This document shows, piece by piece, positions 1 through 64,000 of a stretch of 64,000 bases of DNA. Source of the DNA: Oscillospiraceae bacterium (lineage in GTDB: Bacteria > Bacillota > Clostridia > Oscillospirales > Oscillospiraceae). Made by a program: the position numbers and the translations under genes. The notes below the pieces were generated by a model. That model was given only the letters and a program-made list of their open reading frames with translations. It did no database searches and was not told where the DNA came from. How positions within the stretch are numbered: the stretch's first letter is position 1; the number at the start of each line of letters is the position of its first letter. The stretch covers positions 61,426 through 125,425 of the forward strand of contig WQWL01000002.1 of assembly GCA_009785345.1 (NCBI GenBank), given 5' to 3'.

Positions 1-1
1 G

Positions 2-931
2 TTTGAAAACCTTGAAGAACTGCGAATGTTTGATCATTCTTACAACGAAGCCTCAAATAACAAGATCATGAAAACCATCGCAGGAATTTTTAAATGTTCC
101 GAAGAAGAAATTCGCAACATAAAACCTATTAAATTAGGTATGACCAATCATTCATTTACTTTCACACACGATGATATTAAATACATAATGCGTATCCCCG
201 GTGAAGGTACAGATAAAATGATAAAAAGGGAGCAGGAATACTCTGTCTATCAGCTAATAGCACCACTTGATATTAGTGATAATGTCATATTTATTGACCC
301 AAAAACAGGATATAAGGTCACTGAATTTATCGAAAATGCAAGAGTATGTGATCCATTAAATACATCCGATGTTAAAGCATGTATGGCACGACTCAAAGAG
401 TTTCACAATATGAAACTAAGCGTCGATCACACTTTCGATATATTTGAGCGCATAGAATATTATGAAAACCTTTGGCTCAAACCAACATCATATTTTCGTG
501 ATTATCAGGAAACAAAAAATAATGTAATGAAACTAAAGCCATTTATTGACACAACACCAAAAGACTGGATACTAACACATATCGACGCAGTACCTGACAA
601 CTTTCTCTTCATTGATGTAGATGGCGAACGACAAATCCGTCTAATTGACTGGGAATACACAGGAATGCAAGACCCCCACGTAGATATAGCAATGTTTGCA
701 ATTTATGCAATGTACGATCGTGAACAGGTCGAAGCTCTAATTGACAGCTATTTCACCGAAGGATGTCCAGCGCCGACAAGAAAAAAAATCTACGCATATA
801 TAGCAATGTGCGGTCTACTCTGGAGCAACTGGTGCGAATACAAAAGCCACATGGGTGTAGAATTTGGAGAATATTCACTAAGGCAATACAGATTCGCAAA
901 AGACTATTACAAAATTTTCAATAACGCGTAA
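2..931 (+). CDS. licA: Bifunctional LicC-LicA type protein, choline kinase domain (5' partial)
   Basis: The C-terminal part is a LicA-like choline/aminoglycoside-kinase-fold domain that would phosphorylate choline for phosphocholine decoration of surface glycans. Visible motifs are the catalytic HxDxxxxN loop (THIDAVPDNF) and the metal-binding LIDWEY. The track starts at ATG 26, but the frame is open to the window edge and reads FENLEELR before that Met, which resembles the end of a LicC cytidylyltransferase (FDSLDEL-type ending). I infer that the real start lies upstream and that the protein is a LicC-LicA fusion, as known in Clostridia. The next gene is a LicB-like transporter 47 bp downstream. 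The kinase call is firm; the choline substrate is inferred from family and context. Confidence 0.82.
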   Translation, partial: FENLEELRMFDHSYNEASNNKIMKTIAGIFKCSEEEIRNIKPIKLGMTNHSFTFTHDDIKYIMRIPGEGTDKMIKREQEYSVYQLIAPLDISDNVIFIDPKTGYKVTEFIENARVCDPLNTSDVKACMARLKEFHNMKLSVDHTFDIFERIEYYENLWLKPTSYFRDYQETKNNVMKLKPFIDTTPKDWILTHIDAVPDNFLFIDVDGERQIRLIDWEYTGMQDPHVDIAMFAIYAMYDREQVEALIDSYFTEGCPAPTRKKIYAYIAMCGLLWSNWCEYKSHMGVEFGEYSLRQYRFAKDYYKIFNNA

Positions 932-978
932 GCTACAACTCAATTCCCGGCACAAGCTAAAATAGAAGGAGATGTAAA

Positions 979-2061
979 ATGAATTCATTAAACGCAATCC
1001 AAGCAAAAGAGCGACTAGAGTCGAAGTTTTTAAAGAAAGGACTCACACTTGCAATACTATCCGGTATGTTTTATGGACTGTATACAGCATTCATTACGCT
1101 GGGCATGTCATTAGGTGTATGGGATGATTGGTACGGCGTAAATACTGCTGCGCTTTCAGCATTTACCATTACATTCGCTCTCGGCGCACTGGGCAGCGCA
1201 GTCAACTATTCTATTAGTGCTGTATGGGGACTTGGAATCGCCGGAGCAAGAGGAAAGCTCGGTGACTTTTTCAGAAGCCTAAAATCACGTCCTGGCAGAA
1301 TCATGGTAATTGCAGCTTTGGTTGGTGGTCCGATATCCACAAGCGCCTATGTCATTGGACTGCAACTAGCAGGATCAATTATTGTTCCCATCGCCGCACT
1401 CTGTCCTGCAATCGGCGCAATTTTAGGAAGGCTCCTATATAAGCAAAAGCTCAATACTCGCAAAATCTTTGGAATTGCAGTCTGCCTTGCTGCTAGCTTT
1501 ATTATAGGTTTGCAAAGTGTAGCACCGGAAGCACCTCCGCAAATGATGCTCGGCATTGCAATCGCTTTCATTGCTGCAATTGGGTGGGGATTTGAAGGAT
1601 GTGTTGCCGGCTATGGCACATCAATGATTGATTTTGAAGTCGGCATTCTAATCCGCCAATCTGTATCAGGTCTCGCAGCATTATTCATTCTCACACCGCT
1701 ATTCCTATTCATCGGTGGCGATGGTTTCCGCACACTGAGCTTAATTGGTCAAGTTGTTACAGATTCAGCAGCAATGCCATTTTTCATCATTAGTGGCTTC
1801 TTTACCCTATACGCATTTAGTCTCTGGTACAAAGGGAATGCAATGTGTGGCACCGCCTTGGGTATGGCTGCAAACGGCGCTTTTTCCTTCTGGGCACCAT
1901 TCTTCTGTTGGATTATATTAGGTGTTATTTGGGGGCAAGATGGTTGGGCTCTCTCACCTATAGTCTGGTTCGCAGCAATCTTGATGTTCATTGGCATTGT
2001 GTTAATCGCAGTTAACCCGCTAACAGTGTTTAGTAAAAAGAAGGGAGCTAATGCAAAATGA
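979..2061 (+). CDS. LicB-like DMT/EamA family transporter
   Basis: This is a hydrophobic 360-residue protein with about ten predicted membrane segments and two EamA-like halves, somewhat longer than the usual ~290-residue DMT proteins. It sits directly behind a LicA-type kinase, as the choline permease LicB does in lic operons, so choline (or a related amino alcohol) import is the likely role. AGAAGGAGATGTAAA before the ATG is a strong ribosome binding site that fixes the start. The following small gene overlaps its stop by 4 bp (ATGA), so the three genes form an operon. Substrate is inferred from context, not from visible residues. Confidence 0.75.
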   Translation: MNSLNAIQAKERLESKFLKKGLTLAILSGMFYGLYTAFITLGMSLGVWDDWYGVNTAALSAFTITFALGALGSAVNYSISAVWGLGIAGARGKLGDFFRSLKSRPGRIMVIAALVGGPISTSAYVIGLQLAGSIIVPIAALCPAIGAILGRLLYKQKLNTRKIFGIAVCLAASFIIGLQSVAPEAPPQMMLGIAIAFIAAIGWGFEGCVAGYGTSMIDFEVGILIRQSVSGLAALFILTPLFLFIGGDGFRTLSLIGQVVTDSAAMPFFIISGFFTLYAFSLWYKGNAMCGTALGMAANGAFSFWAPFFCWIILGVIWGQDGWALSPIVWFAAILMFIGIVLIAVNPLTVFSKKKGANAK

Positions 2062-2324
2062 AAAAGCCATTAAACTTTGCTATATTAAAATATTTTACCA
2101 CAGTGGACGAAGCTTGCGCAGACGATGTTATTGAAGCATTGAAGCCGGAATACGGTAAGTTTCGTCACCTCACACCAAAAGCAGTGCTCGAAGCGCTTTT
2201 CACTGGGCGGACAAATGGTTTCTTAGAAGAGTCTCGCTATGAAATGGTTGATGGCGAGCTGAAGATATATTTCAAAGCCCCACCCGAAGGCAGAGCTACA
2301 ATAAATAAGTATATCCCAGATTAA
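2058..2324 (+). CDS. Small hypothetical protein of the lic operon
   Basis: An 88-residue soluble protein with no signal peptide or membrane segment. It starts in an ATGA overlap with the transporter stop, so it is translationally coupled to it. It is followed within 10 bp by a terminator and is therefore the last gene of the operon. I do not recognise a family. The N-terminal part is helical-looking with a possible winged-helix feel (ILKYFTTVDEACADDVIEAL, then LTPKAVLEAL), followed by a short charged tail, so a small DNA-binding or adaptor role is possible but unproven. Confidence 0.7.
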   Translation: MKKPLNFAILKYFTTVDEACADDVIEALKPEYGKFRHLTPKAVLEALFTGRTNGFLEESRYEMVDGELKIYFKAPPEGRATINKYIPD

Positions 2325-2333
2325 TTTAACGAA

Positions 2334-2380
2334 AGAAAGGCAAGATCAATCACATGATTATGGTCTGCCTTTCTTTTTCT
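2334..2380. terminator. Bidirectional intrinsic terminator between convergent operons
   Basis: A 9-bp stem AGAAAGGCA/TGCCTTTCT encloses a 23-nt loop with its own small inverted repeat. It is followed by TTTTTCTTCT on the plus strand, and on the minus strand the stem is followed by TTCGTT. It lies between the convergent lic operon and the polysaccharide locus and can serve both. Confidence 0.75.
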
Positions 2381-2405
2381 TCTACAAGCCATTCATTATT
2401 ATCGG

Positions 2406-4343
2406 TCAACGTATAGGGTCAGCATAATAATCCCTCGGAACAAATGTCCAATTCTCGCGGTTGTTTGCATCACCTACAATTTCCCAAACTCCGTAATCGC
2501 CTTCTATCAATGCGTGTGGCTCATTATGCCTCTTACCTAAAACGTACATAATCCTCGCCTGAGGTGGGGGAACCACACCATTTATTATGTCAAAATATGA
2601 TATACCATAACCTTCACGCAACACTCCAGCAGCCTCTAATATGCTTGCTTGAAAGTTTATATGTGAAAGCTCGGTCGTAGTGTCTACTGTAATAGACCCG
2701 ATTGAGTTTTTCGGTTTTATAAATAAACTTACTGTATCCGGTATCTGCTCTCTTAACCCATGGTCGCCGGTAATAATAATTGTAGTATTGTCGTAAACAC
2801 CTATTTCTTTCATTTCATTAAAGAAAAAGTTCAACGTCTCAAAGTTTGCTCTTACTACATCTGTGCGAGATCCGCCCTGCCATATTTCACCGCTCTCTTC
2901 ATCAAAGTGAAATCCGTTAGAGCCCGGATCATTTCTATCCCCATTAGCGTGAGGTCCGTTTAGAAATATAAATGTAAAAACACTTTCTTCACTGCTTACA
3001 GAAAACTCAGCTTGGGTTATGAATCTATGAAACCGCATGTCTGAGTGTATTCCGACAACAGGAATGAAAACTGCGTCCTCATTTTCAACTTCTATATAAA
3101 AGAAGTGACTACCAAAGTCCGGAGCAATCGTTGAAAGCCACGTGTTTTTTAATACATACGGCGATAATCTGCCAAGTGAAAGGCGCGTAGTTGTTGACAG
3201 AAGTGGTCTTATATTCGCGCCCACTCGTTCAGGCATCCTCATGTTATCAGCTCTATGCTCAATTTGTTCGTTTTCACTAAAAGCACTTATTAGGCAGAGG
3301 TAGAGGTTTGTCCTAAATCCATTGTCTCTCAGAGTGTCAATAAACCCATGCTGTGCCCACGCTTCCGGCTTGTACTCCGGAGCATGTACCCAGGGTCCTT
3401 CCTTATGATGTCCGGTTAACATTGATACCAGAGATGGAATCGTGCCAAAATGTTGAGCAACATTATTTTCATACAATGTAAAGCCATCCAAGTAATCCCA
3501 CAAATGCGGGTACGCTTCAAACGTATGTCTTATGACTCTAACATCCAACGTATCAAGAACAAAAACAAGCACGTTGTTTTCTTGATTAAACTCTACAGCT
3601 GCGTCATATGTAAAATACACGGGATTTTGATCATATCCTTCCGGCAAATCTGTCGTTGCTGTTGTTGATATCAGCCCGACTATCTGCATTCCTGAAATAA
3701 TCACCAAAGACAGAACAAATGCTTTTTCATATCGAAAATGTTTTTTCTTCACTTTAAACAACAGCCAAATACATAGCGGTGCAACTATAATTACAAACCA
3801 TATCAGAGCATTAATGATATTGCTAAATGTAAGCACACCATACTCCGTTTGTTGTCCCATTATGGCCACCATGTTGCCGTTCAGGAACAGGGTTTGAATG
3901 TATGCAGCAACAAGCACACCCCACATGCCCAAAATTACAACTGTCAAAGCTTCTTCCTTAAGAAGCCTCAACAGTAGCACCCATACAACTATCGCCGCAA
4001 CAACTGCTCCGAGCATATATAGAAACATAGCCGAAAACAGCACAAAAACAAATCTTGCAGCAATGATCATCACCCCGACAACTGCGAGGGTAATTACACC
4101 TGCTATCGTTTTTTTGTGGAAAATTAAAGTAAGAACAATAGATATTGCGATAAAGCATAGCAAAAAAGCAACCAACAAAGGCGGCAACAAAAATCTCCAA
4201 CTAACCACAAAATCGGTAGGATTGTTCAGATACATATCCAATGGTGTATATAAGAAAAGTGTAAATGCAGAAGCAAATGATATTGCCAATATCGATGCTG
4301 TTTTTCTTTTTGGCGGAAGTATTGCTTTTAGTTTATCAGACAT
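2406..4343 (-). CDS. LTA-synthase-like (sulfatase-fold) membrane phosphotransferase, copy 1
   Basis: A 645-residue protein with about five to six N-terminal membrane segments (residues ~15-235) and an extracellular alkaline-phosphatase/sulfatase-fold domain. Metal and nucleophile motifs are visible: VLDTLD, the nucleophile Thr in HFGTIPS (as in LtaS GTxPS) and ITGDHG. Known relatives transfer glycerol-phosphate or other phospho-alcohols from a lipid to a glycan outside the cell (LtaS; GacH of the Group A carbohydrate locus). Placed at the end of a rhamnose-polysaccharide operon, it probably decorates or links that glycan. AGGAGG seven bases before the ATG fixes the start. The next gene upstream is a full-length paralogue. 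Confidence 0.78.
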   Translation of the reverse strand: MSDKLKAILPPKRKTASILAISFASAFTLFLYTPLDMYLNNPTDFVVSWRFLLPPLLVAFLLCFIAISIVLTLIFHKKTIAGVITLAVVGVMIIAARFVFVLFSAMFLYMLGAVVAAIVVWVLLLRLLKEEALTVVILGMWGVLVAAYIQTLFLNGNMVAIMGQQTEYGVLTFSNIINALIWFVIIVAPLCIWLLFKVKKKHFRYEKAFVLSLVIISGMQIVGLISTTATTDLPEGYDQNPVYFTYDAAVEFNQENNVLVFVLDTLDVRVIRHTFEAYPHLWDYLDGFTLYENNVAQHFGTIPSLVSMLTGHHKEGPWVHAPEYKPEAWAQHGFIDTLRDNGFRTNLYLCLISAFSENEQIEHRADNMRMPERVGANIRPLLSTTTRLSLGRLSPYVLKNTWLSTIAPDFGSHFFYIEVENEDAVFIPVVGIHSDMRFHRFITQAEFSVSSEESVFTFIFLNGPHANGDRNDPGSNGFHFDEESGEIWQGGSRTDVVRANFETLNFFFNEMKEIGVYDNTTIIITGDHGLREQIPDTVSLFIKPKNSIGSITVDTTTELSHINFQASILEAAGVLREGYGISYFDIINGVVPPPQARIMYVLGKRHNEPHALIEGDYGVWEIVGDANNRENWTFVPRDYYADPIR

Positions 4344-4375
4344 TACATATCCTCCTGACTACGTTGTCTCATTCG

Positions 4376-4435
4376 AAAATTTTGCCGTTATGCAACCCAT
4401 ACTCAAACCATTTGCTCGTCATGAAGCAAAATTTT
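4376..4435. other. Inverted repeat between the two sulfatase-fold paralogues
   Basis: Perfect 10-bp arms AAAATTTTGC and GCAAAATTTT are separated by 40 nt. It lies in the 103-bp gap between the two paralogous genes. It may be a weak processing or termination hairpin; there is no U-run beyond the AT-rich arm itself. Confidence 0.3.
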
Positions 4436-4446
4436 ATAATCTTAGG

Positions 4447-6366
4447 TTAATCAATACTAGGAATAAACGTCCAATTTTCTCTCACATTGGCATCACCGAT
4501 AATTTCCCAAATCCCATAATCACCATATGCTCGTGCCATCGGCGCAGTCCAAGCCCCGACAACATGCATCACCCGCACTGGTGGCGCAAGAGCTATGCCA
4601 TTTATTATATCAAAGTATGATATGCCATACTCCGTATGCGGTATTCCTGCAGCTTCCAATATTCCTGCTGGGAAATATGTATGTGAAAGCTCCGTCGTGG
4701 TATCCGTCACAAGAGGTCCGGTCGAGCCTTGCGGCTTTATAAACAAACTTACTGTCTCTGGTAGCTCATATCTTCTGCCATGATCACCGGTTATTATTAT
4801 CGTGCTGTTGTCGAACACCCCTGCTTCTCTCATCATATTGAAATATATATTTAGCTTTTCAAAACTTGCTCTTGTAACATCCCACCGGCTGCCACCGTGC
4901 CTGATTTCTCCTGTTTCTTCGTCGAAATGATAACCGTATGAGTGCGGATCATTGATATCTCCGTGGGCATGTGCCGAATTAAAGTGCATCATGATAAAAA
5001 CATTCTGCTCACTATCCGCAGACACTTCACTCTGTCTCAGGAAGTTATGAAAACGTATATCTGATTCGATCCCGACTATCGGGATGTACGCAGAAACCGG
5101 ATCTCCGACAACCATTGTAAAGAATGCTGCTCCAAATGCTGGCTCAATAGCCGCAAGCCAGGTGTTTTTCAACACATATGGTGATAATCTACCAAGGGAA
5201 AGACGTGTTGTCATAAATAGAAATGGTCTAAGATTAAGATTAAACTCATCAGCTCTTATTAAATTATCCGTTCTATCACTTATTAAGCCGTATCTTTCGA
5301 ACGTAGATGGCAAGTCCAGATAAAGACTTGTGGTAAATCCATTTTTCCTTAGTGTATCAATAAAATTGTGATACGCCCATGCTTCTTCTCTATATTCGGT
5401 GCCACCAATATCCGGACGTATTTGTCGCTGTGTTACCATAGAAACCATTGAAGGTATGGTGTCAAAATGTTCTGCAACATTGTTCTCATATAGTGTAAAC
5501 CCGTCAAGATAGTCTTTTATGTGCGGGAAATATCCAAACGTAGCTCTCATTACCTGGACATCAAGAGAATCCAGAACGAACACAATTATGTTGTTTTCTG
5601 CGTTTAAAGTCGTCGTATCTTCGTAAGTAAAATATACAGGATTTTGATCAAACCCCTCCGGCAAATCTGTCGTAACAGCCGTTGATACCATGCCCGTGAT
5701 TTGCATTCCGGAGATAATCACTAACGATAGCACAGTCGCTTTTTCAAATCTAAACTCTTTCTTTTTCATCCTAAACAGGAACCAAATGCACAGTGGTGCA
5801 AGTACAATTACGACCCATATCAAAATGTTAATGATATTTCCAAACGTAAAATCGCTATACTCTGTCTGTTGCCCCATTATAGCTACCATGTTGCCGTTTA
5901 GGAACAATGTTTGAATATATGCTGCAATAATCACACCCCATATGCTCAGTATTACAACAGTCAAAGCTTCTTCTTTAAGAATTTTTAACAACAATACCCA
6001 TCCAACTATCGCCAAAACAATTACTCCGAGCATATATAGAAATGCGACAGAAAACAGCATAAACGCAAATCTTGCAACTATAATCATTACTCCACACAAT
6101 GCAAGAGCAATCACACCTGCCATGATTTTCCTATGCCAAATCACAATTAGTACAGCAGATAGTACAAGAAAACATAACAAAAATACACCCAGCAAAGGTG
6201 GCAATATAAATCTCCAGCTGACTACAAAGTCTGATGGATTATTCAGATACATATCCAGCGGTGTATAGAAAAATAACGTGAACGCAGACGCAAAAGATAT
6301 TGACAATATCGCTGCGAGTTGCCGCTTAGGCGGTAATATTGATTTTTGTTTACTCATATTAGTCAT
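4447..6366 (-). CDS. LTA-synthase-like (sulfatase-fold) membrane phosphotransferase, copy 2
   Basis: A paralogue of the neighbouring gene with the same architecture: N-terminal membrane segments, then VLDSLD, the nucleophile block HFDTIPSMVSM and ITGDHG. Long identical stretches (for example SFASAFTLF, LFLNGNMVAIMGQQTEY) point to tandem duplication. The track start at 6384 is a TTG. ATG 6366 (MTNMSKQ) or ATG 6357 (MSKQKSILPPKR, which aligns with copy 1) is more likely; no strong Shine-Dalgarno decides between them. The proposed role is extracellular transfer of a phospho-polyol group to the rhamnose glycan, with different acceptor or donor choice from copy 1 as the likely reason for keeping both. 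Confidence 0.77.
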   Translation of the reverse strand: MTNMSKQKSILPPKRQLAAILSISFASAFTLFFYTPLDMYLNNPSDFVVSWRFILPPLLGVFLLCFLVLSAVLIVIWHRKIMAGVIALALCGVMIIVARFAFMLFSVAFLYMLGVIVLAIVGWVLLLKILKEEALTVVILSIWGVIIAAYIQTLFLNGNMVAIMGQQTEYSDFTFGNIINILIWVVIVLAPLCIWFLFRMKKKEFRFEKATVLSLVIISGMQITGMVSTAVTTDLPEGFDQNPVYFTYEDTTTLNAENNIIVFVLDSLDVQVMRATFGYFPHIKDYLDGFTLYENNVAEHFDTIPSMVSMVTQRQIRPDIGGTEYREEAWAYHNFIDTLRKNGFTTSLYLDLPSTFERYGLISDRTDNLIRADEFNLNLRPFLFMTTRLSLGRLSPYVLKNTWLAAIEPAFGAAFFTMVVGDPVSAYIPIVGIESDIRFHNFLRQSEVSADSEQNVFIMMHFNSAHAHGDINDPHSYGYHFDEETGEIRHGGSRWDVTRASFEKLNIYFNMMREAGVFDNSTIIITGDHGRRYELPETVSLFIKPQGSTGPLVTDTTTELSHTYFPAGILEAAGIPHTEYGISYFDIINGIALAPPVRVMHVVGAWTAPMARAYGDYGIWEIIGDANVRENWTFIPSID

Positions 6367-6396
6367 AATGTATTTTTCTTTCAAATTGTAAATAAA

Positions 6397-7650
6397 TCAT
6401 TCAAACAGCTCTCGTTTCTTCTTCAAACACCAAAACAGGCGAATTAGCAGACATAGCACTATAATACCTTGACTCAAATTCATAACATGATTTGCGCCGA
6501 TTATTCCAAATGTGTTGATAAAGATACCGGTCGTTGCAAAACAAATTGCCAGACCAATTAAGTTACCGAAGAACAATCCTTTTATATCTCGAATAGTAGA
6601 AAACACGAGACTAAAGAACCATAATAATGGGATTAATCCCCCAGCTATCGCGGCACCCGGCATTAAGTATGCATATGGTCTTATTGACTCGTCAAAAATT
6701 AGGCTTAAACCCCATTCTCCCAAAAAATACGAAGCCACTGCAAAAACAAGTGTAATCCCTACAATGACTGCAAATAGTACCAAAAATATTTTCACAAAAT
6801 CAGTCTTATTCTTTTCTTTCAGCTTATTTGCCATAACCTTCATCATAGGTGTGCATAGCATAGTAACACAGATTTGTATAACAACCAATGGTGTGATTAC
6901 TATTTGATATGCACCTATGGCTTCTGTTCCGAGTATTCTTTCTATAGAAACTCTTGCAAATGTAGGTATAGCAATACCCATTGCTCCAACAATCATTAGT
7001 GGAAAACAGCGCTTCAATAGTGAAATCATTTTTTTTGCTGAGAATACCGTTGATTCAATTAACTTTTTTGTCCGAGGTATGTCATACAGAATTCCAACAA
7101 GCGTCGTAACGACCGCCATGCCTATAATCGCAGGTAATAAGTCAATTAGCCATACAAATATAACAAAAACTGTAAGCATTAGAATTCCGCGAATTGCAAG
7201 CGAAATCCCGGCGTATTCCATCTTCCAGTGCTTCTGGTCTATTCCGTGAAGTACATCAATAAACGACTCGTTAGCACGAAAAACCATATAACATATAATA
7301 ATCATTCTCTGCATGAAGGTAAAGTCAACGATAAAAACAAAGGCTGCACAAATTATAATAGAGCTTACGCATGTTATAACACGTGTGAATATATACTCTC
7401 TGTCAGTGTACTCATCATTTATATCCGAGACCTGAAATGCCCTGACATTATACAGCGCAATCGCCGTAAATAAATTGGTGATGTTCAGTGCGAGCGCTAA
7501 ATTCCCAACATTTTCACGATCATCAGATAGCCAAGCAATGACAAATGTCAGCATCCCTTGACATGCAAAGTATGTTATCATGCCAGCAGAGTTCCATATA
7601 GAATTTTTTACGAGTTTGTTTTGCATACTTAGTTCTTTTTGACCTTGCAT
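6397..7650 (-). CDS. Wzx/GacK-like polysaccharide flippase
   Basis: A 417-residue polytopic membrane protein of the MATE/MOP exporter superfamily (about twelve segments; N-terminus NKLVKNSIWNSAG is typical of Wzx-type proteins). It would move undecaprenyl-linked glycan or an undecaprenyl-phosphate sugar across the membrane. The start is supported by GAAGGTAGGAG upstream of ATG. It lies between a radical SAM gene and the phosphotransferase pair in the same operon direction. No ABC-type polysaccharide exporter and no obvious Wzy polymerase is visible in the locus, so this is the only candidate export step. Confidence 0.72.
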   Translation of the reverse strand: MQGQKELSMQNKLVKNSIWNSAGMITYFACQGMLTFVIAWLSDDRENVGNLALALNITNLFTAIALYNVRAFQVSDINDEYTDREYIFTRVITCVSSIIICAAFVFIVDFTFMQRMIIICYMVFRANESFIDVLHGIDQKHWKMEYAGISLAIRGILMLTVFVIFVWLIDLLPAIIGMAVVTTLVGILYDIPRTKKLIESTVFSAKKMISLLKRCFPLMIVGAMGIAIPTFARVSIERILGTEAIGAYQIVITPLVVIQICVTMLCTPMMKVMANKLKEKNKTDFVKIFLVLFAVIVGITLVFAVASYFLGEWGLSLIFDESIRPYAYLMPGAAIAGGLIPLLWFFSLVFSTIRDIKGLFFGNLIGLAICFATTGIFINTFGIIGANHVMNLSQGIIVLCLLIRLFWCLKKKRELFE

Positions 7651-7689
7651 TCTCCTACCTTCTACTGCTATTAATCACTCTTACGTAGT

Positions 7690-9135
7690 TTATGATTTTG
7701 ATAATACTCTCTTTATCAACATCATTCCGGACTTCATGCTTCGCCAACCTTCAGCCGGATCACGAAAAGCTTGTCCCAGTTTCATTAGTAAATAGCGTGG
7801 ACGTAGATGATAGCGTCGCAGGTTTTTCTCGCAAAGGGCTACCATTTCATCTGCGGTCATGTCATCCATATTTATAACGCAATTATTGCTACCATCCTCT
7901 TTTAGCCATTTTGAATAATCCTCAGTTATAAGATACCCTTTTTCTTTTGCCCACTCATATGCCTCTGTGCCCGGATACACAAATAGGGGATAAAATTGTA
8001 CTGAATCACAGTTTATTTTTGTTGCAAATTGGTAGTTTTCTTCCTGTATACTTCGAGAATCACCGGGGGTACCACACATCATACAGCCGTGAACCATCAA
8101 ACCCGCATGTTTGGCATCTTGAGCAAATTTATGATACTTTTCAACGCTTTGATTTTTATTCATTGAGTCCAACACTTGTTGATTTGCACTTTCAAAGCCT
8201 GCTATCACAAGACGACATCCGGCATCTTTCATGAGCCTCAAAGTCTCAAAATCAACATCTCCGCGCACATTGCAATACCATACCATGCCAACCTTACGTT
8301 CAATCAAAAGTCGACAGATTTCACGGATTCTCTTTGGATTAGCTGTAAAGCAGTCGTCTTCAATAGCAATTTCCTTTACATCCGGAAAATTCTCTTTAAT
8401 ATATTCAAACTCCGCGACAACATTTTCCGGTGAGCGTGCACGGTATCTGCGACTGTGGAATGTTTGTGGATAAACGCAATAAAAACACTGAAACGGACAG
8501 CCCCTGCCTGTAATAATCATTATCATCGGATATTTTGCAGCAGCAAAGAAATAATTCACATGATTTAAATGCTTCTTATACACAGCACTTACAAATGGCA
8601 ACTCATCAAGATTTTCAATTTTCTCTCGTGGCCCAGTACGAACAATTTCATCGCCCTCTCGCAATGCAAGCCCATGAACATCTGCCGCTGAACCTTTATT
8701 TTCAAGCACACTCGCTAAATCTCTTATTGTGTAATCATATTCACCAATTGCTATAGCATCTAAGGAGTCCGACAACTTCATGGTTTCTTCCGGCAATGCT
8801 GATGGGTGAGTGCCTACTAATATTGTGTAGCACTCAGGAAGCTCTTTTTTTATTGCATCGGCTACTTCTACATCATTATATATCGATGCTGTGCTTGTAT
8901 CTACCACTACCAACTCCGCCTCAAATTGGCGCAGCTTTTCGATGGTTTCTTGCAAAGAAAGGTCATCAGCAGGTGCATCAAGTAATATAACATCATGTCC
9001 AGCTTCATCTGCTACCCCGGTAGCATAGGCAAGCCAAAACGGATAATATATTGTACCTCCACTGGTTATAGCAGGGCTTCGTGAAGTTCTGGAAAAACGA
9101 CCTTTAAATGGCGGATTTACGAATGCGATTTTCAT
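7690..9135 (-). CDS. B12-binding domain radical SAM protein
   Basis: A 481-residue protein with an N-terminal cobalamin-binding Rossmann-like domain (residues ~1-140) and a radical SAM TIM-barrel with the cluster motif CPFQCFYC. The C-terminal extension (RRYHLRPRYLLMKLGQ) is seen in radical SAM proteins from surface-polysaccharide clusters. Class B enzymes of this type perform methylations or ring rearrangements on unactivated carbons; the substrate here is unknown, probably a sugar or lipid carrier of the surrounding locus. The ATG is preceded by AAAGGAATGGCC, a leader motif that also occurs before other genes in this window. Confidence 0.75.
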   Translation of the reverse strand: MKIAFVNPPFKGRFSRTSRSPAITSGGTIYYPFWLAYATGVADEAGHDVILLDAPADDLSLQETIEKLRQFEAELVVVDTSTASIYNDVEVADAIKKELPECYTILVGTHPSALPEETMKLSDSLDAIAIGEYDYTIRDLASVLENKGSAADVHGLALREGDEIVRTGPREKIENLDELPFVSAVYKKHLNHVNYFFAAAKYPMIMIITGRGCPFQCFYCVYPQTFHSRRYRARSPENVVAEFEYIKENFPDVKEIAIEDDCFTANPKRIREICRLLIERKVGMVWYCNVRGDVDFETLRLMKDAGCRLVIAGFESANQQVLDSMNKNQSVEKYHKFAQDAKHAGLMVHGCMMCGTPGDSRSIQEENYQFATKINCDSVQFYPLFVYPGTEAYEWAKEKGYLITEDYSKWLKEDGSNNCVINMDDMTADEMVALCEKNLRRYHLRPRYLLMKLGQAFRDPAEGWRSMKSGMMLIKRVLSKS

Positions 9136-9168
9136 AACTTATGGCCATTCCTTTCGTACTATTCAAAC

Positions 9169-10197
9169 TTAAAACTTGACATCCTTTCGAGTAATCTTGC
9201 GATATAATCCATATAATAACAGAAAAAGACTAAATGAGCGAATTCTATATAAAAAAAGGCATGCCCATATTGCTAACCCTCTTACACCACGGTCACACAA
9301 CGAGCTAAATTTCAGTAGTCTACTTTTTTTGAACATTGCAAAGTTCTTTGAAAAATAGTAGCGTGTCCAAGAAGCGTGTTCGCCTGCATTTATATCAGGA
9401 TTATCTTTTGCTCTGATTGCCATAGATAGTCCAATATGCAAAAACGCAGCTAATTCAACAGTATCGTTGATCCTCAATTCAGAGGTTTCATCATGCAGCT
9501 TCACAAACTCTGCTGCAAATGCGTGAATATCTGCAAGCTTTGTGTTCGAAATTACAGAAGAGCTGTGTATTTGATAATGAATCAGCACCTGGTTTGTAAA
9601 TCTTATGCCACTACATTTTGCATACAAGCGCAGGAGAAAACAAACCTCTTCGCCTACACTAAACTTTGAAAAGCGAATGTCCTCAATAAGAGCGGTTCGA
9701 ATTATTTTATTCCACGCTGAAGTATTGATAAATGCAAGGATATTACTTTCATATGGTTTCTCTATAACTTCCGGAAACCCCTGCATTTCAACGCATTGAA
9801 TATCTCCCGTTTTATATTCAACTCTATCATACGCACAAACTGCAATATCTGTGTTTGGCTTTTGAACCATAGCGTATAGTATTTCAAGATATTCCGGCTC
9901 GACCGAATCATCACCATCTAAGAAGACTATGAATTCACCATCTATCTTACCGGAGTCAAGCGCAAAATTCCTTGTAAGTCCCGGCATTCCTAGATTTTCT
10001 TCCAAAAAAATCCCAACTATTCTATCGGAAAACTGTGCCATATATTCCCTTACGATATCTACAGTGCTGTCCTCAGAGCAGTCATCTATCACAAGTATAT
10101 TGAAATCTTGAAAGGTCTGTGCAAACAGCTCATCTAGGCTCTTTGCAATAAATTTTTCCAAATTATATGTGGTGATAACAACAGTAATTTTAGGCAT
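9169..10197 (-). CDS. GT2 family glycosyltransferase
   Basis: A 342-residue GT-A fold enzyme: PKITVVITTYNLEKF at the N-terminus, VIDDCSEDST, and the DxD-type FLDGDDSVEPEYL. The C-terminal ~60 residues are basic and hydrophobic (LFLYRIRSFSLFLLLYGLY), likely a membrane-associated helix. It differs from the two shorter GT2 proteins upstream, which are dolichol-phosphate-mannose-synthase-like. Its ATG overlaps the stop of the preceding DUF2304 gene by 8 bp (ATGCCTAA), so the two are coupled. It probably adds one sugar of the repeat unit on the cytoplasmic side; donor unknown. Confidence 0.75.
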   Translation of the reverse strand: MPKITVVITTYNLEKFIAKSLDELFAQTFQDFNILVIDDCSEDSTVDIVREYMAQFSDRIVGIFLEENLGMPGLTRNFALDSGKIDGEFIVFLDGDDSVEPEYLEILYAMVQKPNTDIAVCAYDRVEYKTGDIQCVEMQGFPEVIEKPYESNILAFINTSAWNKIIRTALIEDIRFSKFSVGEEVCFLLRLYAKCSGIRFTNQVLIHYQIHSSSVISNTKLADIHAFAAEFVKLHDETSELRINDTVELAAFLHIGLSMAIRAKDNPDINAGEHASWTRYYFSKNFAMFKKSRLLKFSSLCDRGVRGLAIWACLFLYRIRSFSLFLLLYGLYRKITRKDVKF

Positions 10198-10618
10198 CTA
10201 TGCTCTCCTCAAAGACAGCTTGCTCTGCTATGTCATTTTTGCCTTTGCCTTTAGTTTCAGTGTTAACCTTTTCTCTGAGGTCTCTCAGCTCTTTTTCATA
10301 CACTGCGTTAAGCTGGATGAGTTCAATAATTCTCTCGTTAAGTTTGTGCGTCGCTGCACTTTGTCTGTATATTAAAAAGAATACAAGAATGAAAAGTAAC
10401 GCGAATATCAATGCAGGTGGGTAGTCTACGCCAACCAGATGGGCAAGTCTATCGACATAATCCATATATAGCGGGGATAGAATCATTATGAATGCAGCAA
10501 TAGCCCATATAATGCTTTCTTTTTCCGAGAATTTGTTTTTTATGACATGCCTTATAAAAACGACAAGCGTTATTACTCCAATCACAACAAATGGCATATA
10601 TCGCAAGTTATATAACAT
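10190..10618 (-). CDS. DUF2304 (GacJ-like) small membrane protein, copy B
   Basis: A 142-residue protein with three predicted membrane segments (starts at ~10, ~37 and ~65) followed by a charged, likely coiled-coil tail (HKLNERIIELIQLNAVYEKELRDL). This is the DUF2304 pattern. The characterised member GacJ binds the GT2 enzyme GacI and stimulates undecaprenyl-phosphate-GlcNAc synthesis. Here it overlaps the preceding DPM-like GT2 gene by 11 bp, so the GacI/GacJ pairing is conserved. A second DUF2304 copy lies 0.7 kb upstream. Confidence 0.75.
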   Translation of the reverse strand: MLYNLRYMPFVVIGVITLVVFIRHVIKNKFSEKESIIWAIAAFIMILSPLYMDYVDRLAHLVGVDYPPALIFALLFILVFFLIYRQSAATHKLNERIIELIQLNAVYEKELRDLREKVNTETKGKGKNDIAEQAVFEESIDA

Positions 10619-11339
10619 TATTAGGTCTCCTTACAAATATTCCGATTATAAATATTATCAACAGACTGTATATGTTTTTAATTACATATTTTATAGGTTT
10701 TACAATACCCGCATGCATACTAACCCCATCCGTGCGTTCTTTCATGATACACGACACTTCTTCCACTTTATATCCAAATAACAGCATTTTTGCAATTAGA
10801 TTTGCATCAGGAAACTCTGGATACTGCCCCGGCTGTGAGTATTTTTCTATGGTTTTTCTATCTAAGATTTGTAATCCGGATGTCGGATCTGTAATTTTCT
10901 TTTTTGTAATAATTTTTATGAGAAACGCAAATAACTTTGTCCCAAGTCTCCTAAAGAAGGAATGCTTGTATTCTGTTTTTTCTAAAAATCGTGAACCTAT
11001 TACAATATTGGCTCCGGATGTTTTTATCATATCATACAATTTATGTGCTTCACTCGCCAAGTGCTGTCCATCTCCGTCGAATTGTATTACATAATCGTAG
11101 TCATTTCTCTTTGCATACTTTATACCGGTTTGCACTGCCCCGGAATATCCCAAGTTAACCGGATGGTCTAAATAGCCAACATCAAGTTTTTTTAATGCAC
11201 CAAGCGTATTATCTTTTGAACAATCATTAACAACGATGATATCTGCGTCTTTGAAGTTTGCTCTGATATCATTAACAGGCCTGGATATATTGTATTCTTC
11301 GTTATATGCAGGAATCACAAATAGTACTCTATCATTCAT
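10608..11339 (-). CDS. DPM-like GT2, undecaprenyl-phosphate sugar synthase candidate (GacI-like), copy B
   Basis: A 243-residue GT2 protein with FVIPAYNEEYN, VVNDCSKDNT and the DGDGQH donor/metal motif of dolichol-phosphate-mannose-synthase-like enzymes. A hydrophobic C-terminal stretch (YSLLIIFIIGIFV) could be a membrane anchor. It overlaps both flanking DUF2304 genes (8 and 11 bp). By analogy with GacI it should load a sugar on undecaprenyl phosphate for use outside the membrane by a GT-C enzyme. The sugar cannot be read from the sequence. Confidence 0.75.
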   Translation of the reverse strand: MNDRVLFVIPAYNEEYNISRPVNDIRANFKDADIIVVNDCSKDNTLGALKKLDVGYLDHPVNLGYSGAVQTGIKYAKRNDYDYVIQFDGDGQHLASEAHKLYDMIKTSGANIVIGSRFLEKTEYKHSFFRRLGTKLFAFLIKIITKKKITDPTSGLQILDRKTIEKYSQPGQYPEFPDANLIAKMLLFGYKVEEVSCIMKERTDGVSMHAGIVKPIKYVIKNIYSLLIIFIIGIFVRRPNNVI

Positions 11340-11706
11340 CGCAGCTCTCCCTGCTCAATTTATTGCTGTTTTTATCTGACTCGCGCTTCGCTATTGCAAT
11401 ATTCTGTGTAAGTTTATTCAGTCTGTCAGATAAACGAGATACAACAATCGTCAGACCGATGCATACACAAGTCAAAAAAGCAATACATATTAAAAATAGA
11501 GTAAATACCGGTGTAGCTATTCCAAGCAAAGATGATAACATATCTAAGAGTTGTGGAAACACCGCAAAAATCGTAACGCCCAGCAATGCAAATATCCAGA
11601 TTAGACAGTACTTCAACTCCATTTTTTGCTTACGTAGCATACTAATAAAGAAAAAAAGCATAGCGACAGTAATAATCGCCATTATTATTCGCAACTCAAT
11701 AAGCAT
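11332..11706 (-). CDS. DUF2304 (GacJ-like) small membrane protein, copy A
   Basis: A 124-residue protein with three membrane segments and a charged C-terminal helix (RLSDRLNKLTQNIAIAKRES). It shares organisation and motif spacing with the other DUF2304 gene of the locus (KYCLIWIFALLG versus KESIIWAIAAFI). It follows the first DPM-like GT2 by 10 bp and overlaps the second by 8 bp. It is probably the membrane partner of one or both GT2 enzymes. Confidence 0.74.
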   Translation of the reverse strand: MLIELRIIMAIITVAMLFFFISMLRKQKMELKYCLIWIFALLGVTIFAVFPQLLDMLSSLLGIATPVFTLFLICIAFLTCVCIGLTIVVSRLSDRLNKLTQNIAIAKRESDKNSNKLSRESCDE

Positions 11707-11716
11707 TATACTTCTC

Positions 11717-12418
11717 CTAATCTGTTATTTTTACTCTCATTGTTGAGCTGATTATTATTCCAAGAGATACTTTAATCATATAGTAAATGGGCTGCAATGC
11801 TTTGATTGATGACACACCGCCTTGCCGCTCACGCATTGTAACAGGAACCTCACAAACTCGCAACTTATTGCTTATCGCTAACATATTACTTTCCGGTTCA
11901 GGATAGTCCTTTGCATAATTTTTCTCAAAAAGCTGCATTACTCCGCGATTTGCTGCCCTAAACCCGCTTGTTGCGTCTGTTATACGCTTTCCACTGAGAC
12001 AATATATTAGAAATTTGAAGAACTTTATTCCAGCACGTCGCATAGCTGATGACTGAAACCCGACTTTATCAAGATATCTTGAGCCAATAACTAAGTCTGC
12101 CGTTCCCTGCTCGATTGGAGCAACTATTTTATGCACTTGCCCGGGATCGTGTTGACCATCACCATCAAGTTGCACAGCTATATCATAGTTGTTTTGCAGT
12201 GCATAACGATACCCGGTTTGCACTGCGCCACCAATTCCTAAGTTCAATGGCAAATCAATGTGCGGAATATTCTCATCTCGCAATATCGCTCTGCTATCAT
12301 CAGTGCTACAGTCATTGATAACAACCACATCATATGATGTTTTTTCACGTATCTCATCATATAGTGTTGTGATTGTTTCTTGTTCATTGTAGCACGGTAT
12401 TATTATGAGTGTTTTCAA
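11717..12418 (-). CDS. DPM-like GT2, undecaprenyl-phosphate sugar synthase candidate (GacI-like), copy A
   Basis: A 233-residue GT2 enzyme with IIPCYNEQETI, VINDCSTDDS, LDGDGQHDPGQ and ITDATSGFRA, all typical of DPM-like polyprenyl-phosphate glycosyltransferases and close in size to GacI. It pairs with the DUF2304 gene 10 bp downstream. Long similarity to copy B (NLGIGGAVQTGYRYA versus NLGYSGAVQTGIKYA) shows a duplicated GT2-DUF2304 cassette. Its likely product is a polyprenyl-phosphate sugar used by the GT-C-like protein encoded just upstream. Confidence 0.76.
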   Translation of the reverse strand: MKTLIIIPCYNEQETITTLYDEIREKTSYDVVVINDCSTDDSRAILRDENIPHIDLPLNLGIGGAVQTGYRYALQNNYDIAVQLDGDGQHDPGQVHKIVAPIEQGTADLVIGSRYLDKVGFQSSAMRRAGIKFFKFLIYCLSGKRITDATSGFRAANRGVMQLFEKNYAKDYPEPESNMLAISNKLRVCEVPVTMRERQGGVSSIKALQPIYYMIKVSLGIIISSTMRVKITD

Positions 12419-12452
12419 ATCAGTTCAAACCGCCTGTTCTTATTTCTAGCCC

Positions 12453-14651
12453 CTAGTTTACCACAGAATATATTCTCGAGCCACCCTCGCTATATAATAA
12501 TTCGAAGCTTACAATATCATTGCTATTTAGAGGTTCGGTTGCGTGTATAAACCTCACACCTGCTGTCGCTAGGTCGTGATATGATAACCTTAGCAACATA
12601 TGATCTGCGTGCCACAGCACAAAACTTGTATTATCCATTGTCAGCTCGACAGAGACATGGGCGTATCTATTGTATATGTATTCATATCTGTGTTCCGGAT
12701 CTAACGTGCGCCAAAGTTCAAGGTTTGGATAAAATTGAGTCGAGTTAATAGTTGGTGCACCTGAAGCTATCAAAAATGATGGTCCGTAAAATACATGATC
12801 TAAAGATATCCATCTCTCATTTTTATCCACAGCCAATTCAGAAACTGCAGTATATAATGGTTTGGAGTAAATGGCATCCAATCCTATCATAACAGGATGT
12901 ATGTTTAGCCATGTAATACCCGATATTAGTATTAAATATATACATGCAGCCATATATACCTTTTTATCGTGTAAGAATGTAAAAATGCTGTATAGTGTAA
13001 GTGAAATCCCTACAAATGTAATACCAAAGTAAAGTGTACCTATCGGATAGGTAAATGTTGTTCTACCATAAAACATTGCAATGCCTGTTAAACTCGCACT
13101 TATAACAACAGCGCATATCGCTGCTACTACATTAATTTTCTTGCTAGTCTCGCTTTTTTCTGGAAGCCATGATAACCCGCGTGCAAATAAAAGCACCTGT
13201 GCAAATAATAGGACATCCAATGCGCGACTTGTCGCAGAGAACGAAATTAATGTCACTCGTGCAAGCCAGTCAGGCCATCCCAGAAATACATAGGTACCAA
13301 GCGTAGCCGTATAGGCAATAAGGATAATGCTCAGCAAATCTATTGTTTTCTTTTTTATCATTACAAATATCGCGAATAACAATGGTACAGGAAATAGCGT
13401 AAACATTCCACCAAATTCACTATGGTTTGAATGTGCAAATGCTCTCTCTGAAGATACTGCTCCAAATATACCACCGTTCATCATTCTGTTTGCAAAATCA
13501 CCAAACGCAATACCGCCACCACTCAGATGCCTGGTTCCGGGATAAATCGTGTTTGTTATACCATATATATATTCTCTTGACTCATGAAGATATGTACCTA
13601 CAGTTGCTGCAATCAGAATCACCGTCAAGCCAAGTATACCCCAATCCAGCTTGCCCAGCTTTTTAACCCTGTCCCAATTATCAACTATTATCCATACAGC
13701 TAACCCAAAGTACAAATAGCCCGCCGGCACCTGCCATGCCGGATACAGGTTTGTAATGAACATTGAAAAGAAAATAGTAATGCCTAGCGACAACAGGAGT
13801 CTTTTAATTTTCGTATCAGCTTGCAGGAAGTAGTAAAAACAAACTAAGGCTCCTAGCCCTGCCGGTATAAATATAATATACGACCACCATTGAAAAAGTG
13901 GCGAAAATGTAATCAAGCATGCTCCGACTAATCCAAAGAGACGTTTTTTTCCGGATATAATGTACATAAATTCGAAAGTAACCATAAATGTCATGATTAG
14001 CATGCCGACCCAACGGGCGCTAAATCCGTATTCTACACCAATGAGATAAAAAATGCTCAGGGGAAATGCAAGTGTGGCCAGGTTAAATGTTAATCCAAAC
14101 GGCATATTTTCAGTTGCCGCGCCGCGCGCTATAAAGTTATATCTTCCATATGGCTCCGGGCCATGTTGTGCTGCCAGTTGAATTGGAGTTGTTACCGCCC
14201 ATTCGTCAGAACGTATAGCATTTGGATTACCAAAAATAGGCATCGTCAGTTCTGTTCCATATCCCGGTTGAATATGAAATGCATACATTCCAACTGACGA
14301 GAAGTGAACCCGTCCTATAACCAACAACAAAAACAATATTACAGCAAATGCATAGCGGTATTTAAACAAGAAATTATAGAAAACCCTGATATTCACAATA
14401 AAATGTATAATAAAAAATAATATTGGAAAAAATACGAATATTGACCTGTACATACTTCTAAGTGTATAGCTCTCAATAATATAAGCAAAATTCACTCCGG
14501 CAAGCCTGCCGCCCAATACAATAGAAACCAGCGTTTCTGCGGTAAGAGCCGCCACAAACGAGCATAGCACAACAATGACAATGCTCAATATTTTATGGTT
14601 TTTAAATCTTAACATATCCGAAAAGCCATCTTTGATATTTTCAAGTTTCAT
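12453..14651 (-). CDS. Large polytopic membrane protein, GT-C-like glycosyltransferase (GacL-like role)
   Basis: A 732-residue protein with about 12-14 membrane segments and a short periplasmic-type C-terminal domain. An extracellular loop after the third segment carries AIRSDEWAV, a motif I associate with large membrane proteins of surface-glycan clusters. The topology fits GT-C transferases that use polyprenyl-phosphate sugars. Position directly before two GacI/GacJ-like pairs suggests it transfers those sugars to the rhamnose backbone, as GacL does. The ribosome binding site (GAGGATTAGTAT) lies in the end of a MITE-like inverted repeat abutting the start. Polymerase or YfhO-like functions are alternatives. 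Confidence 0.62.
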   Translation of the reverse strand: MKLENIKDGFSDMLRFKNHKILSIVIVVLCSFVAALTAETLVSIVLGGRLAGVNFAYIIESYTLRSMYRSIFVFFPILFFIIHFIVNIRVFYNFLFKYRYAFAVILFLLLVIGRVHFSSVGMYAFHIQPGYGTELTMPIFGNPNAIRSDEWAVTTPIQLAAQHGPEPYGRYNFIARGAATENMPFGLTFNLATLAFPLSIFYLIGVEYGFSARWVGMLIMTFMVTFEFMYIISGKKRLFGLVGACLITFSPLFQWWSYIIFIPAGLGALVCFYYFLQADTKIKRLLLSLGITIFFSMFITNLYPAWQVPAGYLYFGLAVWIIVDNWDRVKKLGKLDWGILGLTVILIAATVGTYLHESREYIYGITNTIYPGTRHLSGGGIAFGDFANRMMNGGIFGAVSSERAFAHSNHSEFGGMFTLFPVPLLFAIFVMIKKKTIDLLSIILIAYTATLGTYVFLGWPDWLARVTLISFSATSRALDVLLFAQVLLFARGLSWLPEKSETSKKINVVAAICAVVISASLTGIAMFYGRTTFTYPIGTLYFGITFVGISLTLYSIFTFLHDKKVYMAACIYLILISGITWLNIHPVMIGLDAIYSKPLYTAVSELAVDKNERWISLDHVFYGPSFLIASGAPTINSTQFYPNLELWRTLDPEHRYEYIYNRYAHVSVELTMDNTSFVLWHADHMLLRLSYHDLATAGVRFIHATEPLNSNDIVSFELLYSEGGSRIYSVVN

Positions 14652-14654
14652 TAA

Positions 14655-14815
14655 ATACTAATCCTCGTTTAAAAGTGTATTAGATTTGCGCGGATATTTT
14701 TTGTCAGGCGATGTGACAAAACTGCAGTAATGTCACTGACCTTTCAAGGTTTTGGCGCATTGCATGGCAGAAAATATACCGCAAAGATACTATACTTTTA
14801 AACAGGGATTAGTAT
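14655..14815. repeat. MITE-like element with long terminal inverted repeats, copy 1
   Basis: About 161 bp whose two ends are imperfect inverted copies over ~65 bp: ATACTAATCC..GTTTAAAAGT..TTTGCG on the left is mirrored by the right end (..ACTTTTAAAC..GGATTAGTAT). The centre reads CTGCAG.AATG.CACTG.CCTTTCAAGG. A second element with the same centre and size lies at 31566-31727. No ORF is inside. It separates rfbD from the GT-C gene and supplies the latter's ribosome binding site. Confidence 0.7.
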
Positions 14816-14848
14816 AAATACCTCGATTAATTAAAAGATTTACTAAAA

Positions 14849-15679
14849 CTATTTCAAGTACCTCTCCAACGCATCTTGCCATGTTGGTAATCGCTTGAAC
14901 CCTGCATTATCTATGTTAGCTTTAGACAAACGCGAATTTTTCGGTCGTGCCGCCTTCGTTGGGTATTGCTCTGTTGTTATAGAGTTCACTTTGCAGTTGT
15001 TGCCACTTTGCCTCATTATCTCTGTAGCAAAATCCGCCCAAGAGCAGAAGCCTTCGTTTGTCGCGTGATATTCACCATATTTCCCTGAACACACTATGCC
15101 GCAAAGCAAAACTGCCAAATCAGGAGTATATGTCGGACTACCAACTTGATCACCCACCACATTCAACTCATCTCTAGATTCAGCAAGCCGCAGCATCGTC
15201 TTAACGAAATTATTGCCATAATGACCAAACACCCATGAAATTCTGACAATGTAATACCTCTCTAAATGCTTTAGCACCGCCTCTTCACCGGCAAGCTTAC
15301 TCTTGCCATAAACAGAAATAGGACCTTTAGGCGCGTTTTCCTCATAGGGCAAATCACCCAAACCATCAAAAACATAATCAGTGCTGATATATATCATCTC
15401 TGCATCTATCTCACGACACGCTTTTGCTATGTTCTCAGTACCTTCGGCATTAACCTGGAAACAAAGTTCAGGCTCATCCTCAGCCTGATCAACCGCAGTA
15501 TACGCAGCACAATGAATAACACTACTTGGATTTAGCTTTTTTATATAAGCACTAACTGCAACTGCATCGGTAATATCAAGGTCAGCAATATCAATACCCG
15601 CATGTGCAATATTACGTTTTTTCAATTCCAAAACAACATCTGAACCAAGCTGCCCCGCAGCGCCTGTTACTAGAATCAT
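14849..15679 (-). CDS. rfbD: dTDP-4-dehydrorhamnose reductase
   Basis: This is the last step of dTDP-L-rhamnose synthesis, an NAD(P)H-dependent reduction of dTDP-4-dehydro-L-rhamnose. The extended SDR signatures are present: VTGAAGQLG at the N-terminus, STDYVFDG, and the catalytic YGKSK. The length of 276 residues is normal. AGGAG seven bases before the ATG supports the start. It follows rfbB after a 26-bp gap filled with a G-run repeat. With rfbA, rfbC and rfbB it forms a complete four-enzyme pathway. Confidence 0.95.
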   Translation of the reverse strand: MILVTGAAGQLGSDVVLELKKRNIAHAGIDIADLDITDAVAVSAYIKKLNPSSVIHCAAYTAVDQAEDEPELCFQVNAEGTENIAKACREIDAEMIYISTDYVFDGLGDLPYEENAPKGPISVYGKSKLAGEEAVLKHLERYYIVRISWVFGHYGNNFVKTMLRLAESRDELNVVGDQVGSPTYTPDLAVLLCGIVCSGKYGEYHATNEGFCSWADFATEIMRQSGNNCKVNSITTEQYPTKAARPKNSRLSKANIDNAGFKRLPTWQDALERYLK

Positions 15680-15699
15680 GTAATAACTCCTATCGTCGT

Positions 15700-15728
15700 T
15701 AGGGGCTAGGGGTTAGGGTATACCCTAT
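15700..15728. repeat. G-run / ACCCTA-type short repeat, copy at rfbB-rfbD junction
   Basis: TAGGGGCTAGGGGTTAGGGTATACCCTAT. It encodes the last residues and stop codon of rfbB (DRVYPNP then TAG). Similar tracts occur at 17291-17370, 12447-12457 and 33379-33390. Confidence 0.6.
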
Positions 15729-16740
15729 CACTATACATCTTCTCATAGTACTTCTGATACTCACCATCGAGCACATTTTGCCACCAGGCTTTATTTTCTT
15801 TGTACCATTCAATCGTCAAACTAAGTCCATCTTCAAACTTAGTCTCAGGCAACCAACCGAGCTCTCTGTTTATCTTAGTTGGATCAATACCATAACGCAT
15901 ATCATGACCCGGGCGATCTGTCACATAGCTGATCAAAGACTCAGGCTTACCAAGTTGATGCAAAATCGTTTTAACAACCTCTATATTCGTTCTTTCATTA
16001 TGTCCACCAATATTGTAGACCTCGCCGATTGTCCCATTACGAATAATTAGATTTATTGCACGACAATGATCAATTACGAACAACCAGTCACGAACATTTT
16101 CACCTTTCCCATAAACCGGTAATGACTTATCTTGCATTGCATTAATGAGCATTAGCGGAATTAATTTCTCAGGAAAATGATATGGACCATAACAGTTGCT
16201 GCATCGTGAAATTGTTATTGGCATTTTATAGGTACGAGCATAGGCTTGACAAAGTAAATCTGCGCCTGCTTTTGAAGCTGAATATGGACTTGAAGTGTGT
16301 ATAGGCGTTTCTTCAGTAAAAAGTAAATCCGGTCTGTCAAGGGGCAAATCACCATAGACTTCATCCGTTGATACCTGATGATATCTCTTGACATCAAACT
16401 CTCTAGAAGCATCTAACAACACCTGTGTGCCCAAAATATTGGTTGTGAGGAAGATTCCAGGATTATCAATACTTCTGTCAACATGACTCTCAGCAGCAAA
16501 GTTTACAACAACGTCCGGGCGATGCTTTTCAAAAATTTTCCTTATTGCAGGCACATCTGAAATATCTGCCTTTTCAAAATGAAAGTTTTTATTATCCATT
16601 ACGGTCGCAAGTGTTTCCATGTTTCCGGCATATGTCAGTGCATCCACACAGATTATTGTATCTTCCGGATGATTTTGCAATGTGTCATGAATAAAATTGC
16701 CACCAATAAACCCAGCTCCACCTGTTACTAGTATTTTCAT
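15706..16740 (-). CDS. rfbB: dTDP-glucose 4,6-dehydratase
   Basis: Converts dTDP-glucose to dTDP-4-dehydro-6-deoxyglucose with bound NAD. Extended SDR features: ILVTGGAGFIGGNF, HVDRSIDNP, and the catalytic SPYSASKAGAD. The full length is 344 residues. Its ATG overlaps the rfbC stop (ATGA) and is preceded by AAAGGAG. The extreme C-terminus (RVYPNP) is encoded by an intergenic-type G/C-run repeat, so the ancestral stop was probably a few codons earlier. Confidence 0.95.
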   Translation of the reverse strand: MKILVTGGAGFIGGNFIHDTLQNHPEDTIICVDALTYAGNMETLATVMDNKNFHFEKADISDVPAIRKIFEKHRPDVVVNFAAESHVDRSIDNPGIFLTTNILGTQVLLDASREFDVKRYHQVSTDEVYGDLPLDRPDLLFTEETPIHTSSPYSASKAGADLLCQAYARTYKMPITISRCSNCYGPYHFPEKLIPLMLINAMQDKSLPVYGKGENVRDWLFVIDHCRAINLIIRNGTIGEVYNIGGHNERTNIEVVKTILHQLGKPESLISYVTDRPGHDMRYGIDPTKINRELGWLPETKFEDGLSLTIEWYKENKAWWQNVLDGEYQKYYEKMYSDRVYPNP

Positions 16741-17270
16741 AGTCGAATCTCCTTTAATAATGGTGCAGTACTGTCTTTTTCAGAAACTATCGGGCTCTCT
16801 ACGCCCCAAAAAATATTGATCTCCGGGTCTGACCAGTGTATTGCCGCATCATGCTCAGGACTATAGTAGTTATCAGCTTTATATAGAACCTCAACATCAT
16901 CAGTCAATGTAATGAATGCATGACCAAAACCACGTGGAATATATATCTGCTTCTTGTTCTCCTCCGACAACTCAACACCCACCCACTGCTTAAATGTGTC
17001 ACTATTCGGACGTAAATCAACGGCAAAATCCATAATCGCACCTCTTGTACAGCGCAATAACTTCGCCTGTGCCATAGGAGATCTCTGAAAATGAATCCCG
17101 CGTATAGTACCTTTTTGTGCAGAATATGAATGATTATCCTGTACAAACTGCGTGTCAATTTCCGGCATTTTTTTCTTGCTGTATGTCTCCATAAACCAAC
17201 CACGAGCATCACCAAACACCTGAGGATCAATAATTAAAACCTCATCAAGCTTAGTCTTCGTTACATTCAT
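16737..17270 (-). CDS. rfbC: dTDP-4-dehydrorhamnose 3,5-epimerase
   Basis: Cupin-fold epimerase of dTDP-L-rhamnose synthesis. Motifs: RGIHFQRSPMAQAKLLRC (active-site His), and YIPRGFGHAFITL. The track starts at 17330, but the first 20 residues (TTPYPLAPRKRD) are read from a CCCCCTA repeat. The conventional start is MNVTKTKLDEV at 17270, giving 177 residues, the family length; AAGGGATTATTGGAAT precedes it. It overlaps rfbB by 4 bp. Confidence 0.92.
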   Translation of the reverse strand: MNVTKTKLDEVLIIDPQVFGDARGWFMETYSKKKMPEIDTQFVQDNHSYSAQKGTIRGIHFQRSPMAQAKLLRCTRGAIMDFAVDLRPNSDTFKQWVGVELSEENKKQIYIPRGFGHAFITLTDDVEVLYKADNYYSPEHDAAIHWSDPEINIFWGVESPIVSEKDSTAPLLKEIRL

Positions 17271-17290
17271 ATTCCAATAATCCCTTTTCC

Positions 17291-17370
17291 TAGGGGCTAG
17301 GGGGTAGGGGGTAGTATCTTTTGAAGACATAAATACAAAATCGCTACTATACCCTATACCCTATACCCTA
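17291..17370. repeat. Paired G-run and C-run short repeats between rfbA and rfbC
   Basis: TAGGGGCTAGGGGGTAGGGG followed by GTAG, then 33 bp later CTATACCCTATACCCTATAC ending in CCTA. The two halves are of opposite G/C strand bias and the second is a three-unit 7-bp tandem repeat (ATACCCT). They could pair partly in RNA or form G-quadruplex DNA. Confidence 0.55.
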
Positions 17371-17371
17371 A

Positions 17372-18247
17372 TTATTTTATTTTTCCGCTGATTACTTTCA
17401 TAAGATACTCGCCATAAGGTGATTTTCCATAACCCTCTGCAAGCTTTATAAGCTGGTTAAGATCAATGAATCCCATACGATAAGCAATTTCTTCGACTGC
17501 AGATATTTTAATACTCTGTCTTTTTTCTACAGCCATTATGAAGTTTGACGCATCCATAAGGCTATCAATTGTACCTGTATCAAGCCATGCAAAACCACGC
17601 CCAAGAGTAGTGACCTCTAATGTTCCATCTTCAAGGTAAATGCGATTAAGGTCGGTTATCTCAAGTTCGCCTCTTGCACTGGGTTTGAGATTCTTTGCAT
17701 ACTCAACACATTTGTTATCATAAAAATACAGACCTGTAACAGCATAGTTTGACTTCGGCACATTCGGCTTTTCCTCAAGGCTTATTGCATGACCATCCCT
17801 ATCAAACTCGACAACCCCAAATCTTTCAGGATCATCAACATAATAACCAAAGACAGTTGCACCCTTTTCTTTCGTCGCTGCCTTTTGCAACATACTAGAA
17901 AAACCATTGCCATAAAAAATGTTGTCTCCAAGAACCATGGCACAGGCATCGTCGCCTATAAATTCTTCTCCAAGAATAAAAGCTTGTGCCAAACCATCAG
18001 GAGAAGGCTGAACCTTGTATGAAAGGCTCAGTCCAAGATCATTTCCATCACCTAGCAATCTTTCAAAATTAGGCAAATCCTCCGGTGTGGATATTATTAG
18101 TATTTCTTTGATTCCTGCCAACATTAAAGTTGATAGTGGATAAAAAATCATGGGTTTATCATATACACACAACAATTGCTTACTCGTGACACGTGTAAGC
18201 GGATAAAGCCTTGTTCCCGCTCCTCCTGCCAGAATTATACCTTTCAT
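17372..18247 (-). CDS. rfbA: Glucose-1-phosphate thymidylyltransferase
   Basis: First step of dTDP-L-rhamnose synthesis, dTTP + glucose-1-P to dTDP-glucose. Visible motifs are [46 protein letters not shown] and FAWLDTGT. The track start at 18274 adds [23 protein letters not shown] places the true ATG at 18247, giving 291 residues, the family length. It is the first of the four rfb genes in transcription order. A weak promoter-like sequence lies just upstream. Confidence 0.95.
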
Positions 18248-18272
18248 ATATGCACTCCTTTTATGTATTGAC

Positions 18273-18301
18273 ATTATCTATTATATTTCTTTTAAAAACA
18301 A
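18273..18301 (-). promoter_or_regulatory. Possible promoter for rfbACBD
   Basis: On the minus strand TTGTTT, 17 bp, GATAAT in an AT-rich gap between the upstream GT2 gene and rfbA. The rest of the locus has few gaps, so this could add an internal start. The boxes are only fair matches. Confidence 0.35.
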
Positions 18302-18336
18302 GAGTTATTTGTTCTCGCACCAAGTGTAACATTTAA

Positions 18337-19245
18337 TCACAACGAAGTTATGTCAGCAGTCAAACCTGCGTAAATGCCTTTTATAAAGGCTTTTAGCCTT
18401 TCCATTCTATCGCGCTCAAATATAAACTTTACACTAAATGTAGCAAACATGCGTATCCAACGTCGAAATATGCTTGGTGTGTAATCTCTCTTATACTTTC
18501 GCATCATGTAAACAATATTTCTTATCTGATAAAAAATGCGAAAAGGTGTATAATTATGATAAGTAACATCTTTCCATAGAAATTTTCTATTTACAGTCTT
18601 AAGACCAAACTCATGACAAAGCTGAACCGTGTTCACTCGCAACAATCGATACCCTTGCAACAACAACCGCAAACATATTTCGCGATCTACTTCATCAATG
18701 AATAACCACTCATTAAAACCACCTATATCAATTACTGACCTAACATTTGTAAGACAACCTGAAGTAATGCACATTCTAACATCTTCGATTTCCGCCTGTA
18801 CCGCATCCGATGACATTTCCGCTTCAAGATTGCCTCGATCATTTACCAGCGGAGCAACCATAGCGACTCGTTCAACAACATCAGTCGTAATTCTACCAAG
18901 TGCATTAAGCTTATTGCTTACGTCACTCTCTTCATCCGCAGCCACAAGCAATTTCTGAACAAGATCATCCCCACATATACTATCCTGATCAAGAGTCAAT
19001 ATCCATTTATAATCATTCTCATCAGCAAAGCCAATCAACTGATTCAAAGCAGCTGCAATACCAACATTGGCATCATTTTTTATCCAAACATATTTCTCAT
19101 CATTAAAACGAACTTGCATTTCATCAATATTATCTGACGCATTATCAACAAAAACCAGTTTCTCAACCTGTGACTCAATTGCACCTATATTTTGTGCCAA
19201 ACGCTCAATATCAGGATTAAATAAAACAATACCAGCACAAACCAT
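18337..19245 (-). CDS. GT2 family glycosyltransferase, rhamnosyltransferase-like
   Basis: A 302-residue GT2 enzyme. The pattern GIVLFNPDIERL, VFVDNASDN, NVGIAAALNQ and ILTLDQDS is that of bacterial L-rhamnosyltransferases (RfbN/WbbL type, TLDQDS). Located immediately before the complete dTDP-rhamnose gene set, it very likely uses dTDP-L-rhamnose to build the backbone on the lipid carrier. The C-terminal ~70 residues are basic and amphipathic, consistent with membrane association. GAGGAA upstream of the ATG gives a moderate ribosome binding site. Confidence 0.8.
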   Translation of the reverse strand: MVCAGIVLFNPDIERLAQNIGAIESQVEKLVFVDNASDNIDEMQVRFNDEKYVWIKNDANVGIAAALNQLIGFADENDYKWILTLDQDSICGDDLVQKLLVAADEESDVSNKLNALGRITTDVVERVAMVAPLVNDRGNLEAEMSSDAVQAEIEDVRMCITSGCLTNVRSVIDIGGFNEWLFIDEVDREICLRLLLQGYRLLRVNTVQLCHEFGLKTVNRKFLWKDVTYHNYTPFRIFYQIRNIVYMMRKYKRDYTPSIFRRWIRMFATFSVKFIFERDRMERLKAFIKGIYAGLTADITSL

Positions 19246-19297
19246 AAATCAGCAGTTCCTCGTCCTCACATCAATTCAGCAAAAACTACAATGCGCG

Positions 19298-19382
19298 GCT
19301 TGGAGTAAGTGCTGAGCGGTTTTAGCGAGTTTGGTGCTTGACACCATGTCTGAGCTAAAACCGCTCAGTACTTGCTTCAAGC
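19298..19382. repeat. Long nested hairpin element
   Basis: 29-bp arms, the inner 15 bp perfect (CTGAGCGGTTTTAGC / GCTAAAACCGCTCAG) and the outer 14 bp with three mismatches. Inside the 27-nt loop a second hairpin TGGTG/CACCA is found. It occupies most of the 170-bp gap between two GT2 genes. There is no poly-T, so it looks more like a mobile or RNA-processing hairpin than a terminator. Confidence 0.65.
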
Positions 19383-19415
19383 GCAAGCGCACGGCAATGC
19401 TCAATGTTACCCCTA

Positions 19416-20252
19416 TTAACCATTACGTATAAATTTTCTGTAAACAGAAGCCAATAAGCCACTCGGCAGAATTCTCGCCGGTAACCGCAAAACAACATTA
19501 CGAAGAAGTTCAAAGTTGCTAACTAACTTTAGATCCCTAAGTTGCTTTTGCATCTTTAGCTCTAAGCGAATATATGCCATTCCTCGCCGACGCCCAAAAG
19601 TATTATTATCAATTCGAGCATCTACAAGAATATCGGAAAGATTTGCGCACATTATACCATTCTTTATCATTCGTGTCCACAAATCATAATCCTCAAACCA
19701 CGGAAAAAAGCGGTAATTACCCGCTTTCATTACTGCATCTTTTTTTAACATTACAGTCATGTGATTAAAAGGATTTCGCATCTTAGCAAACTTCACTATC
19801 TCAACATGACTTGTTGGCACAATTCGAGTCGCTACAGTATGTTCCGGCGTATCAATAAACTCGGCAATCTGTCCGCCAATAAGACCAAGATCAGGGTTTT
19901 GCTCAATCACATGCAATTGCATTTCAAATCTGTCTCGTCTGCAAATATCATCAGTATCCATAATCGCAACCCACTCATGTGTTGCAGCCTCGACACCGGC
20001 AGCACGAGCCGGACCAAGCGTTACATTCTCAGGCAATGCTACAACGATTACATTCATGGGATGCTCGTTCGCAATCATCGGAAATCGATGATTAGAAAGC
20101 ACATCCTCAAGGTCAGCAGTAAGTGGTCCATCTTTAACGATAACAATTTCACTTGGAAGAATCGATGCTTCATCTATACTTTCAAGACATTGTTTGAGAT
20201 GCTCCGGATTCTCTTTTTCATATAAACATAATAATAATGAAAATTTTATCAT
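19416..20252 (-). CDS. GT2 family glycosyltransferase, AmsE-like
   Basis: A 278-residue GT-A enzyme: KFSLLLCLYEKENPEHL, IVIVKDGP, and the DxD-like IMDTDDICRRDRF, with GPARAAGVEAA in between. This arrangement resembles AmsE/EpsE-type transferases in exopolysaccharide loci. GAGGTG lies just before the ATG. It follows the initiating sugar transferase gene, so it may add the second sugar of the repeat. The donor sugar is unknown. Confidence 0.77.
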   Translation of the reverse strand: MIKFSLLLCLYEKENPEHLKQCLESIDEASILPSEIVIVKDGPLTADLEDVLSNHRFPMIANEHPMNVIVVALPENVTLGPARAAGVEAATHEWVAIMDTDDICRRDRFEMQLHVIEQNPDLGLIGGQIAEFIDTPEHTVATRIVPTSHVEIVKFAKMRNPFNHMTVMLKKDAVMKAGNYRFFPWFEDYDLWTRMIKNGIMCANLSDILVDARIDNNTFGRRRGMAYIRLELKMQKQLRDLKLVSNFELLRNVVLRLPARILPSGLLASVYRKFIRNG

Positions 20253-20385
20253 GTCACCTCAATTATGACTAATATATAGTCTAAACTATTATTGTTCAAC
20301 TCGCCCTTTTTGAGATTGCGACTCGGAGACTGCAATGACGAGGCGGATAAGTGTGTTAATAGGAACCCGTAATCTCAGTACAATG

Positions 20386-21738
20386 CTATTTCCGTAATGC
20401 TGTTGTATTGCCTGTGTCTATTCCCTCTGTGCTTGAGAAATTAAAAACCACCTTGACAGTCTGTAGTATAAGTCTGAGATCCTCTAAAATCGAAAACGTC
20501 TCTATATACATAATATCTAGAAACAACTTTTCTTCAGGGGCAGTATTGTATCGACCATAAATTTGGGCAAATCCTGTTAAGCCGGCTTTTACTTTTGTCC
20601 TAAATGCGAAGTTCGGGTATATTTCTTCATATTGCTCGGCAATCTCTGGTCTTTCCGGTCTCGGTCCAACAATAGACATAGCTCCACTCAGCACGTTAAA
20701 CAGCTGTGGAAGTTCGTCAATTCGAGTTCTTCGGATTATGCGTCCAACAGGGGTGATTCTATCGTCATCTTTAGATGTAAGACGTGGCACTCCATCATCC
20801 TCTGCATCAGGATGCATGCTGCGAAACTTATACAAAGTAAAACATTTACCACCTTTAGTGACTCTAGTCTGTTTATATATTGCCGGATGCTTATCATAAA
20901 GCCGGACAGCAATCCATACCACCAGCATAAGCAACGAGGAAAGAATTATACCAATTGATGCTATTGTAATATCTATAGCTCTTTTTACAAATTGGACACC
21001 CAAATCAGGCTCTGGTCTTTTTAGTGCAAATACCGGAGTATTCGTCAGCCACATTGTTCTTGCAGTATTGACCAGTATATTCGAAAACGTTGGCAACACA
21101 TATGTTCGCTTATTATGTAAGTAGCAATATTCTAACAGCCCATTTTGAGTCTTTTCATCTACATCAAGAAAGAAGACAGACTCCGCTTCATCAAGAACAT
21201 CCAGTATTGTTCCTATAGGTTCACTTCCTGAAATTGCGCGACTTATTCTAAATTTCATTCTTTGCATCGAAATAATTGTTTGATACTCATGCAGCTTTTC
21301 TCTATTGCCAAACACTAATACAACATTTTGTGCAGGATTTTGACGATAATATAGTTTGTTGATTCCTATTGACATTGGTATTGCACATATTATTTGAGCT
21401 AGAAGTATGATAAGAATTCCTCCCACGGGGAGTAGAGCAAGTTCCAGCAAACATAAGATTAAATATTGAAAAACGTTCGCAACAACAAGGCATAATATCC
21501 ATGACAATATTATCTCCTGCAAGGTTACACTTCCGAAACTAAATCCATTATAAATCCTGCTCATCAAGTACAAAACTGATGCATATAGTAACAGAAGAAC
21601 AAATAAGCGATTCCCCCAGAAAAAAAACAATGTCTCACTATAAAACATCCATAGACCTATAAAGAATATAGCCAAAACAATAACAACGAGAAATAATTTT
21701 GACAAAAATAGCATTAAATCGGCAATTCTCTTGCTCAT
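20386..21738 (-). CDS. Polyprenyl-phosphate sugar-1-phosphate transferase (initiating enzyme)
   Basis: A 450-residue member of the polyprenyl glycosylphosphotransferase family. N-terminal membrane segments (residues ~10-120) and a Rossmann-like middle part are followed by the catalytic bacterial sugar transferase domain: KRAIDITIASIGI membrane hairpin, YKFRSMHPDAEDDG, RIDELPQLFNVLSGAMSIVGPRPERPE and AGLTGFAQIYGRYN. It transfers a hexose-1-phosphate to undecaprenyl phosphate and starts repeat-unit assembly. It is the first gene of the polysaccharide locus in transcription order. Confidence 0.88.
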   Translation of the reverse strand: MSKRIADLMLFLSKLFLVVIVLAIFFIGLWMFYSETLFFFWGNRLFVLLLLYASVLYLMSRIYNGFSFGSVTLQEIILSWILCLVVANVFQYLILCLLELALLPVGGILIILLAQIICAIPMSIGINKLYYRQNPAQNVVLVFGNREKLHEYQTIISMQRMKFRISRAISGSEPIGTILDVLDEAESVFFLDVDEKTQNGLLEYCYLHNKRTYVLPTFSNILVNTARTMWLTNTPVFALKRPEPDLGVQFVKRAIDITIASIGIILSSLLMLVVWIAVRLYDKHPAIYKQTRVTKGGKCFTLYKFRSMHPDAEDDGVPRLTSKDDDRITPVGRIIRRTRIDELPQLFNVLSGAMSIVGPRPERPEIAEQYEEIYPNFAFRTKVKAGLTGFAQIYGRYNTAPEEKLFLDIMYIETFSILEDLRLILQTVKVVFNFSSTEGIDTGNTTALRK

Positions 21739-21774
21739 AATAATGTTTCCATTTCTTGAATGTTTAGTGTTAAT

Positions 21775-22449
21775 TTAACTTAGCATTTCTGCAATCATGT
21801 TATCTACATCTACTCTGAACTGATCCCAGGCGCCTTCATTCGTTGTAAAATATCTCGGGCAATCTGTTGCAATAATATCAGCATGTCTTATAACATCTTC
21901 CGATGTCAAATCAAACATTATGCAAAGCCATGCTGTTAACTTAATCACTGCAGCGTAGGATTCGTCTGTAAATCTTCCTGTGTCATCGGGGTGACATACT
22001 TCGATAGAAATCGTATCATAATTTCTCTGATTAGAGGCATATGCTATTTCGTCGACAGGAACACATTGTAAAATTGAGCCGTCTAAACAAATAATAAAGT
22101 TGCTGCTGGCAAATCTTTCCTCTGTAATGGCCAGATTTGCAAAAAAGTTTCTATTTGCTTGTGCAGTAGTGCCCGGATTTCCGATATTGTGTATAACTAT
22201 TCCGTTAACTTCATCAAGACTAATGCCCGGACGCGAAAATCTGTTTATTGGTATTAAATCTTGCTCAATCCAATCTAAACCATCGATTATAGCTTGTACT
22301 TCTGACTGTGTTGAAACTGGTCGCAGTCCAAGATTTACTGAACCGCCTTCTCTATTAGTTCGTGCCTCCATTACAAATGCAAATGCTATAACTAATAACC
22401 CGACAACCACCAACACAATAAAAGACCGTGGTAATTTTTTAAATTTCAT
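21775..22449 (-). CDS. Membrane-anchored N-acetylmuramoyl-L-alanine amidase (Amidase_2/PGRP fold)
   Basis: A 224-residue protein with one N-terminal membrane segment (residues ~9-27) and a zinc amidase_2 domain. Likely zinc ligands are the His of GIVIHNIG, the His of VIRHADI and the Cys of TDCPRYF. It would cleave the muramoyl-alanine bond in peptidoglycan on the outer face. No wall-binding repeats are seen. It lies 7 bp after pgsA and 36 bp before the sugar transferase, so it may be co-transcribed with either. Confidence 0.82.
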   Translation of the reverse strand: MKFKKLPRSFIVLVVVGLLVIAFAFVMEARTNREGGSVNLGLRPVSTQSEVQAIIDGLDWIEQDLIPINRFSRPGISLDEVNGIVIHNIGNPGTTAQANRNFFANLAITEERFASSNFIICLDGSILQCVPVDEIAYASNQRNYDTISIEVCHPDDTGRFTDESYAAVIKLTAWLCIMFDLTSEDVIRHADIIATDCPRYFTTNEGAWDQFRVDVDNMIAEMLS

Positions 22450-22456
22450 TTTAGTA

Positions 22457-22981
22457 TTACATATCCATTTTCATTATGTCTTTATTTTTTACAAAATATT
22501 CCACACCGGAAACCACCGTTGTTACACCAATCAGTACCCAACAGACAATAAGCATCCAATCTAAAAGTGGAAGGAACATTGCTATTATACACAAATTTCC
22601 TACTAGTGTTTTTATTTTACCGGAAACACCTGCAGCAACGACACGTCCTTTAGATGATGCAACAAGCCGCATTCCTGTTACCATAAACTCTCTTAAAACA
22701 ACAATTAAGACCAGCCACGCCGGGATAAGCCCTACTTCAATGAACCAGAGTAAGGCTGCGAATGTCAGAACCTTATCGGCTAACGGATCCATAAATTTGC
22801 CAAAATCCGTTATTAAATTCTTCTTCCGTGCTACATACCCATCTGCCAAATCCGTAAGAGTAGCAAGAATAAAAACCGTCATGGCTACATATATACTATA
22901 CGTGAATTCAAGATAAAGAATGACAACAAAAACCGGAATCATAAGGACTCGTAACATGGTAAGCTTATTGGCTAAATTCAT
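22457..22981 (-). CDS. pgsA: CDP-diacylglycerol-glycerol-3-phosphate 3-phosphatidyltransferase
   Basis: Makes phosphatidylglycerol-phosphate in anionic phospholipid synthesis. The CDP-alcohol phosphatidyltransferase signature DG..AR........G...D...D is intact (DLADGYVARKKN, then FGKFMDPLADK). The length of 174 residues and about four to five membrane segments fit the family. It overlaps rimO by 4 bp (ATGA), a common Clostridia arrangement. Confidence 0.92.
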   Translation of the reverse strand: MNLANKLTMLRVLMIPVFVVILYLEFTYSIYVAMTVFILATLTDLADGYVARKKNLITDFGKFMDPLADKVLTFAALLWFIEVGLIPAWLVLIVVLREFMVTGMRLVASSKGRVVAAGVSGKIKTLVGNLCIIAMFLPLLDWMLIVCWVLIGVTTVVSGVEYFVKNKDIMKMDM

Positions 22982-24321
22982 ACAGGTTCACCTATCAACC
23001 TTCCATTCTCAATTCCGATTATTCGTATATCGAGAAATGTATTTATGAGTGGCTTGCTTGCTTTGACAGTAATATATCCATCAACTTCCGGAGATTCAGC
23101 ATAACTACGTGCTAGATAACGTATCTCACGAGCATCATCGCTCTCTACACCTTCGATTAGAACTGTCATTATTGAATCAACTCTACTTTTGTTCCATTCA
23201 TGCATTATTTCAGATTGCAAATCTAAAAGCAGAGCCGCTCGCTCTTCAGCGATATTTTTAGAGGGTCTCTCCATTTTTGCTGCTGGCGTACCTTCCTCTG
23301 GAGAATATGCAAACACCCCAACACGCTCAATCCTTGCCTCATGAAGAAAATCTCGTAACTCTTCAAACTCGCTCTCACCTTCACCGGGAAGTCCGGTAAT
23401 TAAGCTTGTCCTGAGTACAACGCCGGGTATTCGCTCTCGTATTTGTGTAAAGAGATTTTTTATATCATTACTACTACCACGACGATTCATTTTTCGCAAA
23501 ATTTCATCATTAATATGCTGAATGGGTATATCAAGATACTTTAGTATTTTACCACTTTTTGCGATAACGTCAATAAGTTCATCATCAAACTTGTCCGGAT
23601 ACAAATAATGAAGACGAATCCACTTAAGATTTTCAATGCTATTTAGGTCATGCAAAAGTGCAGAAAGCGTATTCTTACCATATATATCAAAACCATATCT
23701 CGTAACATCTTGTGCAACAATTATAAGCTCTTGAATCCCTGCATTAGCAAATCTCCTTGCTTCAGAAATTATATTTTCCATCGGACGACTACGGAATTTA
23801 CCGCGAATATCAGGAATGCTACAAAATGCACAACGGTTATCACAACCCTCAGCAATTTTAAGATAAGCCCAAGAAGCAGAAGTTGAAATAATTCGAGGTG
23901 TTTCACTAACAGGAGCATCTATATTATCAAAAAACAATCTATCTGAAACATTGACAAATTCATTATTCTCAACCGCTCTAACGACATTCACAATATCATC
24001 AAAACTACCGGTACCAACAACAGCATCAATCTCCGGAAGCTCCGACAAAATAACCTCTCTCTCTCTCTGAGGCAAACAACCAGCAACAATAATCTTGCCA
24101 ATTCTCCCCTCGTCCTTGGCCGCAATAAGCTCCAAAATCATCTCAACAGCCTCAGACTTGGCATCATCAATAAAACCACAAGTATTCAGCAGAACAATAT
24201 CCGCAACATCAGTATCACCGGACACAACATACCCGGCTTGACTAAGCAAGAACATCATCTGTTCAGTATTAACACGATTTTTAGAACACCCAAGAGAAAT
24301 AACGCCAATTGTTTTACTCAA
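22978..24321 (-). CDS. rimO: Ribosomal protein S12 methylthiotransferase
   Basis: Radical SAM enzyme that adds a methylthio group to an Asp of ribosomal protein S12. N-terminal UPF0004 domain (VISLGCSKNRVNTEQ with cluster Cys), the radical SAM motif CDNRCAFCSIP followed by IRGKFRSRP, and a C-terminal TRAM domain. SLGCSKN and the FCSIP..RG pattern separate RimO from MiaB. It starts 3 bp after recX and overlaps pgsA. Confidence 0.93.
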   Translation of the reverse strand: MSKTIGVISLGCSKNRVNTEQMMFLLSQAGYVVSGDTDVADIVLLNTCGFIDDAKSEAVEMILELIAAKDEGRIGKIIVAGCLPQREREVILSELPEIDAVVGTGSFDDIVNVVRAVENNEFVNVSDRLFFDNIDAPVSETPRIISTSASWAYLKIAEGCDNRCAFCSIPDIRGKFRSRPMENIISEARRFANAGIQELIIVAQDVTRYGFDIYGKNTLSALLHDLNSIENLKWIRLHYLYPDKFDDELIDVIAKSGKILKYLDIPIQHINDEILRKMNRRGSSNDIKNLFTQIRERIPGVVLRTSLITGLPGEGESEFEELRDFLHEARIERVGVFAYSPEEGTPAAKMERPSKNIAEERAALLLDLQSEIMHEWNKSRVDSIMTVLIEGVESDDAREIRYLARSYAESPEVDGYITVKASKPLINTFLDIRIIGIENGRLIGEPV

Positions 24322-24324
24322 AAT

Positions 24325-24813
24325 CTATTCACCATTTTCCTCAAGATACGCATTTATTGCTGATCTGGCATCGCTGTAGCTGAAACCACGTCGCACAAGA
24401 GCATCTGTGGCACGCCGCAAATCATTGTCGTCTACACTCCCACGTAATTTTTTGCGTAAAAACTCAATCGCAGCATCACCAAGCTCTTCACCATCTAGCT
24501 CTGCAAGCTTCTCTTCCCACATATCGCGCGGAATCCCACGTTTATGCAGTTCGTCGCGAACCCGCTTTTCACCATATCCCTTTAGAGAGTAGTGTCTGAC
24601 TATGCTAGAAGCATAGTCAGAATCATTTATATATCCAAGCTCAACAAGCCATCGCGCCGTCTCCTCAGCATTTTCAGCCGATTCGCCTTTTTGCATCAAA
24701 CGTTGAGCCATCCCTTTTTCAGAGAAGCTAAGGTTGCCCAAAATACGCAAAGCACGTTTCTTAGTTTCAGCAAGACTATTAGCATTTATAAGGTCATCCA
24801 TGAGATTATCCAT
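24325..24813 (-). CDS. recX: RecA regulator RecX
   Basis: A 162-residue helical protein of three-helix RecX repeats ([56 protein letters not shown]). It modulates RecA filaments. The track start at 24837 is a TTG. ATG 24813 is preceded by AGAGGA and overlaps the recA stop by 8 bp (ATGGATAA), a typical coupling, so I use that. Confidence 0.9.
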
Positions 24814-25897
24814 CAAAATCCTCTGCATCAATATCAATTGCTCGACCTGCAGCTACTGCAGCTTTCTTCTCGTGAACAGACATCAACTTTTGCGAGTCAC
24901 GGCGAATTGCAGCTTCAATTTCATCTGAAACTTCGGGATTTGCTTTAAGATATTCTTTAACATTTTCTTTTCCTTGGAAACGCTGCTCATTAACCGTAAA
25001 CCACGATCCACCTTTTTCAATAAGGTCGAGTTGAACACCTAAATCAAGTAACTCACCATACTTTGAAATGCCTTCACCGAACATAATATCAAATTCAGCT
25101 TCTCTAAATGGAGGAGCTACTTTGTTTTTAACAACCTTTGTGCGTGTACGAGCACCAATATTCTCTGCTCCGGCTTTAATGAATTCGCCTTTTCTCACTT
25201 CAATACGAACACTTGAAAAATACTTGAGCGCGCGACCACCCGGCGTTGTTTCGGGATTACCGTATCCACCGATTTTTTCTCTAAGCTGGTTAATAAATAT
25301 AACAACACAATTCGTTCTTGAAATTGAACCTGCAAGTTTACGCAATGCTTGAGACATAAGCCTTGCAACCAAACCGACTGTAGTGTCACCAATATCACCC
25401 TCTACTTCAGCCCTTGGAACCAATGCTGCAACTGAGTCAACAACAACGACATCAACTGCACCGGAACGAACCAACATCTCACAAACAGCCAGAGCTTCAT
25501 CGCCCATGTCCGGCTGTGATATGAGCAAATTATCTATGTCTACACCAAGAGCACGTGCATATGCTGGCTCAAGAGCATGTTCTACGTCAATAAAAGCAGC
25601 CTCACCACCAGCTTTTTGTGCTTCAGCAATTATGTGAAGAGCGAGTGTTGTCTTACCAGATGACTCCGGACCGTAAACCTCTATAATCCTACCACGAGGT
25701 ACTCCCCCAATTCCTAGTGCATTATCCAATGCGATAGAACCAGTTGGAATTGATTCAACATGGACAGCTTGCTTGTCACCCATTCTCATTACTGTGCCTT
25801 TGCCATGCTTCTTTTCAATATCTGCTAATGCAGTTTCAAGTGCTTTTTTCTTATCTGCTGCTCGAGAGGCAGCAACATATTTTTTCTTATCAGCCAT
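24806..25897 (-). CDS. recA: Recombinase RecA
   Basis: Strand-exchange and SOS co-protease ATPase. Landmarks: [31 protein letters not shown] (Walker A), [18 protein letters not shown], loop region and INQLREKIG, then [16 protein letters not shown]. The 363-residue length with an acidic C-terminal end (DIDAEDFDG) is normal, and there is no intein. GGAGGAAAACAC precedes the ATG. No LexA box of the GAAC-N4-GTTC type was found in the 120 bp upstream; instead that gap holds a 28-bp inverted repeat. Confidence 0.97.
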
Positions 25898-25929
25898 GTG
25901 TTTTCCTCCATTTTAGAATAACATTTTCT

Positions 25930-26008
25930 TGTAGGGACGACCGTCCTCGGTCGCCCGTTGTTTGTTTGTTGCTTATATTGCGGGCGATCGAGGACGATCG
26001 TCCCTACA
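25930..26008. repeat. 28-bp inverted repeat between prmC and recA
   Basis: Arms TGTAGGGACGACCGTCCTCG.. and ..CGAGGACGATCGTCCCTACA, 28 bp each with two mismatches, separated by 23 nt. It is GC-rich against an AT-rich background. GGGACGA..TCGTCCC type repeats are widespread in Clostridia, so this is probably a dispersed REP/MITE-like element, here acting as the prmC terminator. Confidence 0.7.
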
Positions 26009-26018
26009 TAATTGCCTG

Positions 26019-26882
26019 CTAAGTAATCAGCATTCCTGTGACCACTCGTTCTATATCGAGTGTGTCTTTATATGTATTTATATCAATAAAACCATGCTGC
26101 TTCATGATATAGCGTACTGCGGCTGCTTGTCCTTCTCCGCACTCAAACGCTAAGTGCCCACCATCTTTCAAAAGCTTGCTCCAATTAGTTACTATTGCTC
26201 GATAATAATCTAAACCATCTTCACCACCATCGAATGCCATTAATGGCTCGTAATCTTTAACTGAGTAATCTAGTGAGTCAATGTCGGCCGTTGGAATATA
26301 TGGCGGGTTGCTCACAATTAAATCAAACTCCCCAATAATTGCAGGCGGCTTTTCCAGAACGTCTGACTCAATTACAGTAATGTTGCGGCTCAGATTACTC
26401 TTAAGCATGTTTTGCCTACACATAGCAAGCGCCTCTTGCGACGAATCAATCATTACGATTTTACAATCAGTTATATTCGCAGCAATTGCAAGTCCTATGC
26501 AGCCACTTCCTGCACATAAATCTAACACTCTCATTTGATGAACTTGTCCCTTAAGCAAGTTTATCGACTCACGTGCAAGTACTTCTGTATCAATTCTCGG
26601 TATAAGTACATGTTCATTTACAAATATAGGAATGCCATAGAACTCCCACTCACCTAAAATATATGCTATTGGCTCACCTTGTAATCTTCTCTCAAGGCAC
26701 TCATCAATTTTTTTTCTTATTTTTATGTCTGTTGCATATAGTTTATTTAGTGCAAGCAGTTCTTCTCGGCTTCGCTCTGCACAATGACAGATTATTAGGC
26801 GCGCTTCAAGTTCACTCGCCTCAACCCCCGATAGTTTCAACTCTTTTCTTACTCTTAAATATATGTCGTTATATGTTTCCAT
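26019..26882 (-). CDS. prmC: Release factor glutamine methyltransferase
   Basis: SAM-dependent N5-glutamine methyltransferase of the GGQ motif in peptide chain release factors. The catalytic SNPPYIPT and SAM-binding VLDLCAGSGCIGLAIA are visible, with an N-terminal helical domain. The length of 287 residues is normal. The usual partner prfA is not adjacent here: recA follows downstream and a DUF1385 gene precedes it, the latter a common neighbour. Confidence 0.93.
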   Translation of the reverse strand: METYNDIYLRVRKELKLSGVEASELEARLIICHCAERSREELLALNKLYATDIKIRKKIDECLERRLQGEPIAYILGEWEFYGIPIFVNEHVLIPRIDTEVLARESINLLKGQVHQMRVLDLCAGSGCIGLAIAANITDCKIVMIDSSQEALAMCRQNMLKSNLSRNITVIESDVLEKPPAIIGEFDLIVSNPPYIPTADIDSLDYSVKDYEPLMAFDGGEDGLDYYRAIVTNWSKLLKDGGHLAFECGEGQAAAVRYIMKQHGFIDINTYKDTLDIERVVTGMLIT

Positions 26883-26924
26883 ACTATATTAATTCTTTCT
26901 TAAATTGTTTTTGTTAACCGGCTT

Positions 26925-27872
26925 TTACCAAATTGCTTCGTCTTCATTTTCAGGAATAACCAGTTCAAGAGCTCTTTGAGCTACTTCAATCATCTCATCA
27001 TCAGGCTCACTAGTTGTAAGTCTTTGCAACCCTTTTCCCGGCGCTGATATTATTCGCGTTAGTATATTATCATATCTTCCTGCAAGTCTTATGATTTCGT
27101 AACTTATAGCTACAACAACCGGAAGCAAAGCAATCCTTAATGCCATTCTAATAAAGACATTATCCCATGTTGTAAAGGAGAACACCAGTATACTAACAGT
27201 CACTACAATAAATAAAAAGCTTGTTCCGCATCGTGCATGCAAGGGCGATTGCATTCTTATATTCTCTACAGTCAACGGTAAATTCTTTTCATAGCAATAT
27301 ATCGCCTTGTGTTCAGCGCCATGATACGCCCATACTCTCCCGATTGACTTAATTCGAGATGTTACCCAAAGGTATGTAAGGAATATTGTTATCCGAAGCA
27401 CACCCTCGACTAAATTTCTAAGTATTGCATTATCAATCCACTGCGCCACAAACCCTGCCAGCAATGTTGGTAGTAGCATAAATAAACCAACAAACATCGC
27501 TATGCCTAACACTACCGCAATACCAATTATTATCTTCTCAGCTTTCTCGTTACCAAGTTTCTCCTCAATCCATTTGTCAAACTTGGACGGATCTTCTTGC
27601 TCTTCCTCAGGCATTTGCTCTGCCGAAAACATAATCGCGCGCATTCCCAATTTCATCGTACTTATAAAATTAACAGCCCCTCTAATAAAAATAAATCCCA
27701 AAATTGGATGTTTATCTTTGGGTTGAACAGTATCGTCAACTTTTTCTACAAGTCCATCTTCTGTCCTTACCACAATCGCTGTTTTCTTTGGTCCTCGCAT
27801 CATTATACCCTCAATCAGCGCTTGACCGCCAATTGACGTTTTAAATTCTTTACCATTATTTTGCTCTGTCAT
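26925..27872 (-). CDS. DUF1385 family membrane protein (YqhQ-like)
   Basis: A 315-residue protein starting IGGQALIEGIMMRGPKK, the hallmark of DUF1385, with about four to five membrane segments and a conserved RVWAYHGAEHKAIYCYE block whose His/Glu residues could bind metal. Function in the cell is not established. It commonly sits next to prmC/prfA, as here. Confidence 0.85.
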   Translation of the reverse strand: MTEQNNGKEFKTSIGGQALIEGIMMRGPKKTAIVVRTEDGLVEKVDDTVQPKDKHPILGFIFIRGAVNFISTMKLGMRAIMFSAEQMPEEEQEDPSKFDKWIEEKLGNEKAEKIIIGIAVVLGIAMFVGLFMLLPTLLAGFVAQWIDNAILRNLVEGVLRITIFLTYLWVTSRIKSIGRVWAYHGAEHKAIYCYEKNLPLTVENIRMQSPLHARCGTSFLFIVVTVSILVFSFTTWDNVFIRMALRIALLPVVVAISYEIIRLAGRYDNILTRIISAPGKGLQRLTTSEPDDEMIEVAQRALELVIPENEDEAIW

Positions 27873-27898
27873 TATTCATACTCACTTATCTATAATTA

Positions 27899-29398
27899 TT
27901 ACAAAGTCCCGAAACTGGAACTTTCCGCGGCTTCCGCAGTGATCGGGAGCGCTATTGTTACTAAGAATCCGCCACCTTTAGCATTTAAAAGTTCAAGGCT
28001 TCCACCATGGTATTTTATTATTTCCTCACACACAGCAAGACCAATACCACTACCGCGCTCTTTTGAATTGCTGCCCTTATAGAACTTCATTTTTAAGTTA
28101 TCCAATTCATCTTCTGCAACACCTGGACCAAAATCACGAATTGTTATTACAATATCGTCACTAATTTCACCAACATACACTTCAATACGCTTTCCATCAC
28201 GACCATACTTTAGCGCATTATCGAAGAGATTAAGGAATACTTGTTTCAATCTGTTTGCATCCCCCGGGATTAGAATTTGATCTTCCAGATCAAGATGATA
28301 ATCGAACTCTAAATCTTCTTGATGCAACAATTCGCGAAATGTATATATGGCATCTTCTAGTTCAGCAACAATATCAATTTCTTCGATATTAAGGGTAAAG
28401 CGCCCATCTTCAATCATTGTAAACTCAAGCAGCTCTTCAACCATTTTAGTTAATCTTCTCGCTTCTTTAAGCATAATTGATACACCAAGCTTTGAGTCGT
28501 TGTCAAGATCTTCGTTGTATGTAAGTGTTTCGCCCCAACCTGTTATTGCTGTCAATGGTGTACGAAGCTCATGTGATATCGAAGATATGAATTCAGATTG
28601 AATTTTTTCTGTTTGTGCAATTTTCAGAGACATTTCATTAATCGACCCTACCATGTCTCCTATCTCGTCACGATATGTATTGTTTATTTGAATTCCATAA
28701 CTTCCATCGGCTATTCGTTGCGACATCTTCGTTATTTCACTAACAGGGGTAATTACAAAGCGAATAAATACAACATTAAGTATGAATACCATTGAAATAA
28801 CAACTAACCCAACAGCAACAACCACTAGTACATTTAGAAGCACTTGCCTATCTACCAAGCGCAAACTCGTGACATAACGCATGACGCCAATAACCTCACC
28901 ATCGGCAAATACCATTGGTGCAGATGCTGCCATAATGCGTTCTCCAGTCGATGGATGCCTGCCAACCCATGTTGATATTTGTCTTGTTTCAATCGCAGAT
29001 TCAATGTCCGGAGAATCCGGAGAGGTGCCTGAAGCCATAGCTGATGAAGAAATCAATATGCTTCCATAGCTGTCTAAAAACTGCATCTCAATGCTGCCTG
29101 CTTCACTAAAAGTCTCGGCATATCTTAATGCACTATCAAAATAGTCATCAAATGATCTAACTACATAGTTTGCGAAGAAATCAGTTGCCGTTCTCGCTTT
29201 CGTCTCAAGCCCGGTTCGAACTGTCGTGTAGTAATGGCTGTAAATGATAATAGAAAACATAGCTACGACTGTGATAACACCAATAAATGCAATAAACACA
29301 GTGCCTCTTATCCACCGTCTTCGTAGCCCACCCATGAATTTCTCATAGAATCTTATTAATTTTTTTAATATGTTTTTTATTACATGCCAAATTTTCAT
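27899..29398 (-). CDS. Sensor histidine kinase (HAMP-HisKA-HATPase)
   Basis: A 499-residue membrane kinase. Two membrane segments (residues ~32-54 and ~183-208) enclose a ~125-residue extracellular sensor of Cache/PAS-like size. They are followed by HAMP (RFVITPVSEITKMSQ), HisKA with phospho-acceptor in SSISHELRTPLTAITGW, and HATPase motifs N (NLFDNALKYG), G1 (DFGPGV) and G2 (GSGIGLAVC). The cognate OmpR-type regulator is 28 bp upstream. The architecture resembles ResE/PhoR-type kinases; the signal is unknown. Confidence 0.9.
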   Translation of the reverse strand: MKIWHVIKNILKKLIRFYEKFMGGLRRRWIRGTVFIAFIGVITVVAMFSIIIYSHYYTTVRTGLETKARTATDFFANYVVRSFDDYFDSALRYAETFSEAGSIEMQFLDSYGSILISSSAMASGTSPDSPDIESAIETRQISTWVGRHPSTGERIMAASAPMVFADGEVIGVMRYVTSLRLVDRQVLLNVLVVVAVGLVVISMVFILNVVFIRFVITPVSEITKMSQRIADGSYGIQINNTYRDEIGDMVGSINEMSLKIAQTEKIQSEFISSISHELRTPLTAITGWGETLTYNEDLDNDSKLGVSIMLKEARRLTKMVEELLEFTMIEDGRFTLNIEEIDIVAELEDAIYTFRELLHQEDLEFDYHLDLEDQILIPGDANRLKQVFLNLFDNALKYGRDGKRIEVYVGEISDDIVITIRDFGPGVAEDELDNLKMKFYKGSNSKERGSGIGLAVCEEIIKYHGGSLELLNAKGGGFLVTIALPITAEAAESSSFGTL

Positions 29399-29426
29399 TT
29401 AATTCTTATGACCAATTCCTAACATA

Positions 29427-30113
29427 CTATAAACCCCATTTGTAACCAAACCCCCATACGGTAATAATATACACAGGGTTTGTCGGATCATCTTCTATCT
29501 TAATACGAAGACGCCTTATATTAACATCAGCTATTTTTAACTCTCCGAAGTAATTGCGCCCCCAAACAGTATTGAGTATATCCTCTCGTGAAAGTGCTTT
29601 TCGCGGATTGTCCATGAACATTTTCATGATTGAGTATTCAACTTGTGTAAGTTTAATGTTGACACCATCCTTTTCTAGTGTCCTATTCAATGTGTTAAGT
29701 CTGAATGGTCCTTGAACTATTTCTCCGGGTTCAGCTTGACCGGACGATCCGGTTCGTCTGAAGATAGCATCGATTCGCGCTGTTAACTCTGCTGGCGAAA
29801 ATGGCTTTGTAATATAATCATCGGCACCGGTCATAAGACCTGTAACCTTATCCATTTCTTGCGTTTTTGCCGACAACATAACTATCCCCATATGCTGATC
29901 TGCAGTCCTTATTTTTCGACAAACTTCAAACCCATCTGTATCAGGAAGCATAATATCAAGTATTGCTACTTGTATATCAGGGTGTAGACGAAGTTGTTCA
30001 AACGCTTCTGCGCCTGTTCCTGCCTCGATAACCTCATACCCTGCTCGAGTGAGATTTATTTCAATAAAACTGCGTATACTGGTTTCATCTTCAAGCACAA
30101 GAATTTTTTTCAT
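29427..30113 (-). CDS. OmpR-family response regulator
   Basis: Receiver domain with acidic pocket in LVLEDE, phospho-acceptor Asp in AILDIMLPDTDGFEV and Lys in ITKPFSPAEL, then a winged-helix effector (LTQVEYSIMKMFMDNP, VWGRNYFGELKIADVNIRRLRIKIEDDP). The track start at 30158 is too long; ATG 30113 (MKKILVLED) matches the family. It follows a lipoprotein gene and precedes the kinase, so the three likely form one signalling operon. Confidence 0.9.
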   Translation of the reverse strand: MKKILVLEDETSIRSFIEINLTRAGYEVIEAGTGAEAFEQLRLHPDIQVAILDIMLPDTDGFEVCRKIRTADQHMGIVMLSAKTQEMDKVTGLMTGADDYITKPFSPAELTARIDAIFRRTGSSGQAEPGEIVQGPFRLNTLNRTLEKDGVNIKLTQVEYSIMKMFMDNPRKALSREDILNTVWGRNYFGELKIADVNIRRLRIKIEDDPTNPVYIITVWGFGYKWGL

Positions 30114-30166
30114 TATATCAATGACCATTCCTTTCAGTGTTCTTTTGTACTCCATCAAGTTGGTTT

Positions 30167-31528
30167 TTATGTTGTTCTACCGGCAAGCCATTCGGAATAT
30201 ATCAGTCTAAAATTATCTCTAACCATAGTCTCATTAAATGTCAACCCAAAACTATTGGGCGGTGCAAGTAATTCAAATGCAAAGGTAGAAGCTCCTTCAA
30301 TCATTAATAGCTCCCTATTATCAATATTCGCTCTTTCTTCCGCATTTTCACCAGAGATTCTAAATATCTTCAGAAAATCTTCATACGGTCCGGCAGGATT
30401 TGAAAAATACGAGAATACAATAGTTCGTTCGCCCGGTACTGTATCATCTCTGCGAACGGAAACTTTTTCACGCCAATCAAATGGAAGTATTAAAAACCAC
30501 TCATCGAAAGTATTATGGTATGTAGTTAACGCAAGGGTGCTGTCACCTGTGCTGTGAAACGCATACCAGTCTATTGCGTAATATACTGTTTCAGATTGTG
30601 CAATTAAACGCCGCAAATATGGCACTTTGATTATACCATCATTATTAACATCAGCGCTTGACATTCTATGTCTGACAGTACTATCGCTTATTCTTATTCC
30701 ACCCGCCACATCCATAGATACATTCGTAAACTCATTGTCATGCATTGCGAAAACATCGGTTACAAGGCTACCGTTCTCGAATGTACCCTCGCTATCAACA
30801 AATATAGCAGGAGAACCATCGATTAAATTACCCGTCAAAATTCGCGAAATTGACTCAACTCCGGTTGAAAGTGGAGCTTCCTGATAGATTGGCTCACCGT
30901 CCTGCATCAACGAATATATTACCGCAACTGGCTCTGCATCATGTGTCTGCATTCTGAATACAACTACATCATTGTTTCCATCTCCGGTGATATCGTATGT
31001 TGCAATCTCTGAGTATTCTATCCCACTAACTATGGTTTGGCTATGAAAGTCCGTAAGGGAATATATAGACATAAACCTTAATGCAGGACCCATTTGCCAA
31101 CCAATAATTAATTCCTTAGTGCCATCGCCATTCATGTCAACATATCTGACACTATCTATTTCCGTACCAAAACCCTCAATTATCTCTGCAATTTCATAAT
31201 CACCATCTACAAGTTTAAAGATATAAATCTGTAGTGCACTTTCTTCGTCCGGAATCGAAAAGAACACAACAACCTCATTTTGACCATTGCCGTTCAAGTC
31301 AACGAGCTGAACTGCTTGTCTATTCGGACCCCTCACAGGAGGAGCAAATTCAGCACCTTGACTGCGCAATAAATTAATATGAGCTTCAAGTCTTAAATAT
31401 TCTTCTGATATTTGTGGTAGTGCATATAATTCATCGGCAGTTATACGAAAGCATCCCGAAACAAGCACAATTATCAACAGTGCCAATATTAATACAATGA
31501 TTTTTCTTTTAATGGTTTTGGCTTTCAA
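30167..31528 (-). CDS. Lipoprotein with FG-GAP/VCBS-like repeats
   Basis: A 453-residue secreted lipoprotein: signal peptide with lipobox LIIVLVSGC. The mature part carries repeated Ca-binding-like blocks DLNGNGQNEVVV, DMNGDGTKELII and DITGDGNNDVVV, typical of beta-propeller FG-GAP repeats. TTG at 31528 is the start, preceded by GGAGG with good spacing. It lies directly upstream of a response regulator/histidine kinase pair, so it may sense or signal at the surface for that system. No enzyme motif is visible. Confidence 0.75.
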   Translation of the reverse strand: MKAKTIKRKIIVLILALLIIVLVSGCFRITADELYALPQISEEYLRLEAHINLLRSQGAEFAPPVRGPNRQAVQLVDLNGNGQNEVVVFFSIPDEESALQIYIFKLVDGDYEIAEIIEGFGTEIDSVRYVDMNGDGTKELIIGWQMGPALRFMSIYSLTDFHSQTIVSGIEYSEIATYDITGDGNNDVVVFRMQTHDAEPVAVIYSLMQDGEPIYQEAPLSTGVESISRILTGNLIDGSPAIFVDSEGTFENGSLVTDVFAMHDNEFTNVSMDVAGGIRISDSTVRHRMSSADVNNDGIIKVPYLRRLIAQSETVYYAIDWYAFHSTGDSTLALTTYHNTFDEWFLILPFDWREKVSVRRDDTVPGERTIVFSYFSNPAGPYEDFLKIFRISGENAEERANIDNRELLMIEGASTFAFELLAPPNSFGLTFNETMVRDNFRLIYSEWLAGRTT

Positions 31529-31565
31529 GTTGACGCCTCCAGATTTAGGTTTGCGGTTCGCCCCA

Positions 31566-31727
31566 GGGTAGTTTGTTAGGTCTGAAGGCTTGCATAATTG
31601 CGTTGGATTTTTTGATTATCAAGGCAAAATACCGCAGGAATGCCACTGGCCTTTCAAGGGTTTTTAACGCAGATAAGCGAAACAAGACAACGTAAGTATG
31701 TAAGTTTTTAGACCTAATAGACTGCCC
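31566..31727. repeat. MITE-like element with long terminal inverted repeats, copy 2
   Basis: About 162 bp. The left end GGGTAGTTTGTTAGGTCTGA is mirrored by the right end (TTAGACCTAATAGACTGCCC), and the imperfect pairing continues inward for ~55 bp. The centre CCGCAGGAATGCCACTGGCC, then TTTCAAGG, matches the element at 14655-14815. It fills part of the 425-bp gap between the lipoprotein gene and radA. The short track ORFs here are not genes. Confidence 0.68.
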
Positions 31728-31896
31728 CAATATAATATCATAAAAAAGCTCGCTATGCCAGTAATAATTCTCATAATTCGTATAACGATAAATGCATGTG
31801 GAAATCTATTGTGCCTATGTAGAAATTTCACAGTTAACCAATCTGTCCTTGCGGCCTCCGAGCCGCAATCTTGTGAATAGCAATCCATAACAATAT

Positions 31897-31917
31897 ATCC
31901 CGGGTCAAGCCCGGGAT
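31897..31917 (-). terminator. Hairpin downstream of radA
   Basis: ATCCCGGG-TCAAG-CCCGGGAT is a perfect 8-bp stem with a 5-nt loop, followed on the minus strand by ATATTGTTATGG. A second GC hairpin (TTGCGGC/GCCGCAA, 31849-31868) lies just beyond. The CCCGGGTCAAGCCCGGG core is also a common dispersed repeat, so termination of radA is inferred from position. Apart from these hairpins and the MITE-like copy I see nothing in the gap. Confidence 0.45.
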
Positions 31918-31953
31918 GACGGTGTGAATGTGAATGAATAACACATTTTAACT

Positions 31954-33366
31954 TTAATTTTTTATATCCGCTACAACTGCTGCTTTGATTGCTTCTCCGA
32001 TATTTTTCACATATATGAGTTCAATACCATCAGGCGCTTGTAACTTGTTCCTCGAACTATATGGCATAATACAGGCTGTGAATCCCATCCTTGCTATTTC
32101 TGTTAGTCGCTGATTTACTTGTGATACCTGTCTTAGTTCTCCCGTTAATCCAACTTCACCAAACACGGCTATATCGCTTCGTAGAGGTTTATCCTTATAT
32201 GCGGACGCAAGTGCAAGAATTGTCGCCAAATCCGCACCCGGATCATCTATGCTAAGACCACCTATTACATTGATATATGCATCGCATCCGCCCACCCGTA
32301 ATCCTCCACGTTGTTGCAGTACTGCAAGTAACATCATTGCGCGATTGTACTCAATTCCGTTCGAGTTTCTACGCGGCATGCTTGCGCTGCTTGGTGTAAC
32401 AAGCGCTTGAATTTCTGCAAGCAGTGGTCTTGTTCCTTCAATTACACAGGTCACACAGGTGCCGGGTGTCATTGCCGGTCTCCCGGAAAGCAGCATTTCA
32501 GACGGATTCATCACTTCACTAAGTCCTGTATCTAACATCTCAAAAACGCCTATCTCGTTTGTCGAGCCAAAGCGGTTTTTCGCTGCACGTAATATTCTGT
32601 AATTGAGTGAGCGCTCACCCTCAAAATATAATACGCAATCAACCATATGCTCCAGCACCTTTGGTCCTGCAATCGCTCCTTCTTTATTCACGTGACCGAC
32701 AAGAAATACTGTTACGCCAACATCTTTTGAAAATCTTAACAGCGACATTGTACAGTCTTTGACTTGTCCGACACTACCGGGCGATGTTGTCAATTCCGGA
32801 TTATATAGTGTTTGAATAGAGTCAATAATTAAAACATCCGGCTGCAACTCTTCTGCACTTGCGAGTATCTCAGATATTTCCGTCTCTGCAAGAATAAACA
32901 CGCTGCCACCATCAACACCAAGTCGTTGTGCACGCATCTTAATTTGGCGCTCTGATTCCTCACCGGAAACATAGAGCACCTTTGTGTTTTTATTCATAAG
33001 TCCACATATTTGTAAAAGTAGCGTAGATTTACCAATTCCGGGTGCGCCGCCAACTAAACAAAGTGAGCCTACAACAGCTCCACCACCTAGTACCCTGTCC
33101 AACTCACTAAAACCAGTTGTAAAACGGATTTCCTTGGATATGTCAAGGTCTTTCAGCTCCCGAGGTGTACTTCTTGAAAGTCCGGAACTTCCACTACTTG
33201 AAGTTCCGCCCCCCACGTATTTACCTCCGGATTTTCCACCTTTGGGCTTTGTATACGATGGCTGCTCCACAAGTGTATTCCACGATCCACAGGTGGCACA
33301 CTGTCCTGACCACTTAGGAGTTTCATTGCCACAATCTGTACAAAAAAAGACCGTTTTTTGCTTCAT
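31954..33366 (-). CDS. radA: DNA repair protein RadA (Sms)
   Basis: RecA-like branch-migration ATPase. N-terminal C4 zinc finger (CTDCG..CATCGSW), Walker A GGAPGIGKSTLL, the RadA-specific KNRFG motif, and a C-terminal Lon-protease-like domain without catalytic Ser (GGLSIDDPGADLA). The length of 470 residues is normal. A CCTAACCCCTAAC repeat sits between its start and the preceding gene's stop. Confidence 0.95.
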   Translation of the reverse strand: MKQKTVFFCTDCGNETPKWSGQCATCGSWNTLVEQPSYTKPKGGKSGGKYVGGGTSSSGSSGLSRSTPRELKDLDISKEIRFTTGFSELDRVLGGGAVVGSLCLVGGAPGIGKSTLLLQICGLMNKNTKVLYVSGEESERQIKMRAQRLGVDGGSVFILAETEISEILASAEELQPDVLIIDSIQTLYNPELTTSPGSVGQVKDCTMSLLRFSKDVGVTVFLVGHVNKEGAIAGPKVLEHMVDCVLYFEGERSLNYRILRAAKNRFGSTNEIGVFEMLDTGLSEVMNPSEMLLSGRPAMTPGTCVTCVIEGTRPLLAEIQALVTPSSASMPRRNSNGIEYNRAMMLLAVLQQRGGLRVGGCDAYINVIGGLSIDDPGADLATILALASAYKDKPLRSDIAVFGEVGLTGELRQVSQVNQRLTEIARMGFTACIMPYSSRNKLQAPDGIELIYVKNIGEAIKAAVVADIKN

Positions 33367-33385
33367 AGATAATGTTTCCTAACCC

Positions 33386-34141
33386 CTAACGCCGTACTAT
33401 AACCACATGTACGGCACTTGCATAGGGATTTGACATATTTACAAATCCCTCTCCCTCATAAGGATGCCATCCTAATGCAAGATCGGCTCTTCCGTGCCAA
33501 ACCGCAGTAACCAATTCACGTGGATCTTGCTCCAAAACAGTGAGTTCAATGCCGAGAACATGACCTATCGCAACTGCAACTTCAACATCCATTCCGACAA
33601 ACATATCATCAGCATTTCTGAAAGAAAATGGCGGAGAGTCCGGCGGAAACGCAACCGTTAAGTATCCCGGACGCATCTCAATGTTCTCTGGAGGCTCGTA
33701 GGCGAAGTCTCCTCTTGCAAAATACTGATACGCAAGACCCTCAAGTGTACCGTTTTCCTCAAGCTCGGCAAGTGCGTTATTTACAGCATTCAGTAAACCA
33801 ACATTTTCCATTGCAATGGCTATACGTAAATCATACTCAACCAAAGGTTCATTTAATATACGAACCCCTGATGTGTTTTCAACAAGCTCCATAGCAGTCG
33901 CTTGCTCCATGATGACAGCATCGATTACTTCAGCCCGCAGTGCTCTCATCATCTCTGACTCTGAATAAAATGCTCTCGCTGTGCCGTTTTCTCTAGCAAG
34001 GCGCAAAGACGGAGTACCAGCAAGTGCTCCAATTGTCATACCCTGAATTTCCTCAGGTGAACTAATTGCACCATCTTCGCTACAACCAACCAACACCAAA
34101 AGCATTGATATTACAAGTGTGAAATAAATTAACTTTTTCAT
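33386..34141 (-). CDS. Solute-binding-like lipoprotein with apparent lobe permutation
   Basis: A 251-residue SBP_bac_3-like lipoprotein (lipobox LLVLVGC). The order of its halves is unusual. Residues ~30-140 look like the usual second half (MTIGALAGTPS, AVIMEQATAMELV, ALAELEENGTLEGLAYQYF, normally the C-terminal end), while ~155-250 look like the usual first half (LTVAFPPDSPPFSF, FVGMDVEVAVAIGHVLG, ADLALG, MSNPYASAVHVVIVRR). I read this as a circular permutation behind a normal lipoprotein signal. No permease or ATPase gene is adjacent. The start is uncertain: ATG 34141 begins the signal peptide; in-frame starts up to 34162 overlap ftsH. Confidence 0.72.
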   Translation of the reverse strand: MKKLIYFTLVISMLLVLVGCSEDGAISSPEEIQGMTIGALAGTPSLRLARENGTARAFYSESEMMRALRAEVIDAVIMEQATAMELVENTSGVRILNEPLVEYDLRIAIAMENVGLLNAVNNALAELEENGTLEGLAYQYFARGDFAYEPPENIEMRPGYLTVAFPPDSPPFSFRNADDMFVGMDVEVAVAIGHVLGIELTVLEQDPRELVTAVWHGRADLALGWHPYEGEGFVNMSNPYASAVHVVIVRR

Positions 34142-34145
34142 TGTA

Positions 34146-36104
34146 TTATTTGTCATCACCAAAGAAACTACTCAAATCGGGAATCTCCGGAAAGTCGCTT
34201 TTTGATGGAGGGGTGTCCGAAATATATTCAGTTACTTTTTTCTCTGGCATTTTCCCATTGTTTTCACAAAAAGTCTTAAATTCCTCGCCATCCAATGTTT
34301 CATGCTCAAGCAGATACTCCGCAAGCGCGACCATAAGCTCACGATTTTCAGTAATTATCTCTTCGCAAATCTCGTTTGCGGAATCAAAAATTGCTTTTAC
34401 TTCATCATCAATTGCGGCAGCGGTTTTCTCCGAATAGCTCTTTGTTTGGGAGAAATCACGACCTATAAATACAGATTGGCTACTACTATCAAATGAAATT
34501 GGACCTATCGCATCACTCATACCATATTTCGTAACCATAGCGCGAGCCAAGGCACTTGCATGTTGGATATCTGATGCTGCTCCTGTGGATATATCATCCA
34601 AAAATATTTTCTCTGCAATCCGACCGCCGAGAGCTGAAACAATGCGCTCAAACATTTCGCTTCTAGATGTGTAATCCTTATCTTCTTGTGGGCGATATAC
34701 AGTCATTCCTCCAGCCTGTCCGCGGGGAACAATTGTAACCAAATGTACAGGGTCAACGTTCTCAAGGTTGTATGAAACAATTGCGTGACCCGCCTCGTGG
34801 TATGCAGTTATTTTGCGACTCTTTTCGGTGCATACACGACTTTTCTTCTCAGGTCCAGCAAGAACCTTGAGAGTTGCTTCTTCTACGTCAGCCATTGTTA
34901 TAACACGTTTATCCGCTCTTGCTGCTAATAAAGCTGCTTCGTTTAATAGGTTCTCTAAATCAGCACCGGTAAAACCAATTGTACCTTTTGCTATTTCTGC
35001 AAGGCTTATATCCTCACCAAGAATCTTTCCGCGTGCGTGCACTTTAAGTATCTCTTCACGTCCTTTGATATCCGGTAGACCTACATAGACTTGACGGTCA
35101 AATCTACCGGGACGTAGTAGTGCATTATCAAGAATATCTGCACGGTTTGTTGCTGCAATTATAATAACGCCTTCGTTCGTTGCAAAACCATCCATCTCAA
35201 CAAGCAGTTGGTTAAGTGTTTGCTCACGCTCATCGTGACCGCCACCCATTCCGGCCCCACGCTGGCGTCCAACTGCATCAATCTCATCAATGAATATAAT
35301 TGACGGTGCTGCTTTCTTTGCTTGATCAAATAAATCGCGTACACGGGATGCACCAACACCGACATAAAGTTCAACAAAATCGGAACCAGATATCGACAAA
35401 AACTGAACACCGGCTTCTCCTGCAACTGCTTTGGCGATTAATGTTTTACCTGTTCCCGGCGGACCTACAAGTAATACACCTTTTGGTATGCGAGCACCTA
35501 TAGTAATATACTTTTGAGGACCTTTGAGGAAGTCAACGATTTCGCTGAGTTCTTCTTTTTCCTCTTCTGCACCGGCAACATCGGCAAATGTGATTTTTTT
35601 CTTATCATCACTTGCAACGCGTGTTCTGGCTTTACCAAAACGCATTGCACCTTTATCTCCACCCATACCCGAACGATTCATCATTGCATTCCATATGAAG
35701 AAGAACACAGCGATTAAGAGCAGATACGGCAACAATGACACCCACCACGGTATTCTCATCCCCGGCGCAAAATTATAATAAAACTCCGCATTGCTGACCA
35801 TTAAGCGATCTATTTCACTGCTAAAATCTGCATAGAACAGCTCTAGGCTAAGTAAATCATGTGTAACCGTAGTGTGATTGTTGTCTCCGAAGCCACTTCT
35901 TAACTCTGCTGTAACAATGTTGTTGCGTATAGTAAATGAAATCACTTCATCATTCATGAATAAGCGACGCAGTTCTGAATATTCTACTGATGTTGACGCT
36001 GCGCCTCCGGGAGCATACATAAAGAAAAAGGCTGACAATATTATAATTGCGAGGAATATATATAAACCTATTTCTCTTGGACTTCTATTTCTTTTAGTAT
36101 TCAA
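34146..36104 (-). CDS. ftsH: ATP-dependent zinc metalloprotease FtsH
   Basis: Membrane AAA+ protease for quality control. Two N-terminal membrane segments (residues ~12-30 and ~115-137), Walker A GPPGTGKT, Walker [12 protein letters not shown], the SRH region ([20 protein letters not shown]) and zinc-binding HEAGH. 652 residues. The start is a TTG with GGAG eight bases upstream. It lies downstream of tilS-hpt, the conserved tilS-hpt-ftsH order of Gram-positives. Confidence 0.96.
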
Positions 36105-36174
36105 CGGCTGATCTCCTACCCTATTTAATGCAATAATTTGTTCTTAATCATATAAATGTAGTATGCGAAGTGTA

Positions 36175-36711
36175 TTACGAGTAAATCTCCGGTTTGAGCG
36201 ACCCCACAAATGGCAAGTTGCGGTAACGCTCGCCATAATCCAGACCATATCCGACAACGAACTCGTTTGGACATACAAAGCCCGTATACTCGGCCGTAAT
36301 CGGTAATTGACGGCGGTCGGGTTTATCAAGTAAAGTGCATAATTTTAATGATGCAGGCTTGTGCTTTGCAACGAAAGCACGTAGTGCCGTCAATGTTATT
36401 CCACTGTCGAGTATATCTTCAATAATTAAAACATTTTTTCCTTCAACGTCAAAGTCAATGTCTTTCTCTATATTGACCTTACCTGATGATACTGACGAAA
36501 ACCCATAAGATGACGCTGTAAGGAATCTGATTTCGCAATCAACATCGATATGTCTTGCCAGATCGGCAAAGAAAATAAAGCAACCTTTCAATACACCAAT
36601 AAGCAACAACGACTTTCCGGCATATTCTTTATTAAGCTCTTCTCCGAGTTCTTTTACTCGTTTTTGAATCATCTCTTCTGTAAAAATAATTTCTTTAATA
36701 TCGTTCTTCAA
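36175..36711 (-). CDS. hpt: Hypoxanthine phosphoribosyltransferase
   Basis: Purine salvage enzyme converting hypoxanthine/guanine and PRPP to IMP/GMP. The PRPP-binding motif VLIIEDILDSGITL and the C-terminal FVVGYGLDYGERYRNLPFVG are intact; 178 residues. The start is TTG inside a 4-bp overlap with the tilS stop (TTGA), preceded by GAGGAG. Confidence 0.95.
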   Translation of the reverse strand: MKNDIKEIIFTEEMIQKRVKELGEELNKEYAGKSLLLIGVLKGCFIFFADLARHIDVDCEIRFLTASSYGFSSVSSGKVNIEKDIDFDVEGKNVLIIEDILDSGITLTALRAFVAKHKPASLKLCTLLDKPDRRQLPITAEYTGFVCPNEFVVGYGLDYGERYRNLPFVGSLKPEIYS

Positions 36712-38078
36712 AATGACATCTCCTCAAAAATAAGCATTATTGCAGGTTCCCCGGACTCCGGTATTGCTCGTGTTCCCACGCCAATCTTGTATATACCCAG
36801 TACTCCTTCATCGTCACTAATAACCGGAATCAGGCTTCTTTTCCGGACGGGAACGCGCTTTTCAATAAACAGTTTTTTTAGTGACTTTGTACCGCGCCGT
36901 CCTTGTAATTTTATAGAATCACCTTCTAAACGCGACCTAACAGTCATTTTACCACAGATGTCAATACTTTTAAATACAAAAGTAGTTAACGTTGTGTTAA
37001 TTTCTGACTTATATATATTTATATCAAAAATTACAGTTTTACACAACATTTTTATCCCCGCTTCCGGCATTTCATATGAAATGCCATCCGCAGGAAATAT
37101 AGGTGTAAGCCCACAGTCATTATTTTTAGATTTTGCATCGAAAACTATCTGCTCATACTCCCTGTATGCAACCATTCCCGGCAACGATAACTCAGCAGAC
37201 GGGTGAATATCAGTACATAATGCCAATACATCTTTAACATGCTTATAAGATAAGTTCCCGCCGCATAGCTTTCGTATAACACGTGACGACACAGAAAAAG
37301 ACAAACTTGCAAGCTTTGCAGCATTTGCTCTTTGACCCGCACAATGATTCCGGACAAACTCATCCGCAATGCCGCTTATAAAGCTCTCATCAGCACGAAA
37401 CAACTCTGTCGCCATACTCGCAGCCTCATCAAATCGGGGATTTAGTTCTTTTATCAATGGTATAATTTTATGACGAACCTTGTTGCGTGCATAGATATCC
37501 AAACTATTCGTTGAATCATGAACATACGAAAGTTCTCTATTTGCAATAAACGCCATAACTTCATCTCTTGAAACACATAACAGTGGACGGACAATCATAT
37601 CTCTAACGATTGGTATACCGGACATCCCCTTTGACCCCGCTCCCCGGACAAGATTCATAATCATTGTTTCTGCATTATCGTTTTTATTATGAGCCGTTGC
37701 TATTTTTTTCGCACCTATGGTCTCAGCAGTACTATAAAAGAAATCATAACGCATATCCCGCGCGGCTTCCTCAATGCTTAAACCATGCGCATTTGCAAAA
37801 GCAGACACATTCCCTCTGCCTGAATAACATGGTATCTCATATTCTCTGCACACCGTCTCAACAAACACCTCATCACGATCCGATTCCTCACCACGCAACT
37901 CATGATTAAAGTGAGCAACAGCTGTTGAAAACTCAGCATCACAAGAAATTTCTCTCAAAATTTCAAGTAAGCACATCGAATCAGCGCCCCCTGATACACA
38001 CACCAGTAAAAGCCCTGATTTTGGAAGCATCTCATGCTCACTAGAATATTCAAATACTCTTTTAATTAATTCATTCAT
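36708..38078 (-). CDS. tilS: tRNA(Ile)-lysidine synthase
   Basis: ATP-dependent modification of the CAU anticodon of tRNA-Ile2 with lysine. PP-loop SGGADS at residues ~30-35, ATAHNKNDNAET, and the C-terminal TilS domain with RRGTKSLKKLF. The track start at 38150 includes 24 spurious residues read from within dnaB. ATG 38078 overlaps the dnaB stop by 8 bp (ATGAATGA), giving 456 residues. Confidence 0.93.
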   Translation of the reverse strand: MNELIKRVFEYSSEHEMLPKSGLLLVCVSGGADSMCLLEILREISCDAEFSTAVAHFNHELRGEESDRDEVFVETVCREYEIPCYSGRGNVSAFANAHGLSIEEAARDMRYDFFYSTAETIGAKKIATAHNKNDNAETMIMNLVRGAGSKGMSGIPIVRDMIVRPLLCVSRDEVMAFIANRELSYVHDSTNSLDIYARNKVRHKIIPLIKELNPRFDEAASMATELFRADESFISGIADEFVRNHCAGQRANAAKLASLSFSVSSRVIRKLCGGNLSYKHVKDVLALCTDIHPSAELSLPGMVAYREYEQIVFDAKSKNNDCGLTPIFPADGISYEMPEAGIKMLCKTVIFDINIYKSEINTTLTTFVFKSIDICGKMTVRSRLEGDSIKLQGRRGTKSLKKLFIEKRVPVRKRSLIPVISDDEGVLGIYKIGVGTRAIPESGEPAIMLIFEEMSF

Positions 38079-39414
38079 CGTGATGTCTATCCAAGGACGA
38101 GAAACTTGTGAACTCCGGATCCCACCGGAGCTCCACTGTACCGGTCTCACCTCGACGATTTTTCAGAATTATACACTCAGCTACACCGGGTCTTTCTGTC
38201 TCCTTATTATAATAGTCATCCCTATACAGCCCCATTACAATATCGGCATCCTGCTCAATCGAGCCGGACTCACGAAGATCGCTTAATTGCGGTCTTCTCT
38301 CATCTGCTCCTCTTTTTTCATTAGCCCTGCTTAACTGCGAAAGGCAAATCAGCGGAACATTTAGCTCTTTTGCCATTACCTTCATCGTCCTACTTATTTC
38401 CGACACAACCTGCACTCTGTTTTCACCTCTGCTTCTATCAGAAGAAGCCGCGGACATTAGTTGCATATAGTCAATAACAATAAGACCGAGATTCGTTAAA
38501 CGACGGCATTGCGCATTCATTTCAGTAACTGTTAAAGACGCATCGTCATTTATCAACAACTTCGATTCACTAATCTGCTTCCCGGCTCCGGCAAGCCTTC
38601 CCCACTCATCATTATTCAGTCTACCGGTATGAAGGCGTTTACCGTCAACATAAGCTTGCCCTGCCAAAAGACGCATCGCTAATTGCTCCCGGGACATTTC
38701 CAACGAAAAAATTGCAACCTCTTTACCTGATTTCATCGCTACATGCAGAGCAATATTGAGTGCAATACTTGTTTTCCCCATACCGGGTCTTGATGCTATG
38801 AGTATCAGATCCGAGTTATTCAAACCCATGATAATTCTGTCGAGGTCTCGAAAACCTGTTGTTAAACCTGGTATTCCTGCATCGACCTTTGAGGCTTCTC
38901 TAATTTGTTTATACACATTGACCATGATTTTAGAAATTTCTTCAAGAGAAGCTCTGCTTCTGCCTTGTCGAAGCGAATACACTTTTTTCTCAGCAGCTTC
39001 AAGGATATTTAAAGCTCCATCTTCTCCGGAAATTGCCATTTCTGTAATAGACGAGCCTGCATCAGCAACACCGCGTAATAATGATTTGTCTTTGACAATC
39101 CACGCGTATTCAATTGCGTTTGCAGCCGTCGGAGTTATAAGCATTAGGTCACGTATATAGCTAGGCGTATCGTCTGTCCAGACCCCATCTTCGCGCATAC
39201 GTTCAATAACAGTAACCGGATCTATAGGCTTTGCAAAGCTGAACATCGAGAAAATTGTCTCAAAAATGTTCTTGTTTGTTGTTGAATAGAAGTCATCGGC
39301 ATTAAGCACGCCGATAATATCGCTAACACAGCGCGAATCAATCAGCATCGATCCCAACACCGCCTGCTCGGCTTCTATACTATGCGGAATTTGTCTGTGT
39401 AATAAGTCCTCCAA
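38071..39414 (-). CDS. dnaB: Replicative DNA helicase DnaB
   Basis: Hexameric RecA-fold helicase at the replication fork. The N-terminal domain begins DLLHRQIPHSIEAEQAVLGSMLID; the ATPase has Walker A ASRPGMGKTS, Walker B LIVIDYMQLM, and a C-terminal arginine-finger region (LSDLRESGSIEQDAD). No intein. The start is a TTG, 3 bp after the rplI stop; its Shine-Dalgarno lies in the end of rplI (AAGGGA). Confidence 0.96.
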   Translation of the reverse strand: MEDLLHRQIPHSIEAEQAVLGSMLIDSRCVSDIIGVLNADDFYSTTNKNIFETIFSMFSFAKPIDPVTVIERMREDGVWTDDTPSYIRDLMLITPTAANAIEYAWIVKDKSLLRGVADAGSSITEMAISGEDGALNILEAAEKKVYSLRQGRSRASLEEISKIMVNVYKQIREASKVDAGIPGLTTGFRDLDRIIMGLNNSDLILIASRPGMGKTSIALNIALHVAMKSGKEVAIFSLEMSREQLAMRLLAGQAYVDGKRLHTGRLNNDEWGRLAGAGKQISESKLLINDDASLTVTEMNAQCRRLTNLGLIVIDYMQLMSAASSDRSRGENRVQVVSEISRTMKVMAKELNVPLICLSQLSRANEKRGADERRPQLSDLRESGSIEQDADIVMGLYRDDYYNKETERPGVAECIILKNRRGETGTVELRWDPEFTSFSSLDRHHDE

Positions 39415-39417
39415 AAA

Positions 39418-39873
39418 TTACTTTTTCCCTTCAATTACTAAAACATTTATAATACCCGTAATTTCAAATCCAAGTTTGCATTTAACTTCGTAATTGCCGA
39501 ATGTTTTAATCGGTTCATCTTGGACAATCTTATTTTTCTCAATTTCAACACCGTGTTGTTTTTGCAGCTCTTCAGAAATTTCTTTTGATGTAATTGAACC
39601 AAATAATTTGCCACCATCACCGCCACCCTTTGCTGATATTGTCACAAGAATATCGCCCAGTTTATCTGAAATTTCTTTCGCTTTAGCTTTGTCAGCTTCC
39701 ATTTTTCTCAACCGTGCTTTCTCTTGTTGCTTCATAACTGTTAAGTTTTCAGTTGTAGCTTGAATAGCGAGTTTTCTCGGTAACAAAAAGTTGCGCGCAT
39801 AACCATCAGAAACATTAACCAATTCGCCTTTTTTCCCCGACCCTTTAACATCTTGTTGTAAAATAACTTTCAT
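39418..39873 (-). CDS. rplI: Large ribosomal subunit protein bL9
   Basis: Binds 23S rRNA. The N-terminal L9 signature is [32 protein letters not shown], followed by a long connecting helix ([21 protein letters not shown]) and the C-terminal domain (FGSITSKEI). 151 residues. AAAGGA ten bases upstream of the ATG. Flanked by gdpP and dnaB, the conserved Firmicutes order. Confidence 0.97.
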
Positions 39874-39984
39874 TTATTCACATTCCTTTCATTTTGCTCA
39901 GGCACAAAACAACCCATAAGTGGTCATAAAAATGTGCGTACGAGCAATGGTTTCGCGCAAGCGAGAGTCACTCACGCATATAAT

Positions 39985-40006
39985 AAGTTTGAATTTATTC
40001 AAACTT
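39985..40006. other. Palindrome between gdpP and rplI
   Basis: AAGTTTGAAT-TT-ATTCAAACTT, perfect 10-bp arms with a 2-nt centre, 14 bp after the gdpP stop. The centre is too short for a stable RNA hairpin without fraying, so it may be a protein-binding palindrome or a weak terminator. Nothing else is seen in this 146-bp gap. Confidence 0.35.
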
Positions 40007-40019
40007 TAACTCTCCATTC

Positions 40020-41987
40020 TCAGCTTAATAAATAATCATCTATTGCCTGTTGCAATTCATCTACGATTTCAGAAACTTTTTTATTCTGTACTTGCAACCC
40101 AGCCGTTGCCTGACTGCCGCCGCCACCTAGTTTCTCAAGAATTACCTGAACATTTACATTTCCAATGCTGCGCCCCGAAACAAAAACAGTACCGTTATCT
40201 TCTGCGATAACAAATGATGTATCTACACCTTTTATTCCAAGCAACTCGTCGGCAGCTTGAGCTATACTTATCCTGCAATGTCCTGATTCGCTTACTGCAA
40301 TAGCTATTGCATCTCTATATATCTTAGCTTCACGCAACAGCTCATATTTTGCAACTGCAATATCTATGTCTGTTTGCAGCATTCTCTTAACTTCAGCAGC
40401 ATCGGCTCCCGCTCTTTTGAGAAATGCTGCTGCATCAAATGTTCCGCTGCCTGTGTTTATTGTAAAACTTTTTGTGTCAAGAACAATGCCTGCAAGGAGC
40501 GCTTCCGCTTCTTCACGCAATATATCATTTCGCTCCACCAAGTACTGCATCATATCTGTTACCAATTCTGCTGCTGAAGAAGCATATGGCTCATGGAAGT
40601 TTAAAACTGCATTTTCAATGTAGTTTGACGCTCTACGATGATGGTCAATAACTGCTATACGCGTACATGATAAAAGCAATGATTCTGATTCAACTTTTTC
40701 CGGTCTGCTTGTATCTGTTACAACAAGTAACGTTTTGCTATCTGCTTGCAAAATAGCTTCTTGTGCAGATATAAAAACATTCTTATATTCCGGCAATTGC
40801 CTCATCATATCGATAAGATTATTCGCGACACTAGTTTCCAAATCGACTACAACATGTACTTGCTTACTTTTTGCACGAGCTATACAACAAACCCCTATGG
40901 CCGCGCCTATCGAGTCAAGGTCTGCAATTTTATGACCCATAACAAAGACCTTTGACGCATCATTTAGCAATTCACCAAATGCACTTGCCATAACCCTTGC
41001 TTTGACTTTTGTTTTCCTCTCGATTCGCTGTGGACGACCACCATAAAACTCGAACCCATAACTATTTCTGACAACCGCTTGATTCCCGCCTCTACTAAGC
41101 GCCATCTCGATTCCCAAGCTTGCAAAACGATAGTTTTCTTGTGGCGAACCCCCGTCTTTTCCGATGCCTATACTTAGTGTTGCCTGAATTCCTCCCGAAC
41201 CTGTGCAAGTACTGACCTGCTCAAGAACAGAAAAGTTGTCATTTATGATGGTTTCAAGGAATCTCTCCTCAAACAAAAAGAAATATCGATCCCTATCATA
41301 TCTGCATAAATACCCATCTTTATCTGCAATCCATGCGGTAATAATTTCATTTATTCTGGAACGAAGTGATGATTTTTCTGTTTCGTTTAAACCATTTACC
41401 AGTTCATCATAATTGTCAAGTACAAGCAGTGTAAAAATTAAACGAGAATCAATGTACTCATTACACATTTCTGTGTGTTCTGTAACATCAATCCAGTATG
41501 TCATTGCAACATAGTCACGTTCAGAAAGTACAATGCTTCCGTATACCATATATAGTTTGTCATTTATCTGAACAGGCTCATCCGATTCATTTTTGCCATC
41601 TAACAACCAGTCCCATGTATAACCGGGCACTATATCCGTAACACTTCGTTCAAAAAATGGTTCTTCTGTACCAGATATTGAAGCAAATAGTTCGTTTGAC
41701 CAAACTACTTCGCCTGTCTCTGTGTTGTATATAAGAACGGGTAGTGGTGTGTCACGGACTGTCAGGTCCATGCTTTCAGACATGGATTCCAGGTAACTGA
41801 GTAGTTTTTTCGTGCGATTTCTTGTGGAGAAGTGCAGATAAATAGCTGCAATAATAACTGCCAAAATTTGAGCACCTGCCAGTATTCTGCCGTGCTCACC
41901 AAGAAAAAAAGTAGAAATGGCAAATAAAATGAGCATAATAAAATAGATTCGCACATTCGATTGGAGAAATCGCGGTAGCTTTTTGCT
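40020..41987 (-). CDS. gdpP: Cyclic-di-AMP phosphodiesterase GdpP-like (PAS, degenerate GGDEF, DHH/DHHA1)
   Basis: Hydrolyses c-di-AMP at the membrane. Two N-terminal membrane segments (~15-55), a PAS-like domain (LPVLIYNTETGEVVWSNELF), a degenerate GGDEF domain (SRGGNQAVVRNSYGFEFYGG), then DHH motifs GHKIADLDSIGAAIG, DTSRPE, VIDHHRRA and DHHA1 with GGGGSQATAGLQV. The track start at 42002 (MVITM) abuts the AAAGGA; ATG 41987 (MSKKLPRF) is the more natural start but is 13 nt from it. It heads the gdpP-rplI-dnaB-tilS-hpt-ftsH run. Confidence 0.92.
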   Translation of the reverse strand, partial: SKKLPRFLQSNVRIYFIMLILFAISTFFLGEHGRILAGAQILAVIIAAIYLHFSTRNRTKKLLSYLESMSESMDLTVRDTPLPVLIYNTETGEVVWSNELFASISGTEEPFFERSVTDIVPGYTWDWLLDGKNESDEPVQINDKLYMVYGSIVLSERDYVAMTYWIDVTEHTEMCNEYIDSRLIFTLLVLDNYDELVNGLNETEKSSLRSRINEIITAWIADKDGYLCRYDRDRYFFLFEERFLETIINDNFSVLEQVSTCTGSGGIQATLSIGIGKDGGSPQENYRFASLGIEMALSRGGNQAVVRNSYGFEFYGGRPQRIERKTKVKARVMASAFGELLNDASKVFVMGHKIADLDSIGAAIGVCCIARAKSKQVHVVVDLETSVANNLIDMMRQLPEYKNVFISAQEAILQADSKTLLVVTDTSRPEKVESESLLLSCTRIAVIDHHRRASNYIENAVLNFHEPYASSAAELVTDMMQYLVERNDILREEAEALLAGIVLDTKSFTINTGSGTFDAAAFLKRAGADAAEVKRMLQTDIDIAVAKYELLREAKIYRDAIAIAVSESGHCRISIAQAADELLGIKGVDTSFVIAEDNGTVFVSGRSIGNVNVQVILEKLGGGGSQATAGLQVQNKKVSEIVDELQQAIDDYLLS

Positions 41988-42098
41988 CATAGTAATGACC
42001 ATTCCTTTTGTTTAATAAAAGACATTATACGCTTCGCTCTAATCGGCACTCGTTCGGTCATAGGCAAGCAAGCTTGCCTGCGACTCTCACTTCATTTG

Positions 42099-42126
42099 AT
42101 TATACCATATCAGAGCGTCAATACAA
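42099..42126 (-). promoter_or_regulatory. Probable promoter of the gdpP-rplI-dnaB operon
   Basis: On the minus strand TTGTAT, 16 bp, then TATAAT preceded by TGG (extended -10). It lies about 110 bp upstream of gdpP in the gap that separates it from the glucanase gene. Confidence 0.5.
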
Positions 42127-42190
42127 TTAAAAAAATATACATTAGAAAAATCACCGCAAAGATTTCTGTGTATACTCTACAATTAGTGGA

Positions 42191-42220
42191 GGGGCTGTTG
42201 CATCATTTTGCAACAGCCCC
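42191..42220. terminator. Strong GC hairpin downstream of the glucanase gene
   Basis: GGGGCTGTTGCA / TGCAACAGCCCC, perfect 12-bp stem with a 6-nt loop, 38 bp past the glucanase stop. There is no U-run on either strand, but the stem is strong and the position fits termination or 3'-end protection of the long mRNA. Confidence 0.6.
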
Positions 42221-42257
42221 TGCTCACTTACACTACTTTCTCGTCCAATAAATCTAG

Positions 42258-45200
42258 TTATGGCAGCCTGTATAATATGGCATCTCTGTTGGTATTTAAC
42301 GGACGGTCCCCATCAACTTTTCCTTCGTTAATGAATACAGTTCTTGCACGCACTTCAAATCTGGCATTGTTGATTATTGTACCGTAGTTATACACCGTAG
42401 AATTTGATACATTCTCCACATGTCCATCATTTATCAGTATACCACTCTCTTCAATAATTATTGTACCGCCTCCATTGGGGCTGCCCTGGTTATTGATTCT
42501 TCCGCCCGGAAGTACCACTACACGACCTTCTATAATAAGTTCGGCATCACGCTGTATATTCAGGGTAGTTTCTACATACAATGTTCTGCCCGCAGGCACT
42601 ACAAACGGACTGTGTTGAGTAAATATACCCAGATTACCGCGAGTTTGCACTGTTGCATCCCCATCTTGCAGAAGCGCTCTTAGATGGTTCGGGTTGGTTC
42701 CAGAAAAGTCTGTTGGAGGTACCACTTCGCCGACTGCCATCAATCTTATCTCTGACAACCACATATCAATATTAGTACCTGTTGGTTGACGCCCTGTTTC
42801 ATGCAAACCTAACAATATACTGATATCCACAGTTTGATCAGCGGGAACAGTGAATCTGTATGTGACTGTGGTCGGGTCGGCAGCAGCTATAGACTCAACA
42901 CTTACAAGCAAAGTCTGTATGTCACCAATTTGAACTGTAACATCGCGTCTTGCAGCATTTGAACCTGCTCTTGCCGCAAATGTGAGCTCATAGATGATGC
43001 CTGCTTGCAAGTCAACACTTTGACTAAGTCGTGTTGCCTGCGGTGTGGTTCCCAATACTCCAAGATTTGTTGCTCTAAAGCGTTGGACATTACCACCTGT
43101 GCCTTGTGCTACATTTCCGCCATCTACGGTTCTCGTCCAGCCATTATCCGCCGCTGTAACTTGTGCAGAGAACAGACCATTTCTCAGCAAGTTTCCATCT
43201 CCGTCTGTTAGGCGACGCAGGAACACATTATCCATCACTACATCAGCTTCATTGCCACCAAATAAGAACTGGATTTGCATATGCCTATTGTCCGGATTTG
43301 GCTGTGTCAATGTGAACTCATGGGTACGAAGGATATATTCTGTATCCAAAGTAATCGTGCCTGTATAGAATACATTACCCTCCATGTCTGCCACACGGAA
43401 CACAATATCACGAGCTGACGTTGCACTGCCGAGGAATTCGATGCGGTATGTATCTCTGAACATTGGTATTAGCGTCTGTGTCATCATTACATCTTCCGGA
43501 GCAGCACCTGTAATATCCGTGACATGCAGTTGCCTCGGTCTAAACGGTGCAGAAGGTTGAAGAGGCCAGTGTGGCGGATGCCATGATACACAATCCGGTA
43601 CTTCAAATGTTGCCGTTGCAGCATCTGCTACTATCGGATTCCAGAATCCCATAAAGTTCGGACCTTGATCAAAAGTGCCGTTCCATACATGGTTCATGTT
43701 AGCCCCTGTTCCAATCGGAGTTTTAATAGGCTCTTCAAATGTTCGATACGGTATCTCTTCGATTCTGACATTGCCTATCCAAATATCATTTGCGTTGCCA
43801 CCCATGTTAAACTCAACACGCGCTCTTGCATGACTTGGATCAAGCATTGTGAACTGATATGAGAAAGTGCGTGTTTCAGTAGCAAGTGTGAAGCTTTGTC
43901 CGGCATATGTTGACCAGTTGCCGCCTTCACCACCTGCGCCGATATTAGCTGCAATGTTTCTCGGTGCTTGCGCTCTTGCATCAAATGTGAACTGATAGTG
44001 ACGCCCTTGTGCCAGTGGTACAAACTGCATCATTTGAATCGCCCAAGGCTGACCGCCGCCGGCTCCGATTGCTATGTGTAATAAGTCATCATCACCTACG
44101 GAAATACCTGTAACATTGCCGCCAGCTCCGCCACCATTATAAGTTACTATCCAGCCATCTTGATGCACAGGAGCACCGTCGATAGCTTGATTGTATGGAC
44201 CTGAAACATTTGCAAAATCGTTTCCGCGTGTGAAGTTGCCTGTTTCGTCAGGCTCTTTTGAACCTTCAGGATATTCATCCTTCTCTTCCTCTCCGCCCTC
44301 ACCGGGTTGGATGAGGTCACGACCTGTGAGTTCATAAACGCGCACGAACTCTACCAACATTTCGGCATATTCAAAATCAGCCGGAATCGTGGCGAGTGGG
44401 TCAAAGTTGCCACCCATTGCCATGTTGAGCAAAATGTGGAATGGTTGATCAAATGGTGCTGGTGAGGAGAATGGAGCCGATGTATTGTTGCCGCGGCTAA
44501 ACCATTCTTCGGAATTGCGTGTGTGATAGAGATCACCGTTGATATACCATCTCATTTGACCGGGTTCCCACTCTACTGCATACAAGTTAAAGTCAGTTAT
44601 GTTACGATCCGGGAAGCTACCGGTTTCAAAATGATATACAGCCATCCTGTATTGATGCACTCCAGGCCAAGGTCCACCAAAATGCACTGCACTGCTGGCT
44701 TCTCCGGGCAAACGACCCATAGCTTCCATGATGTCGATTTCACCGCCCATAGGCCATCCGCCATATAGAGAGTTTTGTGGCAACATCCAGAATGCAGGCC
44801 ACATGCCCTCAATATCCGGGAGTGCTATACTTGCTTCAAAACGACCATATGCTTGTGAAAAACCTTCAAATTCATCATTGAATGGATCATGAACACCTGA
44901 CGCACGCTCGCCGCCTGTGCGAATTCTTGCAGATGTGAAGTTACGTCCGGCAATAGGTGCATCTTCGCGTTGTCCTCTTATGACGAGATTGCCATCGCGA
45001 ACAGAAACATTTTGCCTGCGATAATATTGAAGTTCAGCATTGCCCCAACCAACTATACCATACTGTGCGCCTGTTCCGGTTTGGACATGCCATCTCGTTT
45101 CATCTAAATCATCGCCATCAAATTCATCTGACCATGTCAGTGTCCACATATCTGAGCAAGGACCGACATTTGGTGGTAATGGTCTGCGTCCGGGTACATC

Positions 45201-48200
45201 CGGAGGCTCGGCTCTTGCCGGAGCTAATCTGATTTCAGAGAGCCACATATCAACGTTTGTACCTGTGGGCTGGAGACCTGTTTCATGCCTGCCCAACAAC
45301 AGATAAAAATAGACCGGACCATCTTCTTCGACTGTGATTATCGTATTCCATGCTGTTGGCTCTGCTGCATTTATGGATTCAATCGGTATTACAAATCTGC
45401 CTAAGCCCGGGTTGCCTGCTACAGGATTGCCACCTACTTGAACTGTGATATCACGTCTTGCTGCATTTGTTCCGGCTCTGGCTGCTAAACTCAAAGCATA
45501 CTCAACACCAGCCTCAAGATACACACTTTGACGAAGCATTGTAGAGTGTGGGGTTGTTCCTAGTGCTGCCTGATTTGCAGCTCTGAAGCGCTGAAGGTTA
45601 ACACCTGTTCCTTGAGCCACATTGCCACCATCAGTGGTTCTTGTCCAACCGTTGCCTGCTGCGGTGACTGCAACAGAGAATACGCCGTTTCGCAACATAT
45701 TATTGTCTGTAACGGTTTGTGTCAATGTAAGCGGGGCAAATCCATCGGCTGTTATCTCGATAGTCAGATTTCCTCCGCGCGTGATGAATTCGCCTGGTAT
45801 TCTGAGATTTCCGTTATTATTGTCAATTATTGTTGGAACTGTCACAAAATTGCCAAACACACCAATGCGAACCGTTTTTTCAACAGCATTAAAGATAGGA
45901 TCGAATGCTGCATTGTATCGTAAGTCCATATCAACACCCGGTACTCTCGGACCTGATATCGGTACAACGTAGAACGTTGGGATTTGCCTGAATTGATCTT
46001 GCTGAATAAATACCCGAATATTCGAGATGTAAATCCTGCCGGTCACACTTGTCGGAGGTACATTACCCATCAAGAACTTTAATTGTAAGTCCTGGCTACC
46101 ATCTCCGGCTCCTGCTGCCATAAATGCCGGCATTCTGAAAGTTTGTCTTTCAGTTGACAATGAAACTATTTCATCCAACTGACGAGTTCCCCATGGTGGA
46201 GGTTCCACGACTACTTGCATTTCACGAGGATTTTGAGCCCATGCGTCAAATTCGACAATAAACTCATGTCCTCTCGGAATGCTCATCACAGGACTTTCAA
46301 GCTGATTGTACCACGGGCTGGCGCCTAAAGTATTAATAGTTGCTGTAAAGAAACCATCCTGTACAGTAAATGGATAACTTATCTCGCCAGCTGTATTCCA
46401 TCCGGTTATACCGGCAAAGAAGTCACCATTCCATAGCGGGAATACATTGACACCTGTATAATCCACACTTAGGAATGTCAAACGACGCAAAAATACGTTG
46501 TCCATTGTAACATCAGCAGTATTGCCACCGAAATTAAAGCGCACCTGCATTTCAGCACCGTTTTCGATGCCGGACAATGTAAACTCGTGAGCACGTCTTT
46601 CCATTGTCGTAGTTAATGGAATTGCAGCTGTGTGAACCACATTGCCATTCATATCAGCAACTTCAAAAACAATATTTCTCGCAGTAGCTACCATGGCGTC
46701 AAATTCAAGTCTATATACTTCATTGTGCATTGGAATGCGAGTTTGTACCAGCTGAATATCTGACACAGCTGCGCTTTCCGAAATGCCACTTACCTCTAAT
46801 TTACGTGGTCTGTTTGGATGCTGGGAAGGATCGTCTGCCACATAAAATGTCGCTGTAACATCATTATTTCTGATTAAATTCCAGAATCCAAGACGGTTTA
46901 CACCTCTGTCAAATGTACCGTTCCATATTATATTTCCATCTCTTAAAGTAGATTTTAACGTATTATCAGTCGGGTGCACCTCAGCGGTTGCTCCGGGAAC
47001 AGGACCGAATTCCGGACCGTCCCATTCAAAAATGCGTACATAATCTACCCACATCTCGGCTGATTGGAAATCCGCAGGTGGTGCAAGACCTCCATCAAAG
47101 TTTCCACCGATTGCTAAATTGAGCAACATATGGAAAGGTTGATCAAAAGGTGCCGGACGGGTGAAGTTTGCAGCAGCCGACGTGTTCGGGAAGCCTGGCT
47201 CACGACTCCACCATGTATTGGCATCTGTCATGTTAATGGTGAAGTAATTGACATCATTTACATACCATCTTATTTGCGAAGGTTCCCATTCGACTGCGTA
47301 TACATTAAAGTCATATATTGTTCGACCAACAAGGGCATGATTCCCGGCTCTCCATGAACTGCTCGGACTTGTGCCCCAGTGAAGTGCTCCGGTCACTATG
47401 CTTGGCTGACGTCCCCGGGCTTCCATTATGTCGATCTCGCCGCCCATAGGCCAGCCGCCATACAGAGAGTCTTCGGGTAGCATCCAGAATGCCGGCCACA
47501 TACCTTGACCTACAGGAAGAGCAATACTGGCTTCTATACGACCAAACATTGTTGAAATACCTGTGAATCCTTCCGCAGGTGCATCAGCACCGGATGCAGG
47601 CATTGTACCGCCTGTGCGAATCCTTGCTGAGGTAAAATTCATTCCTCCGTGATTTTCGCGTCTTGCTTGTATCAAAAGCATGTTGTTTCTTATAGAAACG
47701 TTTTCTCTACGATAGTATTGGAGCTCGTCATTACCCCAACCGGATAAGTTATAATGACCGCCTGTACCGGTTTGAACATGCCATATTGTTTCATCAAGAT
47801 ATGGTTCGGAGAAATCGTCTTCCCACACAAGCCTAAAATACGGATTACGTGCAAAATCCGGAGCAGGCTGACGATCACCTATAGTTATTAGTCGATCTAG
47901 AGCGTTTAATGCTGTGAGCAATGCTTGCCTGGCACCATCTACTTGTACTTGCGTAGCTTCTTCATCGTCACGGACAATTATCGCTGCTGCGAGAGCAGAC
48001 TGCATACTAGCCCAACTCTCCGATGTATAGCTCGTCTCGACCCTTGCTTGCGCTGCGCCGATAGTCTCAATGAGTGCTGACTTGTCTACTGTAGGACCGG
48101 GTTCATCGCCGACCGCAACCAGACTGACTTCTCTAAGGAACACTTGATTGGGAGTAGCAGGTACGTTTGCTGCAGGCATTCCGAGATGTAACATAAAGTT

Positions 48201-48707
48201 TGCACCATCAGCATGAGTTGGAGCTGCAACTGGCGTAAATTCATGCACCCATGTAGTGTATTCGGTACCTAAGGTTACAATACGTGCCCCGCCCCCTGAG
48301 GCAGCAGCTAGAGCACCGATTTCAACCGTGATGTTTCGAGCTTCATTACTGCGAGCGGTAACACTCAACCTATATGTTGTACCTACTGTCAGTTGTGCTC
48401 TCTGATGCAGTTGTATATGCCAGAAAGTACTACCTAGGGCTGGAATATTTACCACTTGAGTATTCTGTCCTTCGTCTTCTACCATTTCAAAGCTAAATGC
48501 AGGAATATTGTCTCTGTAGACATTCCATCCATGTCCTGCTGTTGTCGTCCATGTCGACGGTGGAGCCACCAACAAAGTTTGGAAATCACCATTTGTAAGC
48601 AGATTTGTTCCAACTGCAGGTGTCGCAAAAGCTTGTATCGGCAGAATTGAGATTGCCATCAATATGGCAAGAGCAATCGCCAACACATTTCGTGTCATTC
48701 TTCTCAT
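42258..48707 (-). CDS. Giant secreted multidomain beta-glucanase, two GH16 domains with CBM4_9-like modules
   Basis: A 2149-residue exoenzyme. Signal peptide (~1-30), CBM4_9-like (~35-200), FIVAR-like helical module (~210-275), GH16 A (~286-555, catalytic GGEIDIMEARG at ~425), two CBM4_9-like modules, an Ig-like segment (~920-1020), another CBM, GH16 B (~1185-1457, GGEIDIMEAMG at ~1324), three more CBM-like modules, and a C-terminal ~150 residues of beta-helix-like repeats (IIEESGILINDGHVENVSN). Both EIDIME sites are intact. The family cleaves beta-1,3(1,4)-glucans such as laminarin. GGAGGG places the ATG at 48707, not the track's 48740. No LPXTG, SLH or dockerin is seen. Confidence 0.88.
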   Translation of the reverse strand: MRRMTRNVLAIALAILMAISILPIQAFATPAVGTNLLTNGDFQTLLVAPPSTWTTTAGHGWNVYRDNIPAFSFEMVEDEGQNTQVVNIPALGSTFWHIQLHQRAQLTVGTTYRLSVTARSNEARNITVEIGALAAASGGGARIVTLGTEYTTWVHEFTPVAAPTHADGANFMLHLGMPAANVPATPNQVFLREVSLVAVGDEPGPTVDKSALIETIGAAQARVETSYTSESWASMQSALAAAIIVRDDEEATQVQVDGARQALLTALNALDRLITIGDRQPAPDFARNPYFRLVWEDDFSEPYLDETIWHVQTGTGGHYNLSGWGNDELQYYRRENVSIRNNMLLIQARRENHGGMNFTSARIRTGGTMPASGADAPAEGFTGISTMFGRIEASIALPVGQGMWPAFWMLPEDSLYGGWPMGGEIDIMEARGRQPSIVTGALHWGTSPSSSWRAGNHALVGRTIYDFNVYAVEWEPSQIRWYVNDVNYFTINMTDANTWWSREPGFPNTSAAANFTRPAPFDQPFHMLLNLAIGGNFDGGLAPPADFQSAEMWVDYVRIFEWDGPEFGPVPGATAEVHPTDNTLKSTLRDGNIIWNGTFDRGVNRLGFWNLIRNNDVTATFYVADDPSQHPNRPRKLEVSGISESAAVSDIQLVQTRIPMHNEVYRLEFDAMVATARNIVFEVADMNGNVVHTAAIPLTTTMERRAHEFTLSGIENGAEMQVRFNFGGNTADVTMDNVFLRRLTFLSVDYTGVNVFPLWNGDFFAGITGWNTAGEISYPFTVQDGFFTATINTLGASPWYNQLESPVMSIPRGHEFIVEFDAWAQNPREMQVVVEPPPWGTRQLDEIVSLSTERQTFRMPAFMAAGAGDGSQDLQLKFLMGNVPPTSVTGRIYISNIRVFIQQDQFRQIPTFYVVPISGPRVPGVDMDLRYNAAFDPIFNAVEKTVRIGVFGNFVTVPTIIDNNNGNLRIPGEFITRGGNLTIEITADGFAPLTLTQTVTDNNMLRNGVFSVAVTAAGNGWTRTTDGGNVAQGTGVNLQRFRAANQAALGTTPHSTMLRQSVYLEAGVEYALSLAARAGTNAARRDITVQVGGNPVAGNPGLGRFVIPIESINAAEPTAWNTIITVEEDGPVYFYLLLGRHETGLQPTGTNVDMWLSEIRLAPARAEPPDVPGRRPLPPNVGPCSDMWTLTWSDEFDGDDLDETRWHVQTGTGAQYGIVGWGNAELQYYRRQNVSVRDGNLVIRGQREDAPIAGRNFTSARIRTGGERASGVHDPFNDEFEGFSQAYGRFEASIALPDIEGMWPAFWMLPQNSLYGGWPMGGEIDIMEAMGRLPGEASSAVHFGGPWPGVHQYRMAVYHFETGSFPDRNITDFNLYAVEWEPGQMRWYINGDLYHTRNSEEWFSRGNNTSAPFSSPAPFDQPFHILLNMAMGGNFDPLATIPADFEYAEMLVEFVRVYELTGRDLIQPGEGGEEEKDEYPEGSKEPDETGNFTRGNDFANVSGPYNQAIDGAPVHQDGWIVTYNGGGAGGNVTGISVGDDDLLHIAIGAGGGQPWAIQMMQFVPLAQGRHYQFTFDARAQAPRNIAANIGAGGEGGNWSTYAGQSFTLATETRTFSYQFTMLDPSHARARVEFNMGGNANDIWIGNVRIEEIPYRTFEEPIKTPIGTGANMNHVWNGTFDQGPNFMGFWNPIVADAATATFEVPDCVSWHPPHWPLQPSAPFRPRQLHVTDITGAAPEDVMMTQTLIPMFRDTYRIEFLGSATSARDIVFRVADMEGNVFYTGTITLDTEYILRTHEFTLTQPNPDNRHMQIQFLFGGNEADVVMDNVFLRRLTDGDGNLLRNGLFSAQVTAADNGWTRTVDGGNVAQGTGGNVQRFRATNLGVLGTTPQATRLSQSVDLQAGIIYELTFAARAGSNAARRDVTVQIGDIQTLLVSVESIAAADPTTVTYRFTVPADQTVDISILLGLHETGRQPTGTNIDMWLSEIRLMAVGEVVPPTDFSGTNPNHLRALLQDGDATVQTRGNLGIFTQHSPFVVPAGRTLYVETTLNIQRDAELIIEGRVVVLPGGRINNQGSPNGGGTIIIEESGILINDGHVENVSNSTVYNYGTIINNARFEVRARTVFINEGKVDGDRPLNTNRDAILYRLP

Positions 48708-48761
48708 AAAAAGCAGCCCTCCAAATATTTTTTTGCACACATTCCGTTTCCGTGCAATGCC

Positions 48762-48791
48762 AATATAACATACAGAGTTCTACACTTACAA
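48762..48791 (-). promoter_or_regulatory. Probable promoter of the glucanase gene
   Basis: Minus-strand TTGTAA, 18 bp, TATATT, giving a leader of roughly 50 nt before the strong GGAGGG ribosome binding site. Confidence 0.45.
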
Positions 48792-48860
48792 TTGACTTTG
48801 AATATTTCGTGAATAATATACAAGTTTTGCAAATCACAACTGGTGAGATTGACCATGCTG

Positions 48861-48876
48861 GTATTTGCGCAAATAC
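48861..48876. promoter_or_regulatory. 16-bp perfect palindrome, candidate operator
   Basis: GTATTTGCGCAAATAC, a perfect palindrome with a central TTTGCGCAAA core as seen in LacI-type operators, ~70 bp upstream of the candidate glucanase -35 box. No regulator gene is adjacent, so the binding protein is unknown. Confidence 0.45.
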
Positions 48877-48937
48877 AATCACCCGATTACCCGGCAATGC
48901 ATTTCTATCCAGAAAGGGACTATTGCAAAACGCCAAT

Positions 48938-48965
48938 AACGGCGCATCTGGGATGACGCGCCGTT
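48938..48965 (-). terminator. Terminator after the toxin/immunity gene block
   Basis: AACGGCGC / GCGCCGTT 8-bp perfect stem with a 12-nt loop, followed on the minus strand by ATTGGCGTTTTGC. It lies 13 bp after the last small CDS of the minus-strand toxin block and before the glucanase promoter. Confidence 0.6.
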
Positions 48966-48978
48966 GTGTTATAGCCTC

Positions 48979-49170
48979 TTATTGTATGCTAGAATTTGGA
49001 ATTTCAATGGTATATGTGCCATTATCTTCGACAATTCCCAATGCATCAATACGTTCAAAGTTCTCATCACGGCGACGCAACACATCATGATTCGGATATA
49101 GTGCATTTTCCATAAACCAATCGGCTTCTGCACCATCCAGTAAAATTCTATTATCATTATATTCAGCCAT
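48979..49170 (-). CDS. Small acidic hypothetical protein
   Basis: A 63-residue protein (starts MAEYNDNRILLDGAEADWF) with a good ribosome binding site (AAAGGA, 8 nt before ATG) and a terminator right after the stop. No signal peptide or membrane segment. I do not recognise a family. Its place at the end of the toxin/immunity block suggests an immunity or accessory role, but nothing in the sequence proves it. The overlapping 62-residue frame is a shadow. Confidence 0.55.
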   Translation of the reverse strand: MAEYNDNRILLDGAEADWFMENALYPNHDVLRRRDENFERIDALGIVEDNGTYTIEIPNSSIQ

Positions 49171-49183
49171 ACCGCAATCCTTT

Positions 49184-49403
49184 CTAAACCATTACCGGCG
49201 GCATTTGCAAACCTTCCTTGTTAAACTGATAAGCATATACATCACCTCTAAAAGCGGATACTGCTGTGAAAAAGTCGTTGAACCACCTCACTTTCAGCAG
49301 ACCTTGGGGGATGGACATTACAATGAAATAAACCTGTTTCTTGTACAAAAATGCCAACATAGCTAATAGCATTGTCACCAAATCTTATACTTGAGCCACT
49401 CAT
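49184..49403 (-). pseudogene. Remnants of toxin-block/immunity-type genes
   Basis: Two short pieces in different frames. A 51-codon ORF from ATG 49403 (FGDNAISYVGIFVQETGLFH, stop at 49248) is followed by GDVYAYQFNKEGLQ, which closely matches IGDVYAYQFNTEESK in the middle of the intact gene upstream. The track's 65-residue ORF is only the second frame. I read this as a decayed, rearranged second copy of the candidate immunity gene; a short functional peptide cannot be excluded. Confidence 0.45.
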
Positions 49404-49461
49404 AACAAATCCACCGCACGGGAAAATGATTTCAGCTTATTACATCAACACTTCACTTTCA

Positions 49462-50331
49462 TTATAATTGCTTCCACCTAAACACTCCGTCTTCAAATTC
49501 TTCGTACTCTCTGTCTTGAAAAGAAGAAAAGCGGTAGTTAAGTGATTTTTCGATATCTCTCCAAAAAATATAAAAAAATGGCGGAGAGTTATTGGCAGGA
49601 ACAGGCATATTACCAAGATAAGAAAGATTCTTTGCAGGATAATGCACTTTTTTTTCTAAATCCATGAAACTGCTCATGAAGATTGCTTCTCCCAAATTAT
49701 TTATCTGGGCAGGTAACAATCGAGCATCCATTATATCTGCAGCTGTTGGCATTTCGTCAAACAATTTATTGAATACATGAATACTCATCCTCACTGGTTC
49801 TTTCGCAAGCTCTTCTGGAGTCTTCCACTTATAATATTCATCCTTTATGCCTTCTCCCATTTTTTGAATAAGTACATATTTCCCGTATTTTCCTGTTGCC
49901 TTTGACTCCTCCGTGTTAAATTGATAGGCATATACATCACCAATATTCCACAGATTTTGATTTACAACTTCCATCTTTTTCTCTCTGCGCATTGGTGATT
50001 CTAGCTTTTCTTTCAATTTTGACAACGTTTTCTTCCATCCCGCAGAACTCGCACCGCTATCTTCCCAAAGGCTCACACCACCATCTTTTTCAATCCACTC
50101 GAACGCTTTTTCTTTTACCTCCGATGTTAACCGACCAACTTTCCATTGCGTTTCTGCAAGAGCATACCAAAATAATGGCTCATCATCATCGCCAATTAAT
50201 TCCTCAAAGTCCATCATCGTCTTTTCAAAAGCTTCATCATTACTTAGTTGCTCCAGTAGATATTCAGTATATGTATCTCTTACATCACAAGTTGTGTCAT
50301 TTCCGTATAAACTACTACTCCACGTCCCCAT
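49462..50331 (-). CDS. Candidate immunity protein, DUF4259-like N-terminus
   Basis: A 289-residue soluble protein. The start MGTWSSSLYGNDTTCDVRD resembles DUF4259-type proteins (MGxWGxxxFxNDxAxDxxD). A second module begins with IGDVYAYQF and YGKYVLIQK and ends with a charged acidic tail. It is 32 bp downstream of the YD-repeat toxin gene, the usual place for a cognate immunity gene, and AAAGGAG precedes the ATG. A partial copy lies downstream, as expected of an evolving immunity block. Immunity is inferred from context only. Confidence 0.62.
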   Translation of the reverse strand: MGTWSSSLYGNDTTCDVRDTYTEYLLEQLSNDEAFEKTMMDFEELIGDDDEPLFWYALAETQWKVGRLTSEVKEKAFEWIEKDGGVSLWEDSGASSAGWKKTLSKLKEKLESPMRREKKMEVVNQNLWNIGDVYAYQFNTEESKATGKYGKYVLIQKMGEGIKDEYYKWKTPEELAKEPVRMSIHVFNKLFDEMPTAADIMDARLLPAQINNLGEAIFMSSFMDLEKKVHYPAKNLSYLGNMPVPANNSPPFFYIFWRDIEKSLNYRFSSFQDREYEEFEDGVFRWKQL

Positions 50332-50363
50332 TTTACACTCCTTTTGTTTGAAATTGTTTTAGC

Positions 50364-53300
50364 TTAGTCTGTACATGGAATTGTGCTGAAAAGCGTTGTT
50401 ATTCGCTGAATCTCATCAGCATATCTAGGATCATCCCAGTTTCCTCTTGCAATTGAATAAATCACGTTAGCAGTTCCATATGTGCCAAACGCCATCATTA
50501 GAGCTTGCTCCCATGTTCTTGCTTGGTCTCTTGTTAGCCCAGTCATAATTTCATTCATCTCAAATCTAAGCGCATTGTTTTCAAGTAATGGGCCAAACTT
50601 TAATTTGCTTATTTGATTATTTGTGTTGCGATGATTTCTTTGTCGACTGTCAAAATTTGTTGTGATTCCAACATACCAAACACTTTCTGCAGTTATCATT
50701 CCACCAGCATTGTCCCATACAAGATATACCGAATATCTGCCACGACCTTTACTCTCTGCTCCTGTCCGCACCTGATTTAAAGCTGAATTTCTTAAACCTT
50801 CATGTAAATTCTCTTCAACAATTCGGAGAGGCTCTTCAAGTCTAGTACGTACACGATCTCCTAAAGAATTTTCGGGATATGGCAAGCTATCTGCCGTCAT
50901 TGCATTATATATTCCATACCCAACTACAGCTGTTGCTCCGGCGCCAATCAAAGCCTCTTTGGCTTTTGTCCCAGCATTTGCGATTTCAGGACCATATTTG
51001 ACAATAAGAGCTCCAATGGTGAAAATTGTAAATGTAATTGGACCTTCTCCGGTTAAGTCAACCTGTCCTAATGGACTATTTATACAGTACGAATATAAAT
51101 TTTTGCCTTGCAAAATACCATCTTGGTACGGAAGCAATCCAGCATTCGGAGGTTCAAATGTTAAATCACCGAAGAGCATATTCTCCGGATGCCAATGTAC
51201 ATCCTCAGCGCTAAATCTACCGGTAGTCGGTGTATAATATCTCGCCTGAGCATACTGCATTCCGCTGATGCTGTCTGTTTGATACCCTGTGAATCCGAAT
51301 GGATTCTGTGTATTTCCACTTGATTCAACAGTTGGCACTCCAAACTCATCATATGCAAGCTTTTCTTGTTGCTCATCACCCATAAGACGTATAGGCGAAC
51401 CAAGATGGTCAGAAAGATAGCTAATGTTATTGCCACCCTCTGATTGAAGTAATTCATTACCCCACACAAAGCGTTGCTCACCTGTGGCAAGTAAGTCATT
51501 ATATGGTTTTGTCAAATCGAGCGTATACTTGACTTCCTTGAGTGGGTCGGGTATAGGTGTTTCGTTGCTCTGCATTATCTCAAGCATACTTACACGCTTT
51601 AAGAATCCATTGTACTCGTACTCGGCTTTACCCTTGCTCGTTATAGCTTCAACCATACGGTTTGCTGCATTGTATGTAAAGCTTGATGTGTTTTTACCGT
51701 TTTCTATAATGCCAGTCAAATTACCTCTAGCATCATAGCCGTAGTCTTTTACAACTTCACCCTCTGTAGTTTTAATAAGCTGGTTTCGTGCATTGTAGGT
51801 ATGTCTCGTCTCAATACCATTTTGCTGACTCATTATGCGATTGCCGAGACTGTCATAGTGATATTGCTTTTTGTTATTATTGTTGTTAGTTGCTTCTGTA
51901 AGCCTGCCAAGCTTATCATAGACATAGTCGAACACACCATTATCTGTGTCCATACCACTACGATGTTTCTCTATTTGTGTGATATTACCTACAGGATCAT
52001 AGCTGTATTTGAAGCTATCAAGCACTTCGCCATTCTTTTGATGCGTCAAGCTTTCAAGTCTGCCCAGCGAGTCAGCTTTTTGATGTGTTACAATATTGCC
52101 CGGCATGATACGTTCAAGCAATCTGTCAGCTATATTGTAATTATATGTTGTTGTGCCTGAACTTGATGCAACACTTTCTATTCGCCCTGATATGTCATAA
52201 CCGTAATTGACTGTGCTCTTATCCGGATATGTAACACTTTCTCTGCGACTTAATTTATCCCATGCATACTCTACCACATTTTCATCATGGTCAGTTACTT
52301 TAGTTGCTCTACCAAGTGGGTCAACCTCTATTTTCGTCGTACCAAGCCAGTCTTTTAGCTCTGTTAGCTGTCTTAATGGATTATATGATAATTCAACTGT
52401 CTTACCATCAGCATAAGCAACTTTCGTTAACTTGTTTGCAAGATTATACTCATATAATGTCTCCAATCCCTCTTCATCAATTTGAGAAATGAGATTGCCC
52501 ATTGAATCGTACTTATAGTGTGATTCTCCACCGAGTGGTGTGCTTTTCTTTACTACATCACCGCATTTATTGCGATCCCAGGTTGTCACTTGCAGTTCTA
52601 TTTGCTTAATATCCGCAATTGTTTCATCAACAATACGATATTGCTCCATACGGGTCATTCTGCTTAAGTTATCATAGCTATATTTCGTGCTATGTCCCAT
52701 GGCATCAATCACTTCAATTAATTCGCTCGTAGCAGAATAAATATATTTCGTTTCATTTCCGTTCTCATCCGTTATGCCCGTAATATTACCCAAAGCATCA
52801 TAGCCAAAGTACTTGGTATGACCAAGTGCATCTATTGTTTTTACTATGCGGTCAAGACAGTCGTAATCCAATATTGTTACACTACCTGAGGCATCAGTTA
52901 TTTTTACGATGTTGCCATTTTCATCATGCTCATAACTCTCAACCTCACCACCAGGACGTGTGATTGATTTTAGTTTACCACCGAGATAGTAATCATACTT
53001 TGTAGCTTCACCTAATGCATTAGTTGTACTCTCGACTTGTCCCAAGTTTGTGTAGGTGTATGTTGTCGTATTGCCAATCTGGTCAGCAACTGATGTAAGT
53101 TGACCTGCAACATCATACGTTCTTGATATTTCGCCGTTCTGTGGGTCAATTACTTTTGTTGCGTTACCAAGTGCATCATACTCAATTTTTGTTACAACGC
53201 CATCAGGTTCAACAATTTCAGTTTGCCTGTCAAGTGCATCATATTTCATCTCAACTTTTGCACCAAGTGGAGATGTTACTATTATCACATTGCCGTTGTG

Positions 53301-55964
53301 GTCATGTTCATAGCTTTTAACATTGCCCTCTTCGTCTTTGGTTTCTACTACTCTTTGATTCTGGTCATAGACATAGCTCACAGTATTACCGCAAGGGTCG
53401 GTCACAGCTGTCACGTTCCACATTAGGTCATATTCAAGTTTTGTAATTCCGCCTGATGGATTTATTATTTCTTCTACTTTGCCTAATTTATTATACTTGT
53501 ATTCAGTTATTCCGCCATTGAAGTCGATATTTTTTATTGCTTTACCACTTGCGCTATACTCAAATGTTTGCTCTTTACCATCGGCATTAGTAACTTTTGA
53601 TATATCGCCATTTGTGTTGTGTTCAAATATAGTTGCATTGCCTTTAGCATCTATAGTCTTGACCACTCTATTTAGCAAATCATATTCATAACTTACAACA
53701 TTCCCATCATTATCTGTAATTGATGAAATATTACCTCTGCCGTCATAACTAATGCTATTGACACTATCATCAGGCAATGTAAGATTTGTAATGAATCCAC
53801 GCTCATCATTTGCCAGCTTCATAGCATAACCCAATGGGTCAATAGCAGCTGTTATGTTGCCATTATCGTCATACTCATTCGTGACTACCCCACCAACAGG
53901 ACTTATGATTTTAGTTGGACTATTGAACGCATTGTACTCAAATGTGGTCTCATTGCCTAATGGATCGATAATCTTTGTGGGATTTCCTGATGTGTCATAC
54001 TCAAAGTTCGTCTCATTCCCATTACGGTCAACATGCTTAGTTCGCTTGCTCTGCTCGTTATACTCAAAACACTCTTCGCTATCTGAATAGATAGTACGTA
54101 TCGTACGATATTTGTTATCATGTTCATACTTTATCTCATTACCATTTTGCTCTGTGGCTATCGTCATCCTATTCTGATAACTAAGCGAACACTCACCGCC
54201 ATCGGCAAAGCTCTGAGCTATCATTCTACCATTGCCATCATACTTGTTGCGGATTGACTCTACGCCCAGCGGGTTCGTTATCGTTGACAGATGACCATAT
54301 GAATCATAACCATAGCTGTATTCTGCTCCGGATGGATGAACTACTTTGATTAATAGTACTCCTGAGTAGTCAAGCTTCACTTCACGACCTGTATGGTCAG
54401 ATATTTTCGTTATGCGACTGCTCTTGTCATATGCAAATGATAGGCTACCACTTTGTGTGGAAACCTTGCTTAGAAGTCTATCTTTGTATTCAAACTTTGT
54501 TGCATTACCGTTTGAATCACTTATGCTTTGAAGCAGTCCACCTTTGTCAAAATTATAACTTTCGCTTGCGTTCGTAAACAGCTCCCAACCATCATCAGTT
54601 TTCATTAAGCGATAATCACTCTCTAGTGGAGAGACATATCCGCTTTCCTTTGAATAGTTGTACGTCTCAACACGACCATCACCAAATGATATGTTAACTG
54701 CTGTTTCCATATCATCCAAGCATATATTGTAATTATGTGTCCAGTTTGCTCCCAGTGTGCTTTCCGTACCGCCGATACTATTGTAGAAGCGTTTAAATTC
54801 CAATGGAAAACGTCCAGGCACTGTTATATCTTCTTTACTGTATATAAAGTTCCCCGTGCTCATATTTACAGGGTCGAAGCCAAACGCACAGAAATTATTC
54901 ACTCCTGCTAATGCAAGCATGGCTTTAAAGAATAATACAGATAAGGATTCTTGGTCAGCTGGCGGCATCTGTGATTTTACATTAAGCAATCCATCCCAAT
55001 CTACAATACCCGCATTCGGACAGAAACTGCCCATTATTGCCTGAAACTGCATTGCAAGCTGGTGCATTTCTCCCGCCAATTGTTCGAACTCGCCTGCAAA
55101 GTAAGCATCACAATCTATGCATTCTTTTACATAGTGCTCAAATCTTTGGCGCGTAAATATTATATCTTGTACAAGGTCAGCTGCTCCTTGATCTAAGCGC
55201 GTCGCTTCAGTTCGGTAGGTTTGTGCTTCAGTCTGCAAGCTGTTTATGTTGCTTGTCAGTTGGCTCATTGTATTATTGCGATTACGTGCCTGGGCTACCG
55301 TTTGATTTGGAGGTATAGGCTGATTACGCATACGATTCAGTTGCCACTGCAAATCACTTACTTGCCAGTCAAGTTGTTCTGCGTGGTTACGTGCGCGCTC
55401 TGCGTAGTCATGCATATCTTCATTTACATTTTGCAGAGTTGCCTCATTGCCTACACGGTATGAATCTGCAACAGAAGATTGCATCTCAAAACCACCGCCA
55501 CCACCGCCGATACCCAACATTGCACTCCCTTGACGGTCCGTTATATCTCCGGCTCGGGTTAGTAAATCTCTCACCTGAGGTTGCAACATTCTTAGCATTT
55601 GAGTTACGAGACGTACTTGTGTACTTGTTTGGGGTAAACGTAAGCTGGTTGATACTGTGTTATCTATTAAATCATATATTTGATTCAGTTCTTGTGTTAT
55701 TTGCTCACCAAACATTCTGTGTTCATTTGCCGCACTTGTATATGCATCAGAATTTGCAACTATATTTGCACTCGTTTCGAATCCGGCAGTTACACCGGGA
55801 CTAAATACAGCTTCTGACTCTAAAAGTGGAAGATGACGTGAAGCCGGACGTGCTATCGCTGGCATATTAGTCGACGATAACGACATTACCGCATTAGCTG
55901 TTGTCATTGCCTCCTCACATACACGTAAATATTGTTGGGCTGGTGCGCCCGAATACCCTTGCAT
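50364..55964 (-). CDS. YD-repeat (RHS) polymorphic toxin with C-terminal GIY-YIG nuclease-like domain
   Basis: A 1866-residue protein. The N-terminal ~340 residues are helical and lack a Sec signal, as in type VII-exported effectors. A DUF6531-like start follows (FDPVNMSTGNFIYSKEDI), then a long YD-repeat shell, the RHS core end (GRFSAEDVHWHPENM, LYSYCINSPLGQVDLTGEG), a hydrophobic linker, and a ~127-residue tip. The tip has RYSVYLVWD, VWYVGITTNFDSRQRNH and a Glu in TWEQALMMAF, matching the GIY, YIG-Arg-His and Glu elements of GIY-YIG nucleases. GGAG eight bases before ATG 55964 sets the start; the track's 56030 is too long. Likely kills neighbours by DNA or RNA cleavage. Confidence 0.85.
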   Translation of the reverse strand: MQGYSGAPAQQYLRVCEEAMTTANAVMSLSSTNMPAIARPASRHLPLLESEAVFSPGVTAGFETSANIVANSDAYTSAANEHRMFGEQITQELNQIYDLIDNTVSTSLRLPQTSTQVRLVTQMLRMLQPQVRDLLTRAGDITDRQGSAMLGIGGGGGGFEMQSSVADSYRVGNEATLQNVNEDMHDYAERARNHAEQLDWQVSDLQWQLNRMRNQPIPPNQTVAQARNRNNTMSQLTSNINSLQTEAQTYRTEATRLDQGAADLVQDIIFTRQRFEHYVKECIDCDAYFAGEFEQLAGEMHQLAMQFQAIMGSFCPNAGIVDWDGLLNVKSQMPPADQESLSVLFFKAMLALAGVNNFCAFGFDPVNMSTGNFIYSKEDITVPGRFPLEFKRFYNSIGGTESTLGANWTHNYNICLDDMETAVNISFGDGRVETYNYSKESGYVSPLESDYRLMKTDDGWELFTNASESYNFDKGGLLQSISDSNGNATKFEYKDRLLSKVSTQSGSLSFAYDKSSRITKISDHTGREVKLDYSGVLLIKVVHPSGAEYSYGYDSYGHLSTITNPLGVESIRNKYDGNGRMIAQSFADGGECSLSYQNRMTIATEQNGNEIKYEHDNKYRTIRTIYSDSEECFEYNEQSKRTKHVDRNGNETNFEYDTSGNPTKIIDPLGNETTFEYNAFNSPTKIISPVGGVVTNEYDDNGNITAAIDPLGYAMKLANDERGFITNLTLPDDSVNSISYDGRGNISSITDNDGNVVSYEYDLLNRVVKTIDAKGNATIFEHNTNGDISKVTNADGKEQTFEYSASGKAIKNIDFNGGITEYKYNKLGKVEEIINPSGGITKLEYDLMWNVTAVTDPCGNTVSYVYDQNQRVVETKDEEGNVKSYEHDHNGNVIIVTSPLGAKVEMKYDALDRQTEIVEPDGVVTKIEYDALGNATKVIDPQNGEISRTYDVAGQLTSVADQIGNTTTYTYTNLGQVESTTNALGEATKYDYYLGGKLKSITRPGGEVESYEHDENGNIVKITDASGSVTILDYDCLDRIVKTIDALGHTKYFGYDALGNITGITDENGNETKYIYSATSELIEVIDAMGHSTKYSYDNLSRMTRMEQYRIVDETIADIKQIELQVTTWDRNKCGDVVKKSTPLGGESHYKYDSMGNLISQIDEEGLETLYEYNLANKLTKVAYADGKTVELSYNPLRQLTELKDWLGTTKIEVDPLGRATKVTDHDENVVEYAWDKLSRRESVTYPDKSTVNYGYDISGRIESVASSSGTTTYNYNIADRLLERIMPGNIVTHQKADSLGRLESLTHQKNGEVLDSFKYSYDPVGNITQIEKHRSGMDTDNGVFDYVYDKLGRLTEATNNNNNKKQYHYDSLGNRIMSQQNGIETRHTYNARNQLIKTTEGEVVKDYGYDARGNLTGIIENGKNTSSFTYNAANRMVEAITSKGKAEYEYNGFLKRVSMLEIMQSNETPIPDPLKEVKYTLDLTKPYNDLLATGEQRFVWGNELLQSEGGNNISYLSDHLGSPIRLMGDEQQEKLAYDEFGVPTVESSGNTQNPFGFTGYQTDSISGMQYAQARYYTPTTGRFSAEDVHWHPENMLFGDLTFEPPNAGLLPYQDGILQGKNLYSYCINSPLGQVDLTGEGPITFTIFTIGALIVKYGPEIANAGTKAKEALIGAGATAVVGYGIYNAMTADSLPYPENSLGDRVRTRLEEPLRIVEENLHEGLRNSALNQVRTGAESKGRGRYSVYLVWDNAGGMITAESVWYVGITTNFDSRQRNHRNTNNQISKLKFGPLLENNALRFEMNEIMTGLTRDQARTWEQALMMAFGTYGTANVIYSIARGNWDDPRYADEIQRITTLFSTIPCTD

Positions 55965-56043
55965 TCTGTTATCTCCTCTGTAGTACTTAATAATTTCTGA
56001 TTTTTCATTAATTTGATTTACATGCTGCACTCTACTGGCGAAT

Positions 56044-56340
56044 TTATTGGTCAGTGATAAATCTTCTGCTTTGTGATTGGTCTACAGAAGCTGCTGCTTG
56101 AGCCGCGTTTCTTATAAAAACACTTAAGTTATGTAATGTTACACACGCTGCATCTGTAGTTTGTCTTGTGAAACCGCTAAATTGCAATATGCTATATCTA
56201 GCTGCGCCATCAAGTCCTCCTTGATGTGAGCTAGATTGTGATATGTAATTTGCAGTCGATTGTTCGGTAGCATTTGTTGAACTAGAAATAGAGCTGCTTT
56301 GCGATTGAACGCCCGAATTGTTAACAAACATCTCTGACAT
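56044..56340 (-). CDS. Small Ser/Gln-rich partner of the YD-repeat toxin (type VII-like)
   Basis: A 98-residue protein, MSEMFVNNSGVQSQSS at the N-terminus, without signal peptide. Size, Ser-rich start and helical rest resemble small type VII secretion partners (SACOL2603/TIGR04197-like) encoded just before LXG- or YD-type effectors. GGGAGATATCTAAG precedes ATG 56340; the track's longer start adds a spurious hydrophobic segment. It is followed 79 bp later by the toxin and preceded by a consensus promoter. Role as targeting partner or chaperone is inferred. Confidence 0.6.
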   Translation of the reverse strand: MSEMFVNNSGVQSQSSSISSSTNATEQSTANYISQSSSHQGGLDGAARYSILQFSGFTRQTTDAACVTLHNLSVFIRNAAQAAASVDQSQSRRFITDQ

Positions 56341-56411
56341 CTTAGATATCTCCCATAACTTATAGATTCTTAATAGCGCTAATACTAACAACACTATGTG
56401 TTAACAAGGAT

Positions 56412-56440
56412 ATCATATTCATCATATGGCAAGATGTCAA
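56412..56440 (-). promoter_or_regulatory. Promoter of the toxin operon
   Basis: Minus-strand TTGACA, 17 bp, TATGAT: a perfect -35 and near-perfect -10, with a ~65-nt leader to the small partner gene. The strongest constitutive-looking promoter seen in the window. Confidence 0.7.
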
Positions 56441-56520
56441 GAATTTTGTTTCAGCACACTAGAACTATGGCATATTAGCTGTTCTTTTCGAGTGTTGTTA
56501 ACCAATTGTTCACAATTAGC

Positions 56521-56565
56521 GAATGCATAATAATGTGTATACAAACATCACATTATCATGCATTC
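56521..56565. terminator. 17-bp inverted repeat between the ParB-like gene and the toxin operon
   Basis: GAATGCATAATAATGTG / CACATTATCATGCATTC, 17-bp arms with one mismatch and an 11-nt loop, 48 bp after the ParB-like stop. No U-run follows, so this could also be an operator or recombination site. Confidence 0.5.
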
Positions 56566-56612
56566 ATTATTGGAATTTTGCTGTTGTTTGAATTAACAGT
56601 CTCACACTCAAA

Positions 56613-57413
56613 CTATATACTCTTGTACAAATCTTCCAACATTCCAATGTACTGCTTTAAAGCTGTGCGTACAGATTCGGTATCATCGTCTTTTGCATAA
56701 TCTCTTAGCATATGACGAAACTCTTTTGTCATTTTACTAAACTGCACTTCCCACTCTCGCATCTCACCGGAGCCTATTGCTCCGGTTTTTCCGCTTTCAA
56801 ATGTTCCGTCTTTGATTTTATCAACGACAGCAGATATATCTTCATCTTTGCTTGTTGATAATTCTTGTAACTGTCGTCTGCTGATATGAGTTTTACCGGA
56901 GAGTATATCCATTTTCACATCAGGTGATATTTCACCTATGGCGCTTATGGCGTTTGCGACTTGTGAATCTCTTGAAATTGTACTGTGAGATACGTTATAT
57001 ATTTCTGCCAATCGAGCCGCAGTGCTGGATTGAAAAACCTCATTTTGAGGTTTTTCATTTTCCTGCACAAATTGATTGTTTCTACCTTGTATTTTCTTGT
57101 CCGTATTGTAGTGCAAACCACGATAAAAGCTCAACTGCAAAGGATTTAGGTTTCGTCGCGATACCTGCGTTGATATAATCCAGATGAGAACGTCATCTCT
57201 GGAATCGAATTCCATGTCAACAGTATTAATCGGCAAATCATGTTTTTGCAGAATACTATATCTGTTATGCCCGTCAATTAGTATGCCGTTCCACAAGACC
57301 AAAGGCTCACGACAGCCGTATTCCAGTATGTTTTCTTCAAGCCATGCGTATGTCTGTTCGTCAAGTTTCGGTAAGATACGTTCAAACTCTTCGTCTATGA
57401 TTATTTCTAGCAT
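56613..57413 (-). CDS. ParB/Spo0J-like N-terminal domain protein
   Basis: A 266-residue protein. The N-terminal ParB/sulfiredoxin-like fold includes NGILIDGHNRYSIL (GHxR-type motif). A helix-turn-helix region follows (TAARLAEIYNVSHSTISRDSQVANAI), then ISRRQLQELSTS and a C-terminal coiled region. It is not the chromosomal ParB: no parA is adjacent and it lacks the GERR box. Similar stand-alone proteins occur on mobile elements and act as regulators or CTP-dependent DNA binders. GGAG nine bases before ATG 57413 sets the start. A MerR-type promoter drives it. Confidence 0.75.
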   Translation of the reverse strand: MLEIIIDEEFERILPKLDEQTYAWLEENILEYGCREPLVLWNGILIDGHNRYSILQKHDLPINTVDMEFDSRDDVLIWIISTQVSRRNLNPLQLSFYRGLHYNTDKKIQGRNNQFVQENEKPQNEVFQSSTAARLAEIYNVSHSTISRDSQVANAISAIGEISPDVKMDILSGKTHISRRQLQELSTSKDEDISAVVDKIKDGTFESGKTGAIGSGEMREWEVQFSKMTKEFRHMLRDYAKDDDTESVRTALKQYIGMLEDLYKSI

Positions 57414-57453
57414 AATTATGTTCTCCATTCGCTCAATATAATGTATTTATTAC

Positions 57454-57484
57454 ATTATAAACCTTCAAGTAACTTGAAGGTCAA
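57454..57484 (-). promoter_or_regulatory. MerR-type promoter with operator palindrome
   Basis: Minus strand TTGACC, 19 bp, TATAAT. The over-long 19-bp spacer is filled by the palindrome ACCTTCAAGT-A-ACTTGAAGGT (57461-57481), the classic CTTCAAGTT-ACTTGAAG operator of MerR-family activators, which untwist such spacers. The leader to the ParB-like ATG is ~34 nt. No MerR gene lies nearby. Confidence 0.75.
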
Positions 57485-57588
57485 GTGCTTTTTGAGAAAA
57501 TATTCTTATACGATAAGGGACAGCTATTATGATAACGAGAACAGTTTTCATTCTCTATAATTTCATCAAAAAGCTACCTTCTAAACTA

Positions 57589-57617
57589 TTGCGATTTCTA
57601 CTCAGGTAGGCTATACT
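57589..57617 (+). promoter_or_regulatory. Promoter of the Septu operon
   Basis: TTGCGA, 17 bp, TATACT, about 30 nt upstream of the ptuA leader and its GGAGGG ribosome binding site. A short CTAC-TCAG-GTAG inverted repeat sits inside the spacer. Confidence 0.55.
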
Positions 57618-57652
57618 TAAATACATTCCAAGCAGTAAAATGGAGGGCGATT

Positions 57653-58948
57653 ATGAGATTAAACTGGATGCAACTGAAAAACTTTCGTTGTTTTGAAACC
57701 CTTGACATTACCTTCAAGGAAAGGATGTCTGTAATTGTCGGCATAAATGGCGCGGGTAAATCTTCTGTTTTAGACGCAGCAAGTATTGCAATTGGTTCTA
57801 TGTTGCTTGGTATAGACGGAGTATGGTCATCGGGGATTCTGTCTGATGATGTACGATATGTCTCTTATCATGCCGGTAGTAAACTAGATTTGCAGCCACA
57901 ATTTCCTGTAACGATTACCGCAGACGGTGAGTTGCAAGGGGAAGAGGTTCGCTGGTCTCGCTCGTTACGGGGAGAAAATGGCAAAACGACAAGTGTTGAT
58001 GCGAAACAGTTGTCTAATATTTCAGCAAATATGCAAAAAAAGATACGACGAGGTAATATGTCGGTGGTTATTCCGCTTATCTCGTACTACAGCACAGGGC
58101 GACTCTGGGCAAAGAGGCATCAAAAGAAAAGCGGTTTAAAGCACATTCAAAGTACAGGCAGATTTTCAGGCTACTTCGGTTGCCTTGATACAAAGGCGAA
58201 TGAACAATTGCTCATGAAATGGTTTGAAGAAATGACTATGATTGAGCTTCAAGAAAGACGCACGATTCCCGAACTGTCTGCAGTAAGGGGTGCAATTGAA
58301 AAGTTTTATACACGTATGACCAATCATACAAATGTTGAGTTTCACTTCCGCCTTGCAACAAAAATGCTTGAGTTTGAGTATACTAACGAGTATGGCGATC
58401 GATGCAAAGTACCTTTGAAGGATCTGAGCGATGGATATCAAAACACGCTCAATATGATTGCCGACATCGCATATAGGATGGCTACTTTGAATCCTCAACT
58501 ACTAGAGAATGTAATTGAGGAAACACCCGGCATTGTTTTGATTGACGAGGTTGACCTGCATTTACACCCGACATGGCAACAACGAATCTTGCACGACTTA
58601 ATGGAAATTTTTCCAAAGGTACAGTTTATTGTTACAACCCACGCCCCTGCGGTAATCCAGTCAATCCAAACAGAAAGCCTAATTATTTTAGACCATTCAC
58701 AAACCTTCGAACCCCCAATCCCAACATATGGACGAGATGCGAACTCTGTATTATCCATTATTATGGGAACAAGCACGCGTCCAAAAGAAGTGCAAGATAA
58801 ATTCAAGGAACTGGACAATGCACTATCGGAGAGTGACCTTGAAAAAGCTAGGGTTCTATTATCAGGCTTGGAAGATCAGATTGGGGACGGTGACCCAGAT
58901 TTAATCGCTGCCCGAATTTCCTTAGAGCTTGAGGAGTGGGAGGACTGA
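57653..58948 (+). CDS. ptuA: Septu system ATPase PtuA-like
   Basis: A 431-residue RecF/SMC-like AAA ATPase. Walker A GINGAGKSS at residues 30-38, signature LSDGYQNTL, Walker B GIVLIDEVDLHLHPTWQ and the H-loop FIVTTHAPAVIQS; the C-terminal helical tail (LDNALSESDLEKARVLL) is typical of PtuA-like ATPases. In Septu, PtuA forms a complex with the HNH nuclease PtuB and restricts phages by nucleic acid cleavage. ptuB starts 3 bp after this stop. GGAGGG before the ATG. No reverse transcriptase or msr/msd is present, so this is not a retron. Confidence 0.85.
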   Translation: MRLNWMQLKNFRCFETLDITFKERMSVIVGINGAGKSSVLDAASIAIGSMLLGIDGVWSSGILSDDVRYVSYHAGSKLDLQPQFPVTITADGELQGEEVRWSRSLRGENGKTTSVDAKQLSNISANMQKKIRRGNMSVVIPLISYYSTGRLWAKRHQKKSGLKHIQSTGRFSGYFGCLDTKANEQLLMKWFEEMTMIELQERRTIPELSAVRGAIEKFYTRMTNHTNVEFHFRLATKMLEFEYTNEYGDRCKVPLKDLSDGYQNTLNMIADIAYRMATLNPQLLENVIEETPGIVLIDEVDLHLHPTWQQRILHDLMEIFPKVQFIVTTHAPAVIQSIQTESLIILDHSQTFEPPIPTYGRDANSVLSIIMGTSTRPKEVQDKFKELDNALSESDLEKARVLLSGLEDQIGDGDPDLIAARISLELEEWED

Positions 58949-58951
58949 GCC

Positions 58952-59590
58952 GTGATTGTAATAAACAAACGTTCTGGCGAGCCTCCAGAATTATCGCGAT
59001 ATCGCAAAACAATGGGTGCTACATATGATGACCTCAAAGGAGACCCAAAACAGAAAGTAAGGGAAAGCCTTGTGAAAGAACAGGGTGGTATCTGTGCATA
59101 CTGTATGAAACGGATTCAAGCGACAAGTGAAGACATGAAAATTGAACACTATCTACCGAAAGCGAAAAAAGAATTTCGAGATAAAGAATTATGCTATCAG
59201 AACATGCTTGCTGTTTGTTATGGAAACGAGAAAATCCCGGATACAGATAAAACCTGTGATACTAGTAAGCAATATGAAATGCTCACCATCAACCCGATAT
59301 CAGGATATGGAATATCAAAAATCAAGTACAAACCAATAAGCGGAGAAATTTATTCTGAAGACTCTGAAATCCAACATGATCTCAATTACACACTAAATCT
59401 AAATTTCATATGGTTAAAGCAAAGTCGAAAAGCTGCATTGGATGCATTAAAAAAGATGCTAAATGACAAATATAAAGGGGATTGGAAATTGATTGCCCAC
59501 AAATGGCATAATAAATATCAAACAGCTAATCCCAAGCAGGAATATGTTGGAATTTTGTTGTGGTATCTGCAAAAATTCGCGAATCGATAG
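58952..59590 (+). CDS. ptuB: Septu system HNH nuclease PtuB-like
   Basis: A 212-residue HNH protein of the TIGR02646-like group. Zinc/HNH elements: CAYC (Cys48, Cys51), the catalytic KIEHYLPK (His66), NMLAVCYGN and the second Cys pair ending CDTSK. It is the effector nuclease of the PtuAB pair. The start codon is GTG, preceded by GGGAGG at the end of ptuA. No further defence gene follows; the next 460 bp are non-coding up to nusA. Confidence 0.85.
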   Translation: MIVINKRSGEPPELSRYRKTMGATYDDLKGDPKQKVRESLVKEQGGICAYCMKRIQATSEDMKIEHYLPKAKKEFRDKELCYQNMLAVCYGNEKIPDTDKTCDTSKQYEMLTINPISGYGISKIKYKPISGEIYSEDSEIQHDLNYTLNLNFIWLKQSRKAALDALKKMLNDKYKGDWKLIAHKWHNKYQTANPKQEYVGILLWYLQKFANR

Positions 59591-59822
59591 GTATTCCTTA
59601 TCATGGTTCGTGCATGAAATATATTACGGAATTGGAGTTGTAAAGAAATTGGGTGAAATCACCTCCTGGCATAGCATTAAGGACATACGTGGAGCGTTTT
59701 TCATTTCATTGGTATAATACAAATCACAGGCTAAACATAGATATTTTTGCTAATCTTATTAACGTTCAATATTATGATTAGTATAAAATGCAGATTGAAA
59801 CCCAAAATCGCGCACAAAAGTC

Positions 59823-59851
59823 TTGCAATTGCAAGAAATACGTGATAATAT
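59823..59851 (+). promoter_or_regulatory. Promoter upstream of the nusA operon leader
   Basis: TTGCAA, 17 bp, TAATAT. It starts a transcript of roughly 115 nt that ends in the terminator at 59949-59972 or reads through to nusA. The preceding 230 bp after ptuB hold no gene I can support. Confidence 0.5.
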
Positions 59852-59857
59852 GCCAAT

Positions 59858-59972
59858 TGTGATACTGCTGTGCACGTTTGTTGCGCATTGCGTGGTCACG
59901 AACGCTGTGAACATATCCTTGAATATATGTACACATGCGAGTCCTGATGAGTGGGATCCCCCACTCTTTTTT
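59858..59972 (+). ncRNA. Structured leader / attenuator RNA before nusA
   Basis: Between a good promoter and a good terminator lies ~115 nt with several hairpins: CGTTTGT/ACGAACG (one wobble), ACATAT/ATATGT, then the terminator stem. It matches no RNA class I know: no T-box, SRP, 6S or tmRNA landmarks were found. It may be a transcription attenuator controlling nusA-infB or a stand-alone small RNA. Confidence 0.35.
59949..59972 (+). terminator. Intrinsic terminator in the nusA leader
   Basis: GAGTGGG-ATCC-CCCACTC followed by TTTTTT: a complete rho-independent terminator located 88 bp before the nusA start and downstream of its likely promoter, hence a candidate attenuator. Confidence 0.75.
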
Positions 59973-60059
59973 CTGCGAATATGTGAAAAAGTAAAATTCA
60001 ACGATGATTTAACATATTTATGGTCATTATAATGAGATTACGACGAAGGAGTAATGAAT

Positions 60060-61112
60060 ATGAACGCCGATTTTTTCTCTGCTATAGCGGATATTGAAAA
60101 GGAAAAAGGAATACCACAATCATACATGCTTGAGAAGATTGAGCATGCACTCTTGGCCGCCTTAAAAAAAGACTATCCTGAATATGCTGATTGTGCACGT
60201 GTAATCCTGGATCCTGTTGAAAAAACAGTTGATATGTTTTTCCAAAAAGAAGTGGTGGAGGAAATTGAAAACCCCAACACGCAATACACCCTAGAACAAG
60301 CACATGAAATTAAAAAAGACGCCGAAGTCGGCGATTTTATTAACGAACCTGTCGACACAACTAAGTTTGGACGTATTGCGGCACAAGCTGCAAAGCAAGT
60401 TATTATACAAGGTATTCGTGAAGCTGAAAGAAATATCGTATATGATGAATTCACTTCAAAAGAGCATGAAATATTATCAGGTGTCGTTACAAGGATTGAC
60501 CCGCGCACCGGCGGTGTTTCTATACAAATAGGTTCAAGCTCCGAACATACTGAAGCAATGCTTTCACATGGAGAGCGTATACCTACTGAACCTCTGAACG
60601 ATGGAGATAGAATAAAGGTTTATGTAATAGAAGTAAAAAAATCTACACGCGGTCCACAAATACTTATTTCAAGAACCCATCCCGGACTTGTAAAACGTTT
60701 ATTTGAACTTGAAGTGCCTGAAATTCATGATGGTATTGTTGAAATAAAAAGCATCGCTCGTGAAGCCGGCAATCGTACCAAGATAGCTGTTGACACAAAC
60801 GACCCTGATGTTGAGCCAATTGGCGCATGTGTTGGTTCAAAGGGCGCACGTGTAAATGCAATTGTCGACGAACTCGGTGGTGAGAAAATTGATATCGTAA
60901 GATATAGCGACGACCCGACTGAGTATATTGCATCTGCTCTTGCACCATCTGAAGTCGTCGAAGTAACAATGAATGAAGACGGGAAATCCTGTCGTATCAT
61001 AGTGCCTGACAGTCAACTGTCTTTGGCAATTGGTAAAGAAGGTCAAAACGTCCGTCTCGCTGCAAGACTTACTGGATATAAGATTGATATTAAACCTGAA
61101 AGTCAGGCGTAA
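60060..61112 (+). CDS. nusA: Transcription termination/antitermination protein NusA
   Basis: Binds RNA polymerase and RNA in elongation, pausing and termination. Order: N-terminal polymerase-binding domain, S1 domain (SGVVTRIDPRTGGVSIQIG), KH1 (EPIGACVGSKGARVNAIVDELGGEKIDIV) and KH2 (LAIGKEGQNVRLAARLTGYKIDI). No C-terminal acidic repeats, normal for Gram-positives. AAGGAG is 8 nt before ATG 60060 but only 2 nt before the track's ATG 60054. rimP, which normally precedes nusA, is absent here. Confidence 0.95.
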   Translation: MNADFFSAIADIEKEKGIPQSYMLEKIEHALLAALKKDYPEYADCARVILDPVEKTVDMFFQKEVVEEIENPNTQYTLEQAHEIKKDAEVGDFINEPVDTTKFGRIAAQAAKQVIIQGIREAERNIVYDEFTSKEHEILSGVVTRIDPRTGGVSIQIGSSSEHTEAMLSHGERIPTEPLNDGDRIKVYVIEVKKSTRGPQILISRTHPGLVKRLFELEVPEIHDGIVEIKSIAREAGNRTKIAVDTNDPDVEPIGACVGSKGARVNAIVDELGGEKIDIVRYSDDPTEYIASALAPSEVVEVTMNEDGKSCRIIVPDSQLSLAIGKEGQNVRLAARLTGYKIDIKPESQA

Positions 61113-61130
61113 GATATATAGGAGATTGTT

Positions 61131-61385
61131 TTGTCAAAGAAAACGCCGATGCGTATGTGCCTTGGTTGCCGTGAAATGAAAGAAAAGAGCCAACTCGTTC
61201 GTATAGTCAAATCACCCGACGGTGAAGTGTCTGTTGATGCTATCGGAAAGAAACCCGGGCGTGGTGCATATTTATGCCGTGATTCAAATTGCTTTAAGCG
61301 AGTTGCAAAATCTGGAGCAATTTCAAGAGCGCTTAAAACTTCGATATCTGAAAGTATACTAGCACATCACATTTTAAATAACTAA
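61131..61385 (+). CDS. rnpM: RNase P modulator RnpM (YlxR family)
   Basis: An 84-residue basic protein with MRMCLGCREMKEKSQLVRIV and the YlxR core GRGAYLCRDSNCF. The family member of Bacillus subtilis binds and modulates RNase P RNA. The start is TTG, preceded by GGAG with 6-nt spacing. It lies 18 bp after nusA, the conserved order. Confidence 0.93.
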   Translation: MSKKTPMRMCLGCREMKEKSQLVRIVKSPDGEVSVDAIGKKPGRGAYLCRDSNCFKRVAKSGAISRALKTSISESILAHHILNN

Positions 61386-61386
61386 C

Positions 61387-61496
61387 TTTCTCTGCCAGTC
61401 TTTTTGCCGCAATACTGCGTTGTTCGTCAGTTAAATACCAATGGGTATTCGCCCTCCTCACGCCTTATATTGCAACAAAATCCCTTGGCATATAAA
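61387..61496. repeat. 110-bp inverted-repeat element inside the nusA operon
   Basis: The left half (TTTCTCTGCCA..TTTTGCCGCAATA..AAATACC) is mirrored imperfectly by the right half (GGTATTCGCC..TATTGCAACAAAA..TGGCATATAAA), so the whole forms one long hairpin. It starts 1 bp after the rnpM stop and lies within an otherwise tight operon. Sequence differs from the two ~160-bp elements, so it is a second family. Confidence 0.62.
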
Positions 61497-61587
61497 GCCA
61501 CTTATTTAAAATGTAATGCGCCAGAAACACTAAGCGAATCAGTAATTGACCCCTAACTCATCCTGAAACAGAAAATGGAGAACATAT

Positions 61588-61926
61588 ATGGATCGTTGTC
61601 TATCCATTCTGGGAATGGCAAAAAAAGCGGGATATCTCGCTGTCGGCGGTGAAGCCGTCGCGTTAGCTGCTCGACACAGAAAAGCCAGATTAATTATTAC
61701 GGCAAGCGATGCTTCCGCTTCCTCAGTTAGACGAGCGAAGTCCGGAGCTGAGTCGGGTGGATCAAAATATATCGCTGTACCATACACAATGTTTGAGCTC
61801 GGTAACGTTGCGGGACGCGGTTCTCCTGGCACCATAGCGTTTCTTGACAAAGGCTTAGCAGAAAGTTTTACAAAAAGATTGGCAGAGAATGCAAAGGAGG
61901 TAGATGCATATGAGCACAATGTTTAA
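61588..61926 (+). CDS. rplGA: L7Ae-family RNA-binding protein (YlxQ/RplGA)
   Basis: A 112-residue protein with the L7Ae/L30e fold: LGMAKKAGYLAVGGEAV at the N-terminus and ARLIITASDAS, then YTMFELGNVAGRG. Homologues bind kink-turn RNA. GGAG 7 nt before the ATG. It overlaps infB by 17 bp, and infB's ribosome binding site lies in its 3' end. Confidence 0.9.
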   Translation: MDRCLSILGMAKKAGYLAVGGEAVALAARHRKARLIITASDASASSVRRAKSGAESGGSKYIAVPYTMFELGNVAGRGSPGTIAFLDKGLAESFTKRLAENAKEVDAYEHNV

Positions 61927-64000
61927 GTATAGAGTCCACGAAGTCGCAAAGGATTTTAAAATCCCTACCAAAAAGGTAAGTGAGATTTTGGAAAAATATG
62001 CGACAAAACCAAAAAACCACATGCATATACTCACTGTCCAAGAGTTGGATATCATTTTTGCATACCTAACTGCCAACAACCAAATTGAAAGTATTGAAGA
62101 GGTTTTTGCTATTGCACCCGTTGAACCGGAAGTCAAGGCAACTGCTGAAAAAACCGCTAAAAAAGCTGCGGCTACTGCAACTCCTGGGGCTGTAGCAACT
62201 GCAGTCCCAGCAGCCAGTGGTGCAACTCCTGAAGCTGATACCGCTGCTCGTAAGCCACAAAAGAAAGTTGACAAACCCTTCATGCCACATAAGACCCCAC
62301 AAAAACGTGTTATTGATACATCAGGTGCAACTATTAACATGTCTAAGTATGACGAACGTCTTGACAATCTTGTACCTGAGCGCGCGGAAAAAATGAGCCG
62401 TGGTAAAGAAAAAATAGTACAAAAAAGGCGCACACCACAACAGTCAATCGCACATGGCGCAAAGAGACGTCAAGAAGAACGCGAAAGAATGCAAAAATTA
62501 CAACTTGAAGTTGCAAAGAAAGCTCCGCTCAAAGTTATGATTCCAAATGAAATCAGTGTTGGCGAGCTTGCTTCACGTATGAAAAAAGCTGGAGCAGAAG
62601 TTGTCCGCCAACTTATAAAGATGGGTGTTATGGCATCTGTATCGGATATAATTGACCATGATACTGCTGCACTCGTTGCTATCGAGCTTGGCTGCAAAGT
62701 TGAGCATGAAGTAGTTGTAACTATTGAAGAGCGTCTAATAGATGATAGTGAAGACACTGATGAAGAACTCGTATCTCGTGCACCTGTAGTCGTCGTCATG
62801 GGTCATGTTGATCACGGCAAAACATCACTTCTCGATAGAATCCGTAAGGAAAGTGTCGCTTCCGGCGAAGCAGGCGGAATAACACAACATATTGGCGCTT
62901 ATCAAACTTCAATTCATGGAAGCCCGATAACATTCCTTGATACTCCCGGACACGAAGCCTTTACAGCCATGCGTGCACGTGGTGCCAGCGTTACTGATAT
63001 AGCTATTCTAATTGTGGCTGCCGATGACGGAATCATGCCACAAACAATTGAGTCCATAAATCACGCGAGAGCTGCATCAATACCTATTATTGTTGCGATA
63101 AATAAAATTGATACAACAGGCGCAAACCCTGATAGAATTACGCAGCAACTCACAGAACATGAACTCGTTCCGGAAGAATGGGGTGGTGAAACAATTGTCT
63201 GCCCGATTTCTGCAAAGACTGGTGAAGGCATCGACCATCTCTTAGAAATGATTATTTTAACATCAGAAATGGGCGAACTGAAAGCCAATCCAAATCGTCT
63301 TGCTCGCGGTACTGTTATTGAAGCAAGACTTGACAAGGGACGCGGTCCTCTTATGACGGTGCTCGTACAAAATGGTACTCTAAAACATGGTGATACAATC
63401 ATCGCAGGTACAGCAGTAGGTAATGTTCGTGTTATGATGACTGATACAGGCGAGCGTATTGAGACTGCCGGTCCATCTGTTCCTGTTGAAATCTCAGGTA
63501 TGTCAGAAGTGCCTGATGCTGGTGATATGTTTAACGTCGTTACTGACGAACGTATGGCAAAAGAGCTTGCTGATCAACGTAAAACAGAAAAACGTGACAT
63601 GTCTGCTAATAAAGTCAGCGTATCCTTGGATGATTTATTCAGCAGAATACAACAAGGTGAGTTAAAAGATCTCAACATCATAGTCAAGGCTGATGTTCAA
63701 GGTAGTGCTGAAGCTATCAAAGCTTCTCTTGAAAAAATAACAAACGAAGAAGTTCGTGTTAGAGTTATCCATTCCGGTGTTGGTGCAATTAATGAATCTG
63801 ACATAATGCTCGCCTCTACAAGTGGTGCTATCATTGTAGGATTTAATGTGCGTCCTGATAACGCCGCAAGGGATAGCGCAGTTCGTAACAATGTTGATAT
63901 GCGTATGTATCGTGTTATCTACGAATGTATCAACGAAATTGAACTAGCGATGAAGGGCATGCTCGCACCAAAATATCAAGAAGTCGTTTATGGCCATGCA
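61910..64000 (+). CDS. infB: Translation initiation factor IF-2 (3' partial)
   Basis: This gene is not in the ORF track because it has no stop before the window ends; I translated 697 codons. It starts [18 protein letters not shown] at ATG 61910, preceded by AAAGGAGG. Order: IF2_N helical domain, an Ala/Lys-rich linker (~70-120), a second IF2_N-like part, then the G domain with [14 protein letters not shown] (G1), TPGHEA (G3) and NKID (G4), followed by the beta-barrel domains. It recruits fMet-tRNA to the 30S subunit. The C-terminal tRNA-binding domain lies beyond the window. Confidence 0.96.

Follow-up and report, generated by a model that had tools for sequence, protein, structure and literature searches.

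The closest described relatives of the locus considered here are wall-polysaccharide loci of streptococci and lactococci. In the GacI/GacJ/GacK/GacL system of Streptococcus pyogenes, a GT2 synthase and a small DUF2304-type membrane protein occur with a Wzx-type flippase, a GT-C transferase, a GacH-like gene and a rhamnose polysaccharide cluster (PMC8035078, PMC8327497). All of these have counterparts in the present locus, the GT-C transferase in the form of candidates, although the streptococcal system has one synthase pair and this one has two of different type, and the GT-C candidates here belong to DUF7657 and DUF2142 and not to PMT_2 as in the group A carbohydrate locus. Likewise, WpsA/WpsB of Lactococcus and ScbA/ScbB of S. 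thermophilus pair a GT2 with a small membrane protein in a rhamnan/side-chain cluster that includes Wzx and DUF2142 proteins, as here, but with one priming pair per locus in those reports rather than two types in tandem (PMC10821137, PMC9746298, PMC12599335). Side-chain primases of reduced identity (37-45%) in S. thermophilus go with GalNAc, not GlcNAc (PMC9746298). A plasmid-borne rhamnan locus of Streptococcus suis (NZ_CP135066.1) similarly carries RgpF, a Wzx-like protein, a DUF2142 protein, an LTA synthase family protein, and a GT2 of the type termed A below with a DUF2304 protein, but it has one pair only, and the annotation of the part that was read shows no DUF7657 gene.

Two synthases within one rhamnan locus are already known from the serotype c carbohydrate of S. 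mutans, where SccN/SccM and SccP/SccQ comprise two synthases, each with its own GT-C, against two synthases and two GT-C candidates here, and where SccN gives rise to beta- and SccP to alpha-Glc-P-Und, both from UDP-Glc (PMC11754754). In the present locus, unlike that of S. mutans, both synthases are GacI-like, have DUF2304 partners, and stand in tandem; this tandem of GacIJ-type pairs is new.

A tandem of predicted synthase pairs in a rhamnan-type cluster

The window is the whole stretch of DNA that was analysed, 64,000 nt in length, and coordinates are positions within it. Its host is an uncultured gut-type bacterium. The block lies on the minus strand, with pair A at 11332-12418 and pair B at 10190-11339, and reads in the following order:

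12453..14651, minus strand: candidate GT-C-like polytopic transferase, 732 aa, DUF7657 (97-491) and DUF7654 (594-731); Pfam E=3.5e-80 and 3.1e-36
11717..12418, minus strand: GT2-A, 233 aa, predicted polyisoprenyl-phosphate sugar synthase of the GacI/WpsA kind (A type); PF00535, 5mlz, A clade
11332..11706, minus strand: DUF2304-A, 124 aa, GacJ/WpsB-like small membrane protein, 3 predicted TM; PF10066 E=3.2e-25
10608..11339, minus strand: GT2-B, 243 aa, predicted polyisoprenyl-phosphate sugar synthase of a second type; PF00535, 5mlz, B clade
10190..10618, minus strand: DUF2304-B, 142 aa, GacJ/WpsB-like small membrane protein, 3 predicted TM; PF10066 E=4.5e-20
9169..10197, minus strand: GT2-C, 342 aa, TuaG-like GT2; PF00535 E=3e-28, NCBIfam TuaG 82 bits, below cut-off

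Each DPM-like GT2 gene is directly upstream of its own DUF2304 gene (junction +10 bp in A, -11 bp in B), and the third GT2 is of the ordinary TuaG type and not DPM-like. The four junctions from GT2-A to GT2-C measure +10, -8, -11 and -8 bp, giving three overlaps of 8-11 bp; gene order and distances thus agree with the alternation of GT2 and DUF2304 genes, overlapping at three of four junctions, that a sequence-only reading of this DNA had described. The overlaps themselves are no special sign: in a set of 129 GT2-DUF2304 pairs, the two genes overlap or abut in 56%. What stands out is the doubling, for among the 89 sampled genomes with DUF2304 just 2 have such genes in tandem, both in the host genus (this genome and that of a sister species, G002).

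The same strand holds further genes of a wall-polysaccharide cluster that extends past the window edge:

2406..4343, minus strand: LtaS/GacH-like protein, copy 2; PF00884 E=2.5e-10
4447..6384, minus strand: LtaS/GacH-like sulfatase-fold membrane protein, copy 1, candidate glycerol-phosphate transferase; PF00884 E=2.6e-7
6397..7650, minus strand: Wzx-type flippase, candidate exporter of lipid-linked sugar(s); PF01943 E=1.7e-10
7690..9135, minus strand: B12-binding radical SAM enzyme, HpnJ-like; TIGR03471 375 bits against a cut-off of 577.6
14849..18274, minus strand: rmlD, rmlB, rmlC, rmlA (dTDP-L-rhamnose supply); translations, rml order in G002, G006 and G009
18337-19245 and 19416-20252, minus strand: two GT2 genes; Pfam
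20386-21738, minus strand: Bac_transf priming transferase; Pfam

An RgpF-family enzyme is encoded just outside the window (C2:53172-55061; E=1.5e-170, 503/503 model positions) and also in the sister species. Together with rmlABCD in the window it identifies a rhamnan-type (Rgp/Gac) locus, and the rhamnose-glycan setting that had been proposed is thereby supported. In its RgpF, rml, Wzx and LtaS-like genes the cluster resembles the streptococcal rhamnan locus described above, which has a lone pair of the A type. On reading C2:5001-84000 no Wzm/Wzt-type or RgpC/RgpD ABC exporter was noticed, and the backbone pathway is consequently incomplete as described.

Two distinct types of predicted synthase

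Both enzymes match Glycos_transf_2 in Pfam (1e-24 for GT2-A, listed first, and 7e-25 for GT2-B) and the DPMS structure 5mlz in the PDB (E=1e-11 and 3e-9, respectively). The DxDxQ motif is DGDGQH in each, and both retain the GSR and TSG motifs and an arginine aligned with the conserved DPMS arginine. GT2-A begins at a TTG codon, and its orthologue in the sister species starts at the same place. Despite these likenesses the two are 40% identical, fall into separate deep clades (SH-aLRT 99), which rules out a recent tandem duplication, and are distinguished by fixed type differences (I62/Y65, R154/Q157, E174/D178, S204-I205/M208-H209), GT2-B carrying the signatures YPEFPDAN and GxSMH. With the S. 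suis rhamnan-locus GT2, rather than S. pyogenes GacI, as the streptococcal reference for assignment to the GacI/WpsA kind, identity is 50% for GT2-A and 41% for GT2-B, and most type residues of the S. suis enzyme are present in GT2-A and not in GT2-B.

The small membrane proteins are divided in the same way. DUF2304-A and DUF2304-B are 28% identical; against their counterparts in the sister species they score 148 bits (A with A) and 162 bits (B with B), with cross matches of 26-30; and of 116 pairs that were typed, 104 have a DUF2304 subtype matching the type of their GT2. These comparisons support the prediction that the four genes encode two distinct GacI/GacJ-type synthase pairs. Given the deep clades, the fixed motif differences and the separate DUF2304 partners, it is plausible that A and B differ in the lipid-linked sugar that they make. 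The type residues may also serve as a means of sorting GacI-like enzymes that have no assigned sugar.

Inheritance across the genus

Pair A is inherited within the genus. The relatives of pair B are scattered, and within the genus only the one sister species shares it, so B was probably acquired, judging from this distribution. Both pairs are intact in the two species, with GT2 identities of 77% (A) and 71% (B), in the order listed, and low dN against saturated dS. Two close relatives, G006 and G008, have one pair only, and in a third, G009, the second pair is located elsewhere; these three genomes represent the state before, and the present genome (G000) and its sister the state after, the addition of a second pair. 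B is followed in the sister species by genes for three other proteins: a GHMP kinase, a fusion of nucleotidyltransferase and HAD, and a SIS isomerase.

Candidate GT-C transferases

The DUF7657 protein has about 15 hydrophobic segments and a conserved R147-x-D149-E150-W151 sequence in the loop that follows the TM segments at the N-terminus, in which D149 is invariant and E150 present in 16/17 homologues; this loop would presumably be extracytoplasmic. The top 15 PDB matches of its AF2 model are all GT-C proteins (OST, DPY19, ArnT, PglB), at E>=0.009 and TM-scores of 0.2-0.3, for a low-confidence model (pLDDT 46) built on only 5 sequences. Its profile matched no PDB sequence and had no useful match to the DUF2142 profile (33.7% probability over 59 columns), and no homologues were found in viral contigs.

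The large polytopic neighbour had been described as a single GT-C-like protein, and although it does show GT-C hallmarks it is not single. The search for a second GT-C gene that had been suggested turned up a candidate: a DUF2142 protein of the same cluster, encoded 13.5 kb farther downstream than the pairs and beyond the window edge. Both families are also present in the cluster of the sister species. A lone GT-C candidate for two pairs is thus ruled out. One further PMT_2 protein is encoded elsewhere in the genome, beyond the cluster. For the DUF2142 orthologue of the sister species, the model (pLDDT 70) has ALG12 as its top match (E=0.16, probability 0.98), with Pmt4 and AftA among unrelated matches; the DUF2142 profile found nothing relevant among PDB sequences. 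A search of congeners found DUF2142 and DUF7657 solely in genomes with DUF2304. The DUF2142 tree gave no link of subtype with pair type, one genus clade neighbouring A and A and B neighbours being mixed elsewhere. Since there are two GT-C candidates even in the one-pair genomes G006 and G008, the presence of two pairs does not imply a one-to-one division.

Proposed mechanism and alternatives

The reading that we favour, and consider rather probable, is that two GacI/GacJ-type synthases, A resident and B acquired, supply a rhamnose-type wall polysaccharide through two GT-C-like transferases. Each GT2, anchored to the membrane through its DUF2304 partner, would load undecaprenyl phosphate with a sugar taken from a nucleotide donor, A being the resident pair of the genus beside which the acquired B now lies. 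The two lipid-linked products may carry different sugars, or the same sugar in different forms. They would be flipped probably by the Wzx-type protein, in a role like that of GacK or WpsG; extension before flipping, if any, might fall to GT2-C, which adjoins B and would then act in a WpsC-like role. The DUF7657 and DUF2142 proteins would then transfer the sugars to the polysaccharide. If the products do differ, nature has provided in the tandem block a compact experiment on adding a second wall-polymer decoration, one that also bears on whether GT-C transferases are specific for their donors.

Among cluster genes, pair B is the only set exclusive to the two B-holding genomes, and the cluster comparison shows no new GT-C common to both that accompanies it. 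B may thus have been inserted without a transferase of its own, a resident GT-C now accepting, or being re-assigned to, the new lipid-linked sugar; we put this forward as a tentative possibility. If true, this would document how the decoration of a wall polysaccharide can come by an additional sugar through uptake of the donor synthase alone. The arrival of B without a common GT-C would also suit a single transferase with two donors, whereby the lipid sugars made by A and by B would alike go to the DUF7657 protein or to a different resident GT-C, and in the window the pairs do directly follow the DUF7657 gene. That adjacency is not conserved, as the A+B block of the sister species follows DUF2142 and not DUF7657, and DUF7657 comes after rmlD in both species; with a second GT-C candidate in the cluster of both, one transferase for both pairs is not supported as originally stated, and we regard it as unlikely.

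Equally doubtful is that one or both pairs make only the first sugar of an oligosaccharide that GT2-C extends before flipping and attachment. Such priming is the known mode of WpsA/WpsB (PMC10821137) and ScbA/ScbB (PMC9746298); GT2-C overlaps DUF2304-B by 8 bp, and the cluster holds a Wzx and a DUF2142 protein, the latter like WpsI/WpsJ (PMC12599335). Yet GT2-C is only 24-29% identical to anything in related clusters and hence has no fixed tie to A or to B, and in the sister species the three genes named above, not GT2-C, come after B. Use of the same nucleotide sugar by both pairs, with a difference in anomer, acceptor or regulation, has a precedent in SccN and SccP, which share UDP-Glc (PMC11754754), but GT2-A and GT2-B belong to the same DPM-like group with the same catalytic motifs, which does not suggest opposite anomers, and we hold it to be improbable. 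That B is a redundant copy, or a duplicate in decay, and does nothing of its own is scarcely credible, as no point in its favour was found and B is intact, kept in two species, provided with its own DUF2304, and of a different clade from A.

Elsewhere in the cluster, the two LtaS/GacH-like copies are 65.5% identical to one another, and the radical SAM enzyme has orthologues of 77% identity in G002 and 69% in G009.

Two putative synthase types side by side

In the window (C2:61426-125425 of the genome under study, G000), gene order, junctions and Pfam domains agree in describing a doubled GT2/DUF2304 cassette, much as the sequence-only reading had it:

14651-12453, minus: 732-aa membrane protein, DUF7657 + DUF7654 (Pfam)
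12418-11717, minus: GT2-A (Pfam GT2 domain)
11706-11332, minus: DUF2304-A (Pfam DUF2304)
11339-10608, minus: GT2-B (Pfam GT2 domain)
10618-10190, minus: DUF2304-B (Pfam DUF2304)
10197-9169, minus: GT2-C, of the ordinary TuaG-like kind (Pfam GT2 domain)

From the 732-aa protein to GT2-C, gaps of 34 and 10 bp are followed by overlaps of 8, 11 and 8 bp; gene overlap is not remarkable here, as the two genes of a GT2-DUF2304 pair overlap or abut in 56% of 129 cases. Judged by sequence divergence, pairs A and B are two types and not copies of one another. The GT2s are 40% and the DUF2304 proteins 28% identical, and in a tree of 83 GT2s with DUF2304 neighbours the 26-row clade that takes in GT2-B (SH-aLRT 99) is separate from that holding GT2-A. 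GT2-A clusters with congeners (6 rows, support 100) and GT2-B with the sister species G002 (99), within a 17-row clade whose members include Eubacteriaceae, Erysipelotrichaceae, a Cytophagales bin, Paenibacillus and a Saccharibacteria bin, a mixture of lineages that fits horizontal spread of the B type. Between the genome under study (G000) and G002, identity is 77% for GT2-A and 71% for GT2-B, and all four pair genes have dN of 0.16-0.29 with dS saturated.

Type-fixed GT2 positions (A/B numbering) include I62/Y65, R154/Q157 (directly after the TSG motif), E174/D178, E176/N180 and S204-I205/M208-H209, and they sit in motif blocks near residues aligning with dolichol-phosphate-mannose synthase. 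The GT2 of a Streptococcus suis rhamnan locus has the A residues at most of them. A-type GT2s are accompanied by a DUF2304 partner of matching type in 40 of 50 pairs, B-type GT2s in 64 of 66. This divergence, together with the precedent of S. thermophilus, whose primases for GlcNAc and GalNAc share 37-45% identity (PMC9746298), suggests that the two pairs may use different donors.

Rarity of the tandem

The PF10066 search sampled 60 relatives (mostly metagenome bins) and, more widely, 391 genomes from the class and 399 from the phylum, and its counts are those of samples, the genome under study being itself a draft (85.9% complete, 237 contigs). Across these surveys 89 distinct genomes give one match or more above the cut-off; five (G000, G002, G009, G368 and G449) have two or more DUF2304 genes, and only G000 and G002, both of this genus, have them in tandem. 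Among 80 public loci with a B-type GT2, the A+B block occurs in the G002 record only, and in a Bacillales record (L131) about 6.5 kb separate an A pair from a B pair, both of which have a DUF2142 gene of their own close by. Two lipid-linked sugar synthases per rhamnan locus are already known: in S. mutans SccN and SccP each have their own GT-C enzyme (PMC11754754). For streptococci, lactococci and enterococci one GacI/J-type pair is described per locus (PMC8327497), and a tandem of two different such pairs was not found in the part of the literature covered.

Candidate TRANSFERASES and the question of dual specificity

The sequence-only reading saw a single GT-C-like transferase; this holds inside the window, but the same cluster has a second candidate beyond its edge:

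C2:56336-58156, outside the window: DUF2142 membrane protein

The DUF7657 protein matches the expectation for a GT-C enzyme: its hydrophobic segments number about 15, and the loop following the N-terminal ones carries a conserved R-x-D-E-W motif.

Its AF2 model is weak (pLDDT 46, 5 sequences); the 15 top-ranked PDB hits are GT-C proteins without exception (oligosaccharyltransferase, DPY19, ArnT, PglB; E 0.009-0.07, TM 0.2-0.3), which supports the assignment without proving it. DUF2142 proteins of lactococcal and streptococcal loci are treated as WpsJ/WpsI-type enzymes (PMC12599335, PMC9746298), and the modelled G002 orthologue (pLDDT 70) best matches the GT-C enzyme ALG12 (E=0.16). The whole genome has one DUF2142 and one DUF7657 gene, and a PMT_2 protein on another contig. 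A 704-aa polytopic protein at L189:4735-6849 (C2:29735-31849), with about 13 hydrophobic segments, is possibly an unrecognised GT-C enzyme or polymerase; it matches nothing in Pfam and lacks homologues in the related clusters. This protein and a DUF6311 protein of G002 are further candidates not common to both genomes.

G002 has the same parts in a different order (DUF7657 after rmlD, the A+B block after DUF2142); in G009 the rml genes are followed by DUF7657, and DUF2142 immediately precedes the A pair. That the pairs adjoin DUF7657 in the window is thus a local arrangement. G006 has one A pair with two DUF2142 genes and G008 one A pair with both GT-C families, so that the number of GT-C genes (two) is not tied to the number of pairs; the congeners searched that lack DUF2304 have neither family. 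Among all genes of the G000 cluster, only GT2-B and DUF2304-B have clear orthologues exclusive to G000 and G002, which implies that no dedicated transferase common to the two genomes arrived along with the B pair. This would suit one transferase accepting both lipid-linked sugars, as had been proposed; yet GT-C gene number does not track pair number and DUF2142 and DUF7657 are both in the cluster, so dual specificity is not needed.

Beside the observed families, types, neighbourhood and conservation, we infer the enzymatic steps, which would resemble the multi-component transmembrane glycosylation scheme of GacI/J, GacK and GacL (PMC8035078). At the inner face each pair would most likely form a sugar-phosphate-undecaprenol, to be flipped by a Wzx-type protein; a GT-C enzyme would then move the sugar, alone or as the start of a short chain, onto a rhamnose-type polymer, to which LtaS/GacH-like proteins may afterwards add glycerol phosphate.

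Neighbouring genes

The cluster runs past the window edge with YidC-like/CDP-glycerol fusion, DUF2142, GT4, RgpF (PF05045, E=1.5e-170) and GDP-mannose 4,6-dehydratase-type genes.

L059:13181-15088 (C2:58180-60087), ahead of the window's first base by about 1.3-3.2 kb: 635-aa fusion protein joining a YidC-like (60KD_IMP) domain and a CDP-glycerol glycerophosphotransferase-like one
1-931 and 979-2061, with L059:15579-17357, plus: choline-kinase-like ORF and LicB-like transporter
2406-4343 and 4447-6384, minus: two adjacent LtaS/GacH-like sulfatase-fold proteins
7690-9135, minus: HpnJ-like B12-binding radical SAM enzyme (TIGR03471, 375 bits, cut-off 577.6)

The 635-aa fusion has homologues in G002, G009 and G008 (68-77% identity). 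The choline-kinase-like ORF (26-931) forms the final part of a LicC-LicA-like fusion of 592 aa with nucleotidyltransferase and N-terminal HTH domains, and the LicB-like transporter gene that comes after it suggests, with it, phosphocholine decoration. The LtaS/GacH-like copies are 65.5% identical, against a single copy over the part of G002 that was read, and their doubling looks more recent than that of the GT2 pairs. The HpnJ-like enzyme has orthologues in the G002 (77%) and G009 (69%) clusters and was seen in no other locus read; since HpnJ acts on a sugar carried on a hopanoid lipid (PMC12583986), the enzyme here might by analogy act on a lipid-linked sugar.

Right after the B pair of G002 (L060:5699-8690) lie a GHMP kinase, a nucleotidyltransferase-HAD fusion and a SIS isomerase, parts of an activated-heptose pathway, which G000 lacks at that position. 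On the same contig as the window, L190:8517-19665 (C2:13517-24665) holds a GtrA-family protein and a third, GtrB-like membrane GT2, possibly another lipid-linked sugar route, together with NeuB, UDP-GlcNAc 2-epimerase-like and CMP-transferase-like genes of a possible nonulosonic acid pathway.
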